From Amycolatopsis umgeniensis (GTDB taxonomy: Bacteria; Actinomycetota; Actinomycetes; Mycobacteriales; Pseudonocardiaceae), in assembly GCF_014205155.1 (NCBI RefSeq), contig NZ_JACHMX010000001.1:8184001-8248000 (forward strand): a stretch of 64,000 bases of DNA, read 5' to 3'. The notes under the pieces were generated by a model. The model saw only the letters and a program-made list of their open reading frames with translations, was not told the DNA's origin and ran no database searches. Shown here piece by piece: positions 1 to 64,000 of the stretch. Numbering within the stretch: the stretch's first letter is position 1; every line of letters begins with the position of its first letter. A program made the position numbers and the translations under genes.

Positions 1-314
1 GCGGCGCGCTGGAAGAAGGTCGTGTACAGACGGCGAGCTGCGCCTTGCCCGCGAAGCGTCGGGTCCACTCCCACGAAATGGACGTACGCCTCGGTCTCGT
101 TGTCGGCGGAGTAGAAGCCGACGAGGAAAGCCCTGATGCCGGATTCGTCCTCCAGGACCAGGCTCGTGCCGGAGAAGAACTGCAAGAACAGTTTGGGGAG
201 CAGGAGGGAGAGTTCGCGGGCCTGTTCGGGAGTACGCGAGTCGCCCCACCACTGGTGCACGCATTCGACGATCGTGGCGTGGTCGGAGACGCGGGCTCGG
301 CGCGGGTCGGGCAT
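1..314 (-). CDS. GNAT family N-acetyltransferase (partial, C-terminus beyond window edge)
   Basis: The minus-strand frame opens at an ATG (complement of 312-314) and runs off the left edge, so only about 104 residues are visible. The reading begins MPDPRRARVSDHATIVECVH. It later contains a stretch ending AYVHFVGVDPTLRGQGAARR, which matches the acetyl-CoA-binding motif A of the GNAT fold (V-x-P-x-x-R-G-x-G-x-A/G). The family transfers an acetyl group from acetyl-CoA to an amine; the substrate cannot be read here. It is divergent from the kinase gene that starts 62 bases away, so the short gap must hold both promoters. The fold is fairly secure; function beyond 'acetyltransferase' is unknown. 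Confidence 0.8.
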   Translation of the reverse strand, partial: MPDPRRARVSDHATIVECVHQWWGDSRTPEQARELSLLLPKLFLQFFSGTSLVLEDESGIRAFLVGFYSADNETEAYVHFVGVDPTLRGQGAARRLYTTFFQRA

Positions 315-376
315 GAGGTTCCTCTCGGGGATGATCTTGTCGCACAGGGGATCACAGCCGGATCTTTTCCGCGACA

Positions 377-1123
377 ATGGCCGGCATGGAGGCAGTTGAG
401 GTCGTCGTCGCGCACCATGAGTGCGCGACTCTGCGTGTCGGAGATCTGTTCCTGAAGATCGACGCCGATCAGACGCGCACTGACGTCGAGGTCGAGGCGA
501 TGGCCCTGGCGCCGATCCCGACGCCGGAGGTCCTGTGGCGGAAACCGCCCGTGCTCGCGCTGGCCGTCCTTCCGGGCAGAGCGCTCGGCCGCCTTGGCGA
601 GCCGTCCACCGCGTCGTCGGCTGCGTGGGCCGCGGCGGGGGCCGCGGTACGGAAGGTGCACGACGCGCCGTTGCCTCCGTGGCCGGGCCGGAGCCCTGAT
701 GATTTCGCGGCGCGGCTCGATGCCGAATGCGAGTGGCTCATCACCACCGGTGTCCTCCCCGCCGACCTGGTCACGCGCAACCGCCGGATCGCCGAGGCCG
801 CGCTCCGGCCGTGGAAACCAGTGTTCATCCACGGTGATCTGCAGATCGCCCACGTCTTCGCCGACGGAGACGAGATCACCGGCGTGCTCGATTGGACCGA
901 GGCCGCTCGAGGTGATGCCTTGTTCGACCTCGCCACCTTGACGCTCGGGCACGAAGAACACCTCGGCGACGTCATCGCGGGCTACGGTACCGACGTCGAC
1001 CTCGACGTGATCCGCGCGTGGTGGTCGATACGCAGTCTGCTGGGGATCCGCTGGCTGGTCGAGCACGGCTTCGACCCGGCCTCACCGGGGTGCGAAATCG
1101 ACGTCCTGAAGTCCGGAATGTGA
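377..1123 (+). CDS. Aminoglycoside phosphotransferase (APH)-family kinase
   Basis: This 248-residue protein has an APH/choline-kinase-like fold. The catalytic segment FIHGDLQIAHVF (near residue 150) carries the HGD catalytic Asp, although the Asn usual in HGDxxxxN is replaced by His. GVLDWTEAARGD downstream supplies the metal-binding Asp. The N-terminal lobe is short and weakly conserved. The family phosphorylates hydroxyl groups of aminoglycosides, macrolides or small metabolites. Nothing nearby indicates an aminoglycoside, so resistance should not be assumed. An ATG three codons in is an alternative start. Confidence 0.75.
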   Translation: MAGMEAVEVVVAHHECATLRVGDLFLKIDADQTRTDVEVEAMALAPIPTPEVLWRKPPVLALAVLPGRALGRLGEPSTASSAAWAAAGAAVRKVHDAPLPPWPGRSPDDFAARLDAECEWLITTGVLPADLVTRNRRIAEAALRPWKPVFIHGDLQIAHVFADGDEITGVLDWTEAARGDALFDLATLTLGHEEHLGDVIAGYGTDVDLDVIRAWWSIRSLLGIRWLVEHGFDPASPGCEIDVLKSGM

Positions 1124-1144
1124 AGCCGGAGAACGACGCCTGGA

Positions 1145-1166
1145 TATATCAATCCATATTGATGTA
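1145..1166. promoter_or_regulatory. Probable ArsR operator (palindrome) upstream of the arsR-arsC fusion gene
   Basis: An 8-bp inverted repeat, ATATCAAT (1146-1153) and ATTGATGT (1158-1165), flanks a 4-base centre with one mismatch; the outer T1145/A1166 also pair. It is AT-rich in a GC-rich setting and ends 12 bases before the GTG start at 1178. Actinobacterial ArsR/SmtB repressors commonly bind imperfect ATATCAA-type palindromes next to their own start, so autoregulation is the natural reading. Confidence 0.65.
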
Positions 1167-1177
1167 TCGTCCGGCTG

Positions 1178-1933
1178 GTGGAGATCGCCGGACCGTCGGA
1201 GCCGCCGCCGTTCGTGCGGCTGGCGAGTGATCCGCTGCGCTGGCGCTTGCTGCGCGAGCTGGCACACGGCGACCGCCGGGTGCGGGAGTTGGTGGAGATC
1301 GTCGGGCAGCCGCAGAACCTGGTGTCCTACCACTTGCGCAAGTTGCGGGCCGCGGAGCTGGTCACAGCCCGGCGGAGCAGCTTCGACGGCCGAGACACCT
1401 ACTACCACCTCGATTTGAAGCAGTGCGCGGACTCCCTGGCCGAGGCGGGAAGCGCACTGCACCCTGGCCTCGTGCCGAACCGGGTGGACGCGACGCGGAC
1501 AGCGTCCCGGCCCAAGGTGCTGTTCTTGTGTACCGGCAACAGCGGCCGGTCGCCGATGGCCGAGGCGTTGCTACGGCATCGAGCCGGTGGGTCGGTGGAC
1601 GTGTCCAGCGCGGGAAGCCGGCCGAAACCGTTGCATCCCGATGCCGTGCGGGCCCTCGCCGAGCGCGGCATCTCGCTGGAGCACGAACCGGTCCATGTGG
1701 ACAGCCTTCGGCGCAGGCGTTTTCACTGGGTGATCAGCCTGTGCGACCGTGTCCGCGAGGTCCGCCCGGAATTCCCCGGGCATCCGCGCGTCGTCCACTG
1801 GAGCCTGCCGGACCCGGCCGGGGAAGCCAGTGAAGCGGGGGAGACCTGTCCGGCGTTCCGTCGTCTCGCCGTCGAGCTGGACAGCCGGATCGGGTTCCTG
1901 ACCTCCCGAATCGATGAGGTGAGAAAGGCATGA
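1178..1933 (+). CDS. ArsR-family HTH regulator fused to low-molecular-weight phosphatase / arsenate reductase
   Basis: This is a 251-residue fusion. Residues about 10-85 are a winged helix of the ArsR type (LRWRLLRELAHGDRRVREL, then NLVSYHLRKL recognition helix). Residues 113-250 are a low-molecular-weight protein tyrosine phosphatase/ArsC domain with the P-loop CTGNSGRS (Cys118, Arg124, the C-x5-R signature) and a late DPAGE segment carrying the general-acid Asp. ArsC domains of this class reduce arsenate using thiol cofactors; the fused HTH presumably represses the unit through the palindrome at 1145-1166. The GTG start is preferred because it lies just after the operator. Arsenate reduction rather than protein dephosphorylation is inferred. 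Confidence 0.82.
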   Translation: MEIAGPSEPPPFVRLASDPLRWRLLRELAHGDRRVRELVEIVGQPQNLVSYHLRKLRAAELVTARRSSFDGRDTYYHLDLKQCADSLAEAGSALHPGLVPNRVDATRTASRPKVLFLCTGNSGRSPMAEALLRHRAGGSVDVSSAGSRPKPLHPDAVRALAERGISLEHEPVHVDSLRRRRFHWVISLCDRVREVRPEFPGHPRVVHWSLPDPAGEASEAGETCPAFRRLAVELDSRIGFLTSRIDEVRKA

Positions 1934-2013
1934 CTTCGGAATCGGTGGAGTTCCACACCGGGCTGGGCGTCCGGTTCCGCGGCGATGTCGCCACCGGGCC
2001 CGCCGCCCGATGA
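1930..2013 (+). CDS. Short coupled open reading frame (27 aa), possibly a remnant
   Basis: An ATG at 1930 overlaps the preceding stop (ATGA) and the frame ends in a TGA that itself overlaps the ATG of the chromate transporter (ATGA at 2010). The translated peptide begins MTSESVEFHTGLGVRFRGDV and has no recognised domain. The double overlap would couple translation of all three genes. It may be the residual N-terminus of a deleted gene that once lay between arsC and chrA, or a genuine coupling peptide; the sequence alone does not decide. Confidence 0.3.
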   Translation: MTSESVEFHTGLGVRFRGDVATGPAAR

Positions 2014-3218
2014 CATCACAGCCCGATCCCACGACGCAGGGAAAGTCCACAAAGGACGGAACCGTCGCGCCGAGCCTCGGGAAAGTGCTGAAGGAATGGG
2101 GCCGGATCGGGTGTATCGGCTTCGGCGGCCCGCCGACCCATATCGCGCTGCTCCGCAAGTTGTGTGTGCAGCGTCAGAAGTGGTTGTCGGATCAGGAGTT
2201 CGAAGACGCGATCGCCGCCTGCAACCTGCTTCCCGGCCCGGCGTCGACCCAGCTGGCGATCTTCACCGCGTGGCGGGTGCGCGGCCGCGCGGGGGCGCTG
2301 GTCGGAGGCCTGGCGTTCATCGTGCCCGGCCTGGTCGTGATCCTGGCGCTGGCGGCGCTGTTCCTCACCGGGTCTCCGCCTGCCTGGGTCCGTGGAGCCG
2401 GGGCGGGTGCGGGTGCCGCGGTCGCGGCCGTCGCGGTGCACGCGGGTGTCGGCCTGATCCCGGCAGGCTGGCGCCGTGCGGCGGGCACCGGCCGGATTCG
2501 CTGGATCCTCTACGTCGTCGCGGGTATCGCGTCGGCGGCCACGCTCGGTCCTTGGCTGGTGCTGGTCCTGCTCGGCTGCGGCGTGATCGAGCTGACCGTG
2601 CACCGAGCACGCCGCGGCGAAGCGGGGACGGCATTGCTCGCCGTTCCGGCGCAGTCATGGGCCGCCGCCGTGGCGGGGGCCGGTGTCTTCGCCTCGGTGG
2701 CGTGGGTGGCGCTCAAGGTCGGGATGCTGTCCTACGGCGGCGGCTTCGTGATCATCCCGCTCATGCAGGACGACGCGGTGAACACCTACCACTGGATGAG
2801 CGCCGGGCAGTTCCTCAACGCGGTCGCGCTCGGCCAGATCACCCCGGGGCCGGTGGTGCAGACCGTCGCCGTCGTCGGGTACGCCGCGGCCGGGCTCGCG
2901 GGCGGCATCCTCGCCTCACTGGTCGCCTTCACCCCGTCGTTCCTGTTCATCTTGTTCGGCGCCAAGCATTTCGACCGGCTGCGCGGGAACCCGAACGTGC
3001 GCGCGTTCCTCGACGGCGCCGCTCCGGCCGCCGTCGGCGCGATCCTCGGCTCGGCGATCCCGCTCGCGCTCAGCCTGACTCAGGCGTGGCAGTACGCCGT
3101 GCTCGCCGGCGCCGCGATCTTGTTGATCGTGCTGCGGCGTGGCGTGGTGACCACGATCCTCGCCGCGGCGGGCGCCGGCGTCGTGCTCGCGCTCGCAGGG
3201 GTGCTCCTGCCGAGCTGA
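2010..3218 (+). CDS. chrA: Chromate efflux transporter (CHR family), two-domain form
   Basis: This 402-residue membrane protein has the two homologous CHR halves. The first half has GRIGCIGFGGPPTHIALLRK and CNLLPGPASTQLA; the second has KVGMLSYGGGFVIIPLMQ and LGQITPGPVVQT. These paired FGGP/LPGPxSTQ and YGGG/ITPGPV motifs are diagnostic of long-chain CHR proteins, which export chromate by proton antiport. About ten hydrophobic segments are visible. It is co-transcribed with the ArsR-ArsC fusion, so an oxyanion detoxification unit is likely, though an arsenic-sensing regulator driving a chromate pump is an unusual pairing. Confidence 0.9.
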   Translation: MTSQPDPTTQGKSTKDGTVAPSLGKVLKEWGRIGCIGFGGPPTHIALLRKLCVQRQKWLSDQEFEDAIAACNLLPGPASTQLAIFTAWRVRGRAGALVGGLAFIVPGLVVILALAALFLTGSPPAWVRGAGAGAGAAVAAVAVHAGVGLIPAGWRRAAGTGRIRWILYVVAGIASAATLGPWLVLVLLGCGVIELTVHRARRGEAGTALLAVPAQSWAAAVAGAGVFASVAWVALKVGMLSYGGGFVIIPLMQDDAVNTYHWMSAGQFLNAVALGQITPGPVVQTVAVVGYAAAGLAGGILASLVAFTPSFLFILFGAKHFDRLRGNPNVRAFLDGAAPAAVGAILGSAIPLALSLTQAWQYAVLAGAAILLIVLRRGVVTTILAAAGAGVVLALAGVLLPS

Positions 3219-3222
3219 CCGC

Positions 3223-3846
3223 TCAGTGAGAGTCCAACCCCCGTGTCGTGACGACGCGAGCGCTGCCGTCGGCCAGGCGGTAGGACAGTCCGGCGACGGC
3301 GGCTTCTCCGGCGTCGATCTTGTCGGCGAGCAGCCGGGAGCGGTCGACCAGGAGGTCGACGGTGTGGCGGATGTGCTCGTCGATGATGTCGTCGTCGCTG
3401 GTGAGCCCGGCGGCGCGGGCGGCGAGGACGCTCGGGGTGACCCGTTCGATGACGTCGCGGACGAAGCTGTTGGTGCCGAGCCCGTCGGTCAGCGCCGCGC
3501 GGGTCGCGGCGACGGCGCCACAAGAGTCATGGCCCAGCACGACGACCAGGGGAGAGCCGAGCACGCTGACGCCGTACTCGATACTGCCCAGCACCTCGGC
3601 TCCGGCGACGTGGCCCGCGGTGCGGACGACGAACAGGTCACCCAGGCCGCGGTCGAAGATGATCTCGGCGGCCAGTCGCGAGTCCGAACAGCCGAAGAGG
3701 ACGGCGAAGGGGCGCTGTCCTGGTGCTGTCTCTGCCCGGCGGGTGGCGTCCTGGTTCGGGTGCTCCGGTGTGCCGGCGACGAACCGCCGGTTGCCGGTGA
3801 GCAGAAGGTCGAAGGCCTCGGAGGGGGTCGGCGGCGCGTCGCTCAT
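3223..3846 (-). CDS. Beta-class carbonic anhydrase
   Basis: This 207-residue protein has the zinc ligands of beta-carbonic anhydrases: FGCSDSR (Cys, and the Asp-Arg dyad) and GHDSCGAV (His and Cys). It catalyses reversible hydration of CO2 to bicarbonate in the cytoplasm. The start is placed at MSDAPPTPSEAF; an upstream in-frame start would add 17 residues absent from the family core. It converges on chrA with only 4 bases between stops. Confidence 0.93.
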   Translation of the reverse strand: MSDAPPTPSEAFDLLLTGNRRFVAGTPEHPNQDATRRAETAPGQRPFAVLFGCSDSRLAAEIIFDRGLGDLFVVRTAGHVAGAEVLGSIEYGVSVLGSPLVVVLGHDSCGAVAATRAALTDGLGTNSFVRDVIERVTPSVLAARAAGLTSDDDIIDEHIRHTVDLLVDRSRLLADKIDAGEAAVAGLSYRLADGSARVVTTRGLDSH

Positions 3847-3958
3847 GATCCGGACATTACCGGCTGCGGTCAAGATCAGCATGGCTCGGGCGGACACTGT
3901 GGCGAGCGCATCACCGCCCTGGGCACGGGTCGGCGGCGGGACAGGCTAGTTTGCTCGG

Positions 3959-4399
3959 GTGAGTCTCCTCGATGATGTGGCCGAGCGCGATGGCTGGCGA
4001 TGCTGGGTGTGCGACGAGCCCGTCGATCCCGACATGTCGGTGAACGATCCGCGGGGGCCGAGTGTCGACAGCCGGACCGCCGACCGGAAGGCGAAGATCG
4101 CCGAGCGGCTCGCGCATCGCGGGTGCAACACCCGCAAGGGCGCGGTCAAGGTGGTCATCTCCTGGCCGGACAGCCTGCACGTGGTCGAACCCGCGCCGCT
4201 GATCACCGTCGCCGGGCGGCTGGAGCGCAAGGGCGGTCGCGAGATGGTGGCCCGGTGCCCGACCGAACAGGACGCCCAGGAAGCGGCGGACTGGCTGGTG
4301 GACCGGTTCTCACGGCTGGTCCCGGGGCTGCCGGTGACAGCCGCCGTCGAGCCGGGCGGCGGCCAGTTCCTCGTCATCCTGGCCGCCGGCCGCCGCTGA
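3959..4399 (+). CDS. Small HNH-like zinc-motif protein, function unknown
   Basis: A 146-residue protein with a GTG start. It opens with CWVCDEPVDP (C-x2-C), followed by LAHRGCNTRKG, the arrangement of a degenerate HNH/zinc-ribbon module (C-x2-C ... H-x2-CN-x-RK). The remaining C-terminal 90 residues are unrecognised. HNH proteins are often nucleases, but the second half is not a known nuclease domain and the metal-binding set looks incomplete, so nuclease activity is only a possibility. It converges on the NACHT gene with 9 bases between stops. Confidence 0.6.
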   Translation: MSLLDDVAERDGWRCWVCDEPVDPDMSVNDPRGPSVDSRTADRKAKIAERLAHRGCNTRKGAVKVVISWPDSLHVVEPAPLITVAGRLERKGGREMVARCPTEQDAQEAADWLVDRFSRLVPGLPVTAAVEPGGGQFLVILAAGRR

Positions 4400-4408
4400 C
4401 GGGTCGCG

Positions 4409-7400
4409 TCACGACCCGCCCTCCGGGATCGGGGCACTCAACGCGGACAGGCGTTTCAACAGGGCAGGGCGATGAGCCAGCAATTCATCCCGGTTTCGCG
4501 AACGAAGGTCGGCGATGTGTTCGCGAACCTCGTACGGGAATTCAGCCGCCGAAGCGCCCTTCTCGGTGAGCGCGCACCAGAACTCGGCCGCCAGCTCGGT
4601 TCTGAGGCGATGCCCGCGCAGCATCTCGTCGAGCATGGGCAGGAAGGTGTGGACATCGGAGATCCTGGCGAACAGGCGCAGGATCAACTTGAGGTTGTGG
4701 TCCCGGTAGGTGGGCCCGGCATGCTCGAGCAGCGCCTCGAGGTGCTGCAGGACGAACGAAACCGGTACCACGTCGTCGTTCACCAGCAGGTACGAGATCT
4801 GTGACGCGAACTGCTGTCCCCACTCCTCATGCCTCAGGAGGGCGTGTTTGCCGAACTGGACCAGGCGTTCGAAGACCGCGATCCGTTCTCGCGCCGGTGT
4901 CATGGACGAATGAAACGAGCCGGCCCGCACGAGATCGCCGGCAACGGATCTCACTTGTCCGGAAAGGGAAACGTAGGCGGATATCACCTGGCTGGGCAGT
5001 CCCTCCGGGCCGCCGAGCGCGTTGACGGCGAGGTCGAGGTTCGGGTCGCAGATGAGCTCGGCCGACGGCAAGATGTCAGTCGGTACTCGCAGATCCACGG
5101 TGAAAGCGCCGGCGGGCATGGGCAGCCAGGGAAGTTCAGGCGAAAGGGACGTTTCCGTCCGGTCTTCCCGCGAAACCAGGAGCACGGTGGGTATTTCGCC
5201 GTCCAGAAGGCGAACCGCTCGGTAGAGCCGAACCAGGCTGTCCCATTCTCCCGGACGTAACTGGGACCGCCAGAGGTACATGGTGCGCGTCCATTCGTCG
5301 ACGTGGTCCCGCGACTCGGGGTACAACTCTTTCGAGGTCACTTCCGTGCCGATCGCCATCAGCAGAATGAGAAGATTGGCGCCGTAGGTGGCCAACCGGG
5401 CGGTGGCCGTCCTGGTGGCGGGCAGATAACCGCTGTAGAGGGTGTTGACCTCCGGCCGGTGCAGACCGTGGAACGCGGTGAGCAAGGCCGCTCGCATGGC
5501 CGTACGCCAGTTTTCCGACATCCTCGCGACGAGTTCTTCCAGGTAGTCGATCGTGGTCGACCGGGTCGAAAGCAGTGACCAGGAAAGGAAAGCCCGGAGT
5601 TCGACGTCGCCGGAAAGGTGCCCGGTGGTGAAATGCCGGGCGTTCTCCTGGCGTAGTCGCTCCACCATGTCCATGAGACTGCGCCAAACCAGCCGCACGA
5701 CGAGGTACTCGCCGAAGGTCGCGTGCATGAACTCGTAGGTGCCCATCTCCTTGTCGTCCAAGGAGGTCCGTGCGCGATGGACGAAATAGAAGCGGCCGAG
5801 CGCGTTTTTGGCCTCACTGGCCAGCAGTCGATGTTCGTCGGTGACGACCTGCCCGGCGGGTGCGACGATCCGCAGCGCGGACAGGTCTTCGGCGAGCTGT
5901 GCGTCGGTGATCCACTGCGCGCCCCGGTTGAACATCCCCAGCGCGACGATCGACAGCACCATCAGTTCTTGCCGGACAGGAGGGTCGTCGAAGGAGACGT
6001 GACGATCGGTTTTGGCGACCTGACGCCGGGCGAACTGACCTAGCAGACGTTCGTAGAGTTCCGTCTGGCTCAGCTGGTGTCGTGATTGCTGCAACGCGCC
6101 GCTCTCGGCGTCGTACACCGCCAGCATGAGCAGCAGCAAGGGTTGTGAGGCGAGGTTGAGATAGGGCTCGACGACGTCGATGCCGAGTGGGCCGCGGCCC
6201 CCGTTCGCCAGGTGTTCCCCGTTGACCTCGTTCCAGGTCTTGAGCCATTGCCCCACCTGTTCCAGATCGAACGGCTCCAGCCGGACCGTGAGCACGCTCG
6301 CGGGAAGTCGCATGCGGTCCGCGACCGTCACCCGGCTGGTGATGATCACCGCCACGTGCCGCCCTTGGGTTTCTTCGATCTCCTGGAAGTGCTTGACCCG
6401 CAGCAGATAGTCCGACCTGCTCACCCCGGTCGCCTGGAGCAGTTCGTCGAACCCGTCCAGGAACAGCACCAGGATCGAGTTCCTCGCGGCTCTGGCGAAA
6501 TCCGGCCAGGTCGTCGCTTCGTGGGTGGACAGGCGAATGGCGCGTTCGATCTGTTCGTGGATCGAGACGTCCGCCGGCACGTCGCGCAGCGCGACCCGGA
6601 CCGACACGAAATCCGGTGACGGCAGCCTGGCGGCCTGCACCTCGGTCAGCAAAGACTTCCCGGCGCCGGGATGCCCCAGGACGACCAGGGGTTTGGTCCA
6701 AGCCCAGGGAGTGGAGAGGTAGCCCAGCAGGAACTTCTCGAAGTCCTCGCATACTCGCTGCCGCGCCCAGAAATCCTCGTCGTTCAGGGGAGTCCCGGGA
6801 TCCGTGTCGGCCAGCCTGAAGTTCGGGTTGACGTACGCGCGATCGATCTCCGGCGCGTCGAGACCTGGGGGTAGCTCCTCCGAAGCGATGAGTTTCCGCT
6901 GGAGGACGGCCCGGTTGAACCGCACGATCGCCTGGAGCGCGGGGGTGACCCGCTCGACCGGCTCCGCCCTGGTGAGCAGGTCTTGGACCGCCCGGTGCAC
7001 GTCCTCCAGCCGGTCTCTGCTCGAACGATGGCCGGAGATGTTCAACCAGATGGCGAACTCGGGGGATTCCACCGCCAGGCGCTGCGTCGCCGCGTCGAAA
7101 TTCGAGATCGCCGCGGGGATCGCCAGTTGCAGGACGCCGCTCGTCTGGGACTTCCTGGTGTCGTCCAAGGAATCCCAGACGGCCAGCCCCTGCAGGAAGG
7201 TGTCGACGCGAAGGCTCAGCGCGCGATAGAACCGCTCCAGTTCGGACCGGAGGCCGAGACTGTCCGAAGTCATTCCCAACAAGGGGATTTCGGTCCGCAC
7301 GATGGCCGCCGCGGCCTCGGCGAGCGAGTTCGCGGGGTCTCCCGCTGTCGCCAACCGCACCGAATCCCCACGCGAGACCTTCAGGCTGCCGAAATCGAAC

Positions 7401-7705
7401 GGAAGCTTCTCCCGCTCCAGCGCGTCGAAATAGGCCGCGACCATGAGAACACCACGAGCGGCGTGGAGTCGCTGGATCCGGTCGAACTGACTCATTTTCC
7501 GGCGCTTGTCTATGCCGCGCTTGACCAGCTCGTCGGTCAGTCTCACGAATTCGATCTTCGCGTCGAAGATCGAGAGCAACTCCGGCAAGAACGGTGTCGC
7601 GGCCAGCAGCAAGCCGCCGAACAGCTTGTCGAGCTTCTGGACCAGCGGGCTGTTTTCGACGCCCAGAATCTCGACCGCGTCCCGGTACGTCAGTTTCGTC
7701 GGCAC
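4409..7705 (-). CDS. NACHT-domain STAND NTPase, probable NLR-like anti-phage protein
   Basis: This 1098-residue protein has three parts. Residues 1-330 are a helical N-terminal region beginning MPTKLTYRDAVEILGVENS, resembling one of the NACHT-associated N-terminal helical domains of bacterial NLR-like proteins. Residues about 335-560 are a NACHT ATPase with Walker A GHPGAGKS and Walker B LVLFLDGFDELL (the D-G-x-D-E pattern typical of NACHT). Residues about 600-1098 are a long alpha-helical sensor region without obvious repeat periodicity. STAND NTPases oligomerise after ligand binding. Many bacterial NACHT proteins protect against phage, but this one has no recognised toxic effector, so the N-terminal helices may signal to an unknown partner. 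It is transcribed alone, away from the biosynthetic genes. Confidence 0.82.
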   Translation of the reverse strand: MPTKLTYRDAVEILGVENSPLVQKLDKLFGGLLLAATPFLPELLSIFDAKIEFVRLTDELVKRGIDKRRKMSQFDRIQRLHAARGVLMVAAYFDALEREKLPFDFGSLKVSRGDSVRLATAGDPANSLAEAAAAIVRTEIPLLGMTSDSLGLRSELERFYRALSLRVDTFLQGLAVWDSLDDTRKSQTSGVLQLAIPAAISNFDAATQRLAVESPEFAIWLNISGHRSSRDRLEDVHRAVQDLLTRAEPVERVTPALQAIVRFNRAVLQRKLIASEELPPGLDAPEIDRAYVNPNFRLADTDPGTPLNDEDFWARQRVCEDFEKFLLGYLSTPWAWTKPLVVLGHPGAGKSLLTEVQAARLPSPDFVSVRVALRDVPADVSIHEQIERAIRLSTHEATTWPDFARAARNSILVLFLDGFDELLQATGVSRSDYLLRVKHFQEIEETQGRHVAVIITSRVTVADRMRLPASVLTVRLEPFDLEQVGQWLKTWNEVNGEHLANGGRGPLGIDVVEPYLNLASQPLLLLMLAVYDAESGALQQSRHQLSQTELYERLLGQFARRQVAKTDRHVSFDDPPVRQELMVLSIVALGMFNRGAQWITDAQLAEDLSALRIVAPAGQVVTDEHRLLASEAKNALGRFYFVHRARTSLDDKEMGTYEFMHATFGEYLVVRLVWRSLMDMVERLRQENARHFTTGHLSGDVELRAFLSWSLLSTRSTTIDYLEELVARMSENWRTAMRAALLTAFHGLHRPEVNTLYSGYLPATRTATARLATYGANLLILLMAIGTEVTSKELYPESRDHVDEWTRTMYLWRSQLRPGEWDSLVRLYRAVRLLDGEIPTVLLVSREDRTETSLSPELPWLPMPAGAFTVDLRVPTDILPSAELICDPNLDLAVNALGGPEGLPSQVISAYVSLSGQVRSVAGDLVRAGSFHSSMTPARERIAVFERLVQFGKHALLRHEEWGQQFASQISYLLVNDDVVPVSFVLQHLEALLEHAGPTYRDHNLKLILRLFARISDVHTFLPMLDEMLRGHRLRTELAAEFWCALTEKGASAAEFPYEVREHIADLRSRNRDELLAHRPALLKRLSALSAPIPEGGS

Positions 7706-7980
7706 CCCATGTCCTCCCTCGGCAGGCGGCTGATTCTGTCAGAGGATGCAGGGGGATTCGGAGGATGGTGCCGAGTCTCGGGTGGCTGCGAGCGGTCGAC
7801 TCCGAAATCGTGACTTTCACCTTCGCGCGACGGTGAAAACGCGGTTCGGGGCCGCACGGAGTACGCGAATCGTGTCGGTGGTTTATTTCCGAGGTGATCG
7901 GCGGAGGGATCGGACCCTGTTGCCGGACAAGCGTTCTCCTGGATGACCGTCCGGTGGTGCTCGCCGAGAGGATATGGCGG

Positions 7981-8045
7981 CTAAACAGTTTTATATCACA
8001 GTTAAGAGTTCGGTTAATCGAACATGAAGATCGAACTTAATTCTC
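7981..8045. promoter_or_regulatory. AT-rich regulatory island upstream of the response regulator
   Basis: This is a strikingly AT-rich stretch in GC-rich surroundings. It has an imperfect palindrome at 8008-8023 (GTTCG-N6-CGAAC) and two GTTAA half-sites at 8001 and 8013, i.e. 12 bases apart. OmpR-family regulators often bind direct repeats spaced about one helical turn, so it is a candidate autoregulatory site. The shared AGTTCGG at 8007-8013 recurs in front of the biosynthetic operon (see 8992-9019). Confidence 0.45.
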
Positions 8046-8180
8046 CGGTTTCGACGTCTGGTGCTTTTCGTCGTTGTTCGGATCGTCGTCGTCGTGTACC
8101 GTAGGAGGCCGATACCTGGGGTGACTGTTCGGCATAAGTACTTCTGCTTTTCTGCGTTATCAACGATTCGTGGGGGATCG

Positions 8181-8270
8181 ATGTCAAGTTCGCATGCTGT
8201 CTCGTCGTATACGCTGAAGCCCGCTGATTATCGGTGTGCCCCAGTGACCGCCGCGGTAGCGCGAACCTAG
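8181..8270 (+). CDS. Possible short leader peptide (29 aa) upstream of the response regulator
   Basis: An ATG at 8181 is preceded by a purine-rich GGGGGA ribosome-binding site with good spacing. The frame encodes MSSSHAVSSYTLKPADYRCA followed by nine more residues and ends 10 bases before the response-regulator GTG. No homologous family is recognised. The good ribosome site and tight placement suggest it could be translated and coupled to the regulator, but a frame this short can occur by chance. Confidence 0.3.
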   Translation: MSSSHAVSSYTLKPADYRCAPVTAAVART

Positions 8271-8280
8271 GTCTTGCGTC

Positions 8281-8940
8281 GTGCGTGTGCTCATCGTGGA
8301 GGGTGACACCGATGCGGCCAAAGTACTCGCCGGCAGGCTGGAGCGGCACGGTTACGCCTCGGACGTGGTGAAGACCGGGAACGCGGCCTTGCGGCAGTAT
8401 TACCGTGCCGACCTGGTGCTCATGGATCTCGAATTGCCCGATCTGGACGGACTGGAGGTCTGCCGCGAGATCCGCTCCTTCAGCGAGTTGCCCATCATCG
8501 TCGTCACCGCCAGAAGCAGTGAATTGGACCGGGTGCTCGGCTTGCAGGCCGGATCGGACGACTACCTGGTCAAACCGTACGGTTTCCGCGAGCTCATGGC
8601 CCGTATCGATGCCGTGATGCGCCGGGTGCGCGGCGGCCTTCCGGAGCCGAAGACCCTTCTCTGCGGGGCGTTGAAAATCGACACCCGCACCCGCCGGGTA
8701 TGGGTGGGCGACCGTGAGGTCGGCTTGACGCGAAAGGAGTTCGATTTCCTGCACCTGCTCGCTTCCCGCCCCGAAACGGTCTTCTCCCGACGGTTGATCA
8801 TGTCGAAGGTGTGGGAGTGTGACGACTCGACGGGCAGTCGCACGATCGATACGCACGTCAGCGGTCTCCGCAACAAACTCGGCGGGAGCTCATGGATCGT
8901 CACCGTACGCGGTGTCGGATTCCGGCTCGGCAACGGCTGA
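8281..8940 (+). CDS. OmpR/PhoB-family response regulator, orphan, probable pathway regulator
   Basis: This 219-residue protein has an N-terminal receiver domain with the phospho-acceptor in LVLMDLELPD (Asp49), the conserved Thr in IVVTARS and Lys in VKPYGF. The C-terminal winged helix has LTRKEFDFLHLL and RTIDTHVSGLRNKL. The acidic pocket reads VEGDTD, with Gly where a second acidic residue is usual, so phosphorylation may be altered. No histidine kinase is adjacent. It lies about 150 bases upstream of the NRPS operon on the same strand, the usual place for a cluster-situated activator. Its start is a GTG; no strong Shine-Dalgarno is apparent, which fits coupling to the short frame upstream. 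Confidence 0.88.
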   Translation: MRVLIVEGDTDAAKVLAGRLERHGYASDVVKTGNAALRQYYRADLVLMDLELPDLDGLEVCREIRSFSELPIIVVTARSSELDRVLGLQAGSDDYLVKPYGFRELMARIDAVMRRVRGGLPEPKTLLCGALKIDTRTRRVWVGDREVGLTRKEFDFLHLLASRPETVFSRRLIMSKVWECDDSTGSRTIDTHVSGLRNKLGGSSWIVTVRGVGFRLGNG

Positions 8941-8991
8941 TCCCGGCCCGATGAATTGTCTCTTCGCGAAAAGTCCCTTGCAGAGAAATAA

Positions 8992-9019
8992 CCGAACTTT
9001 GCGAAGACTTGCAGTTCGG
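8992..9019. promoter_or_regulatory. Inverted repeat, candidate regulator-binding site before the NRPS operon
   Basis: CCGAACT (8992-8998) and AGTTCGG (9013-9019) form a perfect 7-bp inverted repeat with a 14-base gap. A CTTGCAG direct repeat overlaps it (8977 and 9008). It is in the only intergenic gap between the response regulator and the first enzyme gene. The AGTTCGG arm also appears at 8007-8013 upstream of the regulator itself. Confidence 0.4.
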
Positions 9020-9091
9020 ACGCTTGACCGTTCTTGATCATCGGCGCAAAACTTGTGGCCGGTTGCCCATGACCGATCCTAGGGGGTCTGA

Positions 9092-9679
9092 TTGCTCGTG
9101 GACCGACACGTCCTGTTGTTGCACGGCTTCGGGGGTTCTGGTCCTTCGCATTGGCAGCGCTGGTTGCGGGAGGAGCTGGCTCAGCGCGGCGTCGGATGGG
9201 ACTTTCCCGAACTCCCCGAGCCCGATCGCCCCGTTCTCGCGCACTGGCTGGCCGTCCTGCGAGACCGGCTTTCCGCGGTGCCGGACGGTGAAGTGGTGGT
9301 CGTGGCCCATTCCTGTGCGTGCACGCTGTGGTTGCACCATACACGGGAATGGACCGAAGACCTCCACCGCGTCGACAGGGTGCTGCTCGTGGCGCCGCCG
9401 GGGCCGCGCTGGTCCCATCCCGATCTCACCGGATTCGATCCACCCCGGCCCGATCCGCCGTCGATCGCGCGGGCGGCGGGGAAGACCCGGCTCGTCGGCG
9501 GCGATGACGACCCGGCCTGCACCCCGGAGGAACTGGCGGAGCTGGCGGGCGCGATCGGCGTGGCCTACGACCTGATCCCCGGGGGAGTGCACCTGAACAC
9601 CGCGTCGGGTTATGGCCCGTGGAACTCGGTCTTGGATTGGGTGCTCGACGAGAAGACCGCTCTGGTGGCGGCACGGTGA
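9092..9679 (+). CDS. RBBP9/YdeN-like alpha/beta hydrolase
   Basis: This roughly 195-residue single-domain alpha/beta hydrolase starts with the strand-loop HVLLLHGFGGSGPSHWQRW, typical of the RBBP9/YdeN family. The nucleophile elbow is VVVAHSCACTLWL, with Ser in A-H-S-C-A instead of the usual G-x-S-x-G. A late acidic residue in the GGDDDPAC region and a His in PGGVHLNTASG complete a plausible triad. The TTG at 9092 sits 5 bases after AGGGGG; a GTG two codons on (9098) is an alternative. Its stop overlaps the GTG of the next gene (GTGA). No NRPS in this operon has a thioesterase, so this protein could release or proofread acyl chains, but that is inference. Confidence 0.72.
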   Translation: MLVDRHVLLLHGFGGSGPSHWQRWLREELAQRGVGWDFPELPEPDRPVLAHWLAVLRDRLSAVPDGEVVVVAHSCACTLWLHHTREWTEDLHRVDRVLLVAPPGPRWSHPDLTGFDPPRPDPPSIARAAGKTRLVGGDDDPACTPEELAELAGAIGVAYDLIPGGVHLNTASGYGPWNSVLDWVLDEKTALVAAR

Positions 9680-10755
9680 AGCCGACGACGTTCAACGACG
9701 AACTCGACGAATTCTTCGCCGACCCCATGGTGGGAGCGCTCATCGCCACGCTGCGGGACGATCCGGCGGCCGATCCCCGGCCGTTGTACCGACGGCTGGG
9801 GCGAGCGGGACTGCTCGCGCCCTCCTGGCCGTCGCGTTACGGCGGTCGCGAATCGGGGCAGGTCGCCGCCTGCAGGCTCCTCGAAGCGATCGGGATGGCC
9901 GGTTGCCCGGACACCTTGTACGTCACGACGATGCAGGTCGTCGGCACGGTGCTGGTCGAGCACGCGGACGAGGCGCTGAAAGACCGGCTGTTGCCGGAAT
10001 TGGCGGCGGGCAACCGTTTCGCGAGCGTGCTGTTCTCCGAGTTCGACGCGGGTTCCGATCTGGTGGGCATGGCCGTGGAGGGAGTGGCGGAACCCGGCGG
10101 CGGCTGGCGGGTGTCCGGCCGCAAGACGTGGAGTGTGCACACCCCCTTCGCCGACGACGCGCTCTGCGCTTTCCGGGTGGCCACCGGAAACGAGCACGTC
10201 TACGACGGTTTCGCGCTCGGGCTGCTGCCGCTGGACGCGGAAGGGGTGCGGATCAACGCCCTGCCCACCCTCGGCGCGGAAGCCTTCCACGAGGTCGAGC
10301 TGACCGATGTCCTGATACCACCCGAGAATCTCGTGGGGGAGCCCGGCGCGGCTTGGCCGATCATCAGCGGATCCATTTCGTCCGAACGAACCGGCTTCGA
10401 CTACCTCAGCCGCGCGTACCGATGGCTGACGCTGGCCGACGAATCCGGTCTCGACGCCAGGGAAACGGCACCGTTGTGGGACCGGTATCACGCCGCGCGG
10501 TTCCACGCCTACGAAGTCGCGGAGCGGACGGACGTCTTCGGCCGCGAAGACGCCGACGCCGCGTTGGTGAAGCTCGTGTGCAGCGAATTGGCGCAGCGCT
10601 GCGCGTACCTCGTCGCGGACAGGCTCCAGTCGCCCCGCGACGCGCTGGACGTCTCGATCCGCGAGGCGCCGGGGCTCACGATGTCCGCCGGGGCGAGCGA
10701 GGTCCTCATCGATCTGGTGGCGACCGCGTTGCCCGCGACCGCGTTGGACGGGTGA
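9676..10755 (+). CDS. Acyl-CoA dehydrogenase-like flavoprotein, large partner
   Basis: This 359-residue protein has the acyl-CoA dehydrogenase fold. An N-terminal helical part ends in PSWPSRYGGRESG. The flavin-site loop LFSEFDAGSDL corresponds to the usual TEPxAGSD motif, and GWRVSGRKTWS and LTDVLIPPENLVGE follow. The C-terminal helical domain is shorter than normal and the catalytic base is not obvious. Start GTG at 9676 is preferred because it overlaps the previous stop; an earlier ATG would add 19 non-conserved residues. With the next gene it may form a heteromeric dehydrogenase, as FadE pairs do in mycobacteria. In an NRPS operon the likely job is desaturating an acyl- or aminoacyl-thioester. 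Confidence 0.8.
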   Translation: MKPTTFNDELDEFFADPMVGALIATLRDDPAADPRPLYRRLGRAGLLAPSWPSRYGGRESGQVAACRLLEAIGMAGCPDTLYVTTMQVVGTVLVEHADEALKDRLLPELAAGNRFASVLFSEFDAGSDLVGMAVEGVAEPGGGWRVSGRKTWSVHTPFADDALCAFRVATGNEHVYDGFALGLLPLDAEGVRINALPTLGAEAFHEVELTDVLIPPENLVGEPGAAWPIISGSISSERTGFDYLSRAYRWLTLADESGLDARETAPLWDRYHAARFHAYEVAERTDVFGREDADAALVKLVCSELAQRCAYLVADRLQSPRDALDVSIREAPGLTMSAGASEVLIDLVATALPATALDG

Positions 10756-10758
10756 ACG

Positions 10759-11502
10759 ATGACCTTCACCGATCCGCTCGCCGACCAGTTCCGGCTGTTC
10801 ACCAGGAACGCGCTGCGGGGAAGGGATCTCGCGGAACCGGAGCGGGTCCTGCTCGCCGTGGCCGACGCGGGGTGCTTCGACTTCGAACTCCCCGCCGAGT
10901 ACGGCGGGCTCGACCTCGGACTCTCGCCCGCCGCGGCGGTCTTCTATGAGATCGGTGCTTTGCGGGCACCGATCTCGGCGGTCGACCACACCGCCGCGGC
11001 CCTGGACGCGCTGACTTCGGCGGGCGGGCCCGCCGAAGTGGCCGACGAACTGCGCGCGGGCAAGATCGCCTACCCGGAGCCCTCGGGCGATGCCTTCGCG
11101 TCTCCGTGGTGGTACCGCCGGTTGACCAGGCACGCCGCGTACCTCGCCGGACTGGCCGATGCCGGTTACCGGGCCGCGGTCGCGCACGCGAGACAGCGGA
11201 CCGTCGGCGGTGTTCCGCTGCTGAGCCGCCAGCTCGTGGCGTCGAGGTGCGTGCGGCTGCTCGGCGAGGTCCGGCTCGCCTCGGCCGCGTGCCGAGCGGC
11301 GGCGGGACAAGACGAACCCGACGAAACGAAGGTGCGCCGGGCGCACGACCTCGCCCGCGCGACAGCGCTCACCGCGAGCCGGGACCTGATCCAGTTGCTC
11401 GGCGCCAAAGGGCTCACCGAACTGAGCGAAGGGCCAGACCTCTACCGCCTCGTGCACCGGGAAGCGCATCGCCTCACCCCTCAGCCGCAAGGAGAGTCCT
11501 GA
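10759..11502 (+). CDS. Acyl-CoA dehydrogenase-like protein, short partner
   Basis: At 247 residues this is much shorter than a full acyl-CoA dehydrogenase. It keeps an N-terminal segment (DFELPAEYGGLDLGLSPA, typical of the family) and the C-terminal four-helix bundle with LIQLLGAKGLTELSEGPDL, where flavin contacts and the Arg/Gly turn occur. The middle beta domain is largely missing. Acyl-CoA dehydrogenases of this shortened type usually work beside a larger subunit, and the gene begins 3 bases after its partner ends. Its stop overlaps the ATG of the NRPS (TGATG), so all are co-translated. Confidence 0.74.
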   Translation: MTFTDPLADQFRLFTRNALRGRDLAEPERVLLAVADAGCFDFELPAEYGGLDLGLSPAAAVFYEIGALRAPISAVDHTAAALDALTSAGGPAEVADELRAGKIAYPEPSGDAFASPWWYRRLTRHAAYLAGLADAGYRAAVAHARQRTVGGVPLLSRQLVASRCVRLLGEVRLASAACRAAAGQDEPDETKVRRAHDLARATALTASRDLIQLLGAKGLTELSEGPDLYRLVHREAHRLTPQPQGES

Positions 11503-14500
11503 TGGAAGCACCGACCGCAGGGTGGTCGGGTGGTGCGGTCGCCCACCCCGGCCGCACCGTGCTCGACCTGTTCGACGCCGTGGTGGTGGAGCATCCCGCC
11601 GAGCGGGCGGTGGCCGACCACGCCACCGCGCTGACCTATCGCGAACTCGACACGCGGGCGCGAGCTCTCGGCCAGTGGCTTCGGTACGCGGGTGTGGGGC
11701 CGGGGGACGTCGTCGGCCTGCACCTGACGCCCGGCGCCGAGGCGATCGCCTCCGTGCTGGGCGTACTGCGGACGGGAGCGGCGTATCTGGCGCTCGATCC
11801 CGCGCTGCCGTCCGCTCGGCTGACGTCGATGGTGCGGGACGCCCGTCCCTCGATGGTGCTCACCGAGGACCTCGGCACGAAGGCGGTGCAGGCGTTCGCG
11901 GCGGGCGGGTCCCGCGTGTCGGTGGCGCCGCGCGAGCTTCCGTGGGCTCCGGCGGAGACGCCTTGGCCGCTACCAGGGCCGGACGACGTCGCGTACCTGA
12001 TCTATACCTCGGGAACGACAGGCAGTCCCAAAGGCGTGCGGGTTCCGCATCGGGGCCTGGCCAACAGCGCCGTCGAGGGCGCGCGGTGGTTCGAGCTCCG
12101 GCCGGGAGCTCGGATGCTGCAGGTGGCCTCGTGGAGCTTCGACGCGGCGGTGTGGGAGATCTGCATGGCGCTGGTCTCCGGCGCGGGGCTCGTCGTCGTC
12201 CCCCTCGAGGAAGTCGACAGGGTGCTCACCGACGGCAGTGTCGACGCGGCGCTGCTGACGCCGACGGTGGCTTCGTGGCTGCCCGCGGACAGGCCGCTGA
12301 CCGTGACCACGCTGGGGCTCGGTGGTGAGCGCTGCGGCGCGGAACTGGTGCGGCGGCTGTCCGACGTCCCCCGGGTGCTCAACTGTTACGGCCCCACCGA
12401 GGCCAGTATCTGCGTGGCCGTCCACCAGTGCGTCCCCGGCGAGGACCCGCCGGTGGGCCGGTTGTTCGCGGGAACGCGGGCCTACGTCCTCGACCCCGCC
12501 GGCGCGCCTGTCGCCGCCGACGAGGTCGGCGAGCTCCATCTGGGCGGGATCGGCACCGCCTTGGGCTACCACTCCCGCCCCGATCAGACAGCGCGCGCCT
12601 TCGTGCCGGACCCGTTCGCCGCCGACGGTACGGACATGTACCGCACGGGCGACCTGGCGTCCTTCTCGCCGTCGGGTGTGCTGCGGGTGCACGGACGGAC
12701 CGACGACCAGGTCAAGGTACGCGGCGTGCGGACCGAACTCGCCGAGATCGAGAACACGCTGGCCGGTTTCCCCGGCGTGGCCGGCTGCGGTGCCGTGGTC
12801 CTCGACGGTGGCGGCGGACCGGTGATCGGAGCCGCCGTCGTGGCCCGTTCGCCCGAACTGGACCTGGCAGGACTGCGCGGGCACTGCGCCGAGACGCTGC
12901 ATCCGGCGATGGTTCCCGAGGTCCTCGTCGTCGCGGACGCCTTGCCGTTGCTGCCGAGCGGCAAACTCGACCGTGCTTCGCTGCGCGTCTGGCTGCGAGA
13001 GCGGTCACCGGAAAAGGCGACCGGGGTGGGCCCCGGACGCGAGTGGGCCGACGAGATCGAGCGCGGTGTCGCCACCTGGTTCGTCGAGTCGGGTGCCGCC
13101 GCGCCGGAGGATCCCGCCGACACCCTGCTCGAACTCGGCGGGCATTCGCTGACCGCGGCACGGATCTGCGCGCGGGCAAGGGAATCCTTCGGCGTCGCCC
13201 TGCGCATGGGTGAGGTTCTCGGCGCGGCGAGCGTGGCGGGTATCGCCGAGCTGATCCGCGAGGCCGGTGCGCGGTCTCCGGTCGCGGATTCGCCCTTCAC
13301 GGCATCGAGCGGCGGCGCGTCGCATCCGCTGTCCTTCGGCGAGGAACGCCTGTGGTTCCTGTGGTCGGTCGATCCGGGGAGCAGCGCCTACTGCGTCCCT
13401 GTCGACATCACGCTGACCGAGGACGTCGACGTCGCGAGGCTGCGGCGGGCCGCCCGGACCGTGCTCGGACGGCACGACGTGTTCCGGTCCCGCTATCTCC
13501 GCGCCGCAGACGGCACGCCGGTGCGGAACGTCGACCTGCTCGCCCCGGAGGTGGGCCTGCTCGATTTCTCCGGCGACACGGCGAAGTTCGACCGTTGGCT
13601 GCGCGAGAGTCGCAGCGAACCCTTCGATCTCGAGCACGGTCCACTGGCGCGGGCGGACGTGGTGCGCGTGTCCGGCGAGGTGCACCGGCTCGCGCTCCGA
13701 TTGCACCACATCACCTGCGACGGTTGGTCTTCCGTGTTGCTGGTGGAACAGATACTCGCCGAGTACCGGGGTGAGGCCGCTCCGGCGGCCGCGGGCGCCG
13801 GCTACCACGACTTCGCGCACTGGCAGCGAAAGCGGTTGACGCCGGATCAATCCGAGGAGCTGCGGCGGTTCTGGCGGGACCATCTCGACGGCGCGCCCGC
13901 CGAGTTGTCCCTGCCCGTCACCGGTCACCGGGAGCCGAGGCTTTCGGCGCCCGCCGGATCGGTGCGCGTCTCGGTCGGCGAGGCGACGAAGCACGGGCTC
14001 GACCAGTGGGCCGTGCGTGAGCAGGCGACCCTTTTTCACGTCCTGCTCACCGCGCTGGGTGTTCAGCTGGCGAAACTGTCCGGTACCACCGATTTCGTGG
14101 TCGGCAGCATGGTGGGCACCAGACCTTCGTCCACTTTGGAACAGGTCGTCGGCTTCTTCGTGGACACGGTGCCGATCCGCATGCGGCTCGAAGGCGGGCT
14201 CAGGACGGCCGACGCCGTGCATCGGGTCCGCGACGCGGCACTGGCCGCGATCGAACACGTCGAGCTTCCCTTCGACCAGATCGTCCACGCGGTCGACCCG
14301 CCACGCAGCCCCGGAACGAACCCGGTGGTGCAGGTGGTGCTGAACATGCTCAACCTGCCCGACGTCGACGCCGGACTCGCCGCCGAAGTCGAGTTCGGCA
14401 CCGGCGAAGACAGCAAATTCGACCTGACCGTCTACGCCGAACCCGGATCGCACGGGCTGTCGTTGCGCTGGGTCTACCGCACCGACCTGTTCTCGCCACA

Positions 14501-16409
14501 GCTCGTCGCCGAACTCGCCGAGCAGTACGCGTCACTGCTCACGCAACTGGCGGATCCCGCCGCCCGCACCCTCGCACTCGACGATCTGGTCCTGGACAGC
14601 AGTCGCCGTCGGCAGCGAGCGCTCGACTGCGCCCGGCCACCCGAGGCGGTGACCGCCGAGCCGGTGACCGAACGGTTCCGCCGAGCGGCCGCCGAAGCTC
14701 CCGAGCGGGTCGCCGTCGAATGGCGGACCGAGGTGACCTACCGGGAACTGGCCGGCAGGGTGGACGCGCTGTCCGGCGCCCTGCGCGAGGCCGCACTCGC
14801 GGAGCGCGGGCCTGTGGCGGTGCTGGCGACCAGGACCCCGGCCCTCGCCGTGGTTGTTCTGGCCCTGCTCGAAACCGGAGTGCCCTTCGCCCTGCTCGAC
14901 AGGGGACAACCGCCGGAAAGGCTGCGGGATCACCTGGACAACCTCGCGCCGAGCGCGGTGGTGACGATCGGGAACGACCAGTCGTGGTCGCCGACGGTGC
15001 GCCTGAGCGAGGACGGCGAGCTCATCGCGGCCCACCAGGCGACCCTCGATCGCGGTGCGCGATCGGTTCCGCCCGGAACCGCCTACCTCGCGCACACTTC
15101 CGGTACCACCGGCAAGCCCAAACTGGTCCTGGGCACCCGGGCCTCGCTGGATCGTCAGGTGGCGGTGGAATCGGCCGCTTTCGGCATCGACGGGTCGGCG
15201 CGGGTGGCGCTGCTGTCCGGTCTGATGCACGACCCGTGTCTGCGGGATCTGCTGGTACCGCTGGCACTCGGAGCCACTCTGTCCATTCCGGACAAGGAAT
15301 TCGGGGCGGACGGGGAAGCACTGACGAGCTGGCTGCGCGCCGCGGGAATCACCGTATGGCACACCACACCGGGACTGCTGCGCGCCGCCACGGCGGGCAG
15401 CAGTTCCCCGGTGACCAGTGTGCGGGTGATCCTGATCGGCGGAGAACCCTTGCGCGGCGACGATCTCGGCCCCGCCTCCCGCTGCTTCCCGCACGCCCGC
15501 CTCGTCAACGTCTACGGCACGACCGAGACACCGCAGGTCATGTCCCTCCACGAACCCGGCCCGGAGACCGGAGACGTGGTCGCACTGGGTTCGGGCTCGC
15601 CGGGAGCGAGGCTGCTGATCCTCGACTCCGCGGGACGGCTCGCCGGCACCGGCGAACTCGGCGAGATCGCCGTGCAGTCCCGCTACTTGGCGCTCGGTTA
15701 CCGGGACGAGCCCGGTGAAGGCGCGTTCGCGCCCGACGGTGTCCCGGACGGCGGCGTGGCCGGGCCCTTGTACCTGACCGGCGACCTCGGCTGGTGGGAC
15801 GCCGAGGGAACCGTCGGTTTCGCCGGCCGCCGGGACGATCAGCTCAACGTGGGGGGCGTCAGGGTCGAGCCCGCCGAGATCGAACGGCTGATCCTGGCGC
15901 ACCGCGAGTGCGGCCGTGCGGTGGTGCGGGTGTGGGACGGGCGCCTGACGGCGTTCGTCGTACCCGCCGGGGAGCGGGGTGTCGACGAGGCCGAGGTGCG
16001 CGAGCGGCTGTCCAGGGCCCTGCCGGACTCGCTGCTGCCGGAACTGGTCGTGGTGAGGGAGTTCCGCCACGACCGCAACGGCAAGTTCGCTCCCGCGCAG
16101 ACCGCCGCCACGAGGATCGCCGCGACCGGGCTTGCCCCTGCGGCGCAAGCGTTTTCCCCCGTGCAGAGCCGGATCGCCGAACTGTGGGGTGGGGTGCTGA
16201 ACCGCGAGATCGGCTCCGCCACCGAAGACTTCTTCGCGCTCGGCGGGCACAGCCTGCTGGTCACCAGGATGCTCGCGCTCGTCCGCGACGAGTTCGGGGT
16301 GCAGGTCCGGTTCGGGGAGTTCTTCGCCCGGCCCACCGTCGCCGGACTCGCCGAACTTTTGAGTCACCTCTCACCAGCAGTCGACGATTGGGGGATCGGC
16401 CGTGACTGA
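11502..16409 (+). CDS. Nonribosomal peptide synthetase, A-PCP-C-A-PCP
   Basis: This 1635-residue NRPS has an initiating A domain (about 1-520; AYLIYTSGTTGSPKG near 163). PCP1 follows with LLELGGHSLTA, phosphopantetheine Ser549. A condensation domain (about 605-1010) has LHHITCDGWSS, with catalytic HHxxxDG. The second A domain (about 1040-1500) has HTSGTTGKPK. PCP2 has FFALGGHSLL. Aligning with GrsA, A1 specificity residues read roughly D-A-W-L-G-G-C-I-C, for which I know no confident substrate. A2 is atypical: the core-4 region is SGLMHDPCLRDLLVPL, with Pro and Arg at pocket positions. There is no starter C domain and no thioesterase, so it begins a chain directly with an amino acid and hands it to the next protein. 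Confidence 0.93.
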   Translation: MEAPTAGWSGGAVAHPGRTVLDLFDAVVVEHPAERAVADHATALTYRELDTRARALGQWLRYAGVGPGDVVGLHLTPGAEAIASVLGVLRTGAAYLALDPALPSARLTSMVRDARPSMVLTEDLGTKAVQAFAAGGSRVSVAPRELPWAPAETPWPLPGPDDVAYLIYTSGTTGSPKGVRVPHRGLANSAVEGARWFELRPGARMLQVASWSFDAAVWEICMALVSGAGLVVVPLEEVDRVLTDGSVDAALLTPTVASWLPADRPLTVTTLGLGGERCGAELVRRLSDVPRVLNCYGPTEASICVAVHQCVPGEDPPVGRLFAGTRAYVLDPAGAPVAADEVGELHLGGIGTALGYHSRPDQTARAFVPDPFAADGTDMYRTGDLASFSPSGVLRVHGRTDDQVKVRGVRTELAEIENTLAGFPGVAGCGAVVLDGGGGPVIGAAVVARSPELDLAGLRGHCAETLHPAMVPEVLVVADALPLLPSGKLDRASLRVWLRERSPEKATGVGPGREWADEIERGVATWFVESGAAAPEDPADTLLELGGHSLTAARICARARESFGVALRMGEVLGAASVAGIAELIREAGARSPVADSPFTASSGGASHPLSFGEERLWFLWSVDPGSSAYCVPVDITLTEDVDVARLRRAARTVLGRHDVFRSRYLRAADGTPVRNVDLLAPEVGLLDFSGDTAKFDRWLRESRSEPFDLEHGPLARADVVRVSGEVHRLALRLHHITCDGWSSVLLVEQILAEYRGEAAPAAAGAGYHDFAHWQRKRLTPDQSEELRRFWRDHLDGAPAELSLPVTGHREPRLSAPAGSVRVSVGEATKHGLDQWAVREQATLFHVLLTALGVQLAKLSGTTDFVVGSMVGTRPSSTLEQVVGFFVDTVPIRMRLEGGLRTADAVHRVRDAALAAIEHVELPFDQIVHAVDPPRSPGTNPVVQVVLNMLNLPDVDAGLAAEVEFGTGEDSKFDLTVYAEPGSHGLSLRWVYRTDLFSPQLVAELAEQYASLLTQLADPAARTLALDDLVLDSSRRRQRALDCARPPEAVTAEPVTERFRRAAAEAPERVAVEWRTEVTYRELAGRVDALSGALREAALAERGPVAVLATRTPALAVVVLALLETGVPFALLDRGQPPERLRDHLDNLAPSAVVTIGNDQSWSPTVRLSEDGELIAAHQATLDRGARSVPPGTAYLAHTSGTTGKPKLVLGTRASLDRQVAVESAAFGIDGSARVALLSGLMHDPCLRDLLVPLALGATLSIPDKEFGADGEALTSWLRAAGITVWHTTPGLLRAATAGSSSPVTSVRVILIGGEPLRGDDLGPASRCFPHARLVNVYGTTETPQVMSLHEPGPETGDVVALGSGSPGARLLILDSAGRLAGTGELGEIAVQSRYLALGYRDEPGEGAFAPDGVPDGGVAGPLYLTGDLGWWDAEGTVGFAGRRDDQLNVGGVRVEPAEIERLILAHRECGRAVVRVWDGRLTAFVVPAGERGVDEAEVRERLSRALPDSLLPELVVVREFRHDRNGKFAPAQTAATRIAATGLAPAAQAFSPVQSRIAELWGGVLNREIGSATEDFFALGGHSLLVTRMLALVRDEFGVQVRFGEFFARPTVAGLAELLSHLSPAVDDWGIGRD

Positions 16410-19400
16410 CCTTGCGGCACGCCTGGCCAGGCTTCCCAAGGAGAAGCGGGAAGCGCTGCGGCGCAAGCTTCTCGAGGGCAAGGCGGAACCAGTACTGCGA
16501 CACCTCGCCTCGGACGCGCCCGTCCCGGCATCCGTTCAGCAGCAACAACTCTGGTACATCGACCGCGTCGACGAACAGGGTGCGGCCAACAACCTCGCCT
16601 ACGTGTGGACACTGCGGGGCCCGCTGGACGCGGCCGCGCTGGAGTCGGCGCTGGCTTGGGTGATCGACAGGCAGGAGAGCCTGCGCGGCAGGTTCGTCTC
16701 GGCGGACCCCGTCGACTTCCACGTGGACGAGCGCACCGGCAGGACGCTTCCGGTCGTGGACCTGACCGAGGACGTCGATCCCGGTGCGACGTTCGACGCC
16801 ATCGCCGAGCGTTCCCGGGGACGGCGGTTCTCGGTGACGGAAGGCCCGCTCTACGAGGCGCGGCTGATCCGGCTGGCCCCCGACGAGCACCGCCTGCTGT
16901 GGATCGTGCACCACATCGCCTGGGACGCGGGATCGGTCGGCCCGTTCCTCCGCGACCTTTCCGCCGCGTACCGGCGCTTGTCCGGGGGAGTCGAGCCGGA
17001 CTCCCCGGAACCGCCGGTGACGTACCGCGATTACAGCCGTTGGCAACGCGACTGGCTCGGGGTGAAGCGCGAGGGGCTCGCCGAGCGATGGCGGACCCGG
17101 TGGCGCGGCGCGCCCGTCACGGAGCTGCCTTCGGATCTGCCCCGGCCCCGGCAGCAGACCTTCGGCGGAAAGGCGCTCGACGGGGAACTGCTCGCGCCCG
17201 AGTCCCTCGACAGGCTGCGCGCGGTCTGCGCCGAGCACCGGGCCACCTCCTACATGGTGACGCTGGGGTTGTTCGCCCATCTGCTGGGGCGGTGGACCCG
17301 TTCGGACGAGGTCACCGTGGGCTCGCCCTTCGACCTGCGCGCGGACCCGCGGCTGGACGACGTCGTCGGGTTCTTCGTCAACATGGTCCCGCTGCGGATC
17401 GCCACCGAGCCCGGCAGCAGCCTCGTCGAGCAGATCGCCGTCGCCCGCGACCGTGTCCTGGAGGCCATGGACGACCGGGAACTGCCCTTCTCCGACATCG
17501 TGGCCGCGGTGAACCCGCCGCGCGACCCCGGTCGCAGCCCGCTGTTCCAGATCGAGTTCGCGTTCGAGACCGACAGCGCCCGGCAGCTGGAAGTCGACTT
17601 CGGGGAGGTCCGGTTCGAGCACGCCAAGCTCCACGACGGTGGTTCCCGGTTCGATCTCTCGCTGATCGTGCGCGAATCGCGCGACCGGATCGGCTACACC
17701 GTCGAGTACAACCCGGATCTGTTCCACGAGCGGACGATCACCGCGCTCGTCGACGCGTTCCGTACGGTGATGACTTCGGCCTTGGCCGCGCCCGGACGAC
17801 CTCTCGACGAGCACGCGCTGCTCGCCCCCGGCGAACCCGCCGAACTGGCGGCGTACGGCGCGGGCGATCCTGTCGCCCCCACGCGAGGGACGGTGCTGGA
17901 CGTCGTTCGCGGGCACGCCGAGACCGACCCCGGGCGGGTGGCGGTGCGGTACGGCGGAACCGACCTGACCTACGGCGATCTCGTCCGCGAGGTGCGGGCG
18001 GTGGCCGGGGCGCTGGCCGAAGCCGGCGTCGGGAGTTCGGATCGCGTGGCGTTGCTGGCACGGCAGTCGACAGCCGCGGTGATCGGGATGCTCGCCACAC
18101 AATGGCTGGGCGCCGCCTACGTTCCGCTGGACGTCGACGCGCCCCCGGCCCGTCTCCGGACCATCGCCGGACGCGCCGGGGTCACGGCGTGGCTGGTCGG
18201 TGACACCGGTGAGGACGAGGTCCTCGCGCGGATCGGCGGGGTCGACGGGCTCGTGCTCGAACTGGGAGCGGCCCGCCGGCGAGCGGAACCGCGTGAACCC
18301 GCCGCCACCGAAGCCGATTCCGCGTATCTGATCTTCACCTCCGGCACCACGGGAACGCCCAAGGGGGTGGACGTCCCGCACAGCGCGCTGGCGCATTTCT
18401 GCCGGGAGATCAACGAGGCCTATCGCATCGACGGCCGGGATCGCGTGCTGGGCTTCGCGAAGTACAGCTTCGACGTCTCCGTCTTCGAGGTCTTCGCGAC
18501 CCTGACCGCGGGCGCCACCCTCTGCGTCCCTGATCTCGACCAGCGCCGGGATCCGGCGTTGCTGACCGGTTTCCTCCGCGACGAGGCTGTCACCGTCGCC
18601 GAGCTGCCGCCCGCGCTGATGCCGCTGCTCGATCCGGATCTGCCTGAGCTGCGGCTCGTTTCGGTCGGTGGCGAGGCTTTCCCGGGAGCCCTGGTGGCCA
18701 CGTGGACCCAAGGCGGCCGCGAGTTCTGGAACGGCTACGGCCCCACCGAGACGACGGTGGCGGTGACGTTGAAACAGTGCTCCGGCGAGTGGCCGGTGAT
18801 GCCGCCCATCGGCAGGCCGATCCGCGGTTGCCACGCCTACGTCGTCGACGAGCGGCTCCGGCCGGTGCCGCCGGGCGCGGTCGGGGAACTGCTGATCAGC
18901 GGACCGACCCTGGCGCGGGGATATTTCGGCGATCAGGAGGGCACCGCGAGGGCTTTCGTGACCAGGCCGGAGGGGCGTTCCTACCGCACCGGAGATCTGG
19001 TCCGCTGGCGCGGCGACGGGGACCTCGACTTTCTCGGCAGAGCCGACAGGCAGGTCAAGCTGAACGGCCATCGCATCGAACTCACCGAGGTCGAGCGGGT
19101 GCTCACGGACCATCCGGAGGTGCGCAGGGTCGCCGTTTCGGTCTGCCGGGTGCCCGATCTCGGCCGCACCATGGCGGCCTTCGCCGTGCTCGAGGAGCCT
19201 GCCCCGAAGCCCGACGAAGTGCTCCGGCAAGCCGCGGCGGTGCTGCCCCGGTACGCCGTACCGGCCCGGTTGGTCCCGGTCGGGGATCTCCCGTTGACCG
19301 CCAACAAGAAGGTCGATCACGAGGCCCTGGAACGGTTGCTGCTCGAAGCCATCGCCGAGGCGCCGGGCGCGTCCGAAGACGTCCGGGAGCTGACCGAGAC

Positions 19401-19698
19401 CGAACGTGCCTTGGGCGAGGACGTGATCGGTCCGGTGCTGGCCAGGCCGGTGCCGGATCCCGATACCAGCTTCTTCGAACTCGGCGGCAACTCGCTGCAG
19501 GCGACCCAGGTGGTGGCCGGTATCGCCCGCCGGTTCGACGTCCAGCTGAGCATCGGCGACTTCTTCGGCACCCCCACCATCCGGGGTCTCGCGGCGATGG
19601 TCGACGGCAGGGAACGGCGCAGCGACGTCGTCGACCACCGGCTGCGTGCCTCGATGTTGGCTGTCGAGGAACTGGCGGACCAGCGGGGGACACGGTGA
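16402..19698 (+). CDS. Nonribosomal peptide synthetase, C-A-PCP
   Basis: This 1098-residue module starts at a GTG overlapping the end of the previous NRPS by 8 bases. After an N-terminal helix (LARLPKEKREALRRKLLEGK) comes an LCL-type C domain with VHHIAWDAGSVG; the usual DG is DA, a small departure from HHxxxDG. The A domain has AYLIFTSGTTGTPKG and NGYGPTETT, and ends with the catalytic Lys in TANKKVDHEAL. Pocket residues read approximately D-V-F-E-S-G-G-V-A, including an acidic residue at position 278, which might suit a basic or unusual substrate; I do not assign one. The PCP has FFELGGNSLQATQ, with Asn in place of the common His or Asp before the Ser. A standalone C domain follows directly. 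Confidence 0.92.
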   Translation: MTDLAARLARLPKEKREALRRKLLEGKAEPVLRHLASDAPVPASVQQQQLWYIDRVDEQGAANNLAYVWTLRGPLDAAALESALAWVIDRQESLRGRFVSADPVDFHVDERTGRTLPVVDLTEDVDPGATFDAIAERSRGRRFSVTEGPLYEARLIRLAPDEHRLLWIVHHIAWDAGSVGPFLRDLSAAYRRLSGGVEPDSPEPPVTYRDYSRWQRDWLGVKREGLAERWRTRWRGAPVTELPSDLPRPRQQTFGGKALDGELLAPESLDRLRAVCAEHRATSYMVTLGLFAHLLGRWTRSDEVTVGSPFDLRADPRLDDVVGFFVNMVPLRIATEPGSSLVEQIAVARDRVLEAMDDRELPFSDIVAAVNPPRDPGRSPLFQIEFAFETDSARQLEVDFGEVRFEHAKLHDGGSRFDLSLIVRESRDRIGYTVEYNPDLFHERTITALVDAFRTVMTSALAAPGRPLDEHALLAPGEPAELAAYGAGDPVAPTRGTVLDVVRGHAETDPGRVAVRYGGTDLTYGDLVREVRAVAGALAEAGVGSSDRVALLARQSTAAVIGMLATQWLGAAYVPLDVDAPPARLRTIAGRAGVTAWLVGDTGEDEVLARIGGVDGLVLELGAARRRAEPREPAATEADSAYLIFTSGTTGTPKGVDVPHSALAHFCREINEAYRIDGRDRVLGFAKYSFDVSVFEVFATLTAGATLCVPDLDQRRDPALLTGFLRDEAVTVAELPPALMPLLDPDLPELRLVSVGGEAFPGALVATWTQGGREFWNGYGPTETTVAVTLKQCSGEWPVMPPIGRPIRGCHAYVVDERLRPVPPGAVGELLISGPTLARGYFGDQEGTARAFVTRPEGRSYRTGDLVRWRGDGDLDFLGRADRQVKLNGHRIELTEVERVLTDHPEVRRVAVSVCRVPDLGRTMAAFAVLEEPAPKPDEVLRQAAAVLPRYAVPARLVPVGDLPLTANKKVDHEALERLLLEAIAEAPGASEDVRELTETERALGEDVIGPVLARPVPDPDTSFFELGGNSLQATQVVAGIARRFDVQLSIGDFFGTPTIRGLAAMVDGRERRSDVVDHRLRASMLAVEELADQRGTR

Positions 19699-21032
19699 TC
19701 GATCCGGACGCGATCGAACTCGACGCGCTGACCGAGGCGGACCGTCTGCTGCTCGCCGAACTCCTCGATCGCGAGGACGGCGAGCAGGAGTTTCCCGTGG
19801 CGTCCGCGCAGCGGGAGATGCTGACCACCGCGGCCCGCTTCCCCGACAGCCGCGCCGCCGGCATCCACCTCGCCATCCGGCTCGACGGCCGGGTTTCGCT
19901 GGAGGGGTTGCGGGCGGCGCATCACACCCTGCTCTCTCGCCACAGTGCCCTGCGCACCGGGTTCCGCGCCGATCCCGATGGTTGGCGACAGGCGGTCTCG
20001 GAGGGTGGGGAGTTCCCGATGCGCATCTCGACCGGCGAGCCTCTCGACGACTCGTGCGTGGTCACCGCGTTCGAACGGGCGCGGGAGGAACCCTTCGACC
20101 TGCTCGGCGCCGGGCCGCTGGCGCGAGCCGAACTCATCACCGACCGCAATGGTGCCCAGGTCCTGCTGTGGTCGTGGCACCACGCCGTCGTCGACGGTTA
20201 CTCGCTCGGCTTGCTGTGGAGCGATTTCACCGCGGCCTACCGCGGCGGGCACGAGCAGACCGAGCCGGTGCCGTACGGCGAATTCGCCCTCTGGCAGCGG
20301 GAGTGGCTCGCCGGGCCGGAGGCGCGCCGGGCGGCGGAACGCCTTGCCTCCGCCTCGGACAGCTTTGGTGACCTGCCTCCACAGCGGAGCAGGCCCGCCC
20401 GTCCCGATATCGGAGCGATGGAACTCGTGGTTCCCGCCGCGGTGCACGACGAGCTGGTCCGCGAAGCGGTCCACCGCGGGCTGACCACGCACATGGTGCT
20501 GCTGGCCGCGTACCGGCACGAGGTGGAGGCCGCCGGACTGCTCGGCGCGGCGGCACCGGTGTGGACGCCGCTCGCCGGCCGCACCGACGACCGCTTCATG
20601 AGCACGGTCGGCATGTTCGGCAACGTGCTGCCGGTCTTCGGCCGCGCGGGCGGCGATCTCTCGCCGATCAGGGACGGCTGCATCCTGGCGATGGAATGCC
20701 AGAACCTGCCCAGGCCGGAACTGCTCCAGACGCGCCCGATTCCCGCGGACGCCTTGTTCGCGCTGCAGAACACGCCCAGCGGGGACGGTTCTCTGCCCGG
20801 CGTACGGGTGTCGGTCGTCCGTCCGCCCGGCGTGCCCCCGGTCGCGCCGATCCTCGAGTTCTACAGCCCGCCGGACGAGCTGTTTCGGACGGCGTTGTCG
20901 TTCGGATACCGCGACGGAGGGCTGACAGGGGTTTTCGAGTACGACAGAGCCGAGGTTCCCGATTCCGCCGCCACCGCCGTCGTGGCCGGGATCGGGAAGT
21001 GGCTGCGGTCGTTCACCGGGGGTGCGCGATGA
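19695..21032 (+). CDS. Stand-alone NRPS condensation domain
   Basis: A 445-residue single C domain starting at a GTG that overlaps the preceding stop (GTGA). The catalytic motif SWHHAVVDGYSLG is intact. Other C-domain landmarks include HHTLLSRHSALRTGF near the N-terminus and FGNVLPVFGRAGGD in place of the usual VGFFVNT region. Free C domains in trans can attach an amine or alcohol to the last carrier-bound chain, or release a peptide as an amide or ester. With no thioesterase in the operon and an ATP-grasp ligase next, chain release by condensation with a free amine is plausible. Confidence 0.87.
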   Translation: MIDPDAIELDALTEADRLLLAELLDREDGEQEFPVASAQREMLTTAARFPDSRAAGIHLAIRLDGRVSLEGLRAAHHTLLSRHSALRTGFRADPDGWRQAVSEGGEFPMRISTGEPLDDSCVVTAFERAREEPFDLLGAGPLARAELITDRNGAQVLLWSWHHAVVDGYSLGLLWSDFTAAYRGGHEQTEPVPYGEFALWQREWLAGPEARRAAERLASASDSFGDLPPQRSRPARPDIGAMELVVPAAVHDELVREAVHRGLTTHMVLLAAYRHEVEAAGLLGAAAPVWTPLAGRTDDRFMSTVGMFGNVLPVFGRAGGDLSPIRDGCILAMECQNLPRPELLQTRPIPADALFALQNTPSGDGSLPGVRVSVVRPPGVPPVAPILEFYSPPDELFRTALSFGYRDGGLTGVFEYDRAEVPDSAATAVVAGIGKWLRSFTGGAR

Positions 21033-22255
21033 CCGATGGTCACGTCTTGCTGGTCGGCACCGGGCTCGAGCAGTTCCGCAGGTACCTGCTCGAAGGCATC
21101 GTCCGCCGTCACCGTGTCGTGCTGCTCAACCCCACACCGGTCACGTGGCAGCGTGCCTTGGTCGCCGATCACGCGGAGGTCGATTTCACCGACCAGGCCG
21201 CGGTTTTCCGCGCGGCGAAGGAACTCGCCGCGCGCAACGAGATCAACGGTGTGCTGACCTGGGACGAGAGCCTGCTGGAGCACAGCGCCCGGATCGCGGA
21301 ACAACTCGGCGTTCCGGGGCTCCCGGTTTCCGCGGCGCTGGCCTGCCGGGACAAGGCGCGTCAACGCGAGCTGTTCGCCCGGCACGGGGTGCCCTCGGCC
21401 CGGTTCCGCACCGTGGACACGGTGGGCGAAGCACTCGACGCGGCCGTCGAACTCGGCTATCCGCTGGTGGTGAAGCCGCGCGCATTGGCAGGCAGCATCG
21501 GGGTACGGCTGGTGCGTGACGACGGGGAACTGCGCGAGGCCGTCGAGCGGGCGGGAAGCGCGCACTACCCGGGATTCGGCGGCACAGGCGGACTGCTGCT
21601 GGAGGAGTACCTGGTCGGCACCGAGATCAGCGTCGACAGCTGGGTGCTCGACGGCACCGTCACCCCGTTCGTCATGGCGAAGAAGATCGTCGGGCTCGCC
21701 CCGCACTTCGAGGAAACCGGGCATCTGGTCGGCGGCGCGCTCGGGCTGGCCACGGCCGAAAAAGCCCAGAAAGTGGTGGCTGCCGCCAATCTCGCCCTCG
21801 GCGTCGACCACGCGGTCACCCACACCGAGGTGATGCTCACCGCCGACGGTCCCCGCCTGATCGAGGTCAACGGCAGGCTCGGCGGTGACCTCATCCCGTA
21901 CCTCGGCGAGCTGGCCGGCGGGATCGAGGCCGGCGCGATCGCCGCCGACGTGGCCGTCCACCGTCGTCCGGAATCCCTCGCCCGCCACGCGAGGCTGGCC
22001 GCGGTGCAATTCATCTACCCGGACCGGGAAATGCGGCTGGACGGCGTGCGCATGGCGCCCGAACTCGAAGAGGCGCCGTGGATCGAGCGATGGGGCGTGC
22101 TCTTCCCGCCGGGGAGCGAATTGTTGTTGCCGCCCAAGGCATATCTCACCCGAGCGGCGTACGTGGTGTGCACCGCCGACGACGAGAGCGGCTTGGCCGC
22201 CCGGATGGCCGAGATCCGCGCGGGCGTGGTGCCGTTCGGGCCCGCCCTGGTCTGA
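21029..22255 (+). CDS. ATP-grasp carboxylate-amine ligase
   Basis: This 408-residue enzyme has a biotin-carboxylase-like N-terminal domain (HVLLVGTGLEQFRRYLLEG). The ATP-binding part has YPLVVKPRALAGSIGVRL (lysine and glycine loop), LLLEEYLVGTEISVDSWV, and the metal-binding LIEVNGRLGGDLIPYLG (E-x-N-x-R). This is the order of canonical ATP-grasp amino acid or peptide ligases, which activate a carboxylate as acyl-phosphate and couple it to an amine. The ATG overlaps the C-domain stop (ATGA). It may build the amine for the free C domain or add an amino acid after release. The substrate is unknown. Confidence 0.88.
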   Translation: MTDGHVLLVGTGLEQFRRYLLEGIVRRHRVVLLNPTPVTWQRALVADHAEVDFTDQAAVFRAAKELAARNEINGVLTWDESLLEHSARIAEQLGVPGLPVSAALACRDKARQRELFARHGVPSARFRTVDTVGEALDAAVELGYPLVVKPRALAGSIGVRLVRDDGELREAVERAGSAHYPGFGGTGGLLLEEYLVGTEISVDSWVLDGTVTPFVMAKKIVGLAPHFEETGHLVGGALGLATAEKAQKVVAAANLALGVDHAVTHTEVMLTADGPRLIEVNGRLGGDLIPYLGELAGGIEAGAIAADVAVHRRPESLARHARLAAVQFIYPDREMRLDGVRMAPELEEAPWIERWGVLFPPGSELLLPPKAYLTRAAYVVCTADDESGLAARMAEIRAGVVPFGPALV

Positions 22256-22291
22256 CCGTCCACTGAAACCCGACGCCGACGGAGTAGCCGC

Positions 22292-23506
22292 ATGACCATG
22301 ATCACCCTGACCGACATCGACGTACGGTCGCCGGAGTTCTACCGGAACCCGTACCCCTTCTACCGGTTGCTGCGCGAGCAGGACCCCGTGCACCACATCG
22401 CCGAACTGGGTGTCTGGCTGGTGACCCGCCACGATCTCGTGACCGAGGTCTTCGCCGACCAGCGGCGGTTCGGCAAGACCTGGCCGGAGGGCACGGCACC
22501 GCTCGACGGCCCGCGTCCGGAGGAATTCGCCGCTCTCGACGAGATCCCCGTCGACATGCTGGACTCCGACCCGCCGGACCACACCCGGTTGCGGAGGCTG
22601 GTGTCGAAGGCCTTCACACCCAAGGCTGTCGAGCAGCAGCGGCCGAGGATCGCCGAAATCGTCGACGAGCTCATCGACGAGATGCTGGGCAAGCCCCGCT
22701 TCGATCTGGTGCGGGACTTCGCCATCCCGATCCCGGTCCGCATCATCGGCGAGATCCTCGGCGTCCCGGCCGGGGACTACACCCGGTTCCAGAACTGGAC
22801 CGTGGACTTCGTGCGCAGTTTCGACGTCACGCAACCGCAAGAGGTCAAGTACAAGGGGATGGCCGCGCATCTGAAGCTGGTGGAGTACTTCGACGAACTG
22901 GTCCGCGAGCGGCGCGTGGCTCCGGGTCCGGATCTGATCAGCTCGTTGATCAAGGTCGAAGACGAGGGCGACAAGCTTTCCCGCGGCGATCTGCTGGCCA
23001 TGTGCGTCCTGATGCTGTTCGGGGGATACGAGACGACGTTCACGCTCATCTCCAACGGGACGAGACTCCTGCTCGAGCACAAGGAACAGCGAGAGCTGCT
23101 CCTTGCACGGCCGGAACTCGCCCGGCAGGCGTGCGAGGAACTCGTCCGCTACGAATCCCCCGTGCAGCGCATCGGCTACATCGCGCGATACGACCAGGAG
23201 TTCGGCGGCAAGTCCCTGCGCAAGGGGGACGTCGTGCTGGCCTGCATCGGCGCGGCCAACCGAGATCCGGCGGTGTTCGAGGAGCCGGACCGCCTCGCCC
23301 TCGACCGGAGCAACACCAAACAGATCGCCTTCGGCCGCGGGCTGCACTACTGCATCGGCGCGCCGCTGGCCGTCCTGGAGGCGGCTGTGGCCATTCCCCG
23401 TCTCCTGGAACGCGTTCCGCGGCTGACGATCCTCGACGAGACGCTGGACTGGGCACCGACCTCGGCGCACCGCAGGCTGCAATCACTCACCGCGAGCGCC
23501 GGGTGA
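22292..23506 (+). CDS. Cytochrome P450 monooxygenase
   Basis: This 404-residue bacterial class P450 has an I-helix oxygen-binding motif LMLFGGYETTFTL (G-G-x-E-T-T), the K-helix ExxR in CEELVRYESP, and the heme loop FGRGLHYCIGAPLAV with the Cys thiolate ligand. It needs ferredoxin and reductase partners, which are not encoded nearby. Start is the first ATG of MTMITL, 8-9 bases after GGAG. It ends the NRPS operon, so a tailoring hydroxylation, epoxidation or oxidative coupling on the peptide is expected, possibly on a PCP-bound residue. It is followed by repeats and a hairpin that isolate it from the minus-strand gene. Confidence 0.94.
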   Translation: MTMITLTDIDVRSPEFYRNPYPFYRLLREQDPVHHIAELGVWLVTRHDLVTEVFADQRRFGKTWPEGTAPLDGPRPEEFAALDEIPVDMLDSDPPDHTRLRRLVSKAFTPKAVEQQRPRIAEIVDELIDEMLGKPRFDLVRDFAIPIPVRIIGEILGVPAGDYTRFQNWTVDFVRSFDVTQPQEVKYKGMAAHLKLVEYFDELVRERRVAPGPDLISSLIKVEDEGDKLSRGDLLAMCVLMLFGGYETTFTLISNGTRLLLEHKEQRELLLARPELARQACEELVRYESPVQRIGYIARYDQEFGGKSLRKGDVVLACIGAANRDPAVFEEPDRLALDRSNTKQIAFGRGLHYCIGAPLAVLEAAVAIPRLLERVPRLTILDETLDWAPTSAHRRLQSLTASAG

Positions 23507-23519
23507 ACCCGTAACTCAC

Positions 23520-23621
23520 GTGATCAGACACGGAACTCGCGTGATTGGGCACGGAACTCGCGTGATTGGGCGCCGCGTAGCCTGATCGGCTTCCAGTCAC
23601 GTGAGTTCCGTGTCTGATCAC
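23520..23621. repeat. Nested tandem and inverted repeat between P450 and NmrA-like genes
   Basis: A 19-base arm, GTGATCAGACACGGAACTC at 23520-23538, has a perfect inverted copy at 23603-23621. Between them a 21-base unit starting CACGGAACTCGCGTGATTGG occurs twice exactly in tandem (23529-23549, 23550-23570), overlapping the left arm. No open frame crosses it. The unit may be a mobile intergenic palindrome that has expanded, or a transcription-terminating structure. Confidence 0.75.
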
Positions 23622-23665
23622 AGGAGTGCGGTCCCTGATCACGCGAGTCACGCCTTGGCCCGTGA

Positions 23666-23704
23666 CCGTTCTTGAGGGTGAAACGGACCTCCCCTCAAGA
23701 ACGG
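23666..23704. terminator. Bidirectional hairpin between convergent genes
   Basis: CCGTTCTTGAGGG (23666-23678) pairs perfectly with CCCTCAAGAACGG (23692-23704) around a 13-base loop. It lies after the P450 and overlaps the last codons and stop of the leftward NmrA-like gene. There is no U-run, as is usual for actinobacterial terminators. It closes the first biosynthetic operon. Confidence 0.65.
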
Positions 23705-24534
23705 AAGGCGCCGGCGTTCTCCTCGGCCCACCGCGCGAACGTGCGGGGCGGACGCCCGGTGACCTCCTCGACGGTGGGGAGCACCTGCGTGTCGGCTTCG
23801 GTCAGCACGCCGCCCTGCAGGCCGAGCAGCGACTCGACCATTTCCTCCGGCATGAAGCGGCGCATCTGATCGGCCGCTTGCTCCGGAGTGACCTCCTGGA
23901 ACGTGAGCTCCCTCCCGATGGCGGCGCCGATGGCGGCGAGTTGCTCGCGCGGAGAGATCGGCGCCGGTCCGGTCAGGGCGTAGGTTCTGCCCTCGTGGCC
24001 CTCCTCGGTGAGCGCGCTGAAGCCCACCGCGGCGATGTCGGCGGGGTGGACGGTGGGGAGCTGGACATCGCCGTACGGGGCGTGCACCACGCCACCGCCC
24101 TTGATCTCCGGGATCCACTGCTTTCGGTTCGAAGCGAACTGACCCGGCCGAAGCACGGTCCAGGACAGTCCGCTCTCCGCGACGGCGCTTTCGGCCTGCA
24201 GGCTGCTGCGGCCGATCATCAGCTCCGGATGGGTCCCCGCCGCTCCGGACGAGATCAGCACCACGTGCCGCACGCCAGCCGAGCGCGCGGCGGCGGCGAT
24301 CTCACTCTCTTGGCCGGGCCCGGGCAGGACGAGGAAGACCTTGTCCACTCCCTTGAACGCGGCCGCCAGCGATTCGGGCCGGTTCAGATCGCCTTCCACG
24401 ACCTCCACGGCGGCCGGGAACCGGGCTTTGCCCGCGTCCCTGGTCAGCGCGCGCACCGGGAAATCGGCTCGGTGCAGCAACTCGACGAGTTCGCTGCCCA
24501 CGTTCCCGGTGGCGCCGGTTACCAGGATCATCAT
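23695..24534 (-). CDS. NmrA-like / atypical SDR NAD(P)-binding oxidoreductase
   Basis: This roughly 279-residue Rossmann protein begins MMILVTGATGNVGSELVELL, with the NAD(P) motif GATGNVG. DKVFLVLPGPGQ and WTVLRPGQFASNRKQW follow. The canonical SDR YxxxK pair is not evident, which places it with NmrA/QorB-like atypical SDRs that act as NADPH sensors or quinone reductases. Start is at the first ATG after GGGGGAG; longer starts add an unlikely N-terminus. It is on the opposite strand between the NRPS and PKS operons. It could be a bystander, or serve quinone chemistry of the adjacent polyketide, but nothing here proves that. Confidence 0.75.
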   Translation of the reverse strand: MMILVTGATGNVGSELVELLHRADFPVRALTRDAGKARFPAAVEVVEGDLNRPESLAAAFKGVDKVFLVLPGPGQESEIAAAARSAGVRHVVLISSGAAGTHPELMIGRSSLQAESAVAESGLSWTVLRPGQFASNRKQWIPEIKGGGVVHAPYGDVQLPTVHPADIAAVGFSALTEEGHEGRTYALTGPAPISPREQLAAIGAAIGRELTFQEVTPEQAADQMRRFMPEEMVESLLGLQGGVLTEADTQVLPTVEEVTGRPPRTFARWAEENAGAFRS

Positions 24535-24660
24535 CTCCCCCTCCGGGACGACTGGTATCACCATGAGCGTAAAACCTGATGTGAACATGAGGTCTGCTCG
24601 ATGTGACGCAGATCACTGCCATTCACTGACCCGCGGAATGGCTGTCTTCATTGTTCTTGC

Positions 24661-24726
24661 TCTGACAAAACTTTGCGTAGCCCTGACATTGTCGGATTGA
24701 CACTGGTCTCTTTTGCGGAGCAGGAT
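24661..24726 (+). promoter_or_regulatory. Candidate promoter of the angucycline operon
   Basis: TTGACA at 24697-24702 is followed, after 18 bases, by CAGGAT at 24721-24726, an acceptable actinobacterial -10. Three TGACA elements precede or overlap it (24663, 24684, 24698), and the region 24589-24813 is AT-richer than its surroundings. The first gene starts about 88 bases after the -10, with a GGGGGA ribosome site. Confidence 0.45.
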
Positions 24727-24813
24727 GGAAGCCTGATTAGGTTGTTCATTCGCCGAGTCGGATCAGGCGCCGATCGTGGGGGTGTGCGCCGAATCGATCG
24801 AAACGTGGGGGAA

Positions 24814-26268
24814 ATGGAAACCGAAGTCGTCGTGGTGGGCGCCGGTCCGACCGGCCTCATGCTCGCGGGTGAGTTGCGTTTGGCCGGTATGGACGTCATC
24901 GTGCTGGAACGCCTGGAAAAGCCGACCGGACAGTCGCGTGGTCTCGGCTTCACTGCACGCGCCGTGGAGGTGTTCGACCAGCGGGGATTACTGCCCTGGT
25001 TCGGGGACATCGAAGTGAATCCGATCGGCCATTTCGGCGGGTTGCCGCTCGACTACAGCGTGCTGGAAGACTGCCATTTCGGCGCGCGCGGAGTTCCCCA
25101 ATCGCGTACCGAACAGGTGCTCGAGGAATGGGCCACCGATCTGGGCGCCGACATCCGCCGAGGGTGGGAGCTGACCGATTTCACCGAGACGGCGGACACA
25201 GTCGTGGTCGAGGTGAATTCTCCGGCGGGCCGCCGGGAACTGCGTGCCGAATACCTGGTGGGATGCGACGGCGGACGCAGCGTCGTGCGCGGGCTGGCCG
25301 GGATCGCGTTCCCCGGAACACCTGCCACGCGCGAGATGTACCTCGCCGACGTCGTCGGCTGCGAAATCCGACCGAGGTTCACCGGGGAGCGGGTGCCCGG
25401 CGGCATGGTGATGAGCGCGCCCCTGGAACCCGGGGTCGACCGCGTCATCGTCTGCGAACGGGGCGCGGAACCGGGAGAGCGCACCGAGCCGATCGAATTC
25501 GCCGAGGTGGCCGCCGCGTGGCGGCGGCTCACCGGTGAGGACATCAGCGGGGGCGAGGCGTTGTGGGTCAGCGCTTTCACCGACGCCACCCATCTCGCCG
25601 ACGAATACCGGCGCGGCCGGGTGCTGCTCGCCGGGGACGCGGCGCACACCCATCTGCCCGCCGGTGGGCAGGGGCTGAGCGTCGGTGTGCAGGACGCGGC
25701 CAACCTCGGCTGGAAGCTCGCCGCGACCGTTCGAGGCCGCGCCCCGGAGGGGTTGCTGGACAGCTATCACACCGAACGTCACGCCGCCGGCGCGCGGTTG
25801 CTGACGAACACGCGGGCACAGGGGTTGCTGTACCTCAGCGGGGACGAGGTGCGGCCGATGCGGGAGTTACTGGCCGAACTGATGGAATTCGACGTCGTCC
25901 GGCGCCACCTCGCAGGGATGACCAGCGGCTTCGACGTCCGCTACGACATGGGGGCCGGCACGCATCCCTTGCCGGGGGCGCGGATGCCCAACCTGGAACT
26001 CGTCGTCGGCGCGGGCCGGACGACAGTCGCGGAGCTGCTGAGAGGCGGGCAGGGACTCCTGCTGGACCTCGCCGAATCCGCCGAGGCGCGCCGGGTGGCG
26101 GCCGGCTGGCACGACCGGGTCGACGTGATCCGGGCGAAGCCCGCCGAGCCGCTCGCCGGCCTGGAGTCCGTGCTCATCCGGCCCGACGGCCACGTGGCCT
26201 GGGCCGCACCGGACGAAGCGGACCTCGGGACGAGCCTTTCCCGCTGGTTCGGCGCGCCGATTTCCTGA
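24814..26268 (+). CDS. FAD-dependent aromatic polyketide hydroxylase (UrdE/PgaE-like)
   Basis: This 484-residue class A flavoprotein monooxygenase has an N-terminal FAD motif VVVGAGPTGLMLAGEL, then EYLVGCDGGRSVVR, and the second FAD motif VLLAGDAAHTHLPAGGQG. A C-terminal thioredoxin-like domain follows. Start is the ATG after GTGGGGGAA; an upstream frame extension lacks conservation. Position and type match the UrdE/PgaE/JadH hydroxylases that oxidise the angucyclinone at C-12 or C-12b. It opens the type II PKS operon. It contains two in-frame TTA codons (24988 and 25867), suggesting translation depends on the bldA tRNA. The exact site of oxidation cannot be read. Confidence 0.9.
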   Translation: METEVVVVGAGPTGLMLAGELRLAGMDVIVLERLEKPTGQSRGLGFTARAVEVFDQRGLLPWFGDIEVNPIGHFGGLPLDYSVLEDCHFGARGVPQSRTEQVLEEWATDLGADIRRGWELTDFTETADTVVVEVNSPAGRRELRAEYLVGCDGGRSVVRGLAGIAFPGTPATREMYLADVVGCEIRPRFTGERVPGGMVMSAPLEPGVDRVIVCERGAEPGERTEPIEFAEVAAAWRRLTGEDISGGEALWVSAFTDATHLADEYRRGRVLLAGDAAHTHLPAGGQGLSVGVQDAANLGWKLAATVRGRAPEGLLDSYHTERHAAGARLLTNTRAQGLLYLSGDEVRPMRELLAELMEFDVVRRHLAGMTSGFDVRYDMGAGTHPLPGARMPNLELVVGAGRTTVAELLRGGQGLLLDLAESAEARRVAAGWHDRVDVIRAKPAEPLAGLESVLIRPDGHVAWAAPDEADLGTSLSRWFGAPIS

Positions 26269-26308
26269 AAGTGAATTGCCGAGCATCACGGTTCGAGGGG
26301 AACGCACG

Positions 26309-26635
26309 ATGAACAGCACATTGATCGTGGCGCGTATGACGCCTGAATCCGGCGGGGAAGTCGCGCGACTGTTCAGCGAATTCGACACGACGGAAATGCC
26401 GCGGCTGATGGGGACGACGCGGCGACAGCTCTTCGCCTACCAGGGCCTGTATTTCCATCTCCAGGATTTCGAGAGTGACGGGGCGCGGGCGATCGACGGG
26501 GTGCGTTCGCATCCGTTGTTCGTGGACATCAGCAACGAGCTGAAGCCGTTCATCACCCCGTACGACCCGCAGACCTGGCGCTCGCCCGCCGACGCGATGG
26601 CGAACCCGTTCTACCACTGGACGCGATCGGAATGA
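26309..26635 (+). CDS. TcmI-family polyketide cyclase (UrdF/JadI-like)
   Basis: This is a 108-residue dimeric ferredoxin-fold cyclase. Landmarks are [28 protein letters not shown] and [20 protein letters not shown], all typical of TcmI-family second/third or fourth-ring cyclases of aromatic polyketides. A GAGGGG ribosome site precedes the ATG. Its stop overlaps the KS-alpha ATG (ATGA). In angucycline clusters the gene between the first oxygenase and KS-alpha closes the angular ring, so the benz[a]anthracene fold is predicted. Confidence 0.92.
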
Positions 26636-27903
26636 CCGCGCGCCGAGTCGTGATCACGGGGATCGGGGTACTGGCTCCCGGCGGGGTCGGTGCCAAGGAG
26701 TTCTGGAGCCTGCTCAGCGAGGGGAGGACCGCCACCAGGAGGATCTCGTTCTTCAACCCCGCGCCCTTTCGTTCGCAGATCGCCGCGGAGATCGCTTTCA
26801 CGCCCGAGGCGCACGGCCTGAGCCAGCAGGAGATCCGCCGGACCGACCGCGCCGCGCAGTTGGCGATGGTGGCCACGGCGGAGGCCGTGGCGGACAGCGG
26901 GCTGGAACTGGACGAGGTCGCACCGCACCGGGTCGGGGTCGCCATCGGCAGCGCCGTCGGCGCCACGATGGGACTGGAGCAGGAATACCGGGTGGTGAGC
27001 AACGACGGCAGGCTCGACCTGGTCGACCACGAATACGCCGTGCCGCATCTCTACAACCACCTGGTGCCGAGTTCGTTCGCGGCGGAGGTCGCGTGGAAGG
27101 TCGGTGCCGAAGGGCCTGCCACGGTGATCTCGACGGGCTGCACCTCCGGCCTCGATTCGGTGGGCTATGCCTGCGAGCTGATCAGGGAAGGATCCGTCGA
27201 CGTCATGATCGCCGGCGCGACCGACGCGCCGATCTCACCGATCACCGTGGCGTGCTTCGACGCGATCAAGGCGACCAGCCCGCGCAACGACGATCCAGAG
27301 CACGCTTCGCGCCCCTTCGACCGCACCCGCAACGGGTTCGTGCTCGGTGAGGGCTCGGCGGTGTTCGTCATGGAGGAGCTGGAAAGCGCCAGGCGCCGCA
27401 ACGCCGACATCTACGCCGAGGTCGCAGGCTTCGCTTCCCGGTGCAACGCCTTCCACATGACCGGGCTCCGGCCGGACGGCCGGGAAATGGCCGAGGCGAT
27501 CAGGGTCGCCATGGGCGAGGCCAGGATCGACGCCGAGGACATCGACTACATCAACGCGCACGGCTCGGGGACCAAGCAGAACGACAGGCACGAAACGGCG
27601 GCCTTCAAACGCGAACTCGGGCAGCACGCCTATCGGACGCCGGTCAGCTCCATCAAGTCGATGGTCGGGCATTCCCTCGGCGCGATCGGTTCGATCGAGA
27701 TCGCGGCTTCGGTGCTGGCCATCAAGAACAACGTGGTGCCGCCGACGGCCAACCTCGAGCATCCCGACCCGGAATGCGACCTCGACTACGTGCCCCGGAT
27801 CGCCAGGGAGTGGCGCACCGGCACGGTGCTCAGCGTCGGCAGCGGATTCGGCGGTTTCCAGAGCGCCATGGTGCTGACCGAGCCGGATCGGAGGGCCTCG
27901 TGA
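26632..27903 (+). CDS. Type II PKS ketosynthase alpha
   Basis: This 423-residue KS-alpha has the active-site Cys170 in [16 protein letters not shown] and His residues in [12 protein letters not shown] and [13 protein letters not shown]. Together with the CLF it forms the heterodimer that elongates malonyl units on the ACP. It shows the full family length. The ATGA overlap upstream and the GTGA overlap downstream give equal coupling of cyclase, KS-alpha and CLF. Confidence 0.98.
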
Positions 27904-29156
27904 ACTCGCCGGTACTGGTGACCGGGATCGGCGTGGTGGCACCGAACGGGCTGGGGGTCCGGGATTTCTGGGACGCGACGCTGTCGGGCCGCAGCGGCAT
28001 CGGCGAGCTGAGCCGCTTCGACGCGACCGGTTACCCGGCACGGCTGGCGGGTGAGGTGCCCGGTTTCGTCGCCGGGGACCACCTGCCGACGCGGCTCCTG
28101 CCGCAAACCGACCAGATGACCAGGCTCGCCCTGGTCGCCGCGGACTGGGCTCTCGCGGACGCCGAGGTGGAGCCGGGCGAACTGCCCGAGTTCGGGATGG
28201 GCGTGATCACCGCCGCCACCGCGGGGGGTTTCGAGTTCGGTCAGCGCGAACTGGCGAATCTGTGGAGCAAAGGCGGCCGGTACGTGAGCGCGTACCAGTC
28301 CTTCGCCTGGTTCTACGCGGTCAACACCGGGCAGATTTCGATCCGCAACGGTATGCGCGGCCCCAGCGGCGTGCTGGTCAGCGACCAGGCGGGCGGGCTG
28401 GACGTGCTGGCGCAGGCGCGAAGGCAGATCCGCAAGGGGGTCGGCCTGATCGTCTCCGGCGGCGTGGACGGGACGATCTGCCCGTGGGGATGGGTGGCCC
28501 AGCTCGCCGGGGGCAGGCTGAGCACCAGTCACGAGCCCGAACGGGCCTACCTGCCCTTCGACGCCAGGGCGAACGGCCACGTCGCGGGTGAGGGCGGTGC
28601 GATCGTCATCCTCGAGTCCGAGGAAGCCGCTCGTGAGCGTGGTGCTGTGAAGAGCTACGGAGAACTCGCCGGATACGCCGCGACGTTCGATCCCCGAGCG
28701 GACCGGGGCGGGGAACCGGGATTGCGCCGCGCCATCGAGCTCGCGCTGGCCGACGCGGAAGTGACACCCGGCGACGTCGACGTGGTCTTCGCCGACGCCG
28801 CCGGGGTGGCGGCGCTGGATCGTGCCGAGGCGGACGCGATCCGGGCGGTCTTCGGGCCACGGGGCGTCGCGGTCACCGCGCCGAAGACGATGACCGGACG
28901 GCTGGGCGGCGGGGCAGGCGCCCTCGACGTGGTGACGGCGTTGCTGTCCATAAAGGACGGAATGATCCCGCCGACGATCAACGTGTCGCCGTCCGAAGAC
29001 CACGAAATGGACCTCGTGGTCGGCGCGCCGAGGAAGGCCGCGCTGCGCACCGCCGTCGTCCTGGCCCGCGGGCATCACGGGTTCAACTCGGCCGTCGTGG
29101 TCCGTGCGGACGGCCGTCATCAGTACAGGAAAGGAGAACACCATGGCTCTCAGTGA
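27900..29156 (+). CDS. Type II PKS chain-length factor (KS-beta)
   Basis: This 418-residue KS homolog has the catalytic Cys replaced by Gln in [16 protein letters not shown], the hallmark of a chain-length factor, whose Gln decarboxylates malonyl-ACP for priming. Starts at a GTG overlapping the KS-alpha stop. CLF sets the number of extensions; the surrounding gene set points to a decaketide (C20) backbone, as for angucyclines, but chain length is an inference from synteny. Confidence 0.97.
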
Positions 29157-29403
29157 ATTCACCCTCGAAGACCTCAAACGCATCCTCCGGGAAGGAGCGG
29201 GGGAGGACGAGAAAGTGAGCCTCGACTACGGCGACATCCTCGACGTGAGTTTCGACTACCTCGGTTACGACTCCTTGGCGCTGCTGGAAACCAGCGGCCG
29301 CATCGAACGCGAGTACGGGGTTCTGCTCGACGAGGAGGCGGTCACCTCGGCGGTGACTCCCCGGAGCCTGCTCGAGGTCGTCCAATCGAGCCTGGCGGCC
29401 TGA
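29143..29403 (+). CDS. Acyl carrier protein of the type II PKS
   Basis: An 86-residue ACP with the phosphopantetheine site in YLGYDSLALLETSGRIE (Ser44). The ATG follows AAAGGAGAACACC, a strong ribosome site, and lies 14 bases inside the end of the CLF gene. Its family role is to carry the growing poly-beta-keto chain. No holo-ACP synthase or malonyl transferase gene was recognised nearby, so those are presumably supplied from elsewhere. Confidence 0.97.
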   Translation: MALSEFTLEDLKRILREGAGEDEKVSLDYGDILDVSFDYLGYDSLALLETSGRIEREYGVLLDEEAVTSAVTPRSLLEVVQSSLAA

Positions 29404-29441
29404 GCGGACTCGTGTCCGCCGAACTTCGAGGAGGAAGCAGC

Positions 29442-30227
29442 ATGGCCGAAAGCGGGAAGAAAGTCGCCCTGGTCACCGGCGCCACCAGCGGGATCGGGCT
29501 GGCGGTCGCCAGGAACCTCGCCGAGCAAGGGAACAAGGTGTTCCTCTGCGCTCGAAGCGAGGACGCCGTCGCGCTGACCGTGAAGCAGTTCCGTGAAGCC
29601 GGACTGACGGCCGACGGCACCACCTGCGACGTCCGTGCCCCGGAAAGCGTGCGGGCGTTCGTGAAGACGGCCGTCGAGCGGTACGGGCCGGTGGACATCC
29701 TGGTCAACAACGCGGGGCGCAGTGGCGGCGGGGTCACCGCCGACATCGCGGACGATCTGTGGTTCGACGTGATCGACACGAATCTCAACAGCGTCTTCCT
29801 GATGACCAGGGACGTGCTCGAGGTCGGCGGGATGCGGAAGAAGTCCTGGGGCCGCATCGTGAACGTCGCGTCCACCGCGGGCAAACAGGGGGTCGTGCTC
29901 GGCGCGCCGTACTCGGCCTCCAAACACGGTGTCGTCGGATTCACGAAGGCGCTCGGCAACGAACTGGCCAAGACCGGTGTCACCGTGAACGCGGTCTGCC
30001 CCGGATACGTGGAGACGCCGATGGCCGAACGGGTGCGCCAGGGGTACGCGCGGGCGTGGCAGACCACTGAGGACGACGTCCTCGATCGCTTCCAGGCGAA
30101 GATCCCGCTCGGCCGGTACTCCACCCCGGAGGAGGTCGCCGGGATGGTGGGCTACCTCGTTTCCGATCCGGCGGCCTCGGTCACCGCGCAGGCGATCAAC
30201 GTCTGCGGCGGTCTCGGCAACTTCTGA
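29442..30227 (+). CDS. C9 polyketide ketoreductase (ActIII/UrdD-like SDR)
   Basis: This 261-residue classical SDR has ALVTGATSGIGLAVA (NADPH site), LVNNAGRSGGG, the catalytic Ser/Tyr/Lys set with PYSASKHG, and VCPGYVETPMAERVR, very close to ActIII-type ketoreductases. It reduces the C9 carbonyl of the nascent polyketide and thereby guides first-ring cyclisation. A GAGGAGG ribosome site precedes the ATG. The absence of the C9 oxygen in the final ring follows from this enzyme plus the aromatase. Confidence 0.96.
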   Translation: MAESGKKVALVTGATSGIGLAVARNLAEQGNKVFLCARSEDAVALTVKQFREAGLTADGTTCDVRAPESVRAFVKTAVERYGPVDILVNNAGRSGGGVTADIADDLWFDVIDTNLNSVFLMTRDVLEVGGMRKKSWGRIVNVASTAGKQGVVLGAPYSASKHGVVGFTKALGNELAKTGVTVNAVCPGYVETPMAERVRQGYARAWQTTEDDVLDRFQAKIPLGRYSTPEEVAGMVGYLVSDPAASVTAQAINVCGGLGNF

Positions 30228-30252
30228 ACATCCGACAACGCGAGGGAAGAAC

Positions 30253-31197
30253 ATGGCGCCGCAAGAGAACCGGAAGGTGCAGCACGAGATCAAGGTGGCC
30301 GCGTCCGCGGAATCGGTCTACCGGCTCGTCGCCGAAGTGGAGAACTGGCCGCAGGTGTTCCCCCCGACCGTCCACGTCGAACACGAGGAGCGCGGCCGGA
30401 CGGACGAGCGGATCCGGATCTGGGCCACCGCCAACGGTGAGGCCAAGACCTGGACCTCGCGCCGCAGCCTGGATCCGGCGGGCCTGCGCATCGAATTCCG
30501 GCAGGAGGTCTCCCAGCCCCCGGTGGCCGCCATGGGCGGCGCCTGGGTGGTCGAACCGGTCTCGGACGGACACTGCCTGGTCCGGTTGTTCCACGACTAT
30601 CGCGCGGTCGGCGACGATCCGGAGAACCTGGCTTGGATCGACAAGGCCGTCGACCACAACAGCAACGCCGAACTGGCCGCTTTGAAGGCCAAGGCGGAGC
30701 TGGCCGCCGCCTCGTCGGATCTGCTGTTGTCCTTCGAAGACACCGTGGACGTGCAGGGCTCGGCCGCGGACGTCTACGACTTCCTCGACGAGGCCCAGCT
30801 GTGGTCCGAACGGCTGCCGCACGTGGCCCGGGTGTCCCTGCGGGAGGACACCCCCGGTCTGCAGGTGCTCGCGATGGACACCAGGACGAAGGACGGTTCG
30901 GTGCACACCACCGAATCGATCCGTGTCACCTTTCCCCGGCGGAAGATCGTCTACAAGCAGATCGTCCTGCCCGCGTTGCTGGATCTGCACACGGGGGAGT
31001 GGGTGCTCACCGAGAACGGCGACGGGGTGACGGTGACCTCCCGGCACACCGTGGTGATCAACGAGGCCAACATCGAAGCTGTCTGCGGCACGCGGGCCGG
31101 TGTGGCCGAAGCGAGGGAGTTCGTCCAGAGCGCGTTGAGCGGCAACAGTTTGGCCACCCTCGGTCATGCCAAGCGTTACGCCGAGGGGCGGCGCTGA
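30253..31197 (+). CDS. Didomain aromatase/cyclase (UrdL-like)
   Basis: This 314-residue protein is a tandem of two START/Bet v1-like halves. The first starts QHEIKVAASAESVYRLVAEV and has NWPQVFPP; the second, after about residue 155, starts FEDTVDVQGSAADVYDFLDE and has RLPHVARVSL. Didomain aromatase/cyclases act with the C9 ketoreductase to dehydrate and aromatise the first ring of reduced polyketides. Gene position after the ketoreductase matches urdD-urdL and pgaD-pgaL. Confidence 0.94.
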   Translation: MAPQENRKVQHEIKVAASAESVYRLVAEVENWPQVFPPTVHVEHEERGRTDERIRIWATANGEAKTWTSRRSLDPAGLRIEFRQEVSQPPVAAMGGAWVVEPVSDGHCLVRLFHDYRAVGDDPENLAWIDKAVDHNSNAELAALKAKAELAAASSDLLLSFEDTVDVQGSAADVYDFLDEAQLWSERLPHVARVSLREDTPGLQVLAMDTRTKDGSVHTTESIRVTFPRRKIVYKQIVLPALLDLHTGEWVLTENGDGVTVTSRHTVVINEANIEAVCGTRAGVAEAREFVQSALSGNSLATLGHAKRYAEGRR

Positions 31198-31201
31198 CCC
31201 G

Positions 31202-32656
31202 ATGGACGCCGAAGTCATCGTCGTCGGCGCGGGTCCTGTCGGGTTGATGCTCGCGGGCGACCTGCGTTTCGCGGGAGCGGACGTCGTCGTGCTGGAGCGG
31301 CTCGTCGAGCCGACCGGAGAGTCGAGGGCGTCGCAGCTCGGCGCCCGGACCATGGAATTGTTCGACCAGCGTGAGCTGGTGCACCGGCTGGCGGCGCCGG
31401 AGCGGCAGCGGACGGGCCATTTCGGTGGACTGCCGCTGGACGTCGGCGGGCTGGACAGTCCCTTCGCGGGGAACTGGAAGGTGCCGCAGTACGAGACCGA
31501 AGCCGTACTGGCACGGCGCGCGGTCGAGCTCGGGGTCGACGTGCGCCGGGGCGTCGAGCTGACCGCGGTGACGGAACGGGCCGATCGGGTGGACCTGGAA
31601 GCGAGCGGCGCCCAGGGACGGATCCGGTTGAGCGCCCGCTATCTGGTCGGCTGCGACGGCGGGGAGAGCACGGTGCGGGAGCTCGCCGGCTTCGCTGTCG
31701 CACGCGAAGGCGTGACGAGACAACTGCTCCGTGCGGACGTCGCGGGGATCTCGGTGCGGGATCGACGGTTCGAACGACTCCCCGCCGGGCTGGCGGTCGC
31801 GGCCCGGCGAGGTGACGGCGTCACCCGGATCATGGTGCACGAATTCGCCGATGACGCGAAAACCGTTCGTGGCGAACACAAGTTCACCGAACTGGCTGAA
31901 GCCTGGTTCAGGGTGACCGGAGAAGACATCGGTGACGGCGTGCCGATCTGGGTCGACGCTTTCGACAACGCCTGCCATCTGGTGACCGATTACCGCGAGG
32001 GCAGGGTTTTCCTGGCGGGCGATGCCGCGCACGGGCAGATGCCGATCGGCGGCCAGGCGTTGAACCTCGGCCTCCACGACGCGGCCAACCTCGGCTGGAA
32101 GCTGGCGGCGCAGGTGCGGGGCGGGGCCCCGGCCGGATTGGCGGACAGCTATGACGACGAACGCCGTCCGGTGGCGGTATGCACCCAGAACGACGTGCGC
32201 GCGCAGGAATTGCTGCTGCTCGGCGGGCCGGAGGTGGAGTCGGCCCGACAAGTTCTCGCCGAACTGCTGGCATACGAGGAAGTTTCCGCCACCCTCGCCG
32301 GATCGGCGAGTGGACTGAACCTCCGGTATTCCCCAGGTGATGGACATTCGTTGCTCGGGAAGAGGTTGCCTCCGGCGGAGTTGACCGTCAAGCTGGGGAG
32401 TACCACCACGACCGCGTTGTCGCGGTCGCCGAAGGGGTTGTTCCTCGACCTGTCGCAAGGGCAGGTCTCCGTGGACCCGGTGCCGGGATGGTCGCATCGG
32501 GTGCGCGCGGTCGCCGCCACCCGGCCCCAGGACGGGCCACTGTCCGATGTGGACGCACTGCTGGTGCGCCCGGACGGGTACGTCTGCTGGGTGGCCGGTG
32601 GGGAGATCGCGCTCGAATCCGCGTTACGAACCTGGTTCGGAAAGGAGCGTCCATGA
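31202..32656 (+). CDS. FAD-dependent aromatic polyketide hydroxylase (oxygenase part of UrdM/PgaM type)
   Basis: This 484-residue class A flavoprotein has VIVVGAGPVGLMLAGDL, YLVGCDGGESTVREL and VFLAGDAAHGQMPIGGQA. It sits where urdM or pgaM would be. Those encode oxygenase-reductase fusions, whereas this protein ends after the thioredoxin-like domain with no SDR part. No separate SDR follows, so any reduction would come from elsewhere, for instance the NmrA-like protein. The TTA codon at 32624 is in frame. It has the same length as the first oxygenase and was probably derived from it by duplication. Its stop overlaps the ATG of the sugar gene. Confidence 0.9.
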   Translation: MDAEVIVVGAGPVGLMLAGDLRFAGADVVVLERLVEPTGESRASQLGARTMELFDQRELVHRLAAPERQRTGHFGGLPLDVGGLDSPFAGNWKVPQYETEAVLARRAVELGVDVRRGVELTAVTERADRVDLEASGAQGRIRLSARYLVGCDGGESTVRELAGFAVAREGVTRQLLRADVAGISVRDRRFERLPAGLAVAARRGDGVTRIMVHEFADDAKTVRGEHKFTELAEAWFRVTGEDIGDGVPIWVDAFDNACHLVTDYREGRVFLAGDAAHGQMPIGGQALNLGLHDAANLGWKLAAQVRGGAPAGLADSYDDERRPVAVCTQNDVRAQELLLLGGPEVESARQVLAELLAYEEVSATLAGSASGLNLRYSPGDGHSLLGKRLPPAELTVKLGSTTTTALSRSPKGLFLDLSQGQVSVDPVPGWSHRVRAVAATRPQDGPLSDVDALLVRPDGYVCWVAGGEIALESALRTWFGKERP

Positions 32657-33621
32657 TCGGCAGTGAAGGTCGTCCTCGGCGAGTGCTCGTCGCGGGCGGT
32701 GCCGGTTTCATCGGTGGTCACCTGTGCGCGCGTCTGCTCGCGGCGGGCCACACCGTACTGTGTGTGGACAATCTCAGCACGGGACGACGGCGAAACCTCG
32801 ACGTGCTGACGGAAACGGAGCGATTCGACTTCGCCGAGGCGGATATCGTCGACGGCCTCGTGGTCTCGGGTCCATTCGACGCGATCGTCAACCTGGCTTC
32901 TCCGGCCAGCCCGCCGGACTATCTGAGAGCGCCGATCGAGACCTTGCGGACCGGTTCGGCGGGCACGCTCGCGTTGCTGGAACTGGCCCGTGCCAAGGGC
33001 GCTCGCCTCGTGCACGCTTCGACCAGCGAGGTCTACGGGGATCCGTTGGTGCATCCGCAGACCGAGGACTACTGGGGCAACGTCAATCCGATCGGGCCGA
33101 GGGCCGTCTACGACGAAAGCAAGCGTTTCGGGGAGGCCGCGTGCGCGGCGTTCGTGCGGGAGTACGGCACGAACTGCGGAATAGTCCGGATCTTCAACAC
33201 CTACGGGCCCGGCATGCGCTCCGACGACGGGCGGCTGGTGCCGAACATGATCATGCAGGCGCTCGCGGGTGAGCCGCTCACGATCCACGGATCGGGGGAG
33301 CAGACCAGGTCGTTGTGCTATGTCGAGGACACCGTGGACGCACTCGTCCGGATGATCGAACGCGATCATCGCGGCCCGGTGAACGTCGGCAATCCGGTGG
33401 AGTTGTCCGTGCGCCGGGTGGCGGCCCTGGTCAAGGAACTGATCGGTTCCGCGTCCTCACTGGAGTTCGTGCCTGCCATGGTCGACGACCCGCGTCAGCG
33501 CAGGCCGGTCATCGACCTCGCCGCACGGGAACTCGGCTGGACGCCTCGTACGGAACTGCGGGAGGGCCTGCGCCGGACCATCGCCTTCTTCGCCGGTGAG
33601 CGGGAAGCACTCAGGAGCTGA
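32653..33621 (+). CDS. UDP-glucuronate decarboxylase-like NAD-dependent epimerase/dehydratase (UDP-xylose synthase)
   Basis: This 322-residue extended SDR has VLVAGGAGFIGGHLCARLL (NAD motif) and the family-specific NLASPASPPDYLRAPIETL. HASTSEVYGDPLVHPQ, the YxxxK pair in VYDESKRFGE, and RIFNTYGPGM follow. These match UXS proteins, which convert UDP-glucuronate to UDP-xylose with loss of CO2. It is fused into the PKS operon by an ATGA overlap and followed by UDP-glucose dehydrogenase. An alternative within the superfamily is a UDP-glucose 4-epimerase-like enzyme, but the SPASPxxYxxxPI segment argues for decarboxylase. Confidence 0.88.
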   Translation: MIGSEGRPRRVLVAGGAGFIGGHLCARLLAAGHTVLCVDNLSTGRRRNLDVLTETERFDFAEADIVDGLVVSGPFDAIVNLASPASPPDYLRAPIETLRTGSAGTLALLELARAKGARLVHASTSEVYGDPLVHPQTEDYWGNVNPIGPRAVYDESKRFGEAACAAFVREYGTNCGIVRIFNTYGPGMRSDDGRLVPNMIMQALAGEPLTIHGSGEQTRSLCYVEDTVDALVRMIERDHRGPVNVGNPVELSVRRVAALVKELIGSASSLEFVPAMVDDPRQRRPVIDLAARELGWTPRTELREGLRRTIAFFAGEREALRS

Positions 33622-33669
33622 CAAGACCGTCGACAACGGTCGATCGAGAGGGACTTGGGGGGTGGATCG

Positions 33670-34974
33670 GTGTCAGAACGGCAGATCGTCGTGATCGGTA
33701 CCGGTTATGTAGGGCTCACGACAGGGGCGTGTCTCGCCTCGTTGGGGCACCGAGTGGTGTGCGTCGACATCGACGCCGCGAAGATCGATCAGTTACGGGC
33801 GGGGCGGATCCCGATGCTGGAACCCGGCTTGGCCGACCTGGTGCTCGAAGGCCAGGCGAACGAACGCCTCGAGTTCACCGTGGACGGTGACGACGCGGCG
33901 GCCACGGCGGAGTTCCTGTTCCTGTGCCTGCCGACACCGATGGGGGCCGACGGCGGCGCGGACCTGTTCGCGACCGAGACCGCGGTGGCGCGGATCCGGG
34001 ACCTGCTCCCGGTCGGCTGTGTGGTGGTGAACAAATCCACGGTTCCGGTGGGAACGGCGGTGCGCATCGCGGAACTGCTCGACCGGCCGGACGTCGCGGT
34101 GGTGAGCAATCCGGAGTTCTTGCGGGAGGGCAGCGCGGTCACCGACTTCCTGCGGCCGGACCGGATCGTGGTGGGCGCCGACGTACCGGCGGCGGGGGAA
34201 CGGGTGGCGGGCCTGTATTCCCGGCTGCCGTCGCCGATCCTGGTCACCGACACGGCGAGTGCCGAGCTGGTCAAGTACGTCGCGAACTGTTTCCTCGCCA
34301 TGAAACTGTCCTTCGTGAACGCCGTGGCGGAACTGTGCGAACGGTTCGGCGCGGACGTGGACGAGGTGCTCGACGCCGTCGGACGCGACCCCCGGATCGG
34401 GCACGCCTACCTGCGGCCGGGGCCGGGATGGGGCGGTTCCTGCCTGCCGAAGGACAGCGAAGCGATGCTGCGGATGGCCGAGACCGCCGGCTTCCCGTTC
34501 CCGCTGCTGCGGGCCACCATCGACATGAACGCGCGGCAGCGGATGCGCGTCGTCGCCAAACTGGCCTCGGCACTCGGCGGTTCGCTCGACGGCGTCCGTA
34601 TCGGCCTGCTCGGCCTGACCTTCAAGGCGGGCACGAACGATCTCCGGGATTCACCGGCGCTCGCCGTCGCGGATCTGCTCGCCGACAGAGGCGCCGAGCT
34701 CCTCGGCTGCGATCCGACGGTGGCGGGCGGGACCAAGGTGGGTGGCATCACCGTGGTCGACGATCCCTACGAGGTCGCGGAGGGCGCCAAGGCGCTCGTG
34801 CTGTTGACCGACTGGCCGCAGTTCCGCACGCTGGATTGGTTGCGCATGGCCAAATTCCTCGACGGCACGGTGGTGCTGGACACGCGCAACCAGCTCGACC
34901 CCGAGGTGCTCGACGGCGTGGGCCTCGTGTGTCACGGCATCGGCCGGTCGCTCTCGCCGTCCGTGCGATCGTGA
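33670..34974 (+). CDS. UDP-glucose 6-dehydrogenase
   Basis: This roughly 434-residue enzyme starts VSERQIVVIGTGYVGLTTGA. Its catalytic Cys lies in GPGWGGSCLPKDSEAM, and AFFLGLTFKAGTNDLRDSPA-like residues (here LLGLTFKAGTNDLRDSPAL) mark the UDP-binding domain. It oxidises UDP-glucose to UDP-glucuronate with two NAD+. The GTG at 33670, 5 bases after a GGGGGTGG site, is preferred over an upstream TTG. With the decarboxylase it supplies UDP-xylose. A TTA codon lies at 33793. The stop is followed by a strong hairpin that ends the operon. Confidence 0.94.
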   Translation: MSERQIVVIGTGYVGLTTGACLASLGHRVVCVDIDAAKIDQLRAGRIPMLEPGLADLVLEGQANERLEFTVDGDDAAATAEFLFLCLPTPMGADGGADLFATETAVARIRDLLPVGCVVVNKSTVPVGTAVRIAELLDRPDVAVVSNPEFLREGSAVTDFLRPDRIVVGADVPAAGERVAGLYSRLPSPILVTDTASAELVKYVANCFLAMKLSFVNAVAELCERFGADVDEVLDAVGRDPRIGHAYLRPGPGWGGSCLPKDSEAMLRMAETAGFPFPLLRATIDMNARQRMRVVAKLASALGGSLDGVRIGLLGLTFKAGTNDLRDSPALAVADLLADRGAELLGCDPTVAGGTKVGGITVVDDPYEVAEGAKALVLLTDWPQFRTLDWLRMAKFLDGTVVLDTRNQLDPEVLDGVGLVCHGIGRSLSPSVRS

Positions 34975-34991
34975 GCGGCGGCCTGTGGCGA

Positions 34992-35046
34992 TGTCGCGAA
35001 AGCCACTTTCGGGACATCAGACGTCCCGAAAGTGGCTTTCGCGACA
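34992..35046. terminator. Perfect 24-bp stem hairpin ending the angucycline core operon
   Basis: A 24-base arm at 34992-35015 (starting TGTCGCGAAAGCCACTTTCG) has a perfect inverted copy at 35023-35046, with a 7-base loop. It is 17 bases after the UDP-glucose dehydrogenase stop and before the convergent soxR. It probably terminates both transcripts. A stem this long and perfect is typical of dispersed intergenic palindromes, so origin as a repeat element is also likely. Confidence 0.75.
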
Positions 35047-35096
35047 CCCGAGCTGACGTATCGGGCACCGAACAGTGCCATCACGCTACCTTTGCC

Positions 35097-35558
35097 TTAC
35101 CCGCTCTGACCGCCGAAGCGCCGTGCCCCGCTGCCGTCCCGGCCGAGGACGTCGTCGGGATTCGACAGCTTGCATTGCCGCAGCGAGAGACAGCCGCAAC
35201 CGATGCAATCGTCGAGACGGTCGCGAAGGCCCTGCAACATACCGATGCGCATGTCGAGTTCCTTCCGCCAGCTCGTGGACAAGCGGGCCCAGTCCTTGGG
35301 GGTCGGTGTGCGGCCGTCGGGAAGGTTGTCCAAGGCGTCGCGAATCATCGTGAGGGAAATGCCGACTCGCTGCGCCGCACGGATGAACGTGACGCGGCGC
35401 AGGATGTCGCGATCGAAACGGCGCTGGTTTCCCGCGGTCCGCCTGCTGGTGATCAACCCTTGGCGTTCGTAGTGGTGCAACGTGGCGACGGTGGTTCCGC
35501 ACCGCTCGGCGACCTGGCCGACGGTGAGTTCCTTGAGGGAAGTGTGCACCTGTGGCAT
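35097..35558 (-). CDS. soxR: Redox-sensitive MerR-family regulator SoxR
   Basis: This roughly 153-residue regulator has a MerR HTH (TVGQVAERCGTTVATLHHYE), a dimerisation helix with RKELDMRIGMLQGLRDRL, and the [2Fe-2S] cluster Cys set in CIGCGCLSLRQC. SoxR activates its targets when the cluster is oxidised by redox-active molecules; in actinomycetes it answers endogenous quinones rather than superoxide. The first ATG that fits the family gives MPQVHTS. Divergent from the MFS exporter with a palindromic SoxR box between them. Confidence 0.95.
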   Translation of the reverse strand: MPQVHTSLKELTVGQVAERCGTTVATLHHYERQGLITSRRTAGNQRRFDRDILRRVTFIRAAQRVGISLTMIRDALDNLPDGRTPTPKDWARLSTSWRKELDMRIGMLQGLRDRLDDCIGCGCLSLRQCKLSNPDDVLGRDGSGARRFGGQSG

Positions 35559-35573
35559 ACGGGCGATCATACC

Positions 35574-35603
35574 TTGACCTCATGTTGACTTGAGGTTGCA
35601 AGC
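35574..35603. promoter_or_regulatory. SoxR box and overlapping promoter in the soxR-MFS intergenic region
   Basis: CCTCATGTTGACTTGAGG at 35578-35595 is an 18-bp palindrome with one mismatch. It matches the SoxR recognition sequence known from soxS and actinomycete targets (CCTCAAGTTxACTTGAGG). TTGACC at 35574-35579 overlaps its left arm as a rightward -35, with about 19 bases to a weak -10 near 35599, the over-long spacing typical of MerR-type promoters. Confidence 0.85.
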
Positions 35604-35647
35604 TGCTCACGGAGACACCCGAACAATTCGATCACCGGGAAGATGAA

Positions 35648-37042
35648 ATGGGTTCGAGGATATTACCGCTTTTGGTGGCGGCGCAATTCCTGCTCGTGCT
35701 CGACAGTTCCGTGGTCAACGTGGCACTGCCGTCCATTCAACGGGATCTCGCCTTCTCCCCGGAAACGTTGTCGTGGGTGGTCAACGGCTACAGCCTGACC
35801 TTCGGCGGGTTGCTCCTGCTCGGCGGCAGGCTGGCCGATCGGCGTGGCCGCAAGCTGGTGTTCGGAGCCGGCGTGGTGCTCTTCGGTGTGGCCTCCCTCG
35901 CCGGCGGTCTGGCGCCGACGAGCGAGTGGCTGGTCGCCGCCCGCGCGGCACAGGGCGTCGGGGGCGCGCTGGTGTCCCCGGCCGCGTTGTCGTTGCTGAC
36001 CACGACGTTCGCGCCAGGTCCCGACCGCAATCGCGCGCTCGGGATCTGGGGTGCCGCGGTCGGGGCGGCGGGGGCCGTCGGAGTGCTGCTCGGTGGCGTG
36101 CTGACCGCTGGGCTCGGCTGGCGCTGGGTGCTGCTGATCAACGTCCCGGTGTGTGTCGTGCTGCTCGTCCTCGCGCGCCGTGTGGTGCCGTCGAGCAGGC
36201 CCGGGGCCGGTGATTCGGATTTCGACGTGCCCGGTGCGGTCAGCGTGACCGCGGGGCTGGGCCTGCTGGTGCTCGGGCTGGTCGGGGTGCCTCAGCACGG
36301 CTGGGGGTCACCGGTGGTGCTGGCCGAACTCGCCGGCGCCGTGGTATTGCTGGCGGCGTTCGTGGTGATCGAGGCCAGGGCACGGTCACCGTTGTTCCCG
36401 TTGGCCGTCTTCCGGCGGCCCGCCGTCCGCGGCGCGAACATCGTCTGCCTGTTCTGCTTCATGGCACTGCTGGGGATGTTCTATTTCCTTTCGTTGTACC
36501 TGCAGGAAAGTCTGGGCTTCGACGCGTTGCTGGCGGGGCTGTCCTACCTTCCGCTGGCGTTGAGCATCCTGGTCGCCGCCAACCTGGCCGGTCGCGCGGT
36601 GTCGCGGTTCGGCGTGCCCACCACGTTGTGCGCCTCACTGGTCGTGTTCTCGGCTGGCCTGTTCTGGTTCTCCTTCCTGCCGGTGACCGGCGGCACCTTC
36701 GCCGGAGCCGTACTCGGCCCTTCGATACTGGCCGGGTTCGGATTCGGCGGGGCCGTCGTGTCGATCACCGTCGCCGCCGTCGACGACGCCGGACCCGACG
36801 AGGTGGGGCTCCTGTCCGGGTTGATCAACACTACTCAGCAGGTCGGCGTCACGCTGGGGCTCGGGATCCTGGCCTCGGTCGCGGCCGCGAGCACGGCGGC
36901 GAGTACGGCCGGGCAGCCGATCGCGGTGGTCGAGGGCTACCGCACGGCATACCTGGTGGCGTCGGGGTTCGTGCTGGCGGGCGCGCTCGCGACCCCGCTC
37001 GTGTTCCGCGGCGCCGAGAAGACGATCCGATCACGGACCTGA
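35648..37042 (+). CDS. MFS drug exporter (DHA2 family, 14 TM)
   Basis: This 464-residue hydrophobic protein opens with MGSRILPLLVAAQFLLVLDS and has the DHA2 motifs SSVVNVALPSIQRDL, the loop GGRLADRRGRK (motif A) and RAAQGVGGALVSPAAL. The family exports drugs by proton antiport. It is directly under the SoxR box and next to the glycosyltransferase, so it most likely exports the pathway's quinone. A TTA codon is at its sixth position (35663). Confidence 0.9.
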   Translation: MGSRILPLLVAAQFLLVLDSSVVNVALPSIQRDLAFSPETLSWVVNGYSLTFGGLLLLGGRLADRRGRKLVFGAGVVLFGVASLAGGLAPTSEWLVAARAAQGVGGALVSPAALSLLTTTFAPGPDRNRALGIWGAAVGAAGAVGVLLGGVLTAGLGWRWVLLINVPVCVVLLVLARRVVPSSRPGAGDSDFDVPGAVSVTAGLGLLVLGLVGVPQHGWGSPVVLAELAGAVVLLAAFVVIEARARSPLFPLAVFRRPAVRGANIVCLFCFMALLGMFYFLSLYLQESLGFDALLAGLSYLPLALSILVAANLAGRAVSRFGVPTTLCASLVVFSAGLFWFSFLPVTGGTFAGAVLGPSILAGFGFGGAVVSITVAAVDDAGPDEVGLLSGLINTTQQVGVTLGLGILASVAAASTAASTAGQPIAVVEGYRTAYLVASGFVLAGALATPLVFRGAEKTIRSRT

Positions 37043-37066
37043 AGAATTCCAATCTGGGGAGAAGAC

Positions 37067-38251
37067 ATGCGCATCCTGATCACCACACCACCCGGCCTCG
37101 CCCACCTGTTCCCGCTGGTGCCGCTGGCCCACGCCGCCCAGACCGCGGGGCACGAGGTACTCGTCGCCAACGGCGGCTCGTCGGTCGACGCCGCGGTCCG
37201 CGCGGGTCTGGCCGCGGTCGACGTCACCCCGGATCGTGACGTCGAGGCGCCCTACGAGCAGCTGGCCGAAGCGGCCAAAGACCTCACGTTGTCGCCCCCC
37301 GAGCTGATGACCCAGGTGGGGACGCGCTTCGGGCAGATCAGCGAGCTGATGCTGGACGGCATCGTGCGGGCCGCGCGGCGATGGCGGGCGGACGCGGTGC
37401 TGTACCCGCCGGCGCTGCCCGCCGGGCTGCTCGCCGCCCGGATCGTCGGCATCCCCGCGATCCTGCACGGTTTCGGGCTGCGCAGGCCCACTTTGGAACC
37501 CGCGATGCGGTGGCTGAGCGAGGCCGCGGCCGAGTGGGGGGTCCAGGAACTCCCGAGGGATCCCGACCTCGAGGTGAACATCAGCCCGTCCGTCGTGCAG
37601 GCGGCTTCGGCCACGCCCGATTCCGTGCGGACCGCGCCGCCCACCGGCGAGACCCTGGACATGCGGTACTGCCCGAACAACGGTGGCGCCAAGCTGCCGT
37701 GGTGGTTGTTCGAGGATCGTCCTCGTCCGCGCGTCGCGGTCACGCTCGGCTCGCTGTCCTCCACCGCGGGCGAGGGTGAGCTCCTCGCGGCGGTCGTCCG
37801 GGGCGCGGAGAAGCTCGATGTCGAGCTGGTGCTGACCCCGGTCCCGGCGGATCTCGCGGCGCTGCCGAAGCCACTGCCGGACTACGTGCGCAGGGTGGAC
37901 TGGCTGCCGGTGTCCACATTGCTGCGGGGCTGCGACGCGATCGTGCATCACGGCGGCATGGGGACGACCTTCGTGGCGTTCGCCGCCGGGGTACCCCAGT
38001 TGATCGTCCCGCACCTCGGGGATCAGCCGTACAACGCGAGGGTGGTGGAGCAGTGCGGCGCGGGAACCAGCCTGCGGCTCGCCGACGCCACCCCGCAGAG
38101 CGTCGAGAAGGTGCTGGGCCAGCTGCTCGACTCGCCGGGCTACCTCGAGCGGGCCACGGCGATCGCGACGGAGATGGCGGCGATGCCGAGTCCACATGAG
38201 GTGATCGCTCGCGTGGCCGAGGTCATCGGCGAAAAGCGCTCGGCCCGGTGA
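37067..38251 (+). CDS. GT1-family glycosyltransferase (GT-B)
   Basis: This 394-residue enzyme begins MRILITTPPGLAHLFPLVPL and has VAVTLGSLS and the nucleotide-sugar binding IVHHGGMGTTFVAFAAGVPQ with LIVPHLGDQPYNARVVE. It is typical of antibiotic glycosyltransferases that move a sugar from a nucleotide sugar to an aglycone. It lies 24 bases after the MFS stop, so it belongs to the SoxR-controlled unit. The only sugar genes nearby make UDP-glucuronate and UDP-xylose, so transfer of xylose (or glucuronate) to the angucyclinone is the simplest model. No auxiliary P450-like partner or deoxysugar gene is seen. Confidence 0.9.
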   Translation: MRILITTPPGLAHLFPLVPLAHAAQTAGHEVLVANGGSSVDAAVRAGLAAVDVTPDRDVEAPYEQLAEAAKDLTLSPPELMTQVGTRFGQISELMLDGIVRAARRWRADAVLYPPALPAGLLAARIVGIPAILHGFGLRRPTLEPAMRWLSEAAAEWGVQELPRDPDLEVNISPSVVQAASATPDSVRTAPPTGETLDMRYCPNNGGAKLPWWLFEDRPRPRVAVTLGSLSSTAGEGELLAAVVRGAEKLDVELVLTPVPADLAALPKPLPDYVRRVDWLPVSTLLRGCDAIVHHGGMGTTFVAFAAGVPQLIVPHLGDQPYNARVVEQCGAGTSLRLADATPQSVEKVLGQLLDSPGYLERATAIATEMAAMPSPHEVIARVAEVIGEKRSAR

Positions 38252-38260
38252 CGAAACCCG

Positions 38261-39166
38261 CTACCCGTGCTTGCGCAACGCTTCGATGACCGTGGTGAGT
38301 ACCGGTGATCTTTCCGCGCCGGCGCGGATGGCGGCGTAGATGTTGCGTTTGGGCGGGTTGTCGCGGACGGAGCGGACCACCAGGCCGTCACGGTGGCAGC
38401 GCACGCCGAGCCGGGGCACCAGGGCCACCCCGGCCCCGGCCGCGACGAGCGCTGTCACGCCTTCCCATTCGTTGCAGGTGTGGTGGATGTCCGGCATGAA
38501 ACCGGCGGTGGTGCAGCTGGCGATGGTCAGTTCCGCGCACGGTCCGTCCGGTACGGTCGTCACCCAGCGGTCGCCGGCGAATTCCTCCAGCGCCACCGGT
38601 CCTTCACGCTGTGCCAGGGGATGCGTGTCCGGCACCACGAAATCGAAGACGTCACTGGCCAGATGCGTCCGGTGATACCGGGAATCCCTGCGCGGCGGCG
38701 CGAGCCGGTAGTCGATCGCGATGATCAGGTCGAGGGTGCCCACGTCGAGGCTGGTGTAGCACTCGGGGGCTTCGACCTCGCTGATGTCGAGGCGCAGCCT
38801 GCTCGCCGTCCGCTGCAGGTCGGCGAGCGCGGGGGCGACCAGTCCGATGATCGCCGTGGAAAACGCCCCGATCGCGACCTGGCCGATCGGTTCCTCGTTG
38901 TAACTGGCCAGATCGGACCGTGCCGCCTCGATCTGGGCGTGAATGGTGGAGGCGTGTTCGAGCAGCACCATCGCCTGCCCGGTCAACCGGACTCCGCGTC
39001 CGTGCTTGCTCAGCAGCGGCACGCCGACCTGTCTGGCGAGGGTGGCCAATTGCTGGGACACCGCCGACGGAGTCAGGTGCAGGGCTTTGGCCGTGGCCAC
39101 GACCGTTCCGCGCTCCCGCATCTCCCGCAGGACCTGGAGCCGTCGCGCGTCAACGATCACGTCCAT
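38261..39166 (-). CDS. LysR-family transcriptional regulator
   Basis: This roughly 301-residue regulator has an N-terminal HTH (ARRLQVLREMRERGTVVA and LHLTPSAVSQQLATLARQVG) and a C-terminal periplasmic-binding-like effector domain. The start MDVIVDARRLQ is preferred, as family members begin just before this; a start 5 codons earlier is possible. It converges on the glycosyltransferase (9 bases between stops) and is the only regulator besides SoxR in this locus, so it may control the angucycline or the operon to its right. Effector and targets are unknown. Confidence 0.9.
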   Translation of the reverse strand: MDVIVDARRLQVLREMRERGTVVATAKALHLTPSAVSQQLATLARQVGVPLLSKHGRGVRLTGQAMVLLEHASTIHAQIEAARSDLASYNEEPIGQVAIGAFSTAIIGLVAPALADLQRTASRLRLDISEVEAPECYTSLDVGTLDLIIAIDYRLAPPRRDSRYHRTHLASDVFDFVVPDTHPLAQREGPVALEEFAGDRWVTTVPDGPCAELTIASCTTAGFMPDIHHTCNEWEGVTALVAAGAGVALVPRLGVRCHRDGLVVRSVRDNPPKRNIYAAIRAGAERSPVLTTVIEALRKHG

Positions 39167-39294
39167 GCTGGTGGATTCCATGAACGAAGCATAGAGAATT
39201 TCGAACATGGTTCGCGCGATTATCGTCCTGTTCTCGCCCGGCCGGAGCCAAATGTTGCGAATTCAGGAGAAAATTGCCCACCAAATCACGATTT

Positions 39295-39338
39295 CGAGTG
39301 ACGTGATGCCGGACGAGGGTCCGGCATCACGTCACTCG
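39295..39338. terminator. Perfect 20-bp stem hairpin after the PhyH gene
   Basis: CGAGTGACGTGATGCCGGAC at 39295-39314 pairs perfectly with the copy at 39319-39338 around a GAGG loop. It lies just downstream of the leftward PhyH stop (39360) and before lysR, so it can end the minus-strand operon. Confidence 0.75.
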
Positions 39339-39359
39339 ATCGGTGCGAGAATAGGTGCC

Positions 39360-40160
39360 TCAGCCGAGTGCGGCGTAAGACTCCGTCAGCGGTGTGAAGT
39401 CGCGGGCCGAAAGCCAGTCCGGCCGCGTGCCGCGGGAGAGGTCCACCTTGTTCTCCACGCTGTTGTAGGTGATCAGCAGCAGGCCGCGGTCGCGAGGGGA
39501 GATGTTCGGAACGGAGCTGTGCGGGATGTTGGCGTCGAACCACAGCACCGAGCCGCGCGGACCCTTCGGGGCGACCATGCCGTTGCGATCGACCAGTTCG
39601 CGGATCATGTCGATCTCGAGCGAGTACTTGAGGCTCGCGGTCAGGGTGCTTGCCCAGCCCTCGCCCTGGACCTCGGCCTCGATCATGCCGCCGTCGTGTC
39701 CTCCCGGCACGAGGATCAGCGGCCCGTTGAACTCCGTGACCTCGTCGAGGAAGAGCGCGGCCGACAACGCGCGGGGGGCGGGCATCCCGTCCTCGTGGTG
39801 CCAGAACGTGTAGTCCTGATGCCACTCCCACACCTCGCCCTTGAACGCCCGCTTCGCGTTGATCTTGAACTGGTGGACGTACACGTCGTCCTGCAGCAAC
39901 TGCTTGGCGATCGGGAGCAGGCGGGGCGAGCGGACGAGCTTGCCGAACACCTCGGAATAGAGATGGCAGCCATGGACGCCGCGGACGATGTCGGTGTCTT
40001 CCTCGACCGTGACGCGTTCGCCTCCCGCGGCGAACTCCTTCGCGGTTTCGTCCCGCACGATTTGCATCTCCTCTTCGGAGAAGACGCTTTCCTGAACGAG
40101 GTATCCGTTGGCCCGGTATTCGTCGACCTGGGCAGGGGATAGCGTGCTGTCGATTCCCAT
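39360..40160 (-). CDS. Phytanoyl-CoA dioxygenase (PhyH)-family 2-oxoglutarate/Fe(II) hydroxylase, EctD-like
   Basis: This 266-residue enzyme has the iron triad H-x-D in WEWHQDYTFWHHEDGMP (His114, Asp116) and the distal His214 in NIPHSSVPN, with Arg225 in SPRDRG for 2-oxoglutarate. The segment TFWHHEDGMPAPRALSAAL resembles ectoine and proline hydroxylases. The likely substrate is therefore an amino acid or cyclic amino acid derivative, hydroxylated at an unactivated carbon. Start MGIDSTLSP follows a GAAAGGAAA site. A 147-base AT-rich gap separates it from the upstream gene, so it may have its own promoter. An amino acid hydroxylase for the adjacent peptide or NRPS pathways is plausible. Confidence 0.88.
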   Translation of the reverse strand: MGIDSTLSPAQVDEYRANGYLVQESVFSEEEMQIVRDETAKEFAAGGERVTVEEDTDIVRGVHGCHLYSEVFGKLVRSPRLLPIAKQLLQDDVYVHQFKINAKRAFKGEVWEWHQDYTFWHHEDGMPAPRALSAALFLDEVTEFNGPLILVPGGHDGGMIEAEVQGEGWASTLTASLKYSLEIDMIRELVDRNGMVAPKGPRGSVLWFDANIPHSSVPNISPRDRGLLLITYNSVENKVDLSRGTRPDWLSARDFTPLTESYAALG

Positions 40161-40307
40161 GAGCCATTTCCTTTCGGAATGGTGATTGTCTTCGGCAATT
40201 TTATCGACGGGCCGAGACGTAATCAATCGCCGTGGTCGGCGAAACCGCTTAAAATCCTTAGCGATTCGGTTTAAGAACAGCCTGAACGATTCCGGGAAAA
40301 TCGTGGC
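40161..40307. promoter_or_regulatory. AT-rich intergenic region with a short inverted repeat, probable PhyH promoter
   Basis: This stretch has several runs of A/T unlike its neighbours and a 6-bp inverted repeat (CTTAAA 40248-40253, TTTAAG 40270-40275). It separates the permuted ATP-grasp gene from PhyH. A promoter for PhyH or an internal processing point is likely; no clear -10/-35 can be named. Confidence 0.4.
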
Positions 40308-41639
40308 TCACGGTTCGGCGAGCAGGCAGCTCAGCGTCGCGCTGATCTGGCCGCTGATGACTTCTTCGGTGTTCTCTGTCCACACGAACCGCGCGAAGCA
40401 GCCGGCCGGCCTTCCGCCGAAGGAGAACGGGCTGATCACCGAGTTGGCGGACACCCGCGTCACCGAGCCGGACTCGTGGAGCACGTCCACCGGGAACCGG
40501 ACGGCCTCGACGAACTCCTGCGCCACGAAGTCCTTTCTGGACAAAGCGAGCTGGACCGTTTGCGCCCATTCGTCGGGAGTGCTCCTGGCGCCGATCGTGA
40601 CCTCGCGCCCGGCCCAGCCGAAGGCGGTTTTGAGCACGAAACGTTCCTGGTACTTCAACAGCAGCTCGGGAAGGTCGTAGGACCGGTCTTGCCAGGTGGC
40701 CGTGCCGGGTCGCACCAACCTGGTCCAAGGCACGTAGCGATCGACGAAATCGCGCTCTTCCCGCGACATCCACGGCTGCCCCTCCGAGAGCAGGGCCAGC
40801 ATCTTCTTGCTGTGCACCATGCAATAGCTGTACGAGGGGTAGAGCCGGAAACCGGCGGCCTGCACCTCGCGCACCGGATCGAGGTCGATGCCGAGTTCGT
40901 CGGCGTACTCCTCGACGGTGAACTGCGCCATGCCGACCCGGTAACGCAACGCTCCTCCCGGCCCGATCAGCCGGTCGAGCTCGTCCGGCTCGAAGTGCTC
41001 GGCCAAGACCCCGTGCCGTCGCAGGAAATCCGCCTGCACGTCGAAGTACTTCGTGGAGTAGCCGGGGCCGAATTCCCGGCAGCTGCCCACGATCGCGGCG
41101 GCGGGCGGAACGCCGAGGTCCGAACAGATCTCGGTGAAGTACCGGGCGATCGACGCGTAGGCGTCCGCCCCGACGAAGGCCGGCCGTCCGGCACGCTGCC
41201 GGACGCGCTGCCACGCATGCTGGAAAAGCTGGAACTGCACCAGGCCGCCGACGGCGCCATTGGCGTTCAGTTCCACGAACTTCGGGCCGTCCTCAGCGAG
41301 GACCACGTCGGCCCTGCCCATGTCGGCGTCGTGGGCCATTTCGAATTCTTCGTCACCGGTCGCCAGGACGTTGTCGTCCATCTCCAAGGCGGCCAGCCGT
41401 CCCGCCCTGTCCGGGGCGAGGTGCCGCACCGCCCGGCGTTCCAGCTCGAGCAGCCGCGACATGGCGTCGAGGAGTTCCCGATACGACTCGCGGGGTACCA
41501 CGAACGGCTGGAGGGCGAACGGGAACCCGACGTAGGGGATACCGTCCAGCTCTTCGGTGAGAATGTCGGCCGTCTCCTTGTGGGACAGTCCGATCTCGGG
41601 CGGCTCTCTCAGATCACCGAACCAGGGTGCGCCGGTCAA
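40308..41639 (-). CDS. Circularly permuted ATP-grasp-like ligase, function unknown
   Basis: This 443-residue protein starts at TTG with a strong AAGGAGG 6 bases before. No named family is certain, but ATP-grasp features appear in permuted order. The metal-binding type motif FVELNANGAVGG (Glu123, Asn125) comes first and the ATP-binding loop FVLKTAFGWAGREVTIG (Lys337) comes about 210 residues later. In ordinary ATP-grasp proteins such as the one at 21029 the order is reversed. Permuted ATP-grasp enzymes include glutathionylspermidine synthase-like amide ligases. Its gene overlaps the GNAT-like gene by 26 bases, so the two products probably act together. I infer carboxylate-amine ligation; the substrate is not known. 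Confidence 0.6.
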   Translation of the reverse strand: MTGAPWFGDLREPPEIGLSHKETADILTEELDGIPYVGFPFALQPFVVPRESYRELLDAMSRLLELERRAVRHLAPDRAGRLAALEMDDNVLATGDEEFEMAHDADMGRADVVLAEDGPKFVELNANGAVGGLVQFQLFQHAWQRVRQRAGRPAFVGADAYASIARYFTEICSDLGVPPAAAIVGSCREFGPGYSTKYFDVQADFLRRHGVLAEHFEPDELDRLIGPGGALRYRVGMAQFTVEEYADELGIDLDPVREVQAAGFRLYPSYSYCMVHSKKMLALLSEGQPWMSREERDFVDRYVPWTRLVRPGTATWQDRSYDLPELLLKYQERFVLKTAFGWAGREVTIGARSTPDEWAQTVQLALSRKDFVAQEFVEAVRFPVDVLHESGSVTRVSANSVISPFSFGGRPAGCFARFVWTENTEEVISGQISATLSCLLAEP

Positions 41640-42843
41640 GGCCGTCCTCCTTTCCTGTCGGCGGTGTGCACGGGTCCGTGGGGAGCCCGGCGAGGAATTC
41701 GTCGAGGTGCACCGTGCGATGTGTCCGCACGTTGGCGCAGCGATAGGGGAGTCCCCTGCGGGCCGGGCGTTCGTCGTCGTGGAAGTAGACCGCGCGCAGT
41801 TCGTCGCCGCCGAGCAGTTCCATCACCGGATGGGCCACCAGGTAGTCCCGGACCGCGGGGGTGTCCCTGGTCGCCGAGTACCACAGTCGCAAGCCGCCGA
41901 GGTGGTTGGGCGCGGGGACGGCTTCAGGCTGGAACTTGCGTTTCCACTGGAAGATGCCGGTGCTCAGCCAGGCTTCGGCGCCGCCGAAATCCACCGCTTC
42001 GACGGCGTTGTCGTGGCACCACCGCAACAGCAGGTGGTAGAAGGCGCGGAAGGCCCCGCTGTCGTAGTGCTGCTTGTCGGCGTCGAGCACGCCGAGCAGG
42101 CGGACGAGCATCGTCTTCCGGCGCGCCTCCCAGCGGCACAACCCTCCGGCGACCCTTTCGCCATCGCCACTTCTGACGAAGAACAGGGCTCCCTGGCGGA
42201 ACAGGCATTCGTAAGCGACGTCCCTGGTCTCGCTCCTGGCGCGTTCGCCGTGCCGTGAACGCACCGTCGGCCGATGCATGCGTTCGTAGAAGTACTCGAA
42301 CGACGCGGCGTCCTCGGCCCGTTCCAGCCGCCAGTCGTGTTCGCGCTGGTTCGCCTTGAACCTCTCCAGTTCCCGTTTGGACACTCGTTTGGTCAGCTCG
42401 GCCTCGGTCGTGTCGACCCTCACCACGAGATGCCGCCGGAACGGCAGGATGAGCGCGGAATCCCGGGGCAGCCGTTCCGCCTCGGCCGGGGAACAGGCGA
42501 CGGCGACCAGGTCCGCGTGCGGGATGGCGGCCCCGGAGAGGAGTTTGGACCGGGGAACCCGGTAGTCGGTCGTGACGCCGGTGACCGGCCCCAGTTCGGC
42601 ACGCTGCCGGTCGAGCAACTGGTAGATGATCACGAAGCCGTCGGGGATCCCGGCGTACCCGAGGGAAAGCGCGCCGTCTCCGGAGCCGGGTTCGGGGTAG
42701 GAGACGAAGGCGGGGAGCCGGCGTCGCGCGGTGCTGTCGTACCAGGTCCGGTAGCCGGAGAACAGGGGATCGCTGCTGTGGTTCCAGGTGTAGCCGGCGA
42801 GCGCGCGCCAACGCCGCACCGCCGATGACTTCGGTTGCCTCAT
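41614..42843 (-). CDS. GNAT/BioF2-like (FemAB-related) acyl or aminoacyl transferase
   Basis: This is a 409-residue protein. The C-terminal half has SGAFRAFYHLLLRWCHDNAV and YSATRDTPAVRDYLVAHPV, with the fold pattern of the BioF2-like GNAT domain. Such proteins, like FemAB, often form amide bonds using acyl-CoA or aminoacyl-tRNA. The N-terminal half (LPAFVSYPEPGSGDGALSLG) is divergent. Start MRQPKSSAVRRW is chosen because the ATG overlaps the preceding MFS stop (ATGA). It is between an exporter and a permuted ATP-grasp enzyme, which suggests a short amide-linked product. The donor cannot be read from the sequence. Confidence 0.6.
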   Translation of the reverse strand: MRQPKSSAVRRWRALAGYTWNHSSDPLFSGYRTWYDSTARRRLPAFVSYPEPGSGDGALSLGYAGIPDGFVIIYQLLDRQRAELGPVTGVTTDYRVPRSKLLSGAAIPHADLVAVACSPAEAERLPRDSALILPFRRHLVVRVDTTEAELTKRVSKRELERFKANQREHDWRLERAEDAASFEYFYERMHRPTVRSRHGERARSETRDVAYECLFRQGALFFVRSGDGERVAGGLCRWEARRKTMLVRLLGVLDADKQHYDSGAFRAFYHLLLRWCHDNAVEAVDFGGAEAWLSTGIFQWKRKFQPEAVPAPNHLGGLRLWYSATRDTPAVRDYLVAHPVMELLGGDELRAVYFHDDERPARRGLPYRCANVRTHRTVHLDEFLAGLPTDPCTPPTGKEDGLDRRTLVR

Positions 42844-44111
42844 GAGAAACTCGATTCGTCTTGGTGGCCTGCCCGGACCGGTTGTTCCCGCTTGTCGCGC
42901 AACGCCCAGCGGCCGACCAGGACCGTGGGGGAGCCGGCGACGACGAAGAGCCCGGCGAGCAGGATCCAGCCGCCGATTCCCCAGTCCACGATCAGCATGG
43001 TCATCAGTGCCGGTGCCAGCATCTGGGCCGCCGAGGTGCCCGTGTTGTACATCCCTTGGTATTCGCCGTGTGCCTCGTCCTTGGTGAGGCCGACGCTGAG
43101 GCCCCATCCGCTCGCGACGTACAGCAGTTCGCCGAGCACGTGCACGATCCCGGCCAGCAGCAACAGGACGATCACGAGCCAGCCCGAGCCGTGGTAGGTC
43201 GCGGCGAACAAGCCGCAGCAGGCGGCGAGTACGAGTCCACAGTAGACACCCAGCCGGGCCGCCCCCGGCACGGTCGCGCCGGATCGGCTGACCCTGGTCT
43301 GCAGCGTGATGATGCCCACCGCGTTGATCGCCGCGATGGCCCCGGCGATCCACATCGGTGCCTCGGTGTGGTTGGCGATCCACAAGGGGATCGCGGCGCC
43401 GCCGACTCCCCAGCACAGCGCGAGCACCGCGCTCAGCACGGTCATGACCATGAACGGCCGGTCGCGCAGCACGAGGACCTTCCGTTTCCGGTTGATGTCG
43501 CGCAACGACTGCACATGGGGTACCCGGTGGACGACCAGCGCGAAGACGAGGCTGGCGAGGCCGTGCACGAGCACCAGGCCGATATAGGCGGCCCTGGTGT
43601 CCAGGTTCAGGACGAGGGCGCCCACCCCGGAGCCGACCGCGAAGCCCGCGTGGGCCAGCACCCGGATCAGCGCGATACTGCGTATCCGGTCCGGTTCCGG
43701 GGCCAGGCTGGAAACAAGGGCGAGCCGGATGCCGAGGATGCTCCGTTCCGCCGCCGTCGCCACGCAGGCGACGGCGAGGAAACCCCAGAACTCGTGCACC
43801 CAGATGTAGCCGAAGGTGGAGAGTCCCTGGATGGCGCCCAGGACGATGAGCACCTCGCGGCTGCCCACGCGGTCGGCGACGAAACCGACCACGCTCCCGG
43901 TCAGCATGCCGAAGACGCCGGCGGCGGTGAGCCCGATGCCGACCTGCGCGGCCGAGAGGCCGAGAGAGCGGGTGAAGAAGATGGCCCAGCACGTGTACCA
44001 CGCGCCGCCGCCGATGCTCAGGACGAGCGTGGCGGCACCGATCAACTCGGTGGCGCGGTTAGGCAACCGTAGGAATGCCAGCATGACCCTTGCCCGTGCT
44101 CGCGTCGCCAT
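42840..44111 (-). CDS. MFS transporter (12 TM)
   Basis: This 423-residue transporter has about 12 hydrophobic segments, for example LIGAATLVLSIGGGAWYTCW and VGIGLTAAGVFGMLTGSVVG, followed by the cytoplasmic loop FVADRVGSREVLIVLG (MFS motif A-like). It is not of the DHA2 type found beside soxR. Its stop overlaps the next ATG. It is the likely exporter of the product of the surrounding minus-strand operon, though uptake cannot be excluded. Confidence 0.85.
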   Translation of the reverse strand: MATRARARVMLAFLRLPNRATELIGAATLVLSIGGGAWYTCWAIFFTRSLGLSAAQVGIGLTAAGVFGMLTGSVVGFVADRVGSREVLIVLGAIQGLSTFGYIWVHEFWGFLAVACVATAAERSILGIRLALVSSLAPEPDRIRSIALIRVLAHAGFAVGSGVGALVLNLDTRAAYIGLVLVHGLASLVFALVVHRVPHVQSLRDINRKRKVLVLRDRPFMVMTVLSAVLALCWGVGGAAIPLWIANHTEAPMWIAGAIAAINAVGIITLQTRVSRSGATVPGAARLGVYCGLVLAACCGLFAATYHGSGWLVIVLLLLAGIVHVLGELLYVASGWGLSVGLTKDEAHGEYQGMYNTGTSAAQMLAPALMTMLIVDWGIGGWILLAGLFVVAGSPTVLVGRWALRDKREQPVRAGHQDESSFS

Positions 44112-44171
44112 CGGATCGACCTGCTGTTCGCTGCACGCGCACCTCCACGAAGTAGAAGATCTCCGAACGGT

Positions 44172-45335
44172 TCAGCTCGGGCACACGGTTTCGAGCAACA
44201 GGCGCACGCCGGCCTCGATGCACCGCTCGTCCACGTCGAAGCCGCCCTGGTGCAGGTCGGGCACCCGGGTCTTCTCGGGGCCGCGGACCCCGAGCCGCGC
44301 CATCGCGCCCGGAACGGCATCGAGATACCAGCCGAAATCCTCGCCGCCGAGCGATTGCTCGGTGGTGACGACCGAGCCTGGGCCGAGCGCCACGAGCGCG
44401 GCCTCACGCAGCCGTTCTGTGTGTTCGGGGTGATTCACCACCGGCGGGACGCCGCGGTGGTAAGTGGTGGTGTACTTGACGCAGTGGGCCGAGGCGATGG
44501 CGGAGACGAGTTCCTCGATCAGTTCCGGTGCCCGCTGCCAGGTCTGATGGTCGAGCGCCCGGACGATCCCCTCCAGTTCGCCCTCCTGCGGAATGATGTT
44601 GGGCGCCGAACCGGCGCTGACCCTGCCCCAGACCAGGCTGACGCCGCTGCGCGGATCGAGGCGGCGGCCGAGGGAGGCGGGCACGTCGGCGGCGATCTTG
44701 GCGAGGGCGTAGACGAGATCGGCGGTCAGATGCGGCCGGGCGGTGTGCCCGCCCGGCCCGGTCAGCTGGACCAGCAACCGATCGCAGGCCGCCGTGATCG
44801 GGCCGGACCGCAGCCCGACCTTGCCGACCGGGAGGTTCGGATCGCAGTGCAGCGCGTAGGCGGCCCGCACACCGTCGAGTTCACCCGCCTCGAGCATGGC
44901 ACGGGCCCCGCCCGGCATGACCTCCTCCGCGGGCTGGAACACGAGCCGGACAGCGCTGTCGAGCCGCTCTCGGCCGGCGAGCGCCAAGGCGACCCCGTAC
45001 AGCACGGTGGTGTGCACGTCGTGCCCGCAGGCGTGCGCCACTCCCGGAACGGTCGAGCGATACGGCACGTCCTTTTCGTCGGAAACCCCCAACGCGTCGA
45101 TGTCGGCGCGCAGCAGTACCTCCGGCGTCCCGTCGCCGACATCGCAGATCAGCCCTGTCCTGTTGGGCAGGGTTCTCGGCTCCAGCCCCAGCGCGACGAG
45201 CCGATCCCGCAGGAGGGCGGTGGTGCGATGCTCGGCCCACGACAGCTCGGGATGGCGGTGCAGATCCCGGCGAAAATCGATCAGCAGTCCTCGGTTTCCG
45301 CGTACCGGATCATTCGGATCCAAGATTTCCCCCAA
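44172..45335 (-). CDS. M20-family amidohydrolase (IAA-amino acid hydrolase-like)
   Basis: This 387-residue enzyme has RRDLHRHPELSWAEHRTT at the N-terminus, the metal site VAHACGHDVHTTVLYG, VFQPAEEVMPGGARAM and GGEDFGWYLDAVPGAM, all standard in M20D hydrolases. These cleave N-acyl or peptide amide bonds of amino acids. It starts the minus-strand operon, 60 bases before the transporter. It could release an amino acid precursor, trim a protecting group from an exported product, or confer self-protection by hydrolysis. Confidence 0.9.
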   Translation of the reverse strand: MGEILDPNDPVRGNRGLLIDFRRDLHRHPELSWAEHRTTALLRDRLVALGLEPRTLPNRTGLICDVGDGTPEVLLRADIDALGVSDEKDVPYRSTVPGVAHACGHDVHTTVLYGVALALAGRERLDSAVRLVFQPAEEVMPGGARAMLEAGELDGVRAAYALHCDPNLPVGKVGLRSGPITAACDRLLVQLTGPGGHTARPHLTADLVYALAKIAADVPASLGRRLDPRSGVSLVWGRVSAGSAPNIIPQEGELEGIVRALDHQTWQRAPELIEELVSAIASAHCVKYTTTYHRGVPPVVNHPEHTERLREAALVALGPGSVVTTEQSLGGEDFGWYLDAVPGAMARLGVRGPEKTRVPDLHQGGFDVDERCIEAGVRLLLETVCPS

Positions 45336-45532
45336 GCTTCATGACTTCCATGATGAGGGGGCGGTGATCGGCAGGTCCAGCCAAACTTCTCGAAGGGAAA
45401 CGGTAAGTGGGACCTTAAACGTCGCCACTCGCAGGCCTGGGAACAGAGTAGTTCTACTCGTGCGGAGCGACGGAGGCCCGGGCAAGCTCGGTGATGTCCG
45501 CTCACTGGGGGCGGCGTTCACCGAGGAGAACC
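45336..45532. promoter_or_regulatory. Divergent intergenic region between the M20 operon and the secreted protein gene
   Basis: This 197-base gap must contain a leftward promoter for the M20-MFS-GNAT-ATP-grasp operon and a rightward one for the secreted protein. I see no clear operator; a GAGGAG ribosome site precedes the ATG at 45533. Confidence 0.5.
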
Positions 45533-46015
45533 ATGAAGCTCCGTCATGCCTTCACCACGCTCGCCGTCGCCGCAGGTCTGATCGGCGTGTCCGCGCCCGT
45601 CGCGGCGGCCGACGAACCCATCGCGAGCATCGACTTCTCCGCCGAACAGGGTGCTTTCCCCGTCGACGGGAAGAGCGGGCACTGGGTCGGCTCGCCCGAG
45701 CACGAGGTGATGATCCGCGAGGTCGGCGACGTCTTGAGAGTGGACGCCGACGCCGACAACGGCCGGTACTACTTCCGGCTCGACTTCAGCGCCCCGTCCG
45801 GCGCGCTCGAGGTCGGCTCGTACGAACACGCACAGGGAGCCCACATCCTGGCGATCGCCACCGGTCTGGGCTGCACGGACGACTATTCGTCCTTCACGAT
45901 CAGCCGCGTCGAACGTGGTGCCGCCGGACTCACCGCCCTCGACGCCACGTTCGAACAGCGCTGCGGCAGTCCCACCGCGCCGGCGTTGCGCGGCGAGGTC
46001 CACTACCGGCGTTGA
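45533..46015 (+). CDS. Small secreted protein with signal peptide, unknown function
   Basis: This 160-residue protein has a basic start (MKLRHAF), a hydrophobic core and an Ala-x-Ala site (PVAAADEP), giving a classical Sec signal peptide with cleavage near residue 26. The mature part is acidic, beta-rich in appearance and has two Cys (GLGCTDD and EQRCGSP) that probably form a disulfide. No family is recognised. The ATG follows GAGGAGAACC. There is no evidence that it belongs to the biosynthetic loci; it may mark a boundary between them. Confidence 0.75.
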   Translation: MKLRHAFTTLAVAAGLIGVSAPVAAADEPIASIDFSAEQGAFPVDGKSGHWVGSPEHEVMIREVGDVLRVDADADNGRYYFRLDFSAPSGALEVGSYEHAQGAHILAIATGLGCTDDYSSFTISRVERGAAGLTALDATFEQRCGSPTAPALRGEVHYRR

Positions 46016-46089
46016 GATCAGGCGAGAACCCCTCGGGGTCTCACGTCCGGCGTTGCGTCCGATGTGGACCTTTAGCGGTGTTGTGATGT

Positions 46090-46140
46090 CAGTGAAGGCC
46101 TCCTTGAGGGACCCTGGGTCTCTCAAGGAGGCCTTCACTG
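46090..46140. repeat. 51-base near-perfect palindrome
   Basis: CAGTGAAGGCCTCCTTGAG (46090-46108) pairs perfectly with 46122-46140. The centre (GACCC-T-GGGTC) continues the symmetry, with one mismatched pair between. It lies downstream of the secreted protein gene. It is of the same kind as the hairpins at 34992 and 39295 and could act as a terminator or be a dispersed repeat. Confidence 0.75.
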
Positions 46141-47064
46141 CGTTGTGATGGACCAGCCGCCGGCGAAACGGTCGAATTCAACGGCGGGGTGAAGCTTTCG
46201 GGAACGAGGCGCGACACGTCGCCGTCGTTTTCCTCCCGGAGGAGAAGGTGGCCGGAGCCGAATCGCGCGGAACCCTATTTACCAACGGGAGACCGATCCG
46301 GCAAGCGACGATGGTCGGGTGACCGGCGACGCCCATTCCGTTACAGGCAACCGGGTGAATATGGGAATTTCCGCTTTTCTCAAGATTCCGAAAGATCAAC
46401 GACCCGGCGGAATCGAGTCATTCGCACGCGATGCACGATCCGGTGCACGTGCGGACGGTCGTGCCTCCCGGATGGTGGGAGTTCGATCGGGCAAGATCAA
46501 AGTGCTGTTTTCGCAGTTAATGGCGCCGCGGCCGGGAAGATGATGTTCCGCGCGCATCTTCTTCTGGTATTTCAGGTTTGAGCCGCCGCGCCGGTGGGAA
46601 CCAGCAAGCGCCGCTCCCGGGCCGGTTTTCGACGGTGAGCGGCTTGAACTGGGAAAATGTGCGGAGAGGGGTTTGTTTGATTGTTCCGCCGGATGTGGCC
46701 GTCCGGTAGGTGAAACACCTGGTTCCACTTCTTCTTCGCGCGTCCGGCGATCGGCGGGCGCGCTACTCCCGTCATGTCCGTCGTTGCCGTGATCCGTGCC
46801 GTCATTTCAATACGTGGAGTGAATTGACAGCCGTTCAAGAAAATGGTTCCGGCGATGTAGTCACCTTGCGTCACGCCGGAGGCTTTTCAGTCGATCCGGG
46901 CTTCCCACCTTTGGCGGTACTGACGATCTCGACCGCCGGGCAGCGTGTTGTTTCCGGCCCACTGTGGACTTGATCCCGGAGGGCGGGGGGAGAGCAGGGA
47001 TCGTGACGCGGGAGAAGCCGCGGTCAGCACTCATGGGTTCATGTCGAATGTGGAGGATCGAGTC
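46141..47064. other. 924-base intergenic region before the large NRPS operon
   Basis: No conserved coding sequence is seen, although short frames exist. It is richer in A/T in places than the surrounding coding DNA and presumably carries the promoter of the PBP-type thioesterase/NRPS operon. A TTGACA at 46824-46829 is the best -35 candidate, but no convincing -10 is properly spaced. A ribosome site GGAGG lies 9 bases before the ATG at 47065. Confidence 0.55.
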
Positions 47065-48363
47065 ATGCCGCCTATACGAGAAGGCTACGACCGTTCGAGC
47101 CGGAATCCGGTGACGGCAACGCACTTTCACGAAGTGCTGGCCCGGCTGGCCGGCGTGCACGGTGTGCCGGGGGCCCAGCTCGCGATCCTGCGGGACGGCA
47201 CGAAAACAGTGGTCCAGACCGGTGTCGAACATCAAGAGAGACGGAGACCGATGGACGCGGCTTCGGCCGTGCCGATCGGTTCGATCACCAAACTGGCCAC
47301 CGCCACGGTCGCGATGGTGCTCGTCGCGGACGACGACCTCGAACTCGATCAGCCCGCCGGAGAAGTGCTGGGTGTCACCGGACTCGACGACCGGTTCACC
47401 CCACGACGACTGTTGAGCCACACCAGCGGCCTGCCCTCCGATCCCGCCGACGTCACGGCGGCGTGCCTGCGCGAGGTTCGCGGGGCGGACCTCGTGTGCC
47501 CGCCGGGTTCGGCGTTCTCCTATTCGAATCTGGGATACGCGCTCGTCGGTTCGCTGATCGAGTCCGTGACCGGGATGACCTGGCGCGAAGCCGTCGAGGC
47601 GATACTCCTGCGTCCGTCGAAGATCGAGCCCGCGTACGCCGAGAGCCCGCGGACGGTTTCCGGGCACGGGCATGCCACCGGCCAGGGCGGCGCCCGCCCG
47701 ATCGAGCAAGCCCTGCCCCCGCTGCTCGAACCCGCGGGCGCGCTGGCGCTCAGTGCCGGTGACCTCGTCGAACTCGGCCGGGTGCACCTGGGGAAGCCCG
47801 GGTTGCTCGACGTCGTGACCGCCGCGGACATGCACGGCCGGGTGCCCGGCGCCGAACCGTTCGGTCTCGCCGACGGCTGGGGCCTCGGCATCGCGCATTA
47901 CGACGGCGAGGACGACGTCTGGCTCGGCCACGACGGCACCGCCGACGGCACCTCCTGTCACTTGAGGATCGATCAGGCGGGCGCCTGCGTGGTCGCGTTC
48001 ACGGCGAACGGCGCCGCGGGTACGCGGATGTGGCAGGACCTGAGCACCGAACTGCGCGCGCTGGGCTTGGAACTCCCGGACCAGCGCCCGCGCGCGATCA
48101 CCCGGCCGGTCCCGATCCCGGCCGGTGACTTCGGCACCTACCGCAACGGCGCCATCGACTACACGATCCGAGCCGACGAGGACGGTGGCACCGTTCTCGT
48201 CGTCGACGGCGAAGTCTTCCCCGACCTCACGCTGCACGAAGACGCCACGATCGCGGTTCGCGACCCGGCCACCGGCGACGCGACGCCCTGCGGCCGGCTG
48301 CGCGGCACGTCCGGTGAGGCGACCGCGATCGAAGTCGGCGGCCGTCTCGCCGGACGCCGCTGA
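47065..48363 (+). CDS. Serine beta-lactamase/PBP-fold protein, candidate trans-acting PBP-type thioesterase
   Basis: This 432-residue protein of the class C beta-lactamase/DD-peptidase superfamily has S-x-x-K in PIGSITKLATAT (Ser73, Lys76), Y-x-N in FSYSNLGYALVG (Tyr153, Asn155) and H-D-G in WLGHDGTADG as the third motif. No signal peptide precedes the catalytic domain, so it is cytoplasmic. The start is chosen for GGAGG spacing; an ATG 8 codons earlier is possible. It lies 73 bases upstream of a giant NRPS. Cytoplasmic PBP-type thioesterases (SurE-like) cyclise or release peptides from NRPSs, often with a D residue at the C-terminus, which the epimerase-rich NRPS here would supply. Assignment by context; a resistance or hydrolase role is possible. 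Confidence 0.72.
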   Translation: MPPIREGYDRSSRNPVTATHFHEVLARLAGVHGVPGAQLAILRDGTKTVVQTGVEHQERRRPMDAASAVPIGSITKLATATVAMVLVADDDLELDQPAGEVLGVTGLDDRFTPRRLLSHTSGLPSDPADVTAACLREVRGADLVCPPGSAFSYSNLGYALVGSLIESVTGMTWREAVEAILLRPSKIEPAYAESPRTVSGHGHATGQGGARPIEQALPPLLEPAGALALSAGDLVELGRVHLGKPGLLDVVTAADMHGRVPGAEPFGLADGWGLGIAHYDGEDDVWLGHDGTADGTSCHLRIDQAGACVVAFTANGAAGTRMWQDLSTELRALGLELPDQRPRAITRPVPIPAGDFGTYRNGAIDYTIRADEDGGTVLVVDGEVFPDLTLHEDATIAVRDPATGDATPCGRLRGTSGEATAIEVGGRLAGRR

Positions 48364-48436
48364 CCGCTTCCTCCCCGCCCGTCCCCTTGCCCACCCCGGT
48401 GGGATTCCTTGTTGTGCCTGGAAGGTGCGAAAGACG

Positions 48437-51400
48437 ATGACCGTGCGAGACACGGCGGCCACCACGGACGCCGAGAGAACCGCCGCCCTGCCGGAACTGT
48501 TCGCCGACAGGGTGCGCTCGGCCCCGGGCGCCGTCGCCGTCGACGGTGACGTCAGGCTGACCTACGCGGAACTCGCGGACCGGGCCGGACGGCTCGCCGC
48601 GCATCTGCGACGCCTGGGACTGCGAGCCGAGGACCGGGTCGCGGTGCTGCTCGAGCGATCCGCCGAACTGGTCGTGACGGAGTTGGCGATCGTGCTCGCG
48701 GGCGGCGTCTACGTGCCTCTCGACCGGCGGGCGCCGGACAGCAGGTTGCGGCTGACGCTGGCCGCGGCGGACGTGTCGGTGGTGGTGACCGATCAGCCCG
48801 AGCGGACGGCGATCATCCACAGTGGACTGATCGTCCCCGCCGGGGGACCGCTCCCGGAGCGGCAATCCGCGCTGCCGAGGGTGGACGCGGATCAGCTGGC
48901 CTACCTCATGCACACCTCGGGTTCGACCGGGAAGCCCAAGGGCGTCGCCGTGCGGCACCGCGACGTCGTGGCGCTGGCGGCCGACAGTCGTTTCACCGGA
49001 GGCGCGCACCGCCGCGTGCTGTTCCACTCGCCCGCCGCTTTCGACGCCTCGACCTATGAACTGTGGGTTCCGCTGCTCAACGGCGGGACGGTGGTGGTCG
49101 CGCCACCCGGCGACCTGGACGTGGAGGCGCTGAGGAACACCCTGACACGGCACCGGGTCACCGCGCTCTGGCTGACCGCGGGCCTGTTCCGGGTCGTCGC
49201 GCAGGAGGCGCCGGACTGCTTCCGCGGCGTGCGGGAGGTCTGGACCGGCGGCGACGTCGTCCCGGCCTCGGCGGTGCGGCGGGTGCTGCGCGGTTGCCCC
49301 GGCTTGACGGTGACCGACGGATACGGCCCGACCGAGACCACCACCTTCGCCACGGCCCACCCCATGTCCTCGGTGGACGGTGTTCCCGACGCCGTGCCGA
49401 TCGGACGTCCGCTCGACGGGGTTCGCGGGCATGTCCTGGACCCCGGGCTGGACCCGGTTCCGCCAGGTCAACCGGGGGAGTTGTTCCTCGCCGGGGCCGG
49501 TCTGGCACGGGGCTACTGGGGCAAGCCGGGTGCGACGGCGGAAAGGTTCGTCGCCGATCCGGCAGGCCCGCCCGGGGAGCGCATGTATCGCACCGGGGAT
49601 CTGGTGCGGCACGGCGAGAACGGCGAGCTGGAGTTCCTCGGCCGCGCCGACGATCAGGTCAAGGTCCGCGGCTTCCGCGTGGAACCGGGCGAGATCGAGT
49701 CGGTGCTCGCCGCCGCCCCCGGGGTGCAGGAGATCGTCGTCGTCGCCCGCGAGGAGCGGCCAGGGGTCAAACGGCTGGTCGCCTATGTCGTCGCCCGTCC
49801 GGACGAGGAACTCGGGGAGCTGGACCGGGTCGCCGCCGCGTCGCTGCCGGACTACATGGTGCCGTCGGCGTTCGTCGTGCTCGACGCGCTTCCGTTGAGC
49901 GCCAACGGGAAGGTCGACCGCCGGGCGCTGCCCGCGCCGCCGGAGGACCGGAGGGCCGGTGAGGCCGCGCCGCGCACGGACACCGAACGCACCGTGGCCC
50001 GGATCCTGGGGGACGTGCTCGGGGCGGCCGTCACCGCCACCGACGACGACTTCTTCGCCCTGGGCGGCGACTCGATCCTCGCCGTGCAGGCGTTGTCGCG
50101 GCTGCGCCGGACTTTCGGCGCGGACCTGTCGGCGCGGACGGTGTTCGACGCGCCGACGGTCGCGGAACTGGCGCGCCTGCTCGATGAGGCGCCTCGGAGC
50201 GAAGAAGCCGCGATCCCCACCACGACGCCGTCGGAGGTTCTCCCGCTTTCCCCGGCGCAACGGCGATTGTGGTTCCTCGACGAGCTGAACGGCGGCAGCG
50301 CGGAATACAACACCGCGGTCGGTGTCCGATTGGCGGGGCCGCTGGACGTCGATGGCCTGCGAGGCGCGCTGGCGGCACTCTGCGCCCGCCACGAGTCGCT
50401 GCGGACGACCTTCGATTCCGTCGAGGGCGAGGGTGTCCAGCGCGTCGCGGACACGGGCCGGATACCTCTGCGGATCGCGGAATCCGCCGCGGACGACGCC
50501 GCTTTGGCGGCTGAGCTGAGCGCGCCGTTCGATCTGCGCACCGGCCCGTTGACCAGGGCCACCCTTTTCCCGCAGGCGCCGGGCGAACACCTGCTCGTGC
50601 TGTGTCAGCACCACATCGTCACCGACGGCCGGTCGATCGGGGTCCTGACCGGCGAGCTGCTGGACTTCTACGCCGGGATCAGCCCGCCCGCCTTGCCGCT
50701 GGGGTACCGCGACTACACGCTCTGGCGGCAGCGGTCCGACGGCACGGATCAGCTGCGGTACTGGCGGGAGACGCTCGACGGGCTCGAGCCGCTCGCCTTC
50801 CCGGCCGACCGGCCGAGGCCGCCTCAGCGCACCACCGAGGGGGCCGTGCACCGCCACGACCTTCCCGCCGAGCTGGTCCGAGGCCTCACCGCCGCGGGAC
50901 GTCCGCACGGCGCGACACTGTTCATGACGCTGACCGCGGCGGTGCAAGTGCTCTTGTCGGCCTACAGCGGCCAGCGCGACATCGCTGTCGGCACCGCGGT
51001 CGCCGGCCGGGACCGGCCCGAATGGGAAGCGCTGACCGGATTCTTCGTCAACACCCTCGTCCTGCGCTCGCTGGTCGACAGCGCGCAGCCGTTCCCGGCC
51101 TTCCTCGCCGGATTCCGGGAGACGGTGCTGGAAGCGTTCGCGCACGGCGACGTCCCGTTCGACCGCGTCGTCGACGAGGTGCAGCCCGAACGCGATCCGT
51201 CGCGCACGCCGTTGGTGCAGGCCGTCGTCGTCCTGCAGAGCCCGCTCGTCCGGCCGCGTGAGGTCGCCGGCCTGCGGGTGAGCGAGTACGACCTGCCCCG
51301 CCCGTCGGCCAGGTTCGACCTGGTCGTCGAGTTCTGGCCGCGGCCCGACGGCCTGCGGGTCACCGTCGAATACGCCACCGCGCTCTTCGACGCCGCGACG

Positions 51401-54400
51401 ATCGCGCAGCTGACCACGAGCCTGGAAGCCCTCCTCACCGGGATCGCCGCCGACCCCGACCGTCCGGTGGGTGACCTCCCGCTGCTCACCGACGCCGATC
51501 GCCTGTCCCTGCCCTCCCCGGACGCCTCCCCGGCCATGACCATCACGCGTCTGTTCGACCATCACGCCGAGCGCCGTCCGCAGGCTCCCGCCGTGCTCTT
51601 CGGTGACGGCAGCCTCGGCTACGGCGAGCTGCGCGCCCAGGCCGACCGGCTCGCGGGAAGGCTGATCGCGCTCGGTGTGCGGCCGGAAGACCGGGTCGGC
51701 GTGCTGATGGACCGCTCGGCCGACCTGGTCGTGGCGGTACTGGGGATCCTCAAGGCGGGTGCCGCCTACCTCCCCTTGGACCTGCGTGCCCCGGCCGACC
51801 GCCTCCGACTGCTCCTCGACGGCACGACGGTCCTGCTCACCGACGAAACGTGGCAGGACACCGCCGCCACCGTCCACAACGGACACATCCTGACCCTGCC
51901 GGTCAGCGGGGCCGCGGCCACGGTCGTGGTCGACCCCGCGAGCCTGGCCTACGTCGAGTACACCTCGGGCTCGACAGGCTTGCCGAAGGGCGTGGCCGTC
52001 CGGCACACCGATGTGGTGGCGCTGGCCACCGACCCCCGGTTCACCGGCGGCGCCCACGAACGCGTACTGCTGCACTCGCCCCTGGCGTTCGACGCCTCCA
52101 CCTACGAACTCTGGGTTCCGCTCCTGAACGGCGGGGCCGTGGTCGTCGCGCCGCCGGGGGACGTCGACGCCGACATCGTCCGGGAACTGACCGCGCGGCA
52201 CGGCGTCACCGCGCTCTGGCTCACCGCCGGTCTGTTCCGGCTCTTCGCCGGTGACACGCCGGAGTGCTTCCGTGGTCTGCGGGAAGTCTGGACCGGCGGT
52301 GACGTCGTCCCGCCCGAGGCGGTGCGCCGGGTGCTGGACAGCTGCCCTGGTGTCGCGGTCGTCGACGGCTACGGACCGACAGAGACCACGACGTTCGCGA
52401 CCTCGTTCCGCATGGCGTCCGCCGACGCGGTCCCCGACGTGATCCCGATCGGGACCCCGCTCACCGGCATGCGTGTCTACGTACTCGACGAAGGCCTGCG
52501 CCCGGTACCTCGCGGCGCGCTCGGCGAGATCTGCGTGGCCGGTCCGGGACTCGCCAGGGGTTACGCCGCCCGGCCCGGTGCGACGGCCGATCGTTTCGTC
52601 GCCTGTCCCTACGGCGCTCCCGGCGAACGCATGTACCGCACCGGGGACCGGGGGCGATGGCGTGCCGACGGGACGCTCGAGTTCGCAGGCCGCGCCGACG
52701 ACCAGCTCAAGATCCGCGGCTTCCGGGTCGAACCCGCCGAGGTCGAACGCGCGCTGAGCGCCGAAACCGCGGTCGCGCAGGCGGTGGTGACCGCGCACGC
52801 CACGGGTGGCCGCAAACAGCTGGTCGCCTACGTCGTGGCGGTCGACGGATCCACAGTGGACACCGACGCGCTCAGGAACACCCTGAGTCACACTCTGCCG
52901 GACTATCTCGTGCCCTCGGCATTCGTCGTCCTCGAAGCGCTTCCGCTGAACGCCAACGGGAAGGTCGACAGGCGGGCCTTGCCGGAGCCGCGGTTCGACT
53001 CCGGCGGTGACCGGGTGGTCGCGCCGCGGACCGAGCGGGAAGCCGTGCTCGCGGGAATCTGGGCCGACGTCCTCGGCGTGGACCGTGTCGGCGTCGAGGA
53101 CAACTTCTTCGCCCTGGGCGGCGATTCGATCCTCAGCATCCAGGTCAGCGCCCGCGCCCGCCGGGTGGGGCTGGCGATCACCACGGCGGACCTGTTCCGC
53201 CATCAGACCATCGCCGCCCTCGCCCCGGCCTTGTCCGATGTCTCGGCGACGCCCGACCTCGGGCCCGTGTCCGGCGACGTCGTGCCGACGCCGATCCAGC
53301 GCTGGTTCTTCGACACGATCGCCGAACCCGGGCGTTTCGACCAGGCCATCGCGGTCGAGCTGGCCGAGGGCACCGACGAAACCGCGCTCGCCGCCGCCGT
53401 CGCCACGCTCGTCGAGCATCACGACGCGCTGCGCACGACGTTCACCCGCGAAGGCGAGCAGTGGCGGCTGCACATCACCGGTGCCGAAGACGGCCACTCA
53501 CTGCTGCGCTGGTCGCTGTCCGGCCCGTCCGGGCGGCGTGTCCTGCATCTGTCCGCCCATCATCTGGCCGTCGACGGGGTGTCCTGGCGGATCCTGCTCG
53601 AAGACCTCGACAGGGCGTATCGGCAGGCCGATCTCGGGCCGCGGACCACTTCGTTCCGCGAGTGGGCGGCGCGGCTGTCCGCGCATACGGAAGGCGGCGG
53701 CTTCGACGACGAGCTGGCGCACTGGCGCGCGATCCCCGCCGTCGCCCCGATCCCCGTCGACGGGGCAGGTGCCAACACGGTCGCCCGGACGCGGGCGGTC
53801 ACCGTCCGGCTGAGCGCGGGGGAGACGCTGTCCCTGCTGCGGCGGGTGCCCGAGGTCTACCGGACGCAGGTCAACGACGTCCTGCTGACCGCGCTCGGCC
53901 GGACACTGCGGGAGTGGACCGGTCAGGTGCCGGTGATCGATCTGGAAGGTCATGGCCGGGAGGAACTGTTCGACGGCGTCGATCTGTCGCGCACCGTCGG
54001 CTGGTTCACCAGTCTGTTCCCGGTGGCGCTGGACGTCCCGCACGAGTGGGGCGCGGCGCTCAAAGCCGTGAAGGAGCGGCTGCGGTCGGTCCCGCGGCGC
54101 GGCATCGGCTACGGCGCCCTGCGTTATCTGTCCGGCACGGCCCCGGCCGTCGACCCGCAGATCAGCTTCAACTACCTCGGACGGTTCGATCTGCCCGGCG
54201 AGCTGTACACCGGTTCGCACGGCGAACTGTCCTTGGCCGCCGACCCCGGCGGCGTCCGCCCGCATCTGCTCGACGTGGTCGGCCAGGTCACCGGCGACAC
54301 GCTGGAATTCACCTGGCACTACGCGGACGGCGTGCACGACGAAGCCACCGTGACCCGGTTGGCCGACGGCATGCTGGAGCACCTGCGTGGACTCCTCGAG

Positions 54401-57400
54401 CACTGCGCCGAACCCGGCGCGGGCGGGCGGACACCGTCGGACTTCCCCCTCGCCGGCCTCGATCAGTCCACTTTGGACGATCTCGTCGGCGACGGCCGGG
54501 ACGTCGAGGACCTCTACCCGCTGACCCCGATGCAGGCGGGCATGGTGTTCCACGGCCTGGCCCGGCCCGTCGACCGCAACTACTTCGAGCAGGTCTCCTT
54601 CGCCCTCGACGACGTCCCCGACCCGCACGCGCTCGGCGCGGCCTGGCAACGGGTGGTCGAGCGGACGCCGGTGCTGCGCAGCCAGGTCGTCTGGGAGGGC
54701 GTACCCCAGCCGCTGCAGCTCGTCCGGCGTTCCGTCGAGATCCCGGTGTCCTATCCGGACTGGTCCACTGTGGACGCGGAAGACGCGATGCGAAAGCGGC
54801 TGGCCGAAGACCTCGCCGACGGACTCGATCTGACCAGGGCCCCGCTGATGCGGCTGGTCATCGCCAAGGAGACCGCGACGTCGGTCCGGGTGATCTGGAC
54901 CTTCCACCACGTGCTGCTCGACGGCTGGAGCGTCTTCGGCGTCCTCTCCGACGTCCTCGCCCTGCTGCGTGGCGACAAGCCGCCGACGCGGCGTCCGTTC
55001 CGCGACTACGCCGCCTGGCTCGCCGCGCAGGACGACGCCGCCGCCGAAACCCACTGGCGGGCCGAACTCGCCGGGGTGACACCGACCCCGCTGCCCGGCG
55101 ATCGCGGAGCCCGCGCCCACTCGGCCAGCTCGTCCGCCCGTGTCCGGGTGGAGCTCGACGACGCCGCGACAGCCGGAGTCCAGGCCTTCGCGCGACGGCA
55201 TCACCTGACGCTCAACACGATCGTCCAGGGCGCCTGGGCCGTCCTGCTCGCGCGCTACAGCGGCGAGTCCGAGGTGTGCTTCGGCGCGACGGTGTCCGGC
55301 CGCCCGGTCGAACTGCCCGGTGCGGACGACATCCCCGGCCTGTTCATCAACACCCTCCCGGTGCGGGTGAAGCTCGACTCCGGGCGCGGTCTCGCCGACT
55401 GGCTGCGGGAACTGCAGGCGGCGCAGGCGGAATCGCGCCGGTTCGGCCACGTCGGCCTGCCGCGGTTGCAGTCCTGGAGCGACGACGGCGGCAGCCTGTT
55501 CGACAGCATCGTCGTCTTCGAGAACTACCCTGTCGCGGACCTCCCCGGGCTGCGCGACGTCCGCGCGGCCGAACGCACCAACTACCCGCTCGGTGTCGTC
55601 GCGTACCCGGGCAGGCGGCTGTCCTTGATGCTGACCCACGATCCCGAACTGATCGGCCCGGAGCTGGCCGAGAGGCTCGCGGGGCACCTCGAAACGCTGA
55701 TCCGCGGGTTCGCGGACGCACCGCACGAGCCCGTGACGCGGGTGCCGATGCTGGCCGAACCGGAGATCCGGCACCTGCTCCGCGAGCGCGACACGACCGC
55801 CGGGGAAGTGCCCGACGGGACGGTGCCCGGGCTGTTCGAGGCCCGCGCGCGCCGGAACCCCGAAGCCATCGCGCTGGTGGCAGGCGAGCGGACCATCACG
55901 TACAGGGAGCTCGACCTCCGGGCCAACCGGCTGGCGAACAGATTGCGCGAGCTCGGGGTCCGGGCCGAAGACCGGGTCGCGGTGCTGATGGACCGTTCGC
56001 CCGAACTCGTCGTCGCCGAGCTCGCGATCGTGAAGGCCGGCGGCGCCTACCTGCCGCTGGACCTGCGCGCACCCGTCGAGCGGTTGCGGCTGCTGCTGAG
56101 TGAGGCCGAGGCCGGCGTGGTCGTCACCGACCAGGCTTGGCTGTCCACCGCCGAAGAGATCCACCGCGGGGTGATCGTCACCGACGCGGGCGACTCTCCG
56201 GAGACTCCGCCCGCCGTGACGGTCGACGCCGAGCAACTCGCCTACGTCATCTACACCTCGGGTTCGACCGGGAAGCCGAAGGGCGTCGCCGCCCGGCATC
56301 GCGACGTCCTCGCCCTGGCGGCCGATCAGCGTTTCGCGGCCCACGACCGGGTCCTGCTGCACTCACCGCAGGCGTTCGACGCGTCGACGTACGAGCTGTG
56401 GGTGCCGCTGCTGAACGGCGGCACGGTCGTGCTGGCCCCGCCGGGCGACCTCGACGTCCACACCCTCGGCCGGGTGATCACCACGCACGACGTGACCGGT
56501 GTCTTCATGACGACCGGTCTGTTCCGGCTCGTCGCGCAGGAAGCGCCGGAGATGTTCGCCGGGGTCCGCGAGGTCTGGACCGGCGGAGACGCCGTGCCCG
56601 CCGTCGCGCTGCGCCGGGTGCGTGCCGCGTGCCCGCGCACCCTGGTCGCCGATGTCTACGGCCCCACCGAGACCACGACCTTCGCGACCGTGCACCCGCT
56701 GCCGGGCGAGGTGCCCGACGTCGTGCCGATCGGGGCTCCGCTGGACAACACCCGCGGCTACGTCCTCGACGGCGACCTGCGGCTCGCCCCGCCGGGCGCG
56801 CCCGGCGAACTGCACCTCGCCGGGGCCGGGCTCGCGCGCGGCTACCTCGGACGTCCCGGGCTGACCGCCGACCGGTTCGTCGCGGATCCGTACGGGCCGC
56901 CGGGGGAGCGGATGTACCGCACCGGCGACATCGTGCGCTGGAACGACGACGAGGCCCTCGAATTCGTCGGCCGGGTGGACGAACAGGTCAAGATCCGCGG
57001 CTTCCGCGTCGAACCGAGCGAGATCGAGGCCGCGCTGGGCGAGCATCCCGACGTCGAACAGGCGGCCGTGCTGGCTCGCGCGGACGGCGGCGTGAAACGA
57101 CTGGTCGCCTACGTCGTCGGAGAAACCGAAGGGCTCGGGGAGTTCCTGGGCCGGACGCTGCCGGACTACATGATCCCGGCCGCGTTCGTACGACTCGAGA
57201 AGTTCCCGGTCAACGTCAACGGGAAGCTCGACCGCACCGCGCTGCCCACCCCCGACTTCGGCGTCCGCGACCACGTGGCGCCGCGCACCGACCGCGAACG
57301 CGTGCTCACCGGCATCTGGGCCGAGGTACTGGGCGTCGGACGGGTCGGCGCGACCGACGACTTCTTCGAACTCGGCGGCGACTCGATCCTCAGCATCCAG

Positions 57401-60400
57401 GTGGTGTCGAGGGCTCGCCGCGCCGGGCTGGAACTGCTGCCCGGCGACCTGTTCGCCCACCGCACCCCGGCGGCGCTCGCCGTCGCGGCGCGCACCGCCA
57501 CGGAGGTCGCGGAACGCGGACCGGTCAGCGGCGAAGTGCCGCTCACCCCGATCCAGCGCTGGTTCTTCGCGACCCAGACCGCCGAGCCGGACCACTTCCA
57601 CCAGTTCGTCCACTTAGGACCAGAGCGGGTCGATCCCGTCGCTGCGCGCAAGGCCGTGGACGCGCTGCTGGAGCACCACGACGCCCTGCGGATGCGGTTC
57701 ACCGAAGACGGACGGAACCAGGAGAACGGCCCCGTCGGCGCCGAAACACCGTTGATCCGGCTCGACATCTCCGAGCACGACGTCACCCTCGCCGTCCACC
57801 ACCTCGTCGTCGACGGCGTCTCCTGGCGGGTACTCGCCGAGGACTTCGATCGCGGGTACGCCCAGGCCCTGCGGGGTGAGCCGATCGACCTCGGACCGCG
57901 TACCACGTCCTTCCGGGAGTGGGCGATCAGGCTCACCGAGCACACCGACGGCGGCGGATTCGACGACGAACTGGAGCACTGGCGCGGTCTGCCCGGTGAC
58001 CTCTCGATCCCTCTCGACGGTGAGGGCGAGTCCACGGTCGCCTCGATGCGCGCGGTCACCGTGCGGCTTCCCGAGCCGGAGACCGAAGCGCTGCTGCGGG
58101 AAGTGCCCGCCGCCTACCGCACACAGGTCAACGACGTCCTGCTGACCGCGCTCGGCCGCGTCCTGCGGGACTGGACGGGCCGGATCCCGGTCATCGACCT
58201 CGAAGGACACGGGCGTGAGGACCTGTTCGACGACGTCGACCTGTCCCGGACGGTCGGCTGGTTCACCAGCGTCTTCCCGGTGGCGCTGGACGTCCCGGAA
58301 GACTGGGGCGTGGCGCTGAAGTCGGTGAAGGAGGACCTGCGCGCGGTCCCGCGACGCGGCATCGGCTACGGCGCGCTGCGCTACCTGGCCGGGACCGCGC
58401 CGGCGATCGACCCGGCCGTGAGCTTCAACTACCTCGGACGGTTCACCTCGGGCAGGCTGGAATCCGACGAGAGCGAACGTTCGGCGCGGGCGCATCTGCT
58501 CGACGTCGTCGGCCGTGTCGAGTCCGGCGAACTCGAACTGACCTGGTACTACACCGACGGCGTCCACCACGAGTCCACTGTGGACAGGCTCGCCGAGGCG
58601 ATGCTCGCCGCGTTGCGGGAGATCATCGCGCACTGCGCCGCACCGGGCGCCGGCGGGCGGACCCCGTCCGACTTCCCGCTGGTCACCCTCGACCAATCCA
58701 CAGTGGACGATCTGGTCGGCGACGGCCGGGCGGTCGAAGACCTCTATCCGCTCACGCCGATGCAAGCGGGGATGGTGTTCCATTCCCTTTCGCAGCAGGA
58801 AGAGCGGCTCTACTTCCAGCAGGTCGGATTCGTCCTCGAAGGCGCCGAAGACGTCGAGGCGCTGGCCAGGGCCTGGCAGCGGGTCGTCGATCGCACGCCG
58901 GTTCTGCGCACGCGGATCGCGTGGGAGGGGGTACCGGAACCCGTGCAGGTGGTGCGGCGGCAGGTGAGCGTCCCGATCACCCTGCTCGACTGGCGTGGGC
59001 ACACCCCGGCCGGACAGGAGCGGTTCTGGCAAGAGGTCCTGGTCGCCGACCGGGCCGACGGGCTCGACCTGGCCGGGGAGTCCTTGCTGCGCTTGACCCT
59101 GGCGCGGCTGTCGGACACGGAAGTCCGTGTCCTGTGGACGTTCCACCACCTCCTGCTCGACGGCTGGAGCGTGTTCGGGGTGCTGTCCGACGTCTTCGCC
59201 GCCTACGCCGGGGCTGAAGTGCCCGAGCGGCCGCCCTTCCGTGACTACGTGGCCTGGCTGGACCGTCAGGACGACACCGAAGCGGAACGGCACTGGCGCC
59301 GCGAGCTCGGCGATTTCACCGCTCCCGCAAGGCTTTCGGCTCAGGACCACACGAGCCGTTCGGCCGAGTGGCTGCGGGTTCCCCTCGAGAGTTCCGCACG
59401 GCTCAGCGACGCCGCGCGGAAGGCGGGGCTCACGATGAACACCGTCCTGCAGGGCGCGTGGGCACTGGTGCTGTCGCGGCTCACCGGCGAGCGTGACGTC
59501 TGCTTCGGCACCACCGTGTCCGGCCGTCCGGTCGAACTGGCCGGCGCCGACGACATCACCGGCATCTTCATCAACACGCTGCCGGTCCGTGTCACCACCG
59601 ATCGTGCCCCGGTCGTGAAATGGCTGGCGGAGTTGCAGGAACGGCAGGTGGAATCCCGCAAGTACGGGCATCTGCCACTGACGAAGTTGCAGGCGTGGAG
59701 CGGGAGCGACGGCGGCCTCTTCGACAGCATCGTCGTCTTCGAGAACTACCCGATCGACGCCGCCACCCGGGCGACGGACGGGCTTCGGCTGCGCGACGTC
59801 GACGCCGCCGAAACGACGAACTACCCGATCAGCGTCGTCGCGTCGCCGGGGGAGCGGCTGACCCTCGACGTCGGCTACGACACCGAACTGTTCGACACCG
59901 CGGCGGCCGAACGGATCACGCGGCAGCTCGTCGGGGTGCTCGACGCGTTCGCGGAGGATCTGAACCGCCCGCTCGACGGCATCGATCTGCTCACCGAGTC
60001 GGAACGGCTGCAGATCCTCGGCGACTGGAACGACACCGCGTTCCCGTTGCCGGAAGGAAGTCTCGCAGAACTCTTCGCCCGGCAGGTCGCGCGCACCCCC
60101 GGTGCCGTGGCTCTCACGGGTGACGACGTCCGTCTGACGTACGCGGAACTGGACGAGCGGGCCGACCGGCTCGCCCGGTATCTGGCTTCCCTCGGCGCCG
60201 GACCCGAAACCGTCGTCGGCGTGCTCATGGACCGCTCTACAGAGCTGGTCATCGCCGAACTCGCCATCGTCAAGGCGGGTGCGGCGTACCTGCCTCTCGA
60301 CACCCGGGCGCCCGCACCACGGCTGGAGGCGCTTCTGGACGGCGTCCCCCTCCTCGTCACCGACCACGTCCGGGCCGAATCCGTGGTCCACCAGGGACAG

Positions 60401-63400
60401 ATCGTCGTCCCCGACGGGCAGACCGCGGACGTGCCGCTGCGCGCGGCGGCGCCGGACAACCTCGCGTACGTGATGTACACGTCGGGTTCGACGGGCAAGC
60501 CGAAGGGCGTGGCCGTACGTCAGCGGGACGTCGTCGCCCTGGCGGCCGACCGGCGCTTCGCCGCGCACGAGCGGGTCCTGCTGCACGCTTCGCCCGCCTT
60601 CGACGCCTCCACCTACGAACTCTGGGTCCCGCTGCTCAACGGCGGCACCGTCGTCGTGGCGCCGCCCGGCGACCTCGACGTCGAAACCCTCCGGCGGGTC
60701 ATCGCCGACCACGGCGTCCACGGGGCGTTCTTCACCGCCGGTCTGTTCCGGTTGCTGGCGCAGGAGGCCCCGGACACCTTCCGCGGGATGCGCGAGGTCT
60801 GGGCCGGCGGTGACGTGGTCCCGGCCGCGTCGGTGCGGCGGGTGCGGGAGGCGTGCCCCGGCACGGTCGTCGTCGACGGCTACGGCCCGACCGAGACGAC
60901 GACCTTCGCCACCTCGCATCCCATCCCGGGCGAAGTCCCCGGCGTCATCCCGATCGGCAAGCCGCTCGACAACATGCGTGCCTACGTCCTCGACGCGGAC
61001 CTGCGCCTCGTGCCCCAGGGCGCGCCCGGTGAGCTGCACCTCGCCGGGGCGGGCCTGGCACGCGGGTACTTCGGCGATCCCGCGCTGACCGCCGACCGGT
61101 TCCGGCCCGACCCGTTCGGGCCGCCGGGGGAGCGGATGTACCGCACCGGAGACCTCGTCCGCTGGAATCCGCACGGGGAACTGGAGTACACCGGCCGCGT
61201 CGACGAGCAGGTCAAGGTGCGTGGGTTCCGGATCGAACCGGCGGAGATCGAAACGGCGCTGACCACACATCCCGGCGTCGGCGAGGCCGCCGTCCTGACC
61301 AGGGAAGACCACGGCGTCAAACGACTCGTCGCCTACCACACCGGCGACGCGGACGGCCTGGCCGCGTTCCTCGGGCGGACCCTGCCGGACTACATGGTCC
61401 CGGCGGCCTTCGTCCGGCTCGACCGCTTCCCGTTGAACGCCAACGGGAAGATCGACAGGCATGCCCTCCCCGCCCCGGACTTCGGCGAAAAGGCCGTCCG
61501 GACCGCGCCCGCGACCGAAGCCGAACGGGCACTCGCCGGGATCTGGGCGGACGTCCTCGGTGTCGCGGACGTCGGTGCCGAAGCCAACTTCTTCGCGCTG
61601 GGCGGGGACTCGATCCTCAGCATCCAGGTCGTGTCGCGCGCCCGCCGCGCCGGGCTGATCCTGGTACCCCACGACGTCTTCCGGCATCCGACCCTCGCCG
61701 CGCTGGCCGCCCACGCCGGTGGCGACACCGGACCGTCGGCCGAGCAGGGGCCGGTCACCGGGACGGCACCGCTCACCCCGATCCAGCACTGGTACTTCGC
61801 CACCCAGCCGGATCGGTTCGACCAGCGAGTGGTGCTGGAGTTCACCGAGGACGTCGACGAAACGGCGTTGCGCCGCGCGCTGGAAACCGTCTGGGCGCAC
61901 CATGACGGGCTGCGGCTGCGCTTCGAACGAGGCCGGGCCCAGCACGGCGAACCGGTCCACGCGACGGACCTGCTCACCGACGAGATCGCGTTCGACCTCC
62001 AACAGGGTCCATTGCTGGCGGCGGTACTCGAAGGAAGACGGCTGACGCTGGCCGCGCACCACCTCGTCGTCGACGGCGTTTCCTGGCGGATCCTGCTGGA
62101 GGATCTGGAAACCGCCTATCGCGGCGGCGAACTCGGGCCGAAGACGACGTCGTACCTCGCGTGGGCCCGGCGGCTCGCGGAGTATGCCGCTTCAGGCGGT
62201 TTCGAGGACGAACTGGCGCACTGGCGGGCGATCCCGCGGGTGCCGGCCGCCGGTCCGGCCACGATCGCCGACACCGGCGAAGTGACCGTCCGGCTCACCG
62301 CCGAGGAGACGCGCGCCCTCCTGCGGGACGTGCCCGAGGTCTACCGCACGCAGGTCAACGACGTCCTGCTCGCCGCACTGGGCCGCGTGCTGCGGGACTG
62401 GACCGGCCGGACCCCCGTGATCGACCTGGAGGGCCACGGACGCGAGGACCTGTTCGACGACGTCGACCTGTCCCGCACGGTCGGGTGGTTCACCAGCCTG
62501 TTTCCGGTGGCGCTCGACGTCCCGGACGGCTGGGGCGCGGCACTCAAATCGGTGAAGGAGCAGCTCCGGGCCGTGCCGCGGCGCGGGATCGGCTACGGCG
62601 CCCTGCGGTACCTGACCGGTGCCGTGCCGGACATCGATCCCCAGGTCGGCTTCAACTACCTCGGCCGGTTCGACGACGCCGAGGAAGGCGCGTTCCGGAC
62701 CGGCGCCCTCGACGCCGACGTCGACCCGGCCGCTCCCGCCGGCCACGCGCTCGACATCGTCGGCCGCGTCGTGGCGGGGACGCTGGAGCTGACGTGGGCG
62801 CACGTCACCACCCGGCACACCCGTGACACCGTCGAGGAACTGGCGGGCAGGATGCTGGCCGCCCTGCGGGAGATCATCGCGCACTGCGCCGCACCGGAAG
62901 CCGGTGGCCGGACACCGTCGGACTACCCGCTGGCCGCCCTCGATCAGTCCATAGTGGACGCCCTGGTCGGTGACGGCCGCGCCATCGAGGACGTCTATCC
63001 GGTCACGCCGATGCAGGGCGGGATGGTGTTCCACGGGCTTTCCCAGACCGCGCAAGGTATGTACGTCGAGCAAGCGACGTTCGTGCTCGAAGGTGTCACC
63101 GACCTCGAGCGGCTCGCTGAGGCATGGCAGCGGGTGGTCGACAGGACGCCGGTGCTGCGCACGGAGTTCGTCTGGGCCGGGGTCGAAGAGCCGCTGCAGG
63201 TGGTGCGCCGCGAGGCGAGGCTCCCGGTTCGCTTGCTCGACGAGCCCGGTGAGGATCACCAAGAAGGCCTCGATCTCGCGGAGGCGCCGCTGATGCGCGT
63301 GGCGCTGGCGCGGTTGTCGCCGACAGAGGTCCAGGTGCTGTGGACGTTCCACCACGCGCTGCTCGACGGCTGGAGCGTCTTCCACGTTCTTTCGGATGTC

Positions 63401-64000
63401 TGCGGTGCCTATGCCGGGCAGACCCTGCCCACCAGGCCGCCGTTCCGCGACTACCTCGCCTGGCTCGACGGCCTCGACCGGAGCGACGCGGAACGTTTCT
63501 GGCGCCGGACCCTCGCCGGGATCGAGGGCCCGACCCCGGTTCCCGGCGACCGGACGCCCGCGGCCGGGCACATCGCCTGTTCGTCCGACTGGCTGCCCGT
63601 CCGGCTGGACGAGGCCGCGACCACCCGGCTCGACGCGTTCGTCAAACGTCACGGCCTCACCCCCAACGCGGTCCTGCAAGGCGCCTGGGCACTGCTGCTC
63701 TCGGCCTACAGCGGGCAGGACGACGTCGTGTTCGGATCCACCGTCTCCGGCCGCCCGCCCGAGGTGGCGAACGTGGACCGGATCACCGGCATCTTCATCA
63801 ACACACTGCCGGTCCGGGTCGAGGTCGACCGCGGCGCCCGTGTCGCCGAGTGGCTCGCGGGCCTGCAGGCGGAGCAGGCCGAGGCCCGTCGTCACGGACA
63901 TCTGCCGCTCGCGCTGGTCCAGGGCTGGGCCGAGCTGCCGGGGGGAGTGAGTCTCTGCGAGAGCCTGATGGTGTTCGAGAACTACCCGATCACCGGCGCC
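48437..64000 (+). CDS. Large nonribosomal peptide synthetase, A-T-C-A-T-E-C-A-T-E-C-A-T-E-C (partial at right edge)
   Basis: At least 5188 residues are encoded and the frame is open to the edge. It starts with an A domain, no starter C. Carrier serines lie in FFALGGDSILA (Ser546), FFALGGDSILS (1564), FFELGGDSILS (2983) and FFALGGDSILS (4392). The first C domain is LCL-like (QHHIVTDG near 724). C domains after each epimerase have FHHVLLDG, FHHLLLDG and FHHALLDG. Epimerases have AHHLAVDGVSWRIL and VHHLVVDGVSWR-type motifs with RTVGWFTSLFPV. All A domains share FDASTYELWVPLLNGG. Aligned to GrsA, pocket residues read about DAYWWGGTF (1, 2), DAYFWGVTF (3) and DAYFWGGTF (4), resembling Val/Ile-type codes. 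Modules 2-4 therefore likely add D-configured branched aliphatic residues. The last C domain is cut by the edge. A TTA codon at 57614 is in frame. Confidence 0.95.
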   Translation, partial: MTVRDTAATTDAERTAALPELFADRVRSAPGAVAVDGDVRLTYAELADRAGRLAAHLRRLGLRAEDRVAVLLERSAELVVTELAIVLAGGVYVPLDRRAPDSRLRLTLAAADVSVVVTDQPERTAIIHSGLIVPAGGPLPERQSALPRVDADQLAYLMHTSGSTGKPKGVAVRHRDVVALAADSRFTGGAHRRVLFHSPAAFDASTYELWVPLLNGGTVVVAPPGDLDVEALRNTLTRHRVTALWLTAGLFRVVAQEAPDCFRGVREVWTGGDVVPASAVRRVLRGCPGLTVTDGYGPTETTTFATAHPMSSVDGVPDAVPIGRPLDGVRGHVLDPGLDPVPPGQPGELFLAGAGLARGYWGKPGATAERFVADPAGPPGERMYRTGDLVRHGENGELEFLGRADDQVKVRGFRVEPGEIESVLAAAPGVQEIVVVAREERPGVKRLVAYVVARPDEELGELDRVAAASLPDYMVPSAFVVLDALPLSANGKVDRRALPAPPEDRRAGEAAPRTDTERTVARILGDVLGAAVTATDDDFFALGGDSILAVQALSRLRRTFGADLSARTVFDAPTVAELARLLDEAPRSEEAAIPTTTPSEVLPLSPAQRRLWFLDELNGGSAEYNTAVGVRLAGPLDVDGLRGALAALCARHESLRTTFDSVEGEGVQRVADTGRIPLRIAESAADDAALAAELSAPFDLRTGPLTRATLFPQAPGEHLLVLCQHHIVTDGRSIGVLTGELLDFYAGISPPALPLGYRDYTLWRQRSDGTDQLRYWRETLDGLEPLAFPADRPRPPQRTTEGAVHRHDLPAELVRGLTAAGRPHGATLFMTLTAAVQVLLSAYSGQRDIAVGTAVAGRDRPEWEALTGFFVNTLVLRSLVDSAQPFPAFLAGFRETVLEAFAHGDVPFDRVVDEVQPERDPSRTPLVQAVVVLQSPLVRPREVAGLRVSEYDLPRPSARFDLVVEFWPRPDGLRVTVEYATALFDAATIAQLTTSLEALLTGIAADPDRPVGDLPLLTDADRLSLPSPDASPAMTITRLFDHHAERRPQAPAVLFGDGSLGYGELRAQADRLAGRLIALGVRPEDRVGVLMDRSADLVVAVLGILKAGAAYLPLDLRAPADRLRLLLDGTTVLLTDETWQDTAATVHNGHILTLPVSGAAATVVVDPASLAYVEYTSGSTGLPKGVAVRHTDVVALATDPRFTGGAHERVLLHSPLAFDASTYELWVPLLNGGAVVVAPPGDVDADIVRELTARHGVTALWLTAGLFRLFAGDTPECFRGLREVWTGGDVVPPEAVRRVLDSCPGVAVVDGYGPTETTTFATSFRMASADAVPDVIPIGTPLTGMRVYVLDEGLRPVPRGALGEICVAGPGLARGYAARPGATADRFVACPYGAPGERMYRTGDRGRWRADGTLEFAGRADDQLKIRGFRVEPAEVERALSAETAVAQAVVTAHATGGRKQLVAYVVAVDGSTVDTDALRNTLSHTLPDYLVPSAFVVLEALPLNANGKVDRRALPEPRFDSGGDRVVAPRTEREAVLAGIWADVLGVDRVGVEDNFFALGGDSILSIQVSARARRVGLAITTADLFRHQTIAALAPALSDVSATPDLGPVSGDVVPTPIQRWFFDTIAEPGRFDQAIAVELAEGTDETALAAAVATLVEHHDALRTTFTREGEQWRLHITGAEDGHSLLRWSLSGPSGRRVLHLSAHHLAVDGVSWRILLEDLDRAYRQADLGPRTTSFREWAARLSAHTEGGGFDDELAHWRAIPAVAPIPVDGAGANTVARTRAVTVRLSAGETLSLLRRVPEVYRTQVNDVLLTALGRTLREWTGQVPVIDLEGHGREELFDGVDLSRTVGWFTSLFPVALDVPHEWGAALKAVKERLRSVPRRGIGYGALRYLSGTAPAVDPQISFNYLGRFDLPGELYTGSHGELSLAADPGGVRPHLLDVVGQVTGDTLEFTWHYADGVHDEATVTRLADGMLEHLRGLLEHCAEPGAGGRTPSDFPLAGLDQSTLDDLVGDGRDVEDLYPLTPMQAGMVFHGLARPVDRNYFEQVSFALDDVPDPHALGAAWQRVVERTPVLRSQVVWEGVPQPLQLVRRSVEIPVSYPDWSTVDAEDAMRKRLAEDLADGLDLTRAPLMRLVIAKETATSVRVIWTFHHVLLDGWSVFGVLSDVLALLRGDKPPTRRPFRDYAAWLAAQDDAAAETHWRAELAGVTPTPLPGDRGARAHSASSSARVRVELDDAATAGVQAFARRHHLTLNTIVQGAWAVLLARYSGESEVCFGATVSGRPVELPGADDIPGLFINTLPVRVKLDSGRGLADWLRELQAAQAESRRFGHVGLPRLQSWSDDGGSLFDSIVVFENYPVADLPGLRDVRAAERTNYPLGVVAYPGRRLSLMLTHDPELIGPELAERLAGHLETLIRGFADAPHEPVTRVPMLAEPEIRHLLRERDTTAGEVPDGTVPGLFEARARRNPEAIALVAGERTITYRELDLRANRLANRLRELGVRAEDRVAVLMDRSPELVVAELAIVKAGGAYLPLDLRAPVERLRLLLSEAEAGVVVTDQAWLSTAEEIHRGVIVTDAGDSPETPPAVTVDAEQLAYVIYTSGSTGKPKGVAARHRDVLALAADQRFAAHDRVLLHSPQAFDASTYELWVPLLNGGTVVLAPPGDLDVHTLGRVITTHDVTGVFMTTGLFRLVAQEAPEMFAGVREVWTGGDAVPAVALRRVRAACPRTLVADVYGPTETTTFATVHPLPGEVPDVVPIGAPLDNTRGYVLDGDLRLAPPGAPGELHLAGAGLARGYLGRPGLTADRFVADPYGPPGERMYRTGDIVRWNDDEALEFVGRVDEQVKIRGFRVEPSEIEAALGEHPDVEQAAVLARADGGVKRLVAYVVGETEGLGEFLGRTLPDYMIPAAFVRLEKFPVNVNGKLDRTALPTPDFGVRDHVAPRTDRERVLTGIWAEVLGVGRVGATDDFFELGGDSILSIQVVSRARRAGLELLPGDLFAHRTPAALAVAARTATEVAERGPVSGEVPLTPIQRWFFATQTAEPDHFHQFVHLGPERVDPVAARKAVDALLEHHDALRMRFTEDGRNQENGPVGAETPLIRLDISEHDVTLAVHHLVVDGVSWRVLAEDFDRGYAQALRGEPIDLGPRTTSFREWAIRLTEHTDGGGFDDELEHWRGLPGDLSIPLDGEGESTVASMRAVTVRLPEPETEALLREVPAAYRTQVNDVLLTALGRVLRDWTGRIPVIDLEGHGREDLFDDVDLSRTVGWFTSVFPVALDVPEDWGVALKSVKEDLRAVPRRGIGYGALRYLAGTAPAIDPAVSFNYLGRFTSGRLESDESERSARAHLLDVVGRVESGELELTWYYTDGVHHESTVDRLAEAMLAALREIIAHCAAPGAGGRTPSDFPLVTLDQSTVDDLVGDGRAVEDLYPLTPMQAGMVFHSLSQQEERLYFQQVGFVLEGAEDVEALARAWQRVVDRTPVLRTRIAWEGVPEPVQVVRRQVSVPITLLDWRGHTPAGQERFWQEVLVADRADGLDLAGESLLRLTLARLSDTEVRVLWTFHHLLLDGWSVFGVLSDVFAAYAGAEVPERPPFRDYVAWLDRQDDTEAERHWRRELGDFTAPARLSAQDHTSRSAEWLRVPLESSARLSDAARKAGLTMNTVLQGAWALVLSRLTGERDVCFGTTVSGRPVELAGADDITGIFINTLPVRVTTDRAPVVKWLAELQERQVESRKYGHLPLTKLQAWSGSDGGLFDSIVVFENYPIDAATRATDGLRLRDVDAAETTNYPISVVASPGERLTLDVGYDTELFDTAAAERITRQLVGVLDAFAEDLNRPLDGIDLLTESERLQILGDWNDTAFPLPEGSLAELFARQVARTPGAVALTGDDVRLTYAELDERADRLARYLASLGAGPETVVGVLMDRSTELVIAELAIVKAGAAYLPLDTRAPAPRLEALLDGVPLLVTDHVRAESVVHQGQIVVPDGQTADVPLRAAAPDNLAYVMYTSGSTGKPKGVAVRQRDVVALAADRRFAAHERVLLHASPAFDASTYELWVPLLNGGTVVVAPPGDLDVETLRRVIADHGVHGAFFTAGLFRLLAQEAPDTFRGMREVWAGGDVVPAASVRRVREACPGTVVVDGYGPTETTTFATSHPIPGEVPGVIPIGKPLDNMRAYVLDADLRLVPQGAPGELHLAGAGLARGYFGDPALTADRFRPDPFGPPGERMYRTGDLVRWNPHGELEYTGRVDEQVKVRGFRIEPAEIETALTTHPGVGEAAVLTREDHGVKRLVAYHTGDADGLAAFLGRTLPDYMVPAAFVRLDRFPLNANGKIDRHALPAPDFGEKAVRTAPATEAERALAGIWADVLGVADVGAEANFFALGGDSILSIQVVSRARRAGLILVPHDVFRHPTLAALAAHAGGDTGPSAEQGPVTGTAPLTPIQHWYFATQPDRFDQRVVLEFTEDVDETALRRALETVWAHHDGLRLRFERGRAQHGEPVHATDLLTDEIAFDLQQGPLLAAVLEGRRLTLAAHHLVVDGVSWRILLEDLETAYRGGELGPKTTSYLAWARRLAEYAASGGFEDELAHWRAIPRVPAAGPATIADTGEVTVRLTAEETRALLRDVPEVYRTQVNDVLLAALGRVLRDWTGRTPVIDLEGHGREDLFDDVDLSRTVGWFTSLFPVALDVPDGWGAALKSVKEQLRAVPRRGIGYGALRYLTGAVPDIDPQVGFNYLGRFDDAEEGAFRTGALDADVDPAAPAGHALDIVGRVVAGTLELTWAHVTTRHTRDTVEELAGRMLAALREIIAHCAAPEAGGRTPSDYPLAALDQSIVDALVGDGRAIEDVYPVTPMQGGMVFHGLSQTAQGMYVEQATFVLEGVTDLERLAEAWQRVVDRTPVLRTEFVWAGVEEPLQVVRREARLPVRLLDEPGEDHQEGLDLAEAPLMRVALARLSPTEVQVLWTFHHALLDGWSVFHVLSDVCGAYAGQTLPTRPPFRDYLAWLDGLDRSDAERFWRRTLAGIEGPTPVPGDRTPAAGHIACSSDWLPVRLDEAATTRLDAFVKRHGLTPNAVLQGAWALLLSAYSGQDDVVFGSTVSGRPPEVANVDRITGIFINTLPVRVEVDRGARVAEWLAGLQAEQAEARRHGHLPLALVQGWAELPGGVSLCESLMVFENYPITGA

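What the first reader, a model, noticed from the sequence alone, without database searches (positions are those of the whole stretch)
39360..45335. Compact operon joining a permuted ATP-grasp enzyme, a GNAT/BioF2-like transferase, an M20 hydrolase, a PhyH hydroxylase and an exporter
The genes are tightly coupled (26-base and 4-base overlaps). Two different amide-forming folds, one ATP-grasp-like with its motifs in permuted order (Glu123/Asn125 before Lys337) and one GNAT-like, are combined with an amino acid-type hydroxylase and an exporter. Comparative work on amidoligases has described ATP-grasp/GNAT-fold combinations as small-peptide factories independent of the ribosome and of NRPSs, but I do not recognise this exact set. 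It may make a hydroxylated di- or tripeptide, or supply a building block to the neighbouring NRPS.
Basis: partly seen in the sequence, partly recalled or inferred. Interest (0 to 1): 0.78.

Follow-up and report, generated by a model that had tools for sequence, protein, structure and literature searches.

The report
Small-peptide operon beside proline hydroxylase
An actinomycete carries a compact set of genes that very probably builds and exports a small peptide with two unusual amide-forming enzymes instead of the usual giant assembly lines, next to an enzyme that probably hydroxylates proline; related enzyme pairs recur in other actinomycetes, and I found no product described for them.

Summary
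In detail: M20, MFS, GNAT, permuted ATP-grasp and PhyH genes lie on the minus strand where stated, with the 4- and 26-base overlaps. Correction: PhyH most likely starts at ATG 40160, 147 bases after the ATP-grasp gene, behind a weak promoter-like site, so it is not tightly coupled.

The ATP-grasp has the glutathione-synthetase/glutathionylspermidine-synthetase fold (nearest: YgiC, YjfC, homoglutathione synthetase) with invariant R109, D111, E123, N125, K278, K337. The GNAT is FemX-like; Sba18/Sbb17 tRNA-dependent peptide synthases and FemX tie as nearest folds, and K301 is invariant. PhyH is 80% identical to a solved enzyme of "uncultured bacterium esnapd13", named in print as a source of L-proline trans-hydroxylases.

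GNAT and ATP-grasp share 14 of 39 selected loci; MFS-GNAT-ATP-grasp has the same order in two other genera. M20 was in 0 of 39. Most GNAT loci (18 of 21) carry DUF6002, which this genome lacks.

Best reading: an NRPS-independent peptide factory (ATP-grasp plus probable aminoacyl-tRNA-dependent transferase) with exporter, possibly using hydroxyproline. Product, step order, tRNA use, and the membership of PhyH and M20 are unshown. New variant of a known kind.

The parts
44172..45335 (-). M20 amidohydrolase/carboxypeptidase-like hydrolase (387 aa with the TTG start listed; start not verified)
   Evidence: Pfam Peptidase_M20 123.6 bits, NCBIfam TIGR01891 323 bits over cut-off 153.75
42840..44111 (-). 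MFS transporter, presumed exporter (423 aa)
   Evidence: Pfam MFS_1 92.8 bits; 51-58% identical MFS in 7 of 39 loci, next upstream of GNAT in L031 and L033
41614..42843 (-). FemX-like GNAT-fold transferase, probable aminoacyl-tRNA-dependent amide-forming enzyme (409 aa); invariant K301
40308..41639 (-). Circularly permuted ATP-grasp ligase of the GSS/GspS type (443 aa, TTG start)
39360..40160 (-). PhyH Fe(II)/2-oxoglutarate dioxygenase, probable L-proline trans-hydroxylase (266 aa from ATG 40160; the longer ORF starts at TTG 40226); membership in the operon uncertain
   Evidence: 213 of 266 residues identical to P0161 of uncultured bacterium esnapd13 (83% over 95%), which is identical to PDB 7dt0; papers on that source
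40161..40307 (-). 147-base gap between ATP-grasp stop and PhyH ATG; promoter-like site at 40226-40198
   Evidence: weak (1 found in the region, 0.5 expected)
38261..39208 (-). LysR-type regulator downstream of PhyH, same strand; membership uncertain
   Evidence: Pfam LysR_substrate 134.9 bits
48437..64000 (+). Neighbouring NRPS gene (runs on to 65992 in window numbering), divergent from the operon; membership uncertain
   Evidence: AMP-binding, Condensation, PP-binding in the first 1692 residues

Best explanation
The MFS-GNAT-ATP-grasp genes are a small NRPS-independent peptide factory with its own exporter. Shown by computation: the ATP-grasp has the glutathione-synthetase/glutathionylspermidine-synthetase fold with matching invariant residues, and the GNAT has the FemX / tRNA-dependent peptide-synthase fold with an invariant lysine. 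Inferred: the ATP-grasp phosphorylates a carboxylate and joins it to an amine; the GNAT adds an aminoacyl group taken from an aminoacyl-tRNA to an amino group of the same small molecule; the MFS protein exports the product. The adjoining PhyH most likely makes trans-3- or trans-4-hydroxy-L-proline, offered as a building block; the M20 enzyme most likely cuts one amide bond of the product or of an N-acyl intermediate (activation, trimming or self-protection). The product would be a (hydroxy)prolyl di- or tripeptide-like compound. Order of steps, substrates, and the involvement of PhyH and M20 are inference.
For: Folds. Active-site columns: E123/N125 align with Gss E330/N332 and R109/D111 with Gss R316/D318, and with the same motif of YgiC; both hhalign scores are insignificant by themselves, but those columns are invariant in 43 of 43 rows. 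GNAT K301 is invariant in 46 of 46 rows and falls on the GINRFK segment of Sba18; FemX Lys305 and DhpH-C Lys329 are the reactive lysines named in the review PMC12945691 (passages). Recurrence: both genes in 14 of 39 selected loci, GNAT directly upstream of the ATP-grasp on the same strand (match gap 27-159 bases) in 9 of those 14; order MFS-GNAT-ATP-grasp also in L031 (Kibdelosporangium) and L033 (Actinacidiphila). In 10 of 39 loci the ATP-grasp instead sits with BioF-, HpcH-, OCD- and MaoC-like genes, functions that resemble ktmA, B, C and F of the ketomemicin cluster, whose ligase is also an ATP-grasp enzyme (PMC11943689 passages). PhyH; its close orthologues sit with a proline-racemase/4-hydroxyproline-epimerase-family gene. 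Precedent for an Fe/2OG enzyme plus a GSS-type ATP-grasp without NRPS: E-64, PMC12568646 (passages).
Against: PhyH has a 147-base gap and a promoter-like site; its orthologues at 76-80% are in a different cluster (L065-L067), and more distant PhyH relatives lie beside or inside NRPS genes (L068, L069). The nearest ATP-grasp/GNAT relatives (P0003/P0062, 78/77%, equal contig length 26393) have no PhyH row of that contig length among the 120 of 1353 listed (contig may be truncated). M20 was in 0 of 39 other loci. 18 of 21 GNAT loci carry DUF6002, which this genome lacks, and 7 of 21 GNAT loci show no ATP-grasp. On the tree the GNAT linkage is not of single origin (4 changes). tRNA use is unproven: a GNAT fold could use acyl-CoA. 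Fold similarity does not show activity.
Confidence: 0.55

Rival explanations
1. The operon is a precursor/tailoring arm of the neighbouring NRPS cluster: PhyH makes hydroxyproline or another hydroxy amino acid, and the ligases make or attach an unusual building block that the NRPS incorporates; the MFS exports the NRPS product.
For: Two NRPS genes start 3.1 kb away (48437-65992, 66003-80834). In L068, L076 and L077 GNAT/DUF6002 genes share the 20 kb stretch with NRPS genes. A PhyH relative (about 50%) lies next to an NRPS gene in L068 and is fused to a condensation-adenylation-carrier module in L069. I raised this rival from 0.20 to 0.22.
Against: Opposite strands, with a beta-lactamase-fold gene and a small ORF between. 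Of nine A-domain signatures read in part, none starts like the proline type DVQ (positions and type recalled; one NRPS gene of the window, 11559-16409, gave no signature). L031 and L033, with the same triad order, have no gene of the NRPS-containing cluster c2 in their 21 kb.
Confidence: 0.22
2. PhyH (perhaps with LysR) is an independent proline-hydroxylation unit, and the peptide operon is M20-MFS-GNAT-ATP-grasp only, making a peptide without hydroxyproline.
For: 147-base gap, promoter-like site; close PhyH orthologues in another, self-contained cluster (L065-L067); no PhyH row of contig length 26393 for the 78% sister in the part of the list shown.
Against: Same strand, next gene, no terminator-like site on the minus strand in the gap; the proline-racemase, DadA-like, M19, EamA and CysK genes of L065-L067 have no member in the window (clusters c38-c42), so PhyH has no partner set of that kind here.
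Confidence: 0.3
3. Polyamine- or glutathione-type conjugation: the GSS/GspS-like enzyme makes a house-keeping conjugate (as YgiC, Gss), the GNAT acetylates it and the M20 enzyme removes it.
For: Highest fold scores are to YgiC, YjfC and homoglutathione synthetase, with Gss just below.
Against: Patchy distribution: ATP-grasp matches at E <= 1e-40 in 7 of 394 class genomes, own included; company of biosynthetic genes in the loci examined; GNAT fold nearer to tRNA-dependent transferases than to acetyltransferases.
Confidence: 0.08

Closest known systems
E-64 pathway (Cp1A Fe/2OG epoxidase, Cp1B GSS-type ATP-grasp, Cp1D amide bond synthetase; PMC12568646, start of abstract and passages)
   Different: Fungal; second amide by an ANL-type enzyme, not a GNAT; the oxygenase epoxidises fumarate; no sequence relationship tested
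[quoted passage not shown] Sba18/Sbb17 in PDB)
   Same: Fold and an invariant lysine near the end of the domain; used in small natural products
   Different: Sequence similarity marginal (E 0.0065 at best); partner here is a GSS-type ATP-grasp; tRNA use untested
Ketomemicin-type pseudopeptide clusters (PMC11943689, passages)
   Same: ATP-grasp ligase, non-NRPS; 10 of 39 loci with our ATP-grasp family carry BioF-, HpcH-, MaoC- and OCD-like genes
   Different: That context has no GNAT; the window has none of those genes; sequences of ktmA-F, the ligase KtmD included, were not compared
L-proline trans-hydroxylase of uncultured bacterium esnapd13 (PDB 7dt0, 7dzz, 7e01 sets)
   Same: 80% identity over 266 residues to the PhyH
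   Different: Used in print as a stand-alone biocatalyst; here next to peptide-ligase genes
ATP-grasp/GNAT amidoligase combinations predicted by Iyer, Aravind and colleagues (2009 paper recalled, not seen; later paper PMC2922099, passages)
   Same: The idea of small peptide factories from ATP-grasp and Fem-type GNAT ligases
   Different: The passages that I saw do not describe this gene set

Membership tests
Circularly permuted (GSS/GspS-type) ATP-grasp ligases | Whole-length GSS/GspS fold | tested here: met
Circularly permuted (GSS/GspS-type) ATP-grasp ligases | Metal/phosphate residues (R-x-D ... E-x-N) before the ATP lysines | tested here: met
   R109, D111, E123, N125, K278, K337 invariant in 43 of 43; the first four coincide with Gss 316/318/330/332 (score insignificant). 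Roles of these residues recalled
Circularly permuted (GSS/GspS-type) ATP-grasp ligases | ATP-dependent amide bond formation | not testable with these tools
   needs enzyme assay
FemX-like aminoacyl-tRNA-dependent transferases | FemX/tRNA-dependent GNAT fold | tested here: met
FemX-like aminoacyl-tRNA-dependent transferases | Reactive lysine (FemX Lys305, DhpH-C Lys329) | tested here: inconclusive
   K301 in 46 of 46 rows, aligned in the Sba18 FK segment; superposition on FemX Lys305 not done
FemX-like aminoacyl-tRNA-dependent transferases | Uses aminoacyl-tRNA | not testable with these tools
   needs assay
L-proline trans-hydroxylases (esnapd13 type) | Close sequence identity to a characterised enzyme | tested here: inconclusive
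   Identity is high (213 of 266 to P0161 = 7dt0), but no call ties this very sequence to the assayed enzyme: the link is the source name in PMC8061225, PMC7936316, PMC12670320, PMC9367115 and a recalled structure paper not held
L-proline trans-hydroxylases (esnapd13 type) | Hydroxylates free L-proline | not testable with these tools
   needs assay; PMC8061225 names both trans-3 and trans-4 enzymes from that source
M20 amidohydrolases (TIGR01891) | Score over curated cut-off | tested here: met
   323 bits versus 153.75
DUF6002-GNAT cluster class seen in relatives | DUF6002 (PF19465) gene in the genome | tested here: not met
   0 matches in G000 while the three comparison genomes G163, G148, G061 rang
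Ketomemicin-type clusters | BioF, HpcH, MaoC, OCD genes beside the ligase | tested here: not met
   none in the window at E <= 1e-12 over 30% of the query

The most novel reading that the evidence does not exclude
The FemX-like GNAT and the GSS-type permuted ATP-grasp are the two-enzyme core of a widespread, unnamed class of ribosome- and NRPS-independent peptide pathways in actinomycetes, one bond paid for by ATP and one by aminoacyl-tRNA; the accessory genes (DUF6002 with PanD or a sulfopyruvate-decarboxylase-like pair, dihydroxyphenylglycine-type genes, or here proline hydroxylase and M20) set the building block, so the window encodes a (hydroxy)prolyl member of that class.
Probability: 0.35. 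Interest if true: 0.72.

Novelty: new variant of a known kind. Interest (0 to 1): 0.55.

Why it matters
Peptide natural products are searched for mainly by NRPS and RiPP signatures. A recurring GSS-type ATP-grasp plus FemX-type GNAT pair would be a handle for a class of small peptides that such searches may miss, and the enzymes would be stand-alone amide-bond catalysts. The PhyH identification makes one candidate building block, hydroxyproline, directly testable.

Tried and rejected
Sequence searches of the ATP-grasp and GNAT against PDB sequences found nothing at E <= 1. A profile search with A1 gave four designed PPR chains and one alpha-solenoid chain (E down to 6.7e-11, matched over about 70 columns), which I regard as spurious because they match one short stretch outside the motifs E123/N125 and K278/K337, plus one D-Ala-D-Ala ligase at E 0.69. 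No Pfam/NCBIfam family above cut-off for either protein. Rfam found nothing in the window. Papers naming the PDB codes of the PhyH relatives were not found; a recalled DOI was not held. DUF6002/PF19465 is in no held paper. Searches for GriE/EctD-type papers gave nothing on this enzyme's substrate (listings only). Rejected: PhyH as ectoine hydroxylase (189.8 bits against a cut-off of 336.5); PhyH as leucine hydroxylase (219 bits to GriE against 507 to the esnapd13 enzyme). The NRPS signatures were read by text patterns made from recalled positions, so no substrate was called. The 39 loci are selected, not sampled: 9 and 30 stretches around matches; two ATP-grasp genomes with E <= 1e-40 (G244, G220) and a second match in G167 were not fetched as long stretches. 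In the tree I left out L079 (ATP-grasp match in two pieces) and L071 (same region as L032), labelled L032 as GNAT-linked from the GNAT 14 kb away seen in L071, and labelled P0003 as GNAT-linked because its contig length equals that of P0062.
Full report
Setting. The window is 8184001-8248000 of a single 9.23 Mb contig. Its family code f1 also holds genomes G163 and G009, whose match positions agree with the named records of Kibdelosporangium banguiense and Amycolatopsis arida, so I take it for a Pseudonocardiaceae member (inference).

Observation. All five minus-strand genes are open frames at the stated places and are picked by a frame-composition gene caller, in four cases with later starts of its own. 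Overlaps are as stated: 4 bases MFS/GNAT and 26 bases GNAT/ATP-grasp. M20 and MFS are 60 bases apart. The PhyH start at TTG 40226 is doubtful: that base begins a promoter-like site (1 found, 0.5 expected), an ATG at 40160 follows GAAAGGAA, and the solved relative starts level with that ATG. The gap to the ATP-grasp gene is then 147 bases.

ATP-grasp. No sequence hit in PDB, sub-threshold Pfam hits only, 60 database hits including itself. The AlphaFold2 model has pLDDT 92.5. Foldseek lists soybean homoglutathione synthetase and human glutathione synthetase first (E about 1e-16). VIA-align gives YgiC 27.8, YjfC 27.2 and homoglutathione synthetase 27.1 (tied), Gss 26.6, human GSS 26.1, Cp1B of E-64 biosynthesis 23.3; a putative gamma-glutamylcysteine synthetase is at 11.8 and ordinary ATP-grasp enzymes at 8.9 or less. 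R109, D111, E123, N125, K278 and K337 are invariant in 43 of 43 rows (43 of the 60 hits were aligned). Alignment to E. coli Gss puts the first four on R316, D318, E330 and N332, and to YgiC on the equivalent motif; both alignment scores are insignificant, the coincidence of columns is the point.

GNAT. Model pLDDT 93.6. VIA-align has Sba18 14.0, Sbb17 13.9 and 13.8 and FemX 6snr 13.3 (tied), FemX 4ii9 12.5, MprF-type lipid aminoacylases 9.4-11.6, acetyltransferases 10.8 or less. A profile of 46 of the 99 hits finds Sba18 as best PDB sequence, E 0.0065, and Sbb17 at 0.28, with the conserved FQWKRR segment on NRFKLG of Sba18. K301 is invariant in 46 of 46. The review PMC12945691 (passages) names FemX Lys305 and DhpH-C Lys329 as reactive lysines of this enzyme kind. 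tRNA use is therefore likely but inferred.

PhyH. It scores 507 bits to PDB sets 7dzz/7e01 (503 to 7dt0) and 219 to the leucine hydroxylase GriE. The database protein P0161, from 'uncultured bacterium esnapd13', is identical to 7dt0; ours matches it at 213 of 266 residues (83% over 95%). Papers name that source for trans-4-hydroxylation (PMC7936316, PMC12670320, PMC9367115) and for both trans-3 and trans-4 (PMC8061225) of L-proline (passages). I recall a structure paper on an L-proline trans-3/4-hydroxylase that would fit the PDB entries; the DOI I tried was not held. At the one internal site where the PDB sets differ, ours has Asn like 7dzz. Of 297 family genomes, 6 match at E <= 1e-70, own included; the three at 76-80% (G132, G242, G141) share, beside PhyH, six gene families by clustering: by the annotation of the L067 members these are DadA-like, M19 dipeptidase, SDR, proline racemase/4-hydroxyproline epimerase family, EamA-like and cysteine synthase; L067 also has a CysE-like gene. 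This fits hydroxyproline metabolism. The other two, at 50-51%, lie next to an NRPS gene (L068) or within an NRPS gene as a C-A-carrier-PhyH fusion (L069).

M20. Above the TIGR01891 cut-off. No match at E <= 1e-12 over 30% of its length in any of 39 other loci.

Neighbourhoods. I examined 39 selected loci (L031-L039, L065-L094; L032 and L071 overlap, so 38 distinct regions). GNAT in 21, ATP-grasp in 28, both in 14; in 9 of 14 the GNAT is directly upstream on the same strand with a match gap of 27-159 bases; of the other five, L034 and L035 have the order reversed with DUF6002 between, L071 and L073 are on opposite strands, L084 has a LanB-like gene between. MFS-GNAT-ATP-grasp in this order recurs in L031 and L033. 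Separately, 12 of the 59 non-self ATP-grasp hits have the same longest-contig length as a GNAT hit (counted by eye; circumstantial). DUF6002 accompanies GNAT in 18 of 21 loci. PanD is in 5 and a sulfopyruvate-decarboxylase alpha/beta-like pair in 8 loci, never together (the pair scores below its curated cut-offs, PanD above). Asparagine-synthase-like genes are in 13, luciferase-like oxidoreductases in 9, dihydroxyphenylglycine-type genes in 3. In 10 of 39 loci, none with GNAT, the ATP-grasp lies with BioF, HpcH, OCD, MaoC and DmpG-like genes, a set resembling four of the six ketomemicin functions listed in PMC11943689. The own genome has no DUF6002 while three comparison genomes rang.

Frequency. 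ATP-grasp matches: 56 of 297 family genomes at E <= 1e-3 (17 at E <= 1e-40, my count), 7 of 394 class genomes at E <= 1e-40. GNAT matches: 13 of 297 family genomes at E <= 1e-25. Own genome included in each.

Tree. In a 33-row tree (rows left out and label choices are told under Tried and rejected) the window protein groups with P0003 (99/100) in a nine-row clade, all labelled GNAT-linked (94/85, not starred). The GNAT label needs 4 changes (3 without the remote rows) against 11.2 for shuffled labels.

Mechanism. An ATP-paid amide bond and a probably tRNA-paid amide bond on one small molecule, exported by the MFS protein. Whether hydroxyproline enters it and what M20 cuts are open. Supply to the NRPS is possible: relatives of GNAT/DUF6002 and of PhyH do lie with NRPS genes. 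Against it, nine A-domain signatures read in part include none starting like the proline type (rule and type recalled; two of the nine were printed without their first residues and read by eye; gene 11559-16409 gave none).

Literature. DUF6002 and PF19465 occur in no held paper. A search for tRNA-dependent peptide, ATP-grasp, GNAT, biosynthetic gene cluster and FemX (at least four of five terms) listed two papers, seen here in passages; these passages do not describe this gene set. My statement that the set is undescribed rests on those searches and passages only.

Noticed in passing
L031, L033-L035, L037, L068, L070-L073, L075-L079, L081, L082, L084: A recurrent gene-cluster class for which I found no paper: DUF6002 with the FemX-like GNAT in 18 of 21 GNAT loci, often with asparagine-synthase-like, luciferase-like and MFS genes.
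   Followed up: partly
L031, L033, L073, L077, L082 (PanD); L034, L070, L071, L072, L075, L078, L079, L084 (pair): PanD (5 loci) and a sulfopyruvate-decarboxylase alpha/beta-like pair (8 loci) never occur together in the 39 loci, as if they were alternative sources of one building block.
   Followed up: partly
DUF6002 proteins, e.g. L032:18914-20230: Conserved NP...T.K and S.NK..ALR segments recall fold-type II PLP enzymes of the threonine-synthase kind (my reading of motifs; alignment of 18 match pieces; no family search supports it).
   Followed up: no
L038, L039, L086-L092, L094: The ATP-grasp family sits in a conserved ketomemicin-like gene set (BioF, HpcH, OCD, MaoC, DmpG) without GNAT.
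   Followed up: partly
L036, L080, L081: GNAT and ATP-grasp near type III PKS and enoyl-CoA-hydratase-like genes of the dihydroxyphenylglycine kind.
   Followed up: partly
L065, L066, L067: Close PhyH orthologues in a shared gene set with proline racemase family, DadA-like, M19 dipeptidase, SDR, EamA-like and CysK-like genes.
   Followed up: partly
L069:9588-13493: NRPS ORF with condensation, AMP-binding, carrier and a C-terminal PhyH domain in one frame, the PhyH part about 51% identical to the window's.
   Followed up: partly
48437-64000 and beyond (to 80834 in window numbering): Two NRPS genes; the five A domains of the first have closely similar signatures, three of them the same at the eight positions read.
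   Followed up: partly
L079:8857-10133: The ATP-grasp match is in two pieces (also seen as L017 of the same genome); described only.
   Followed up: no
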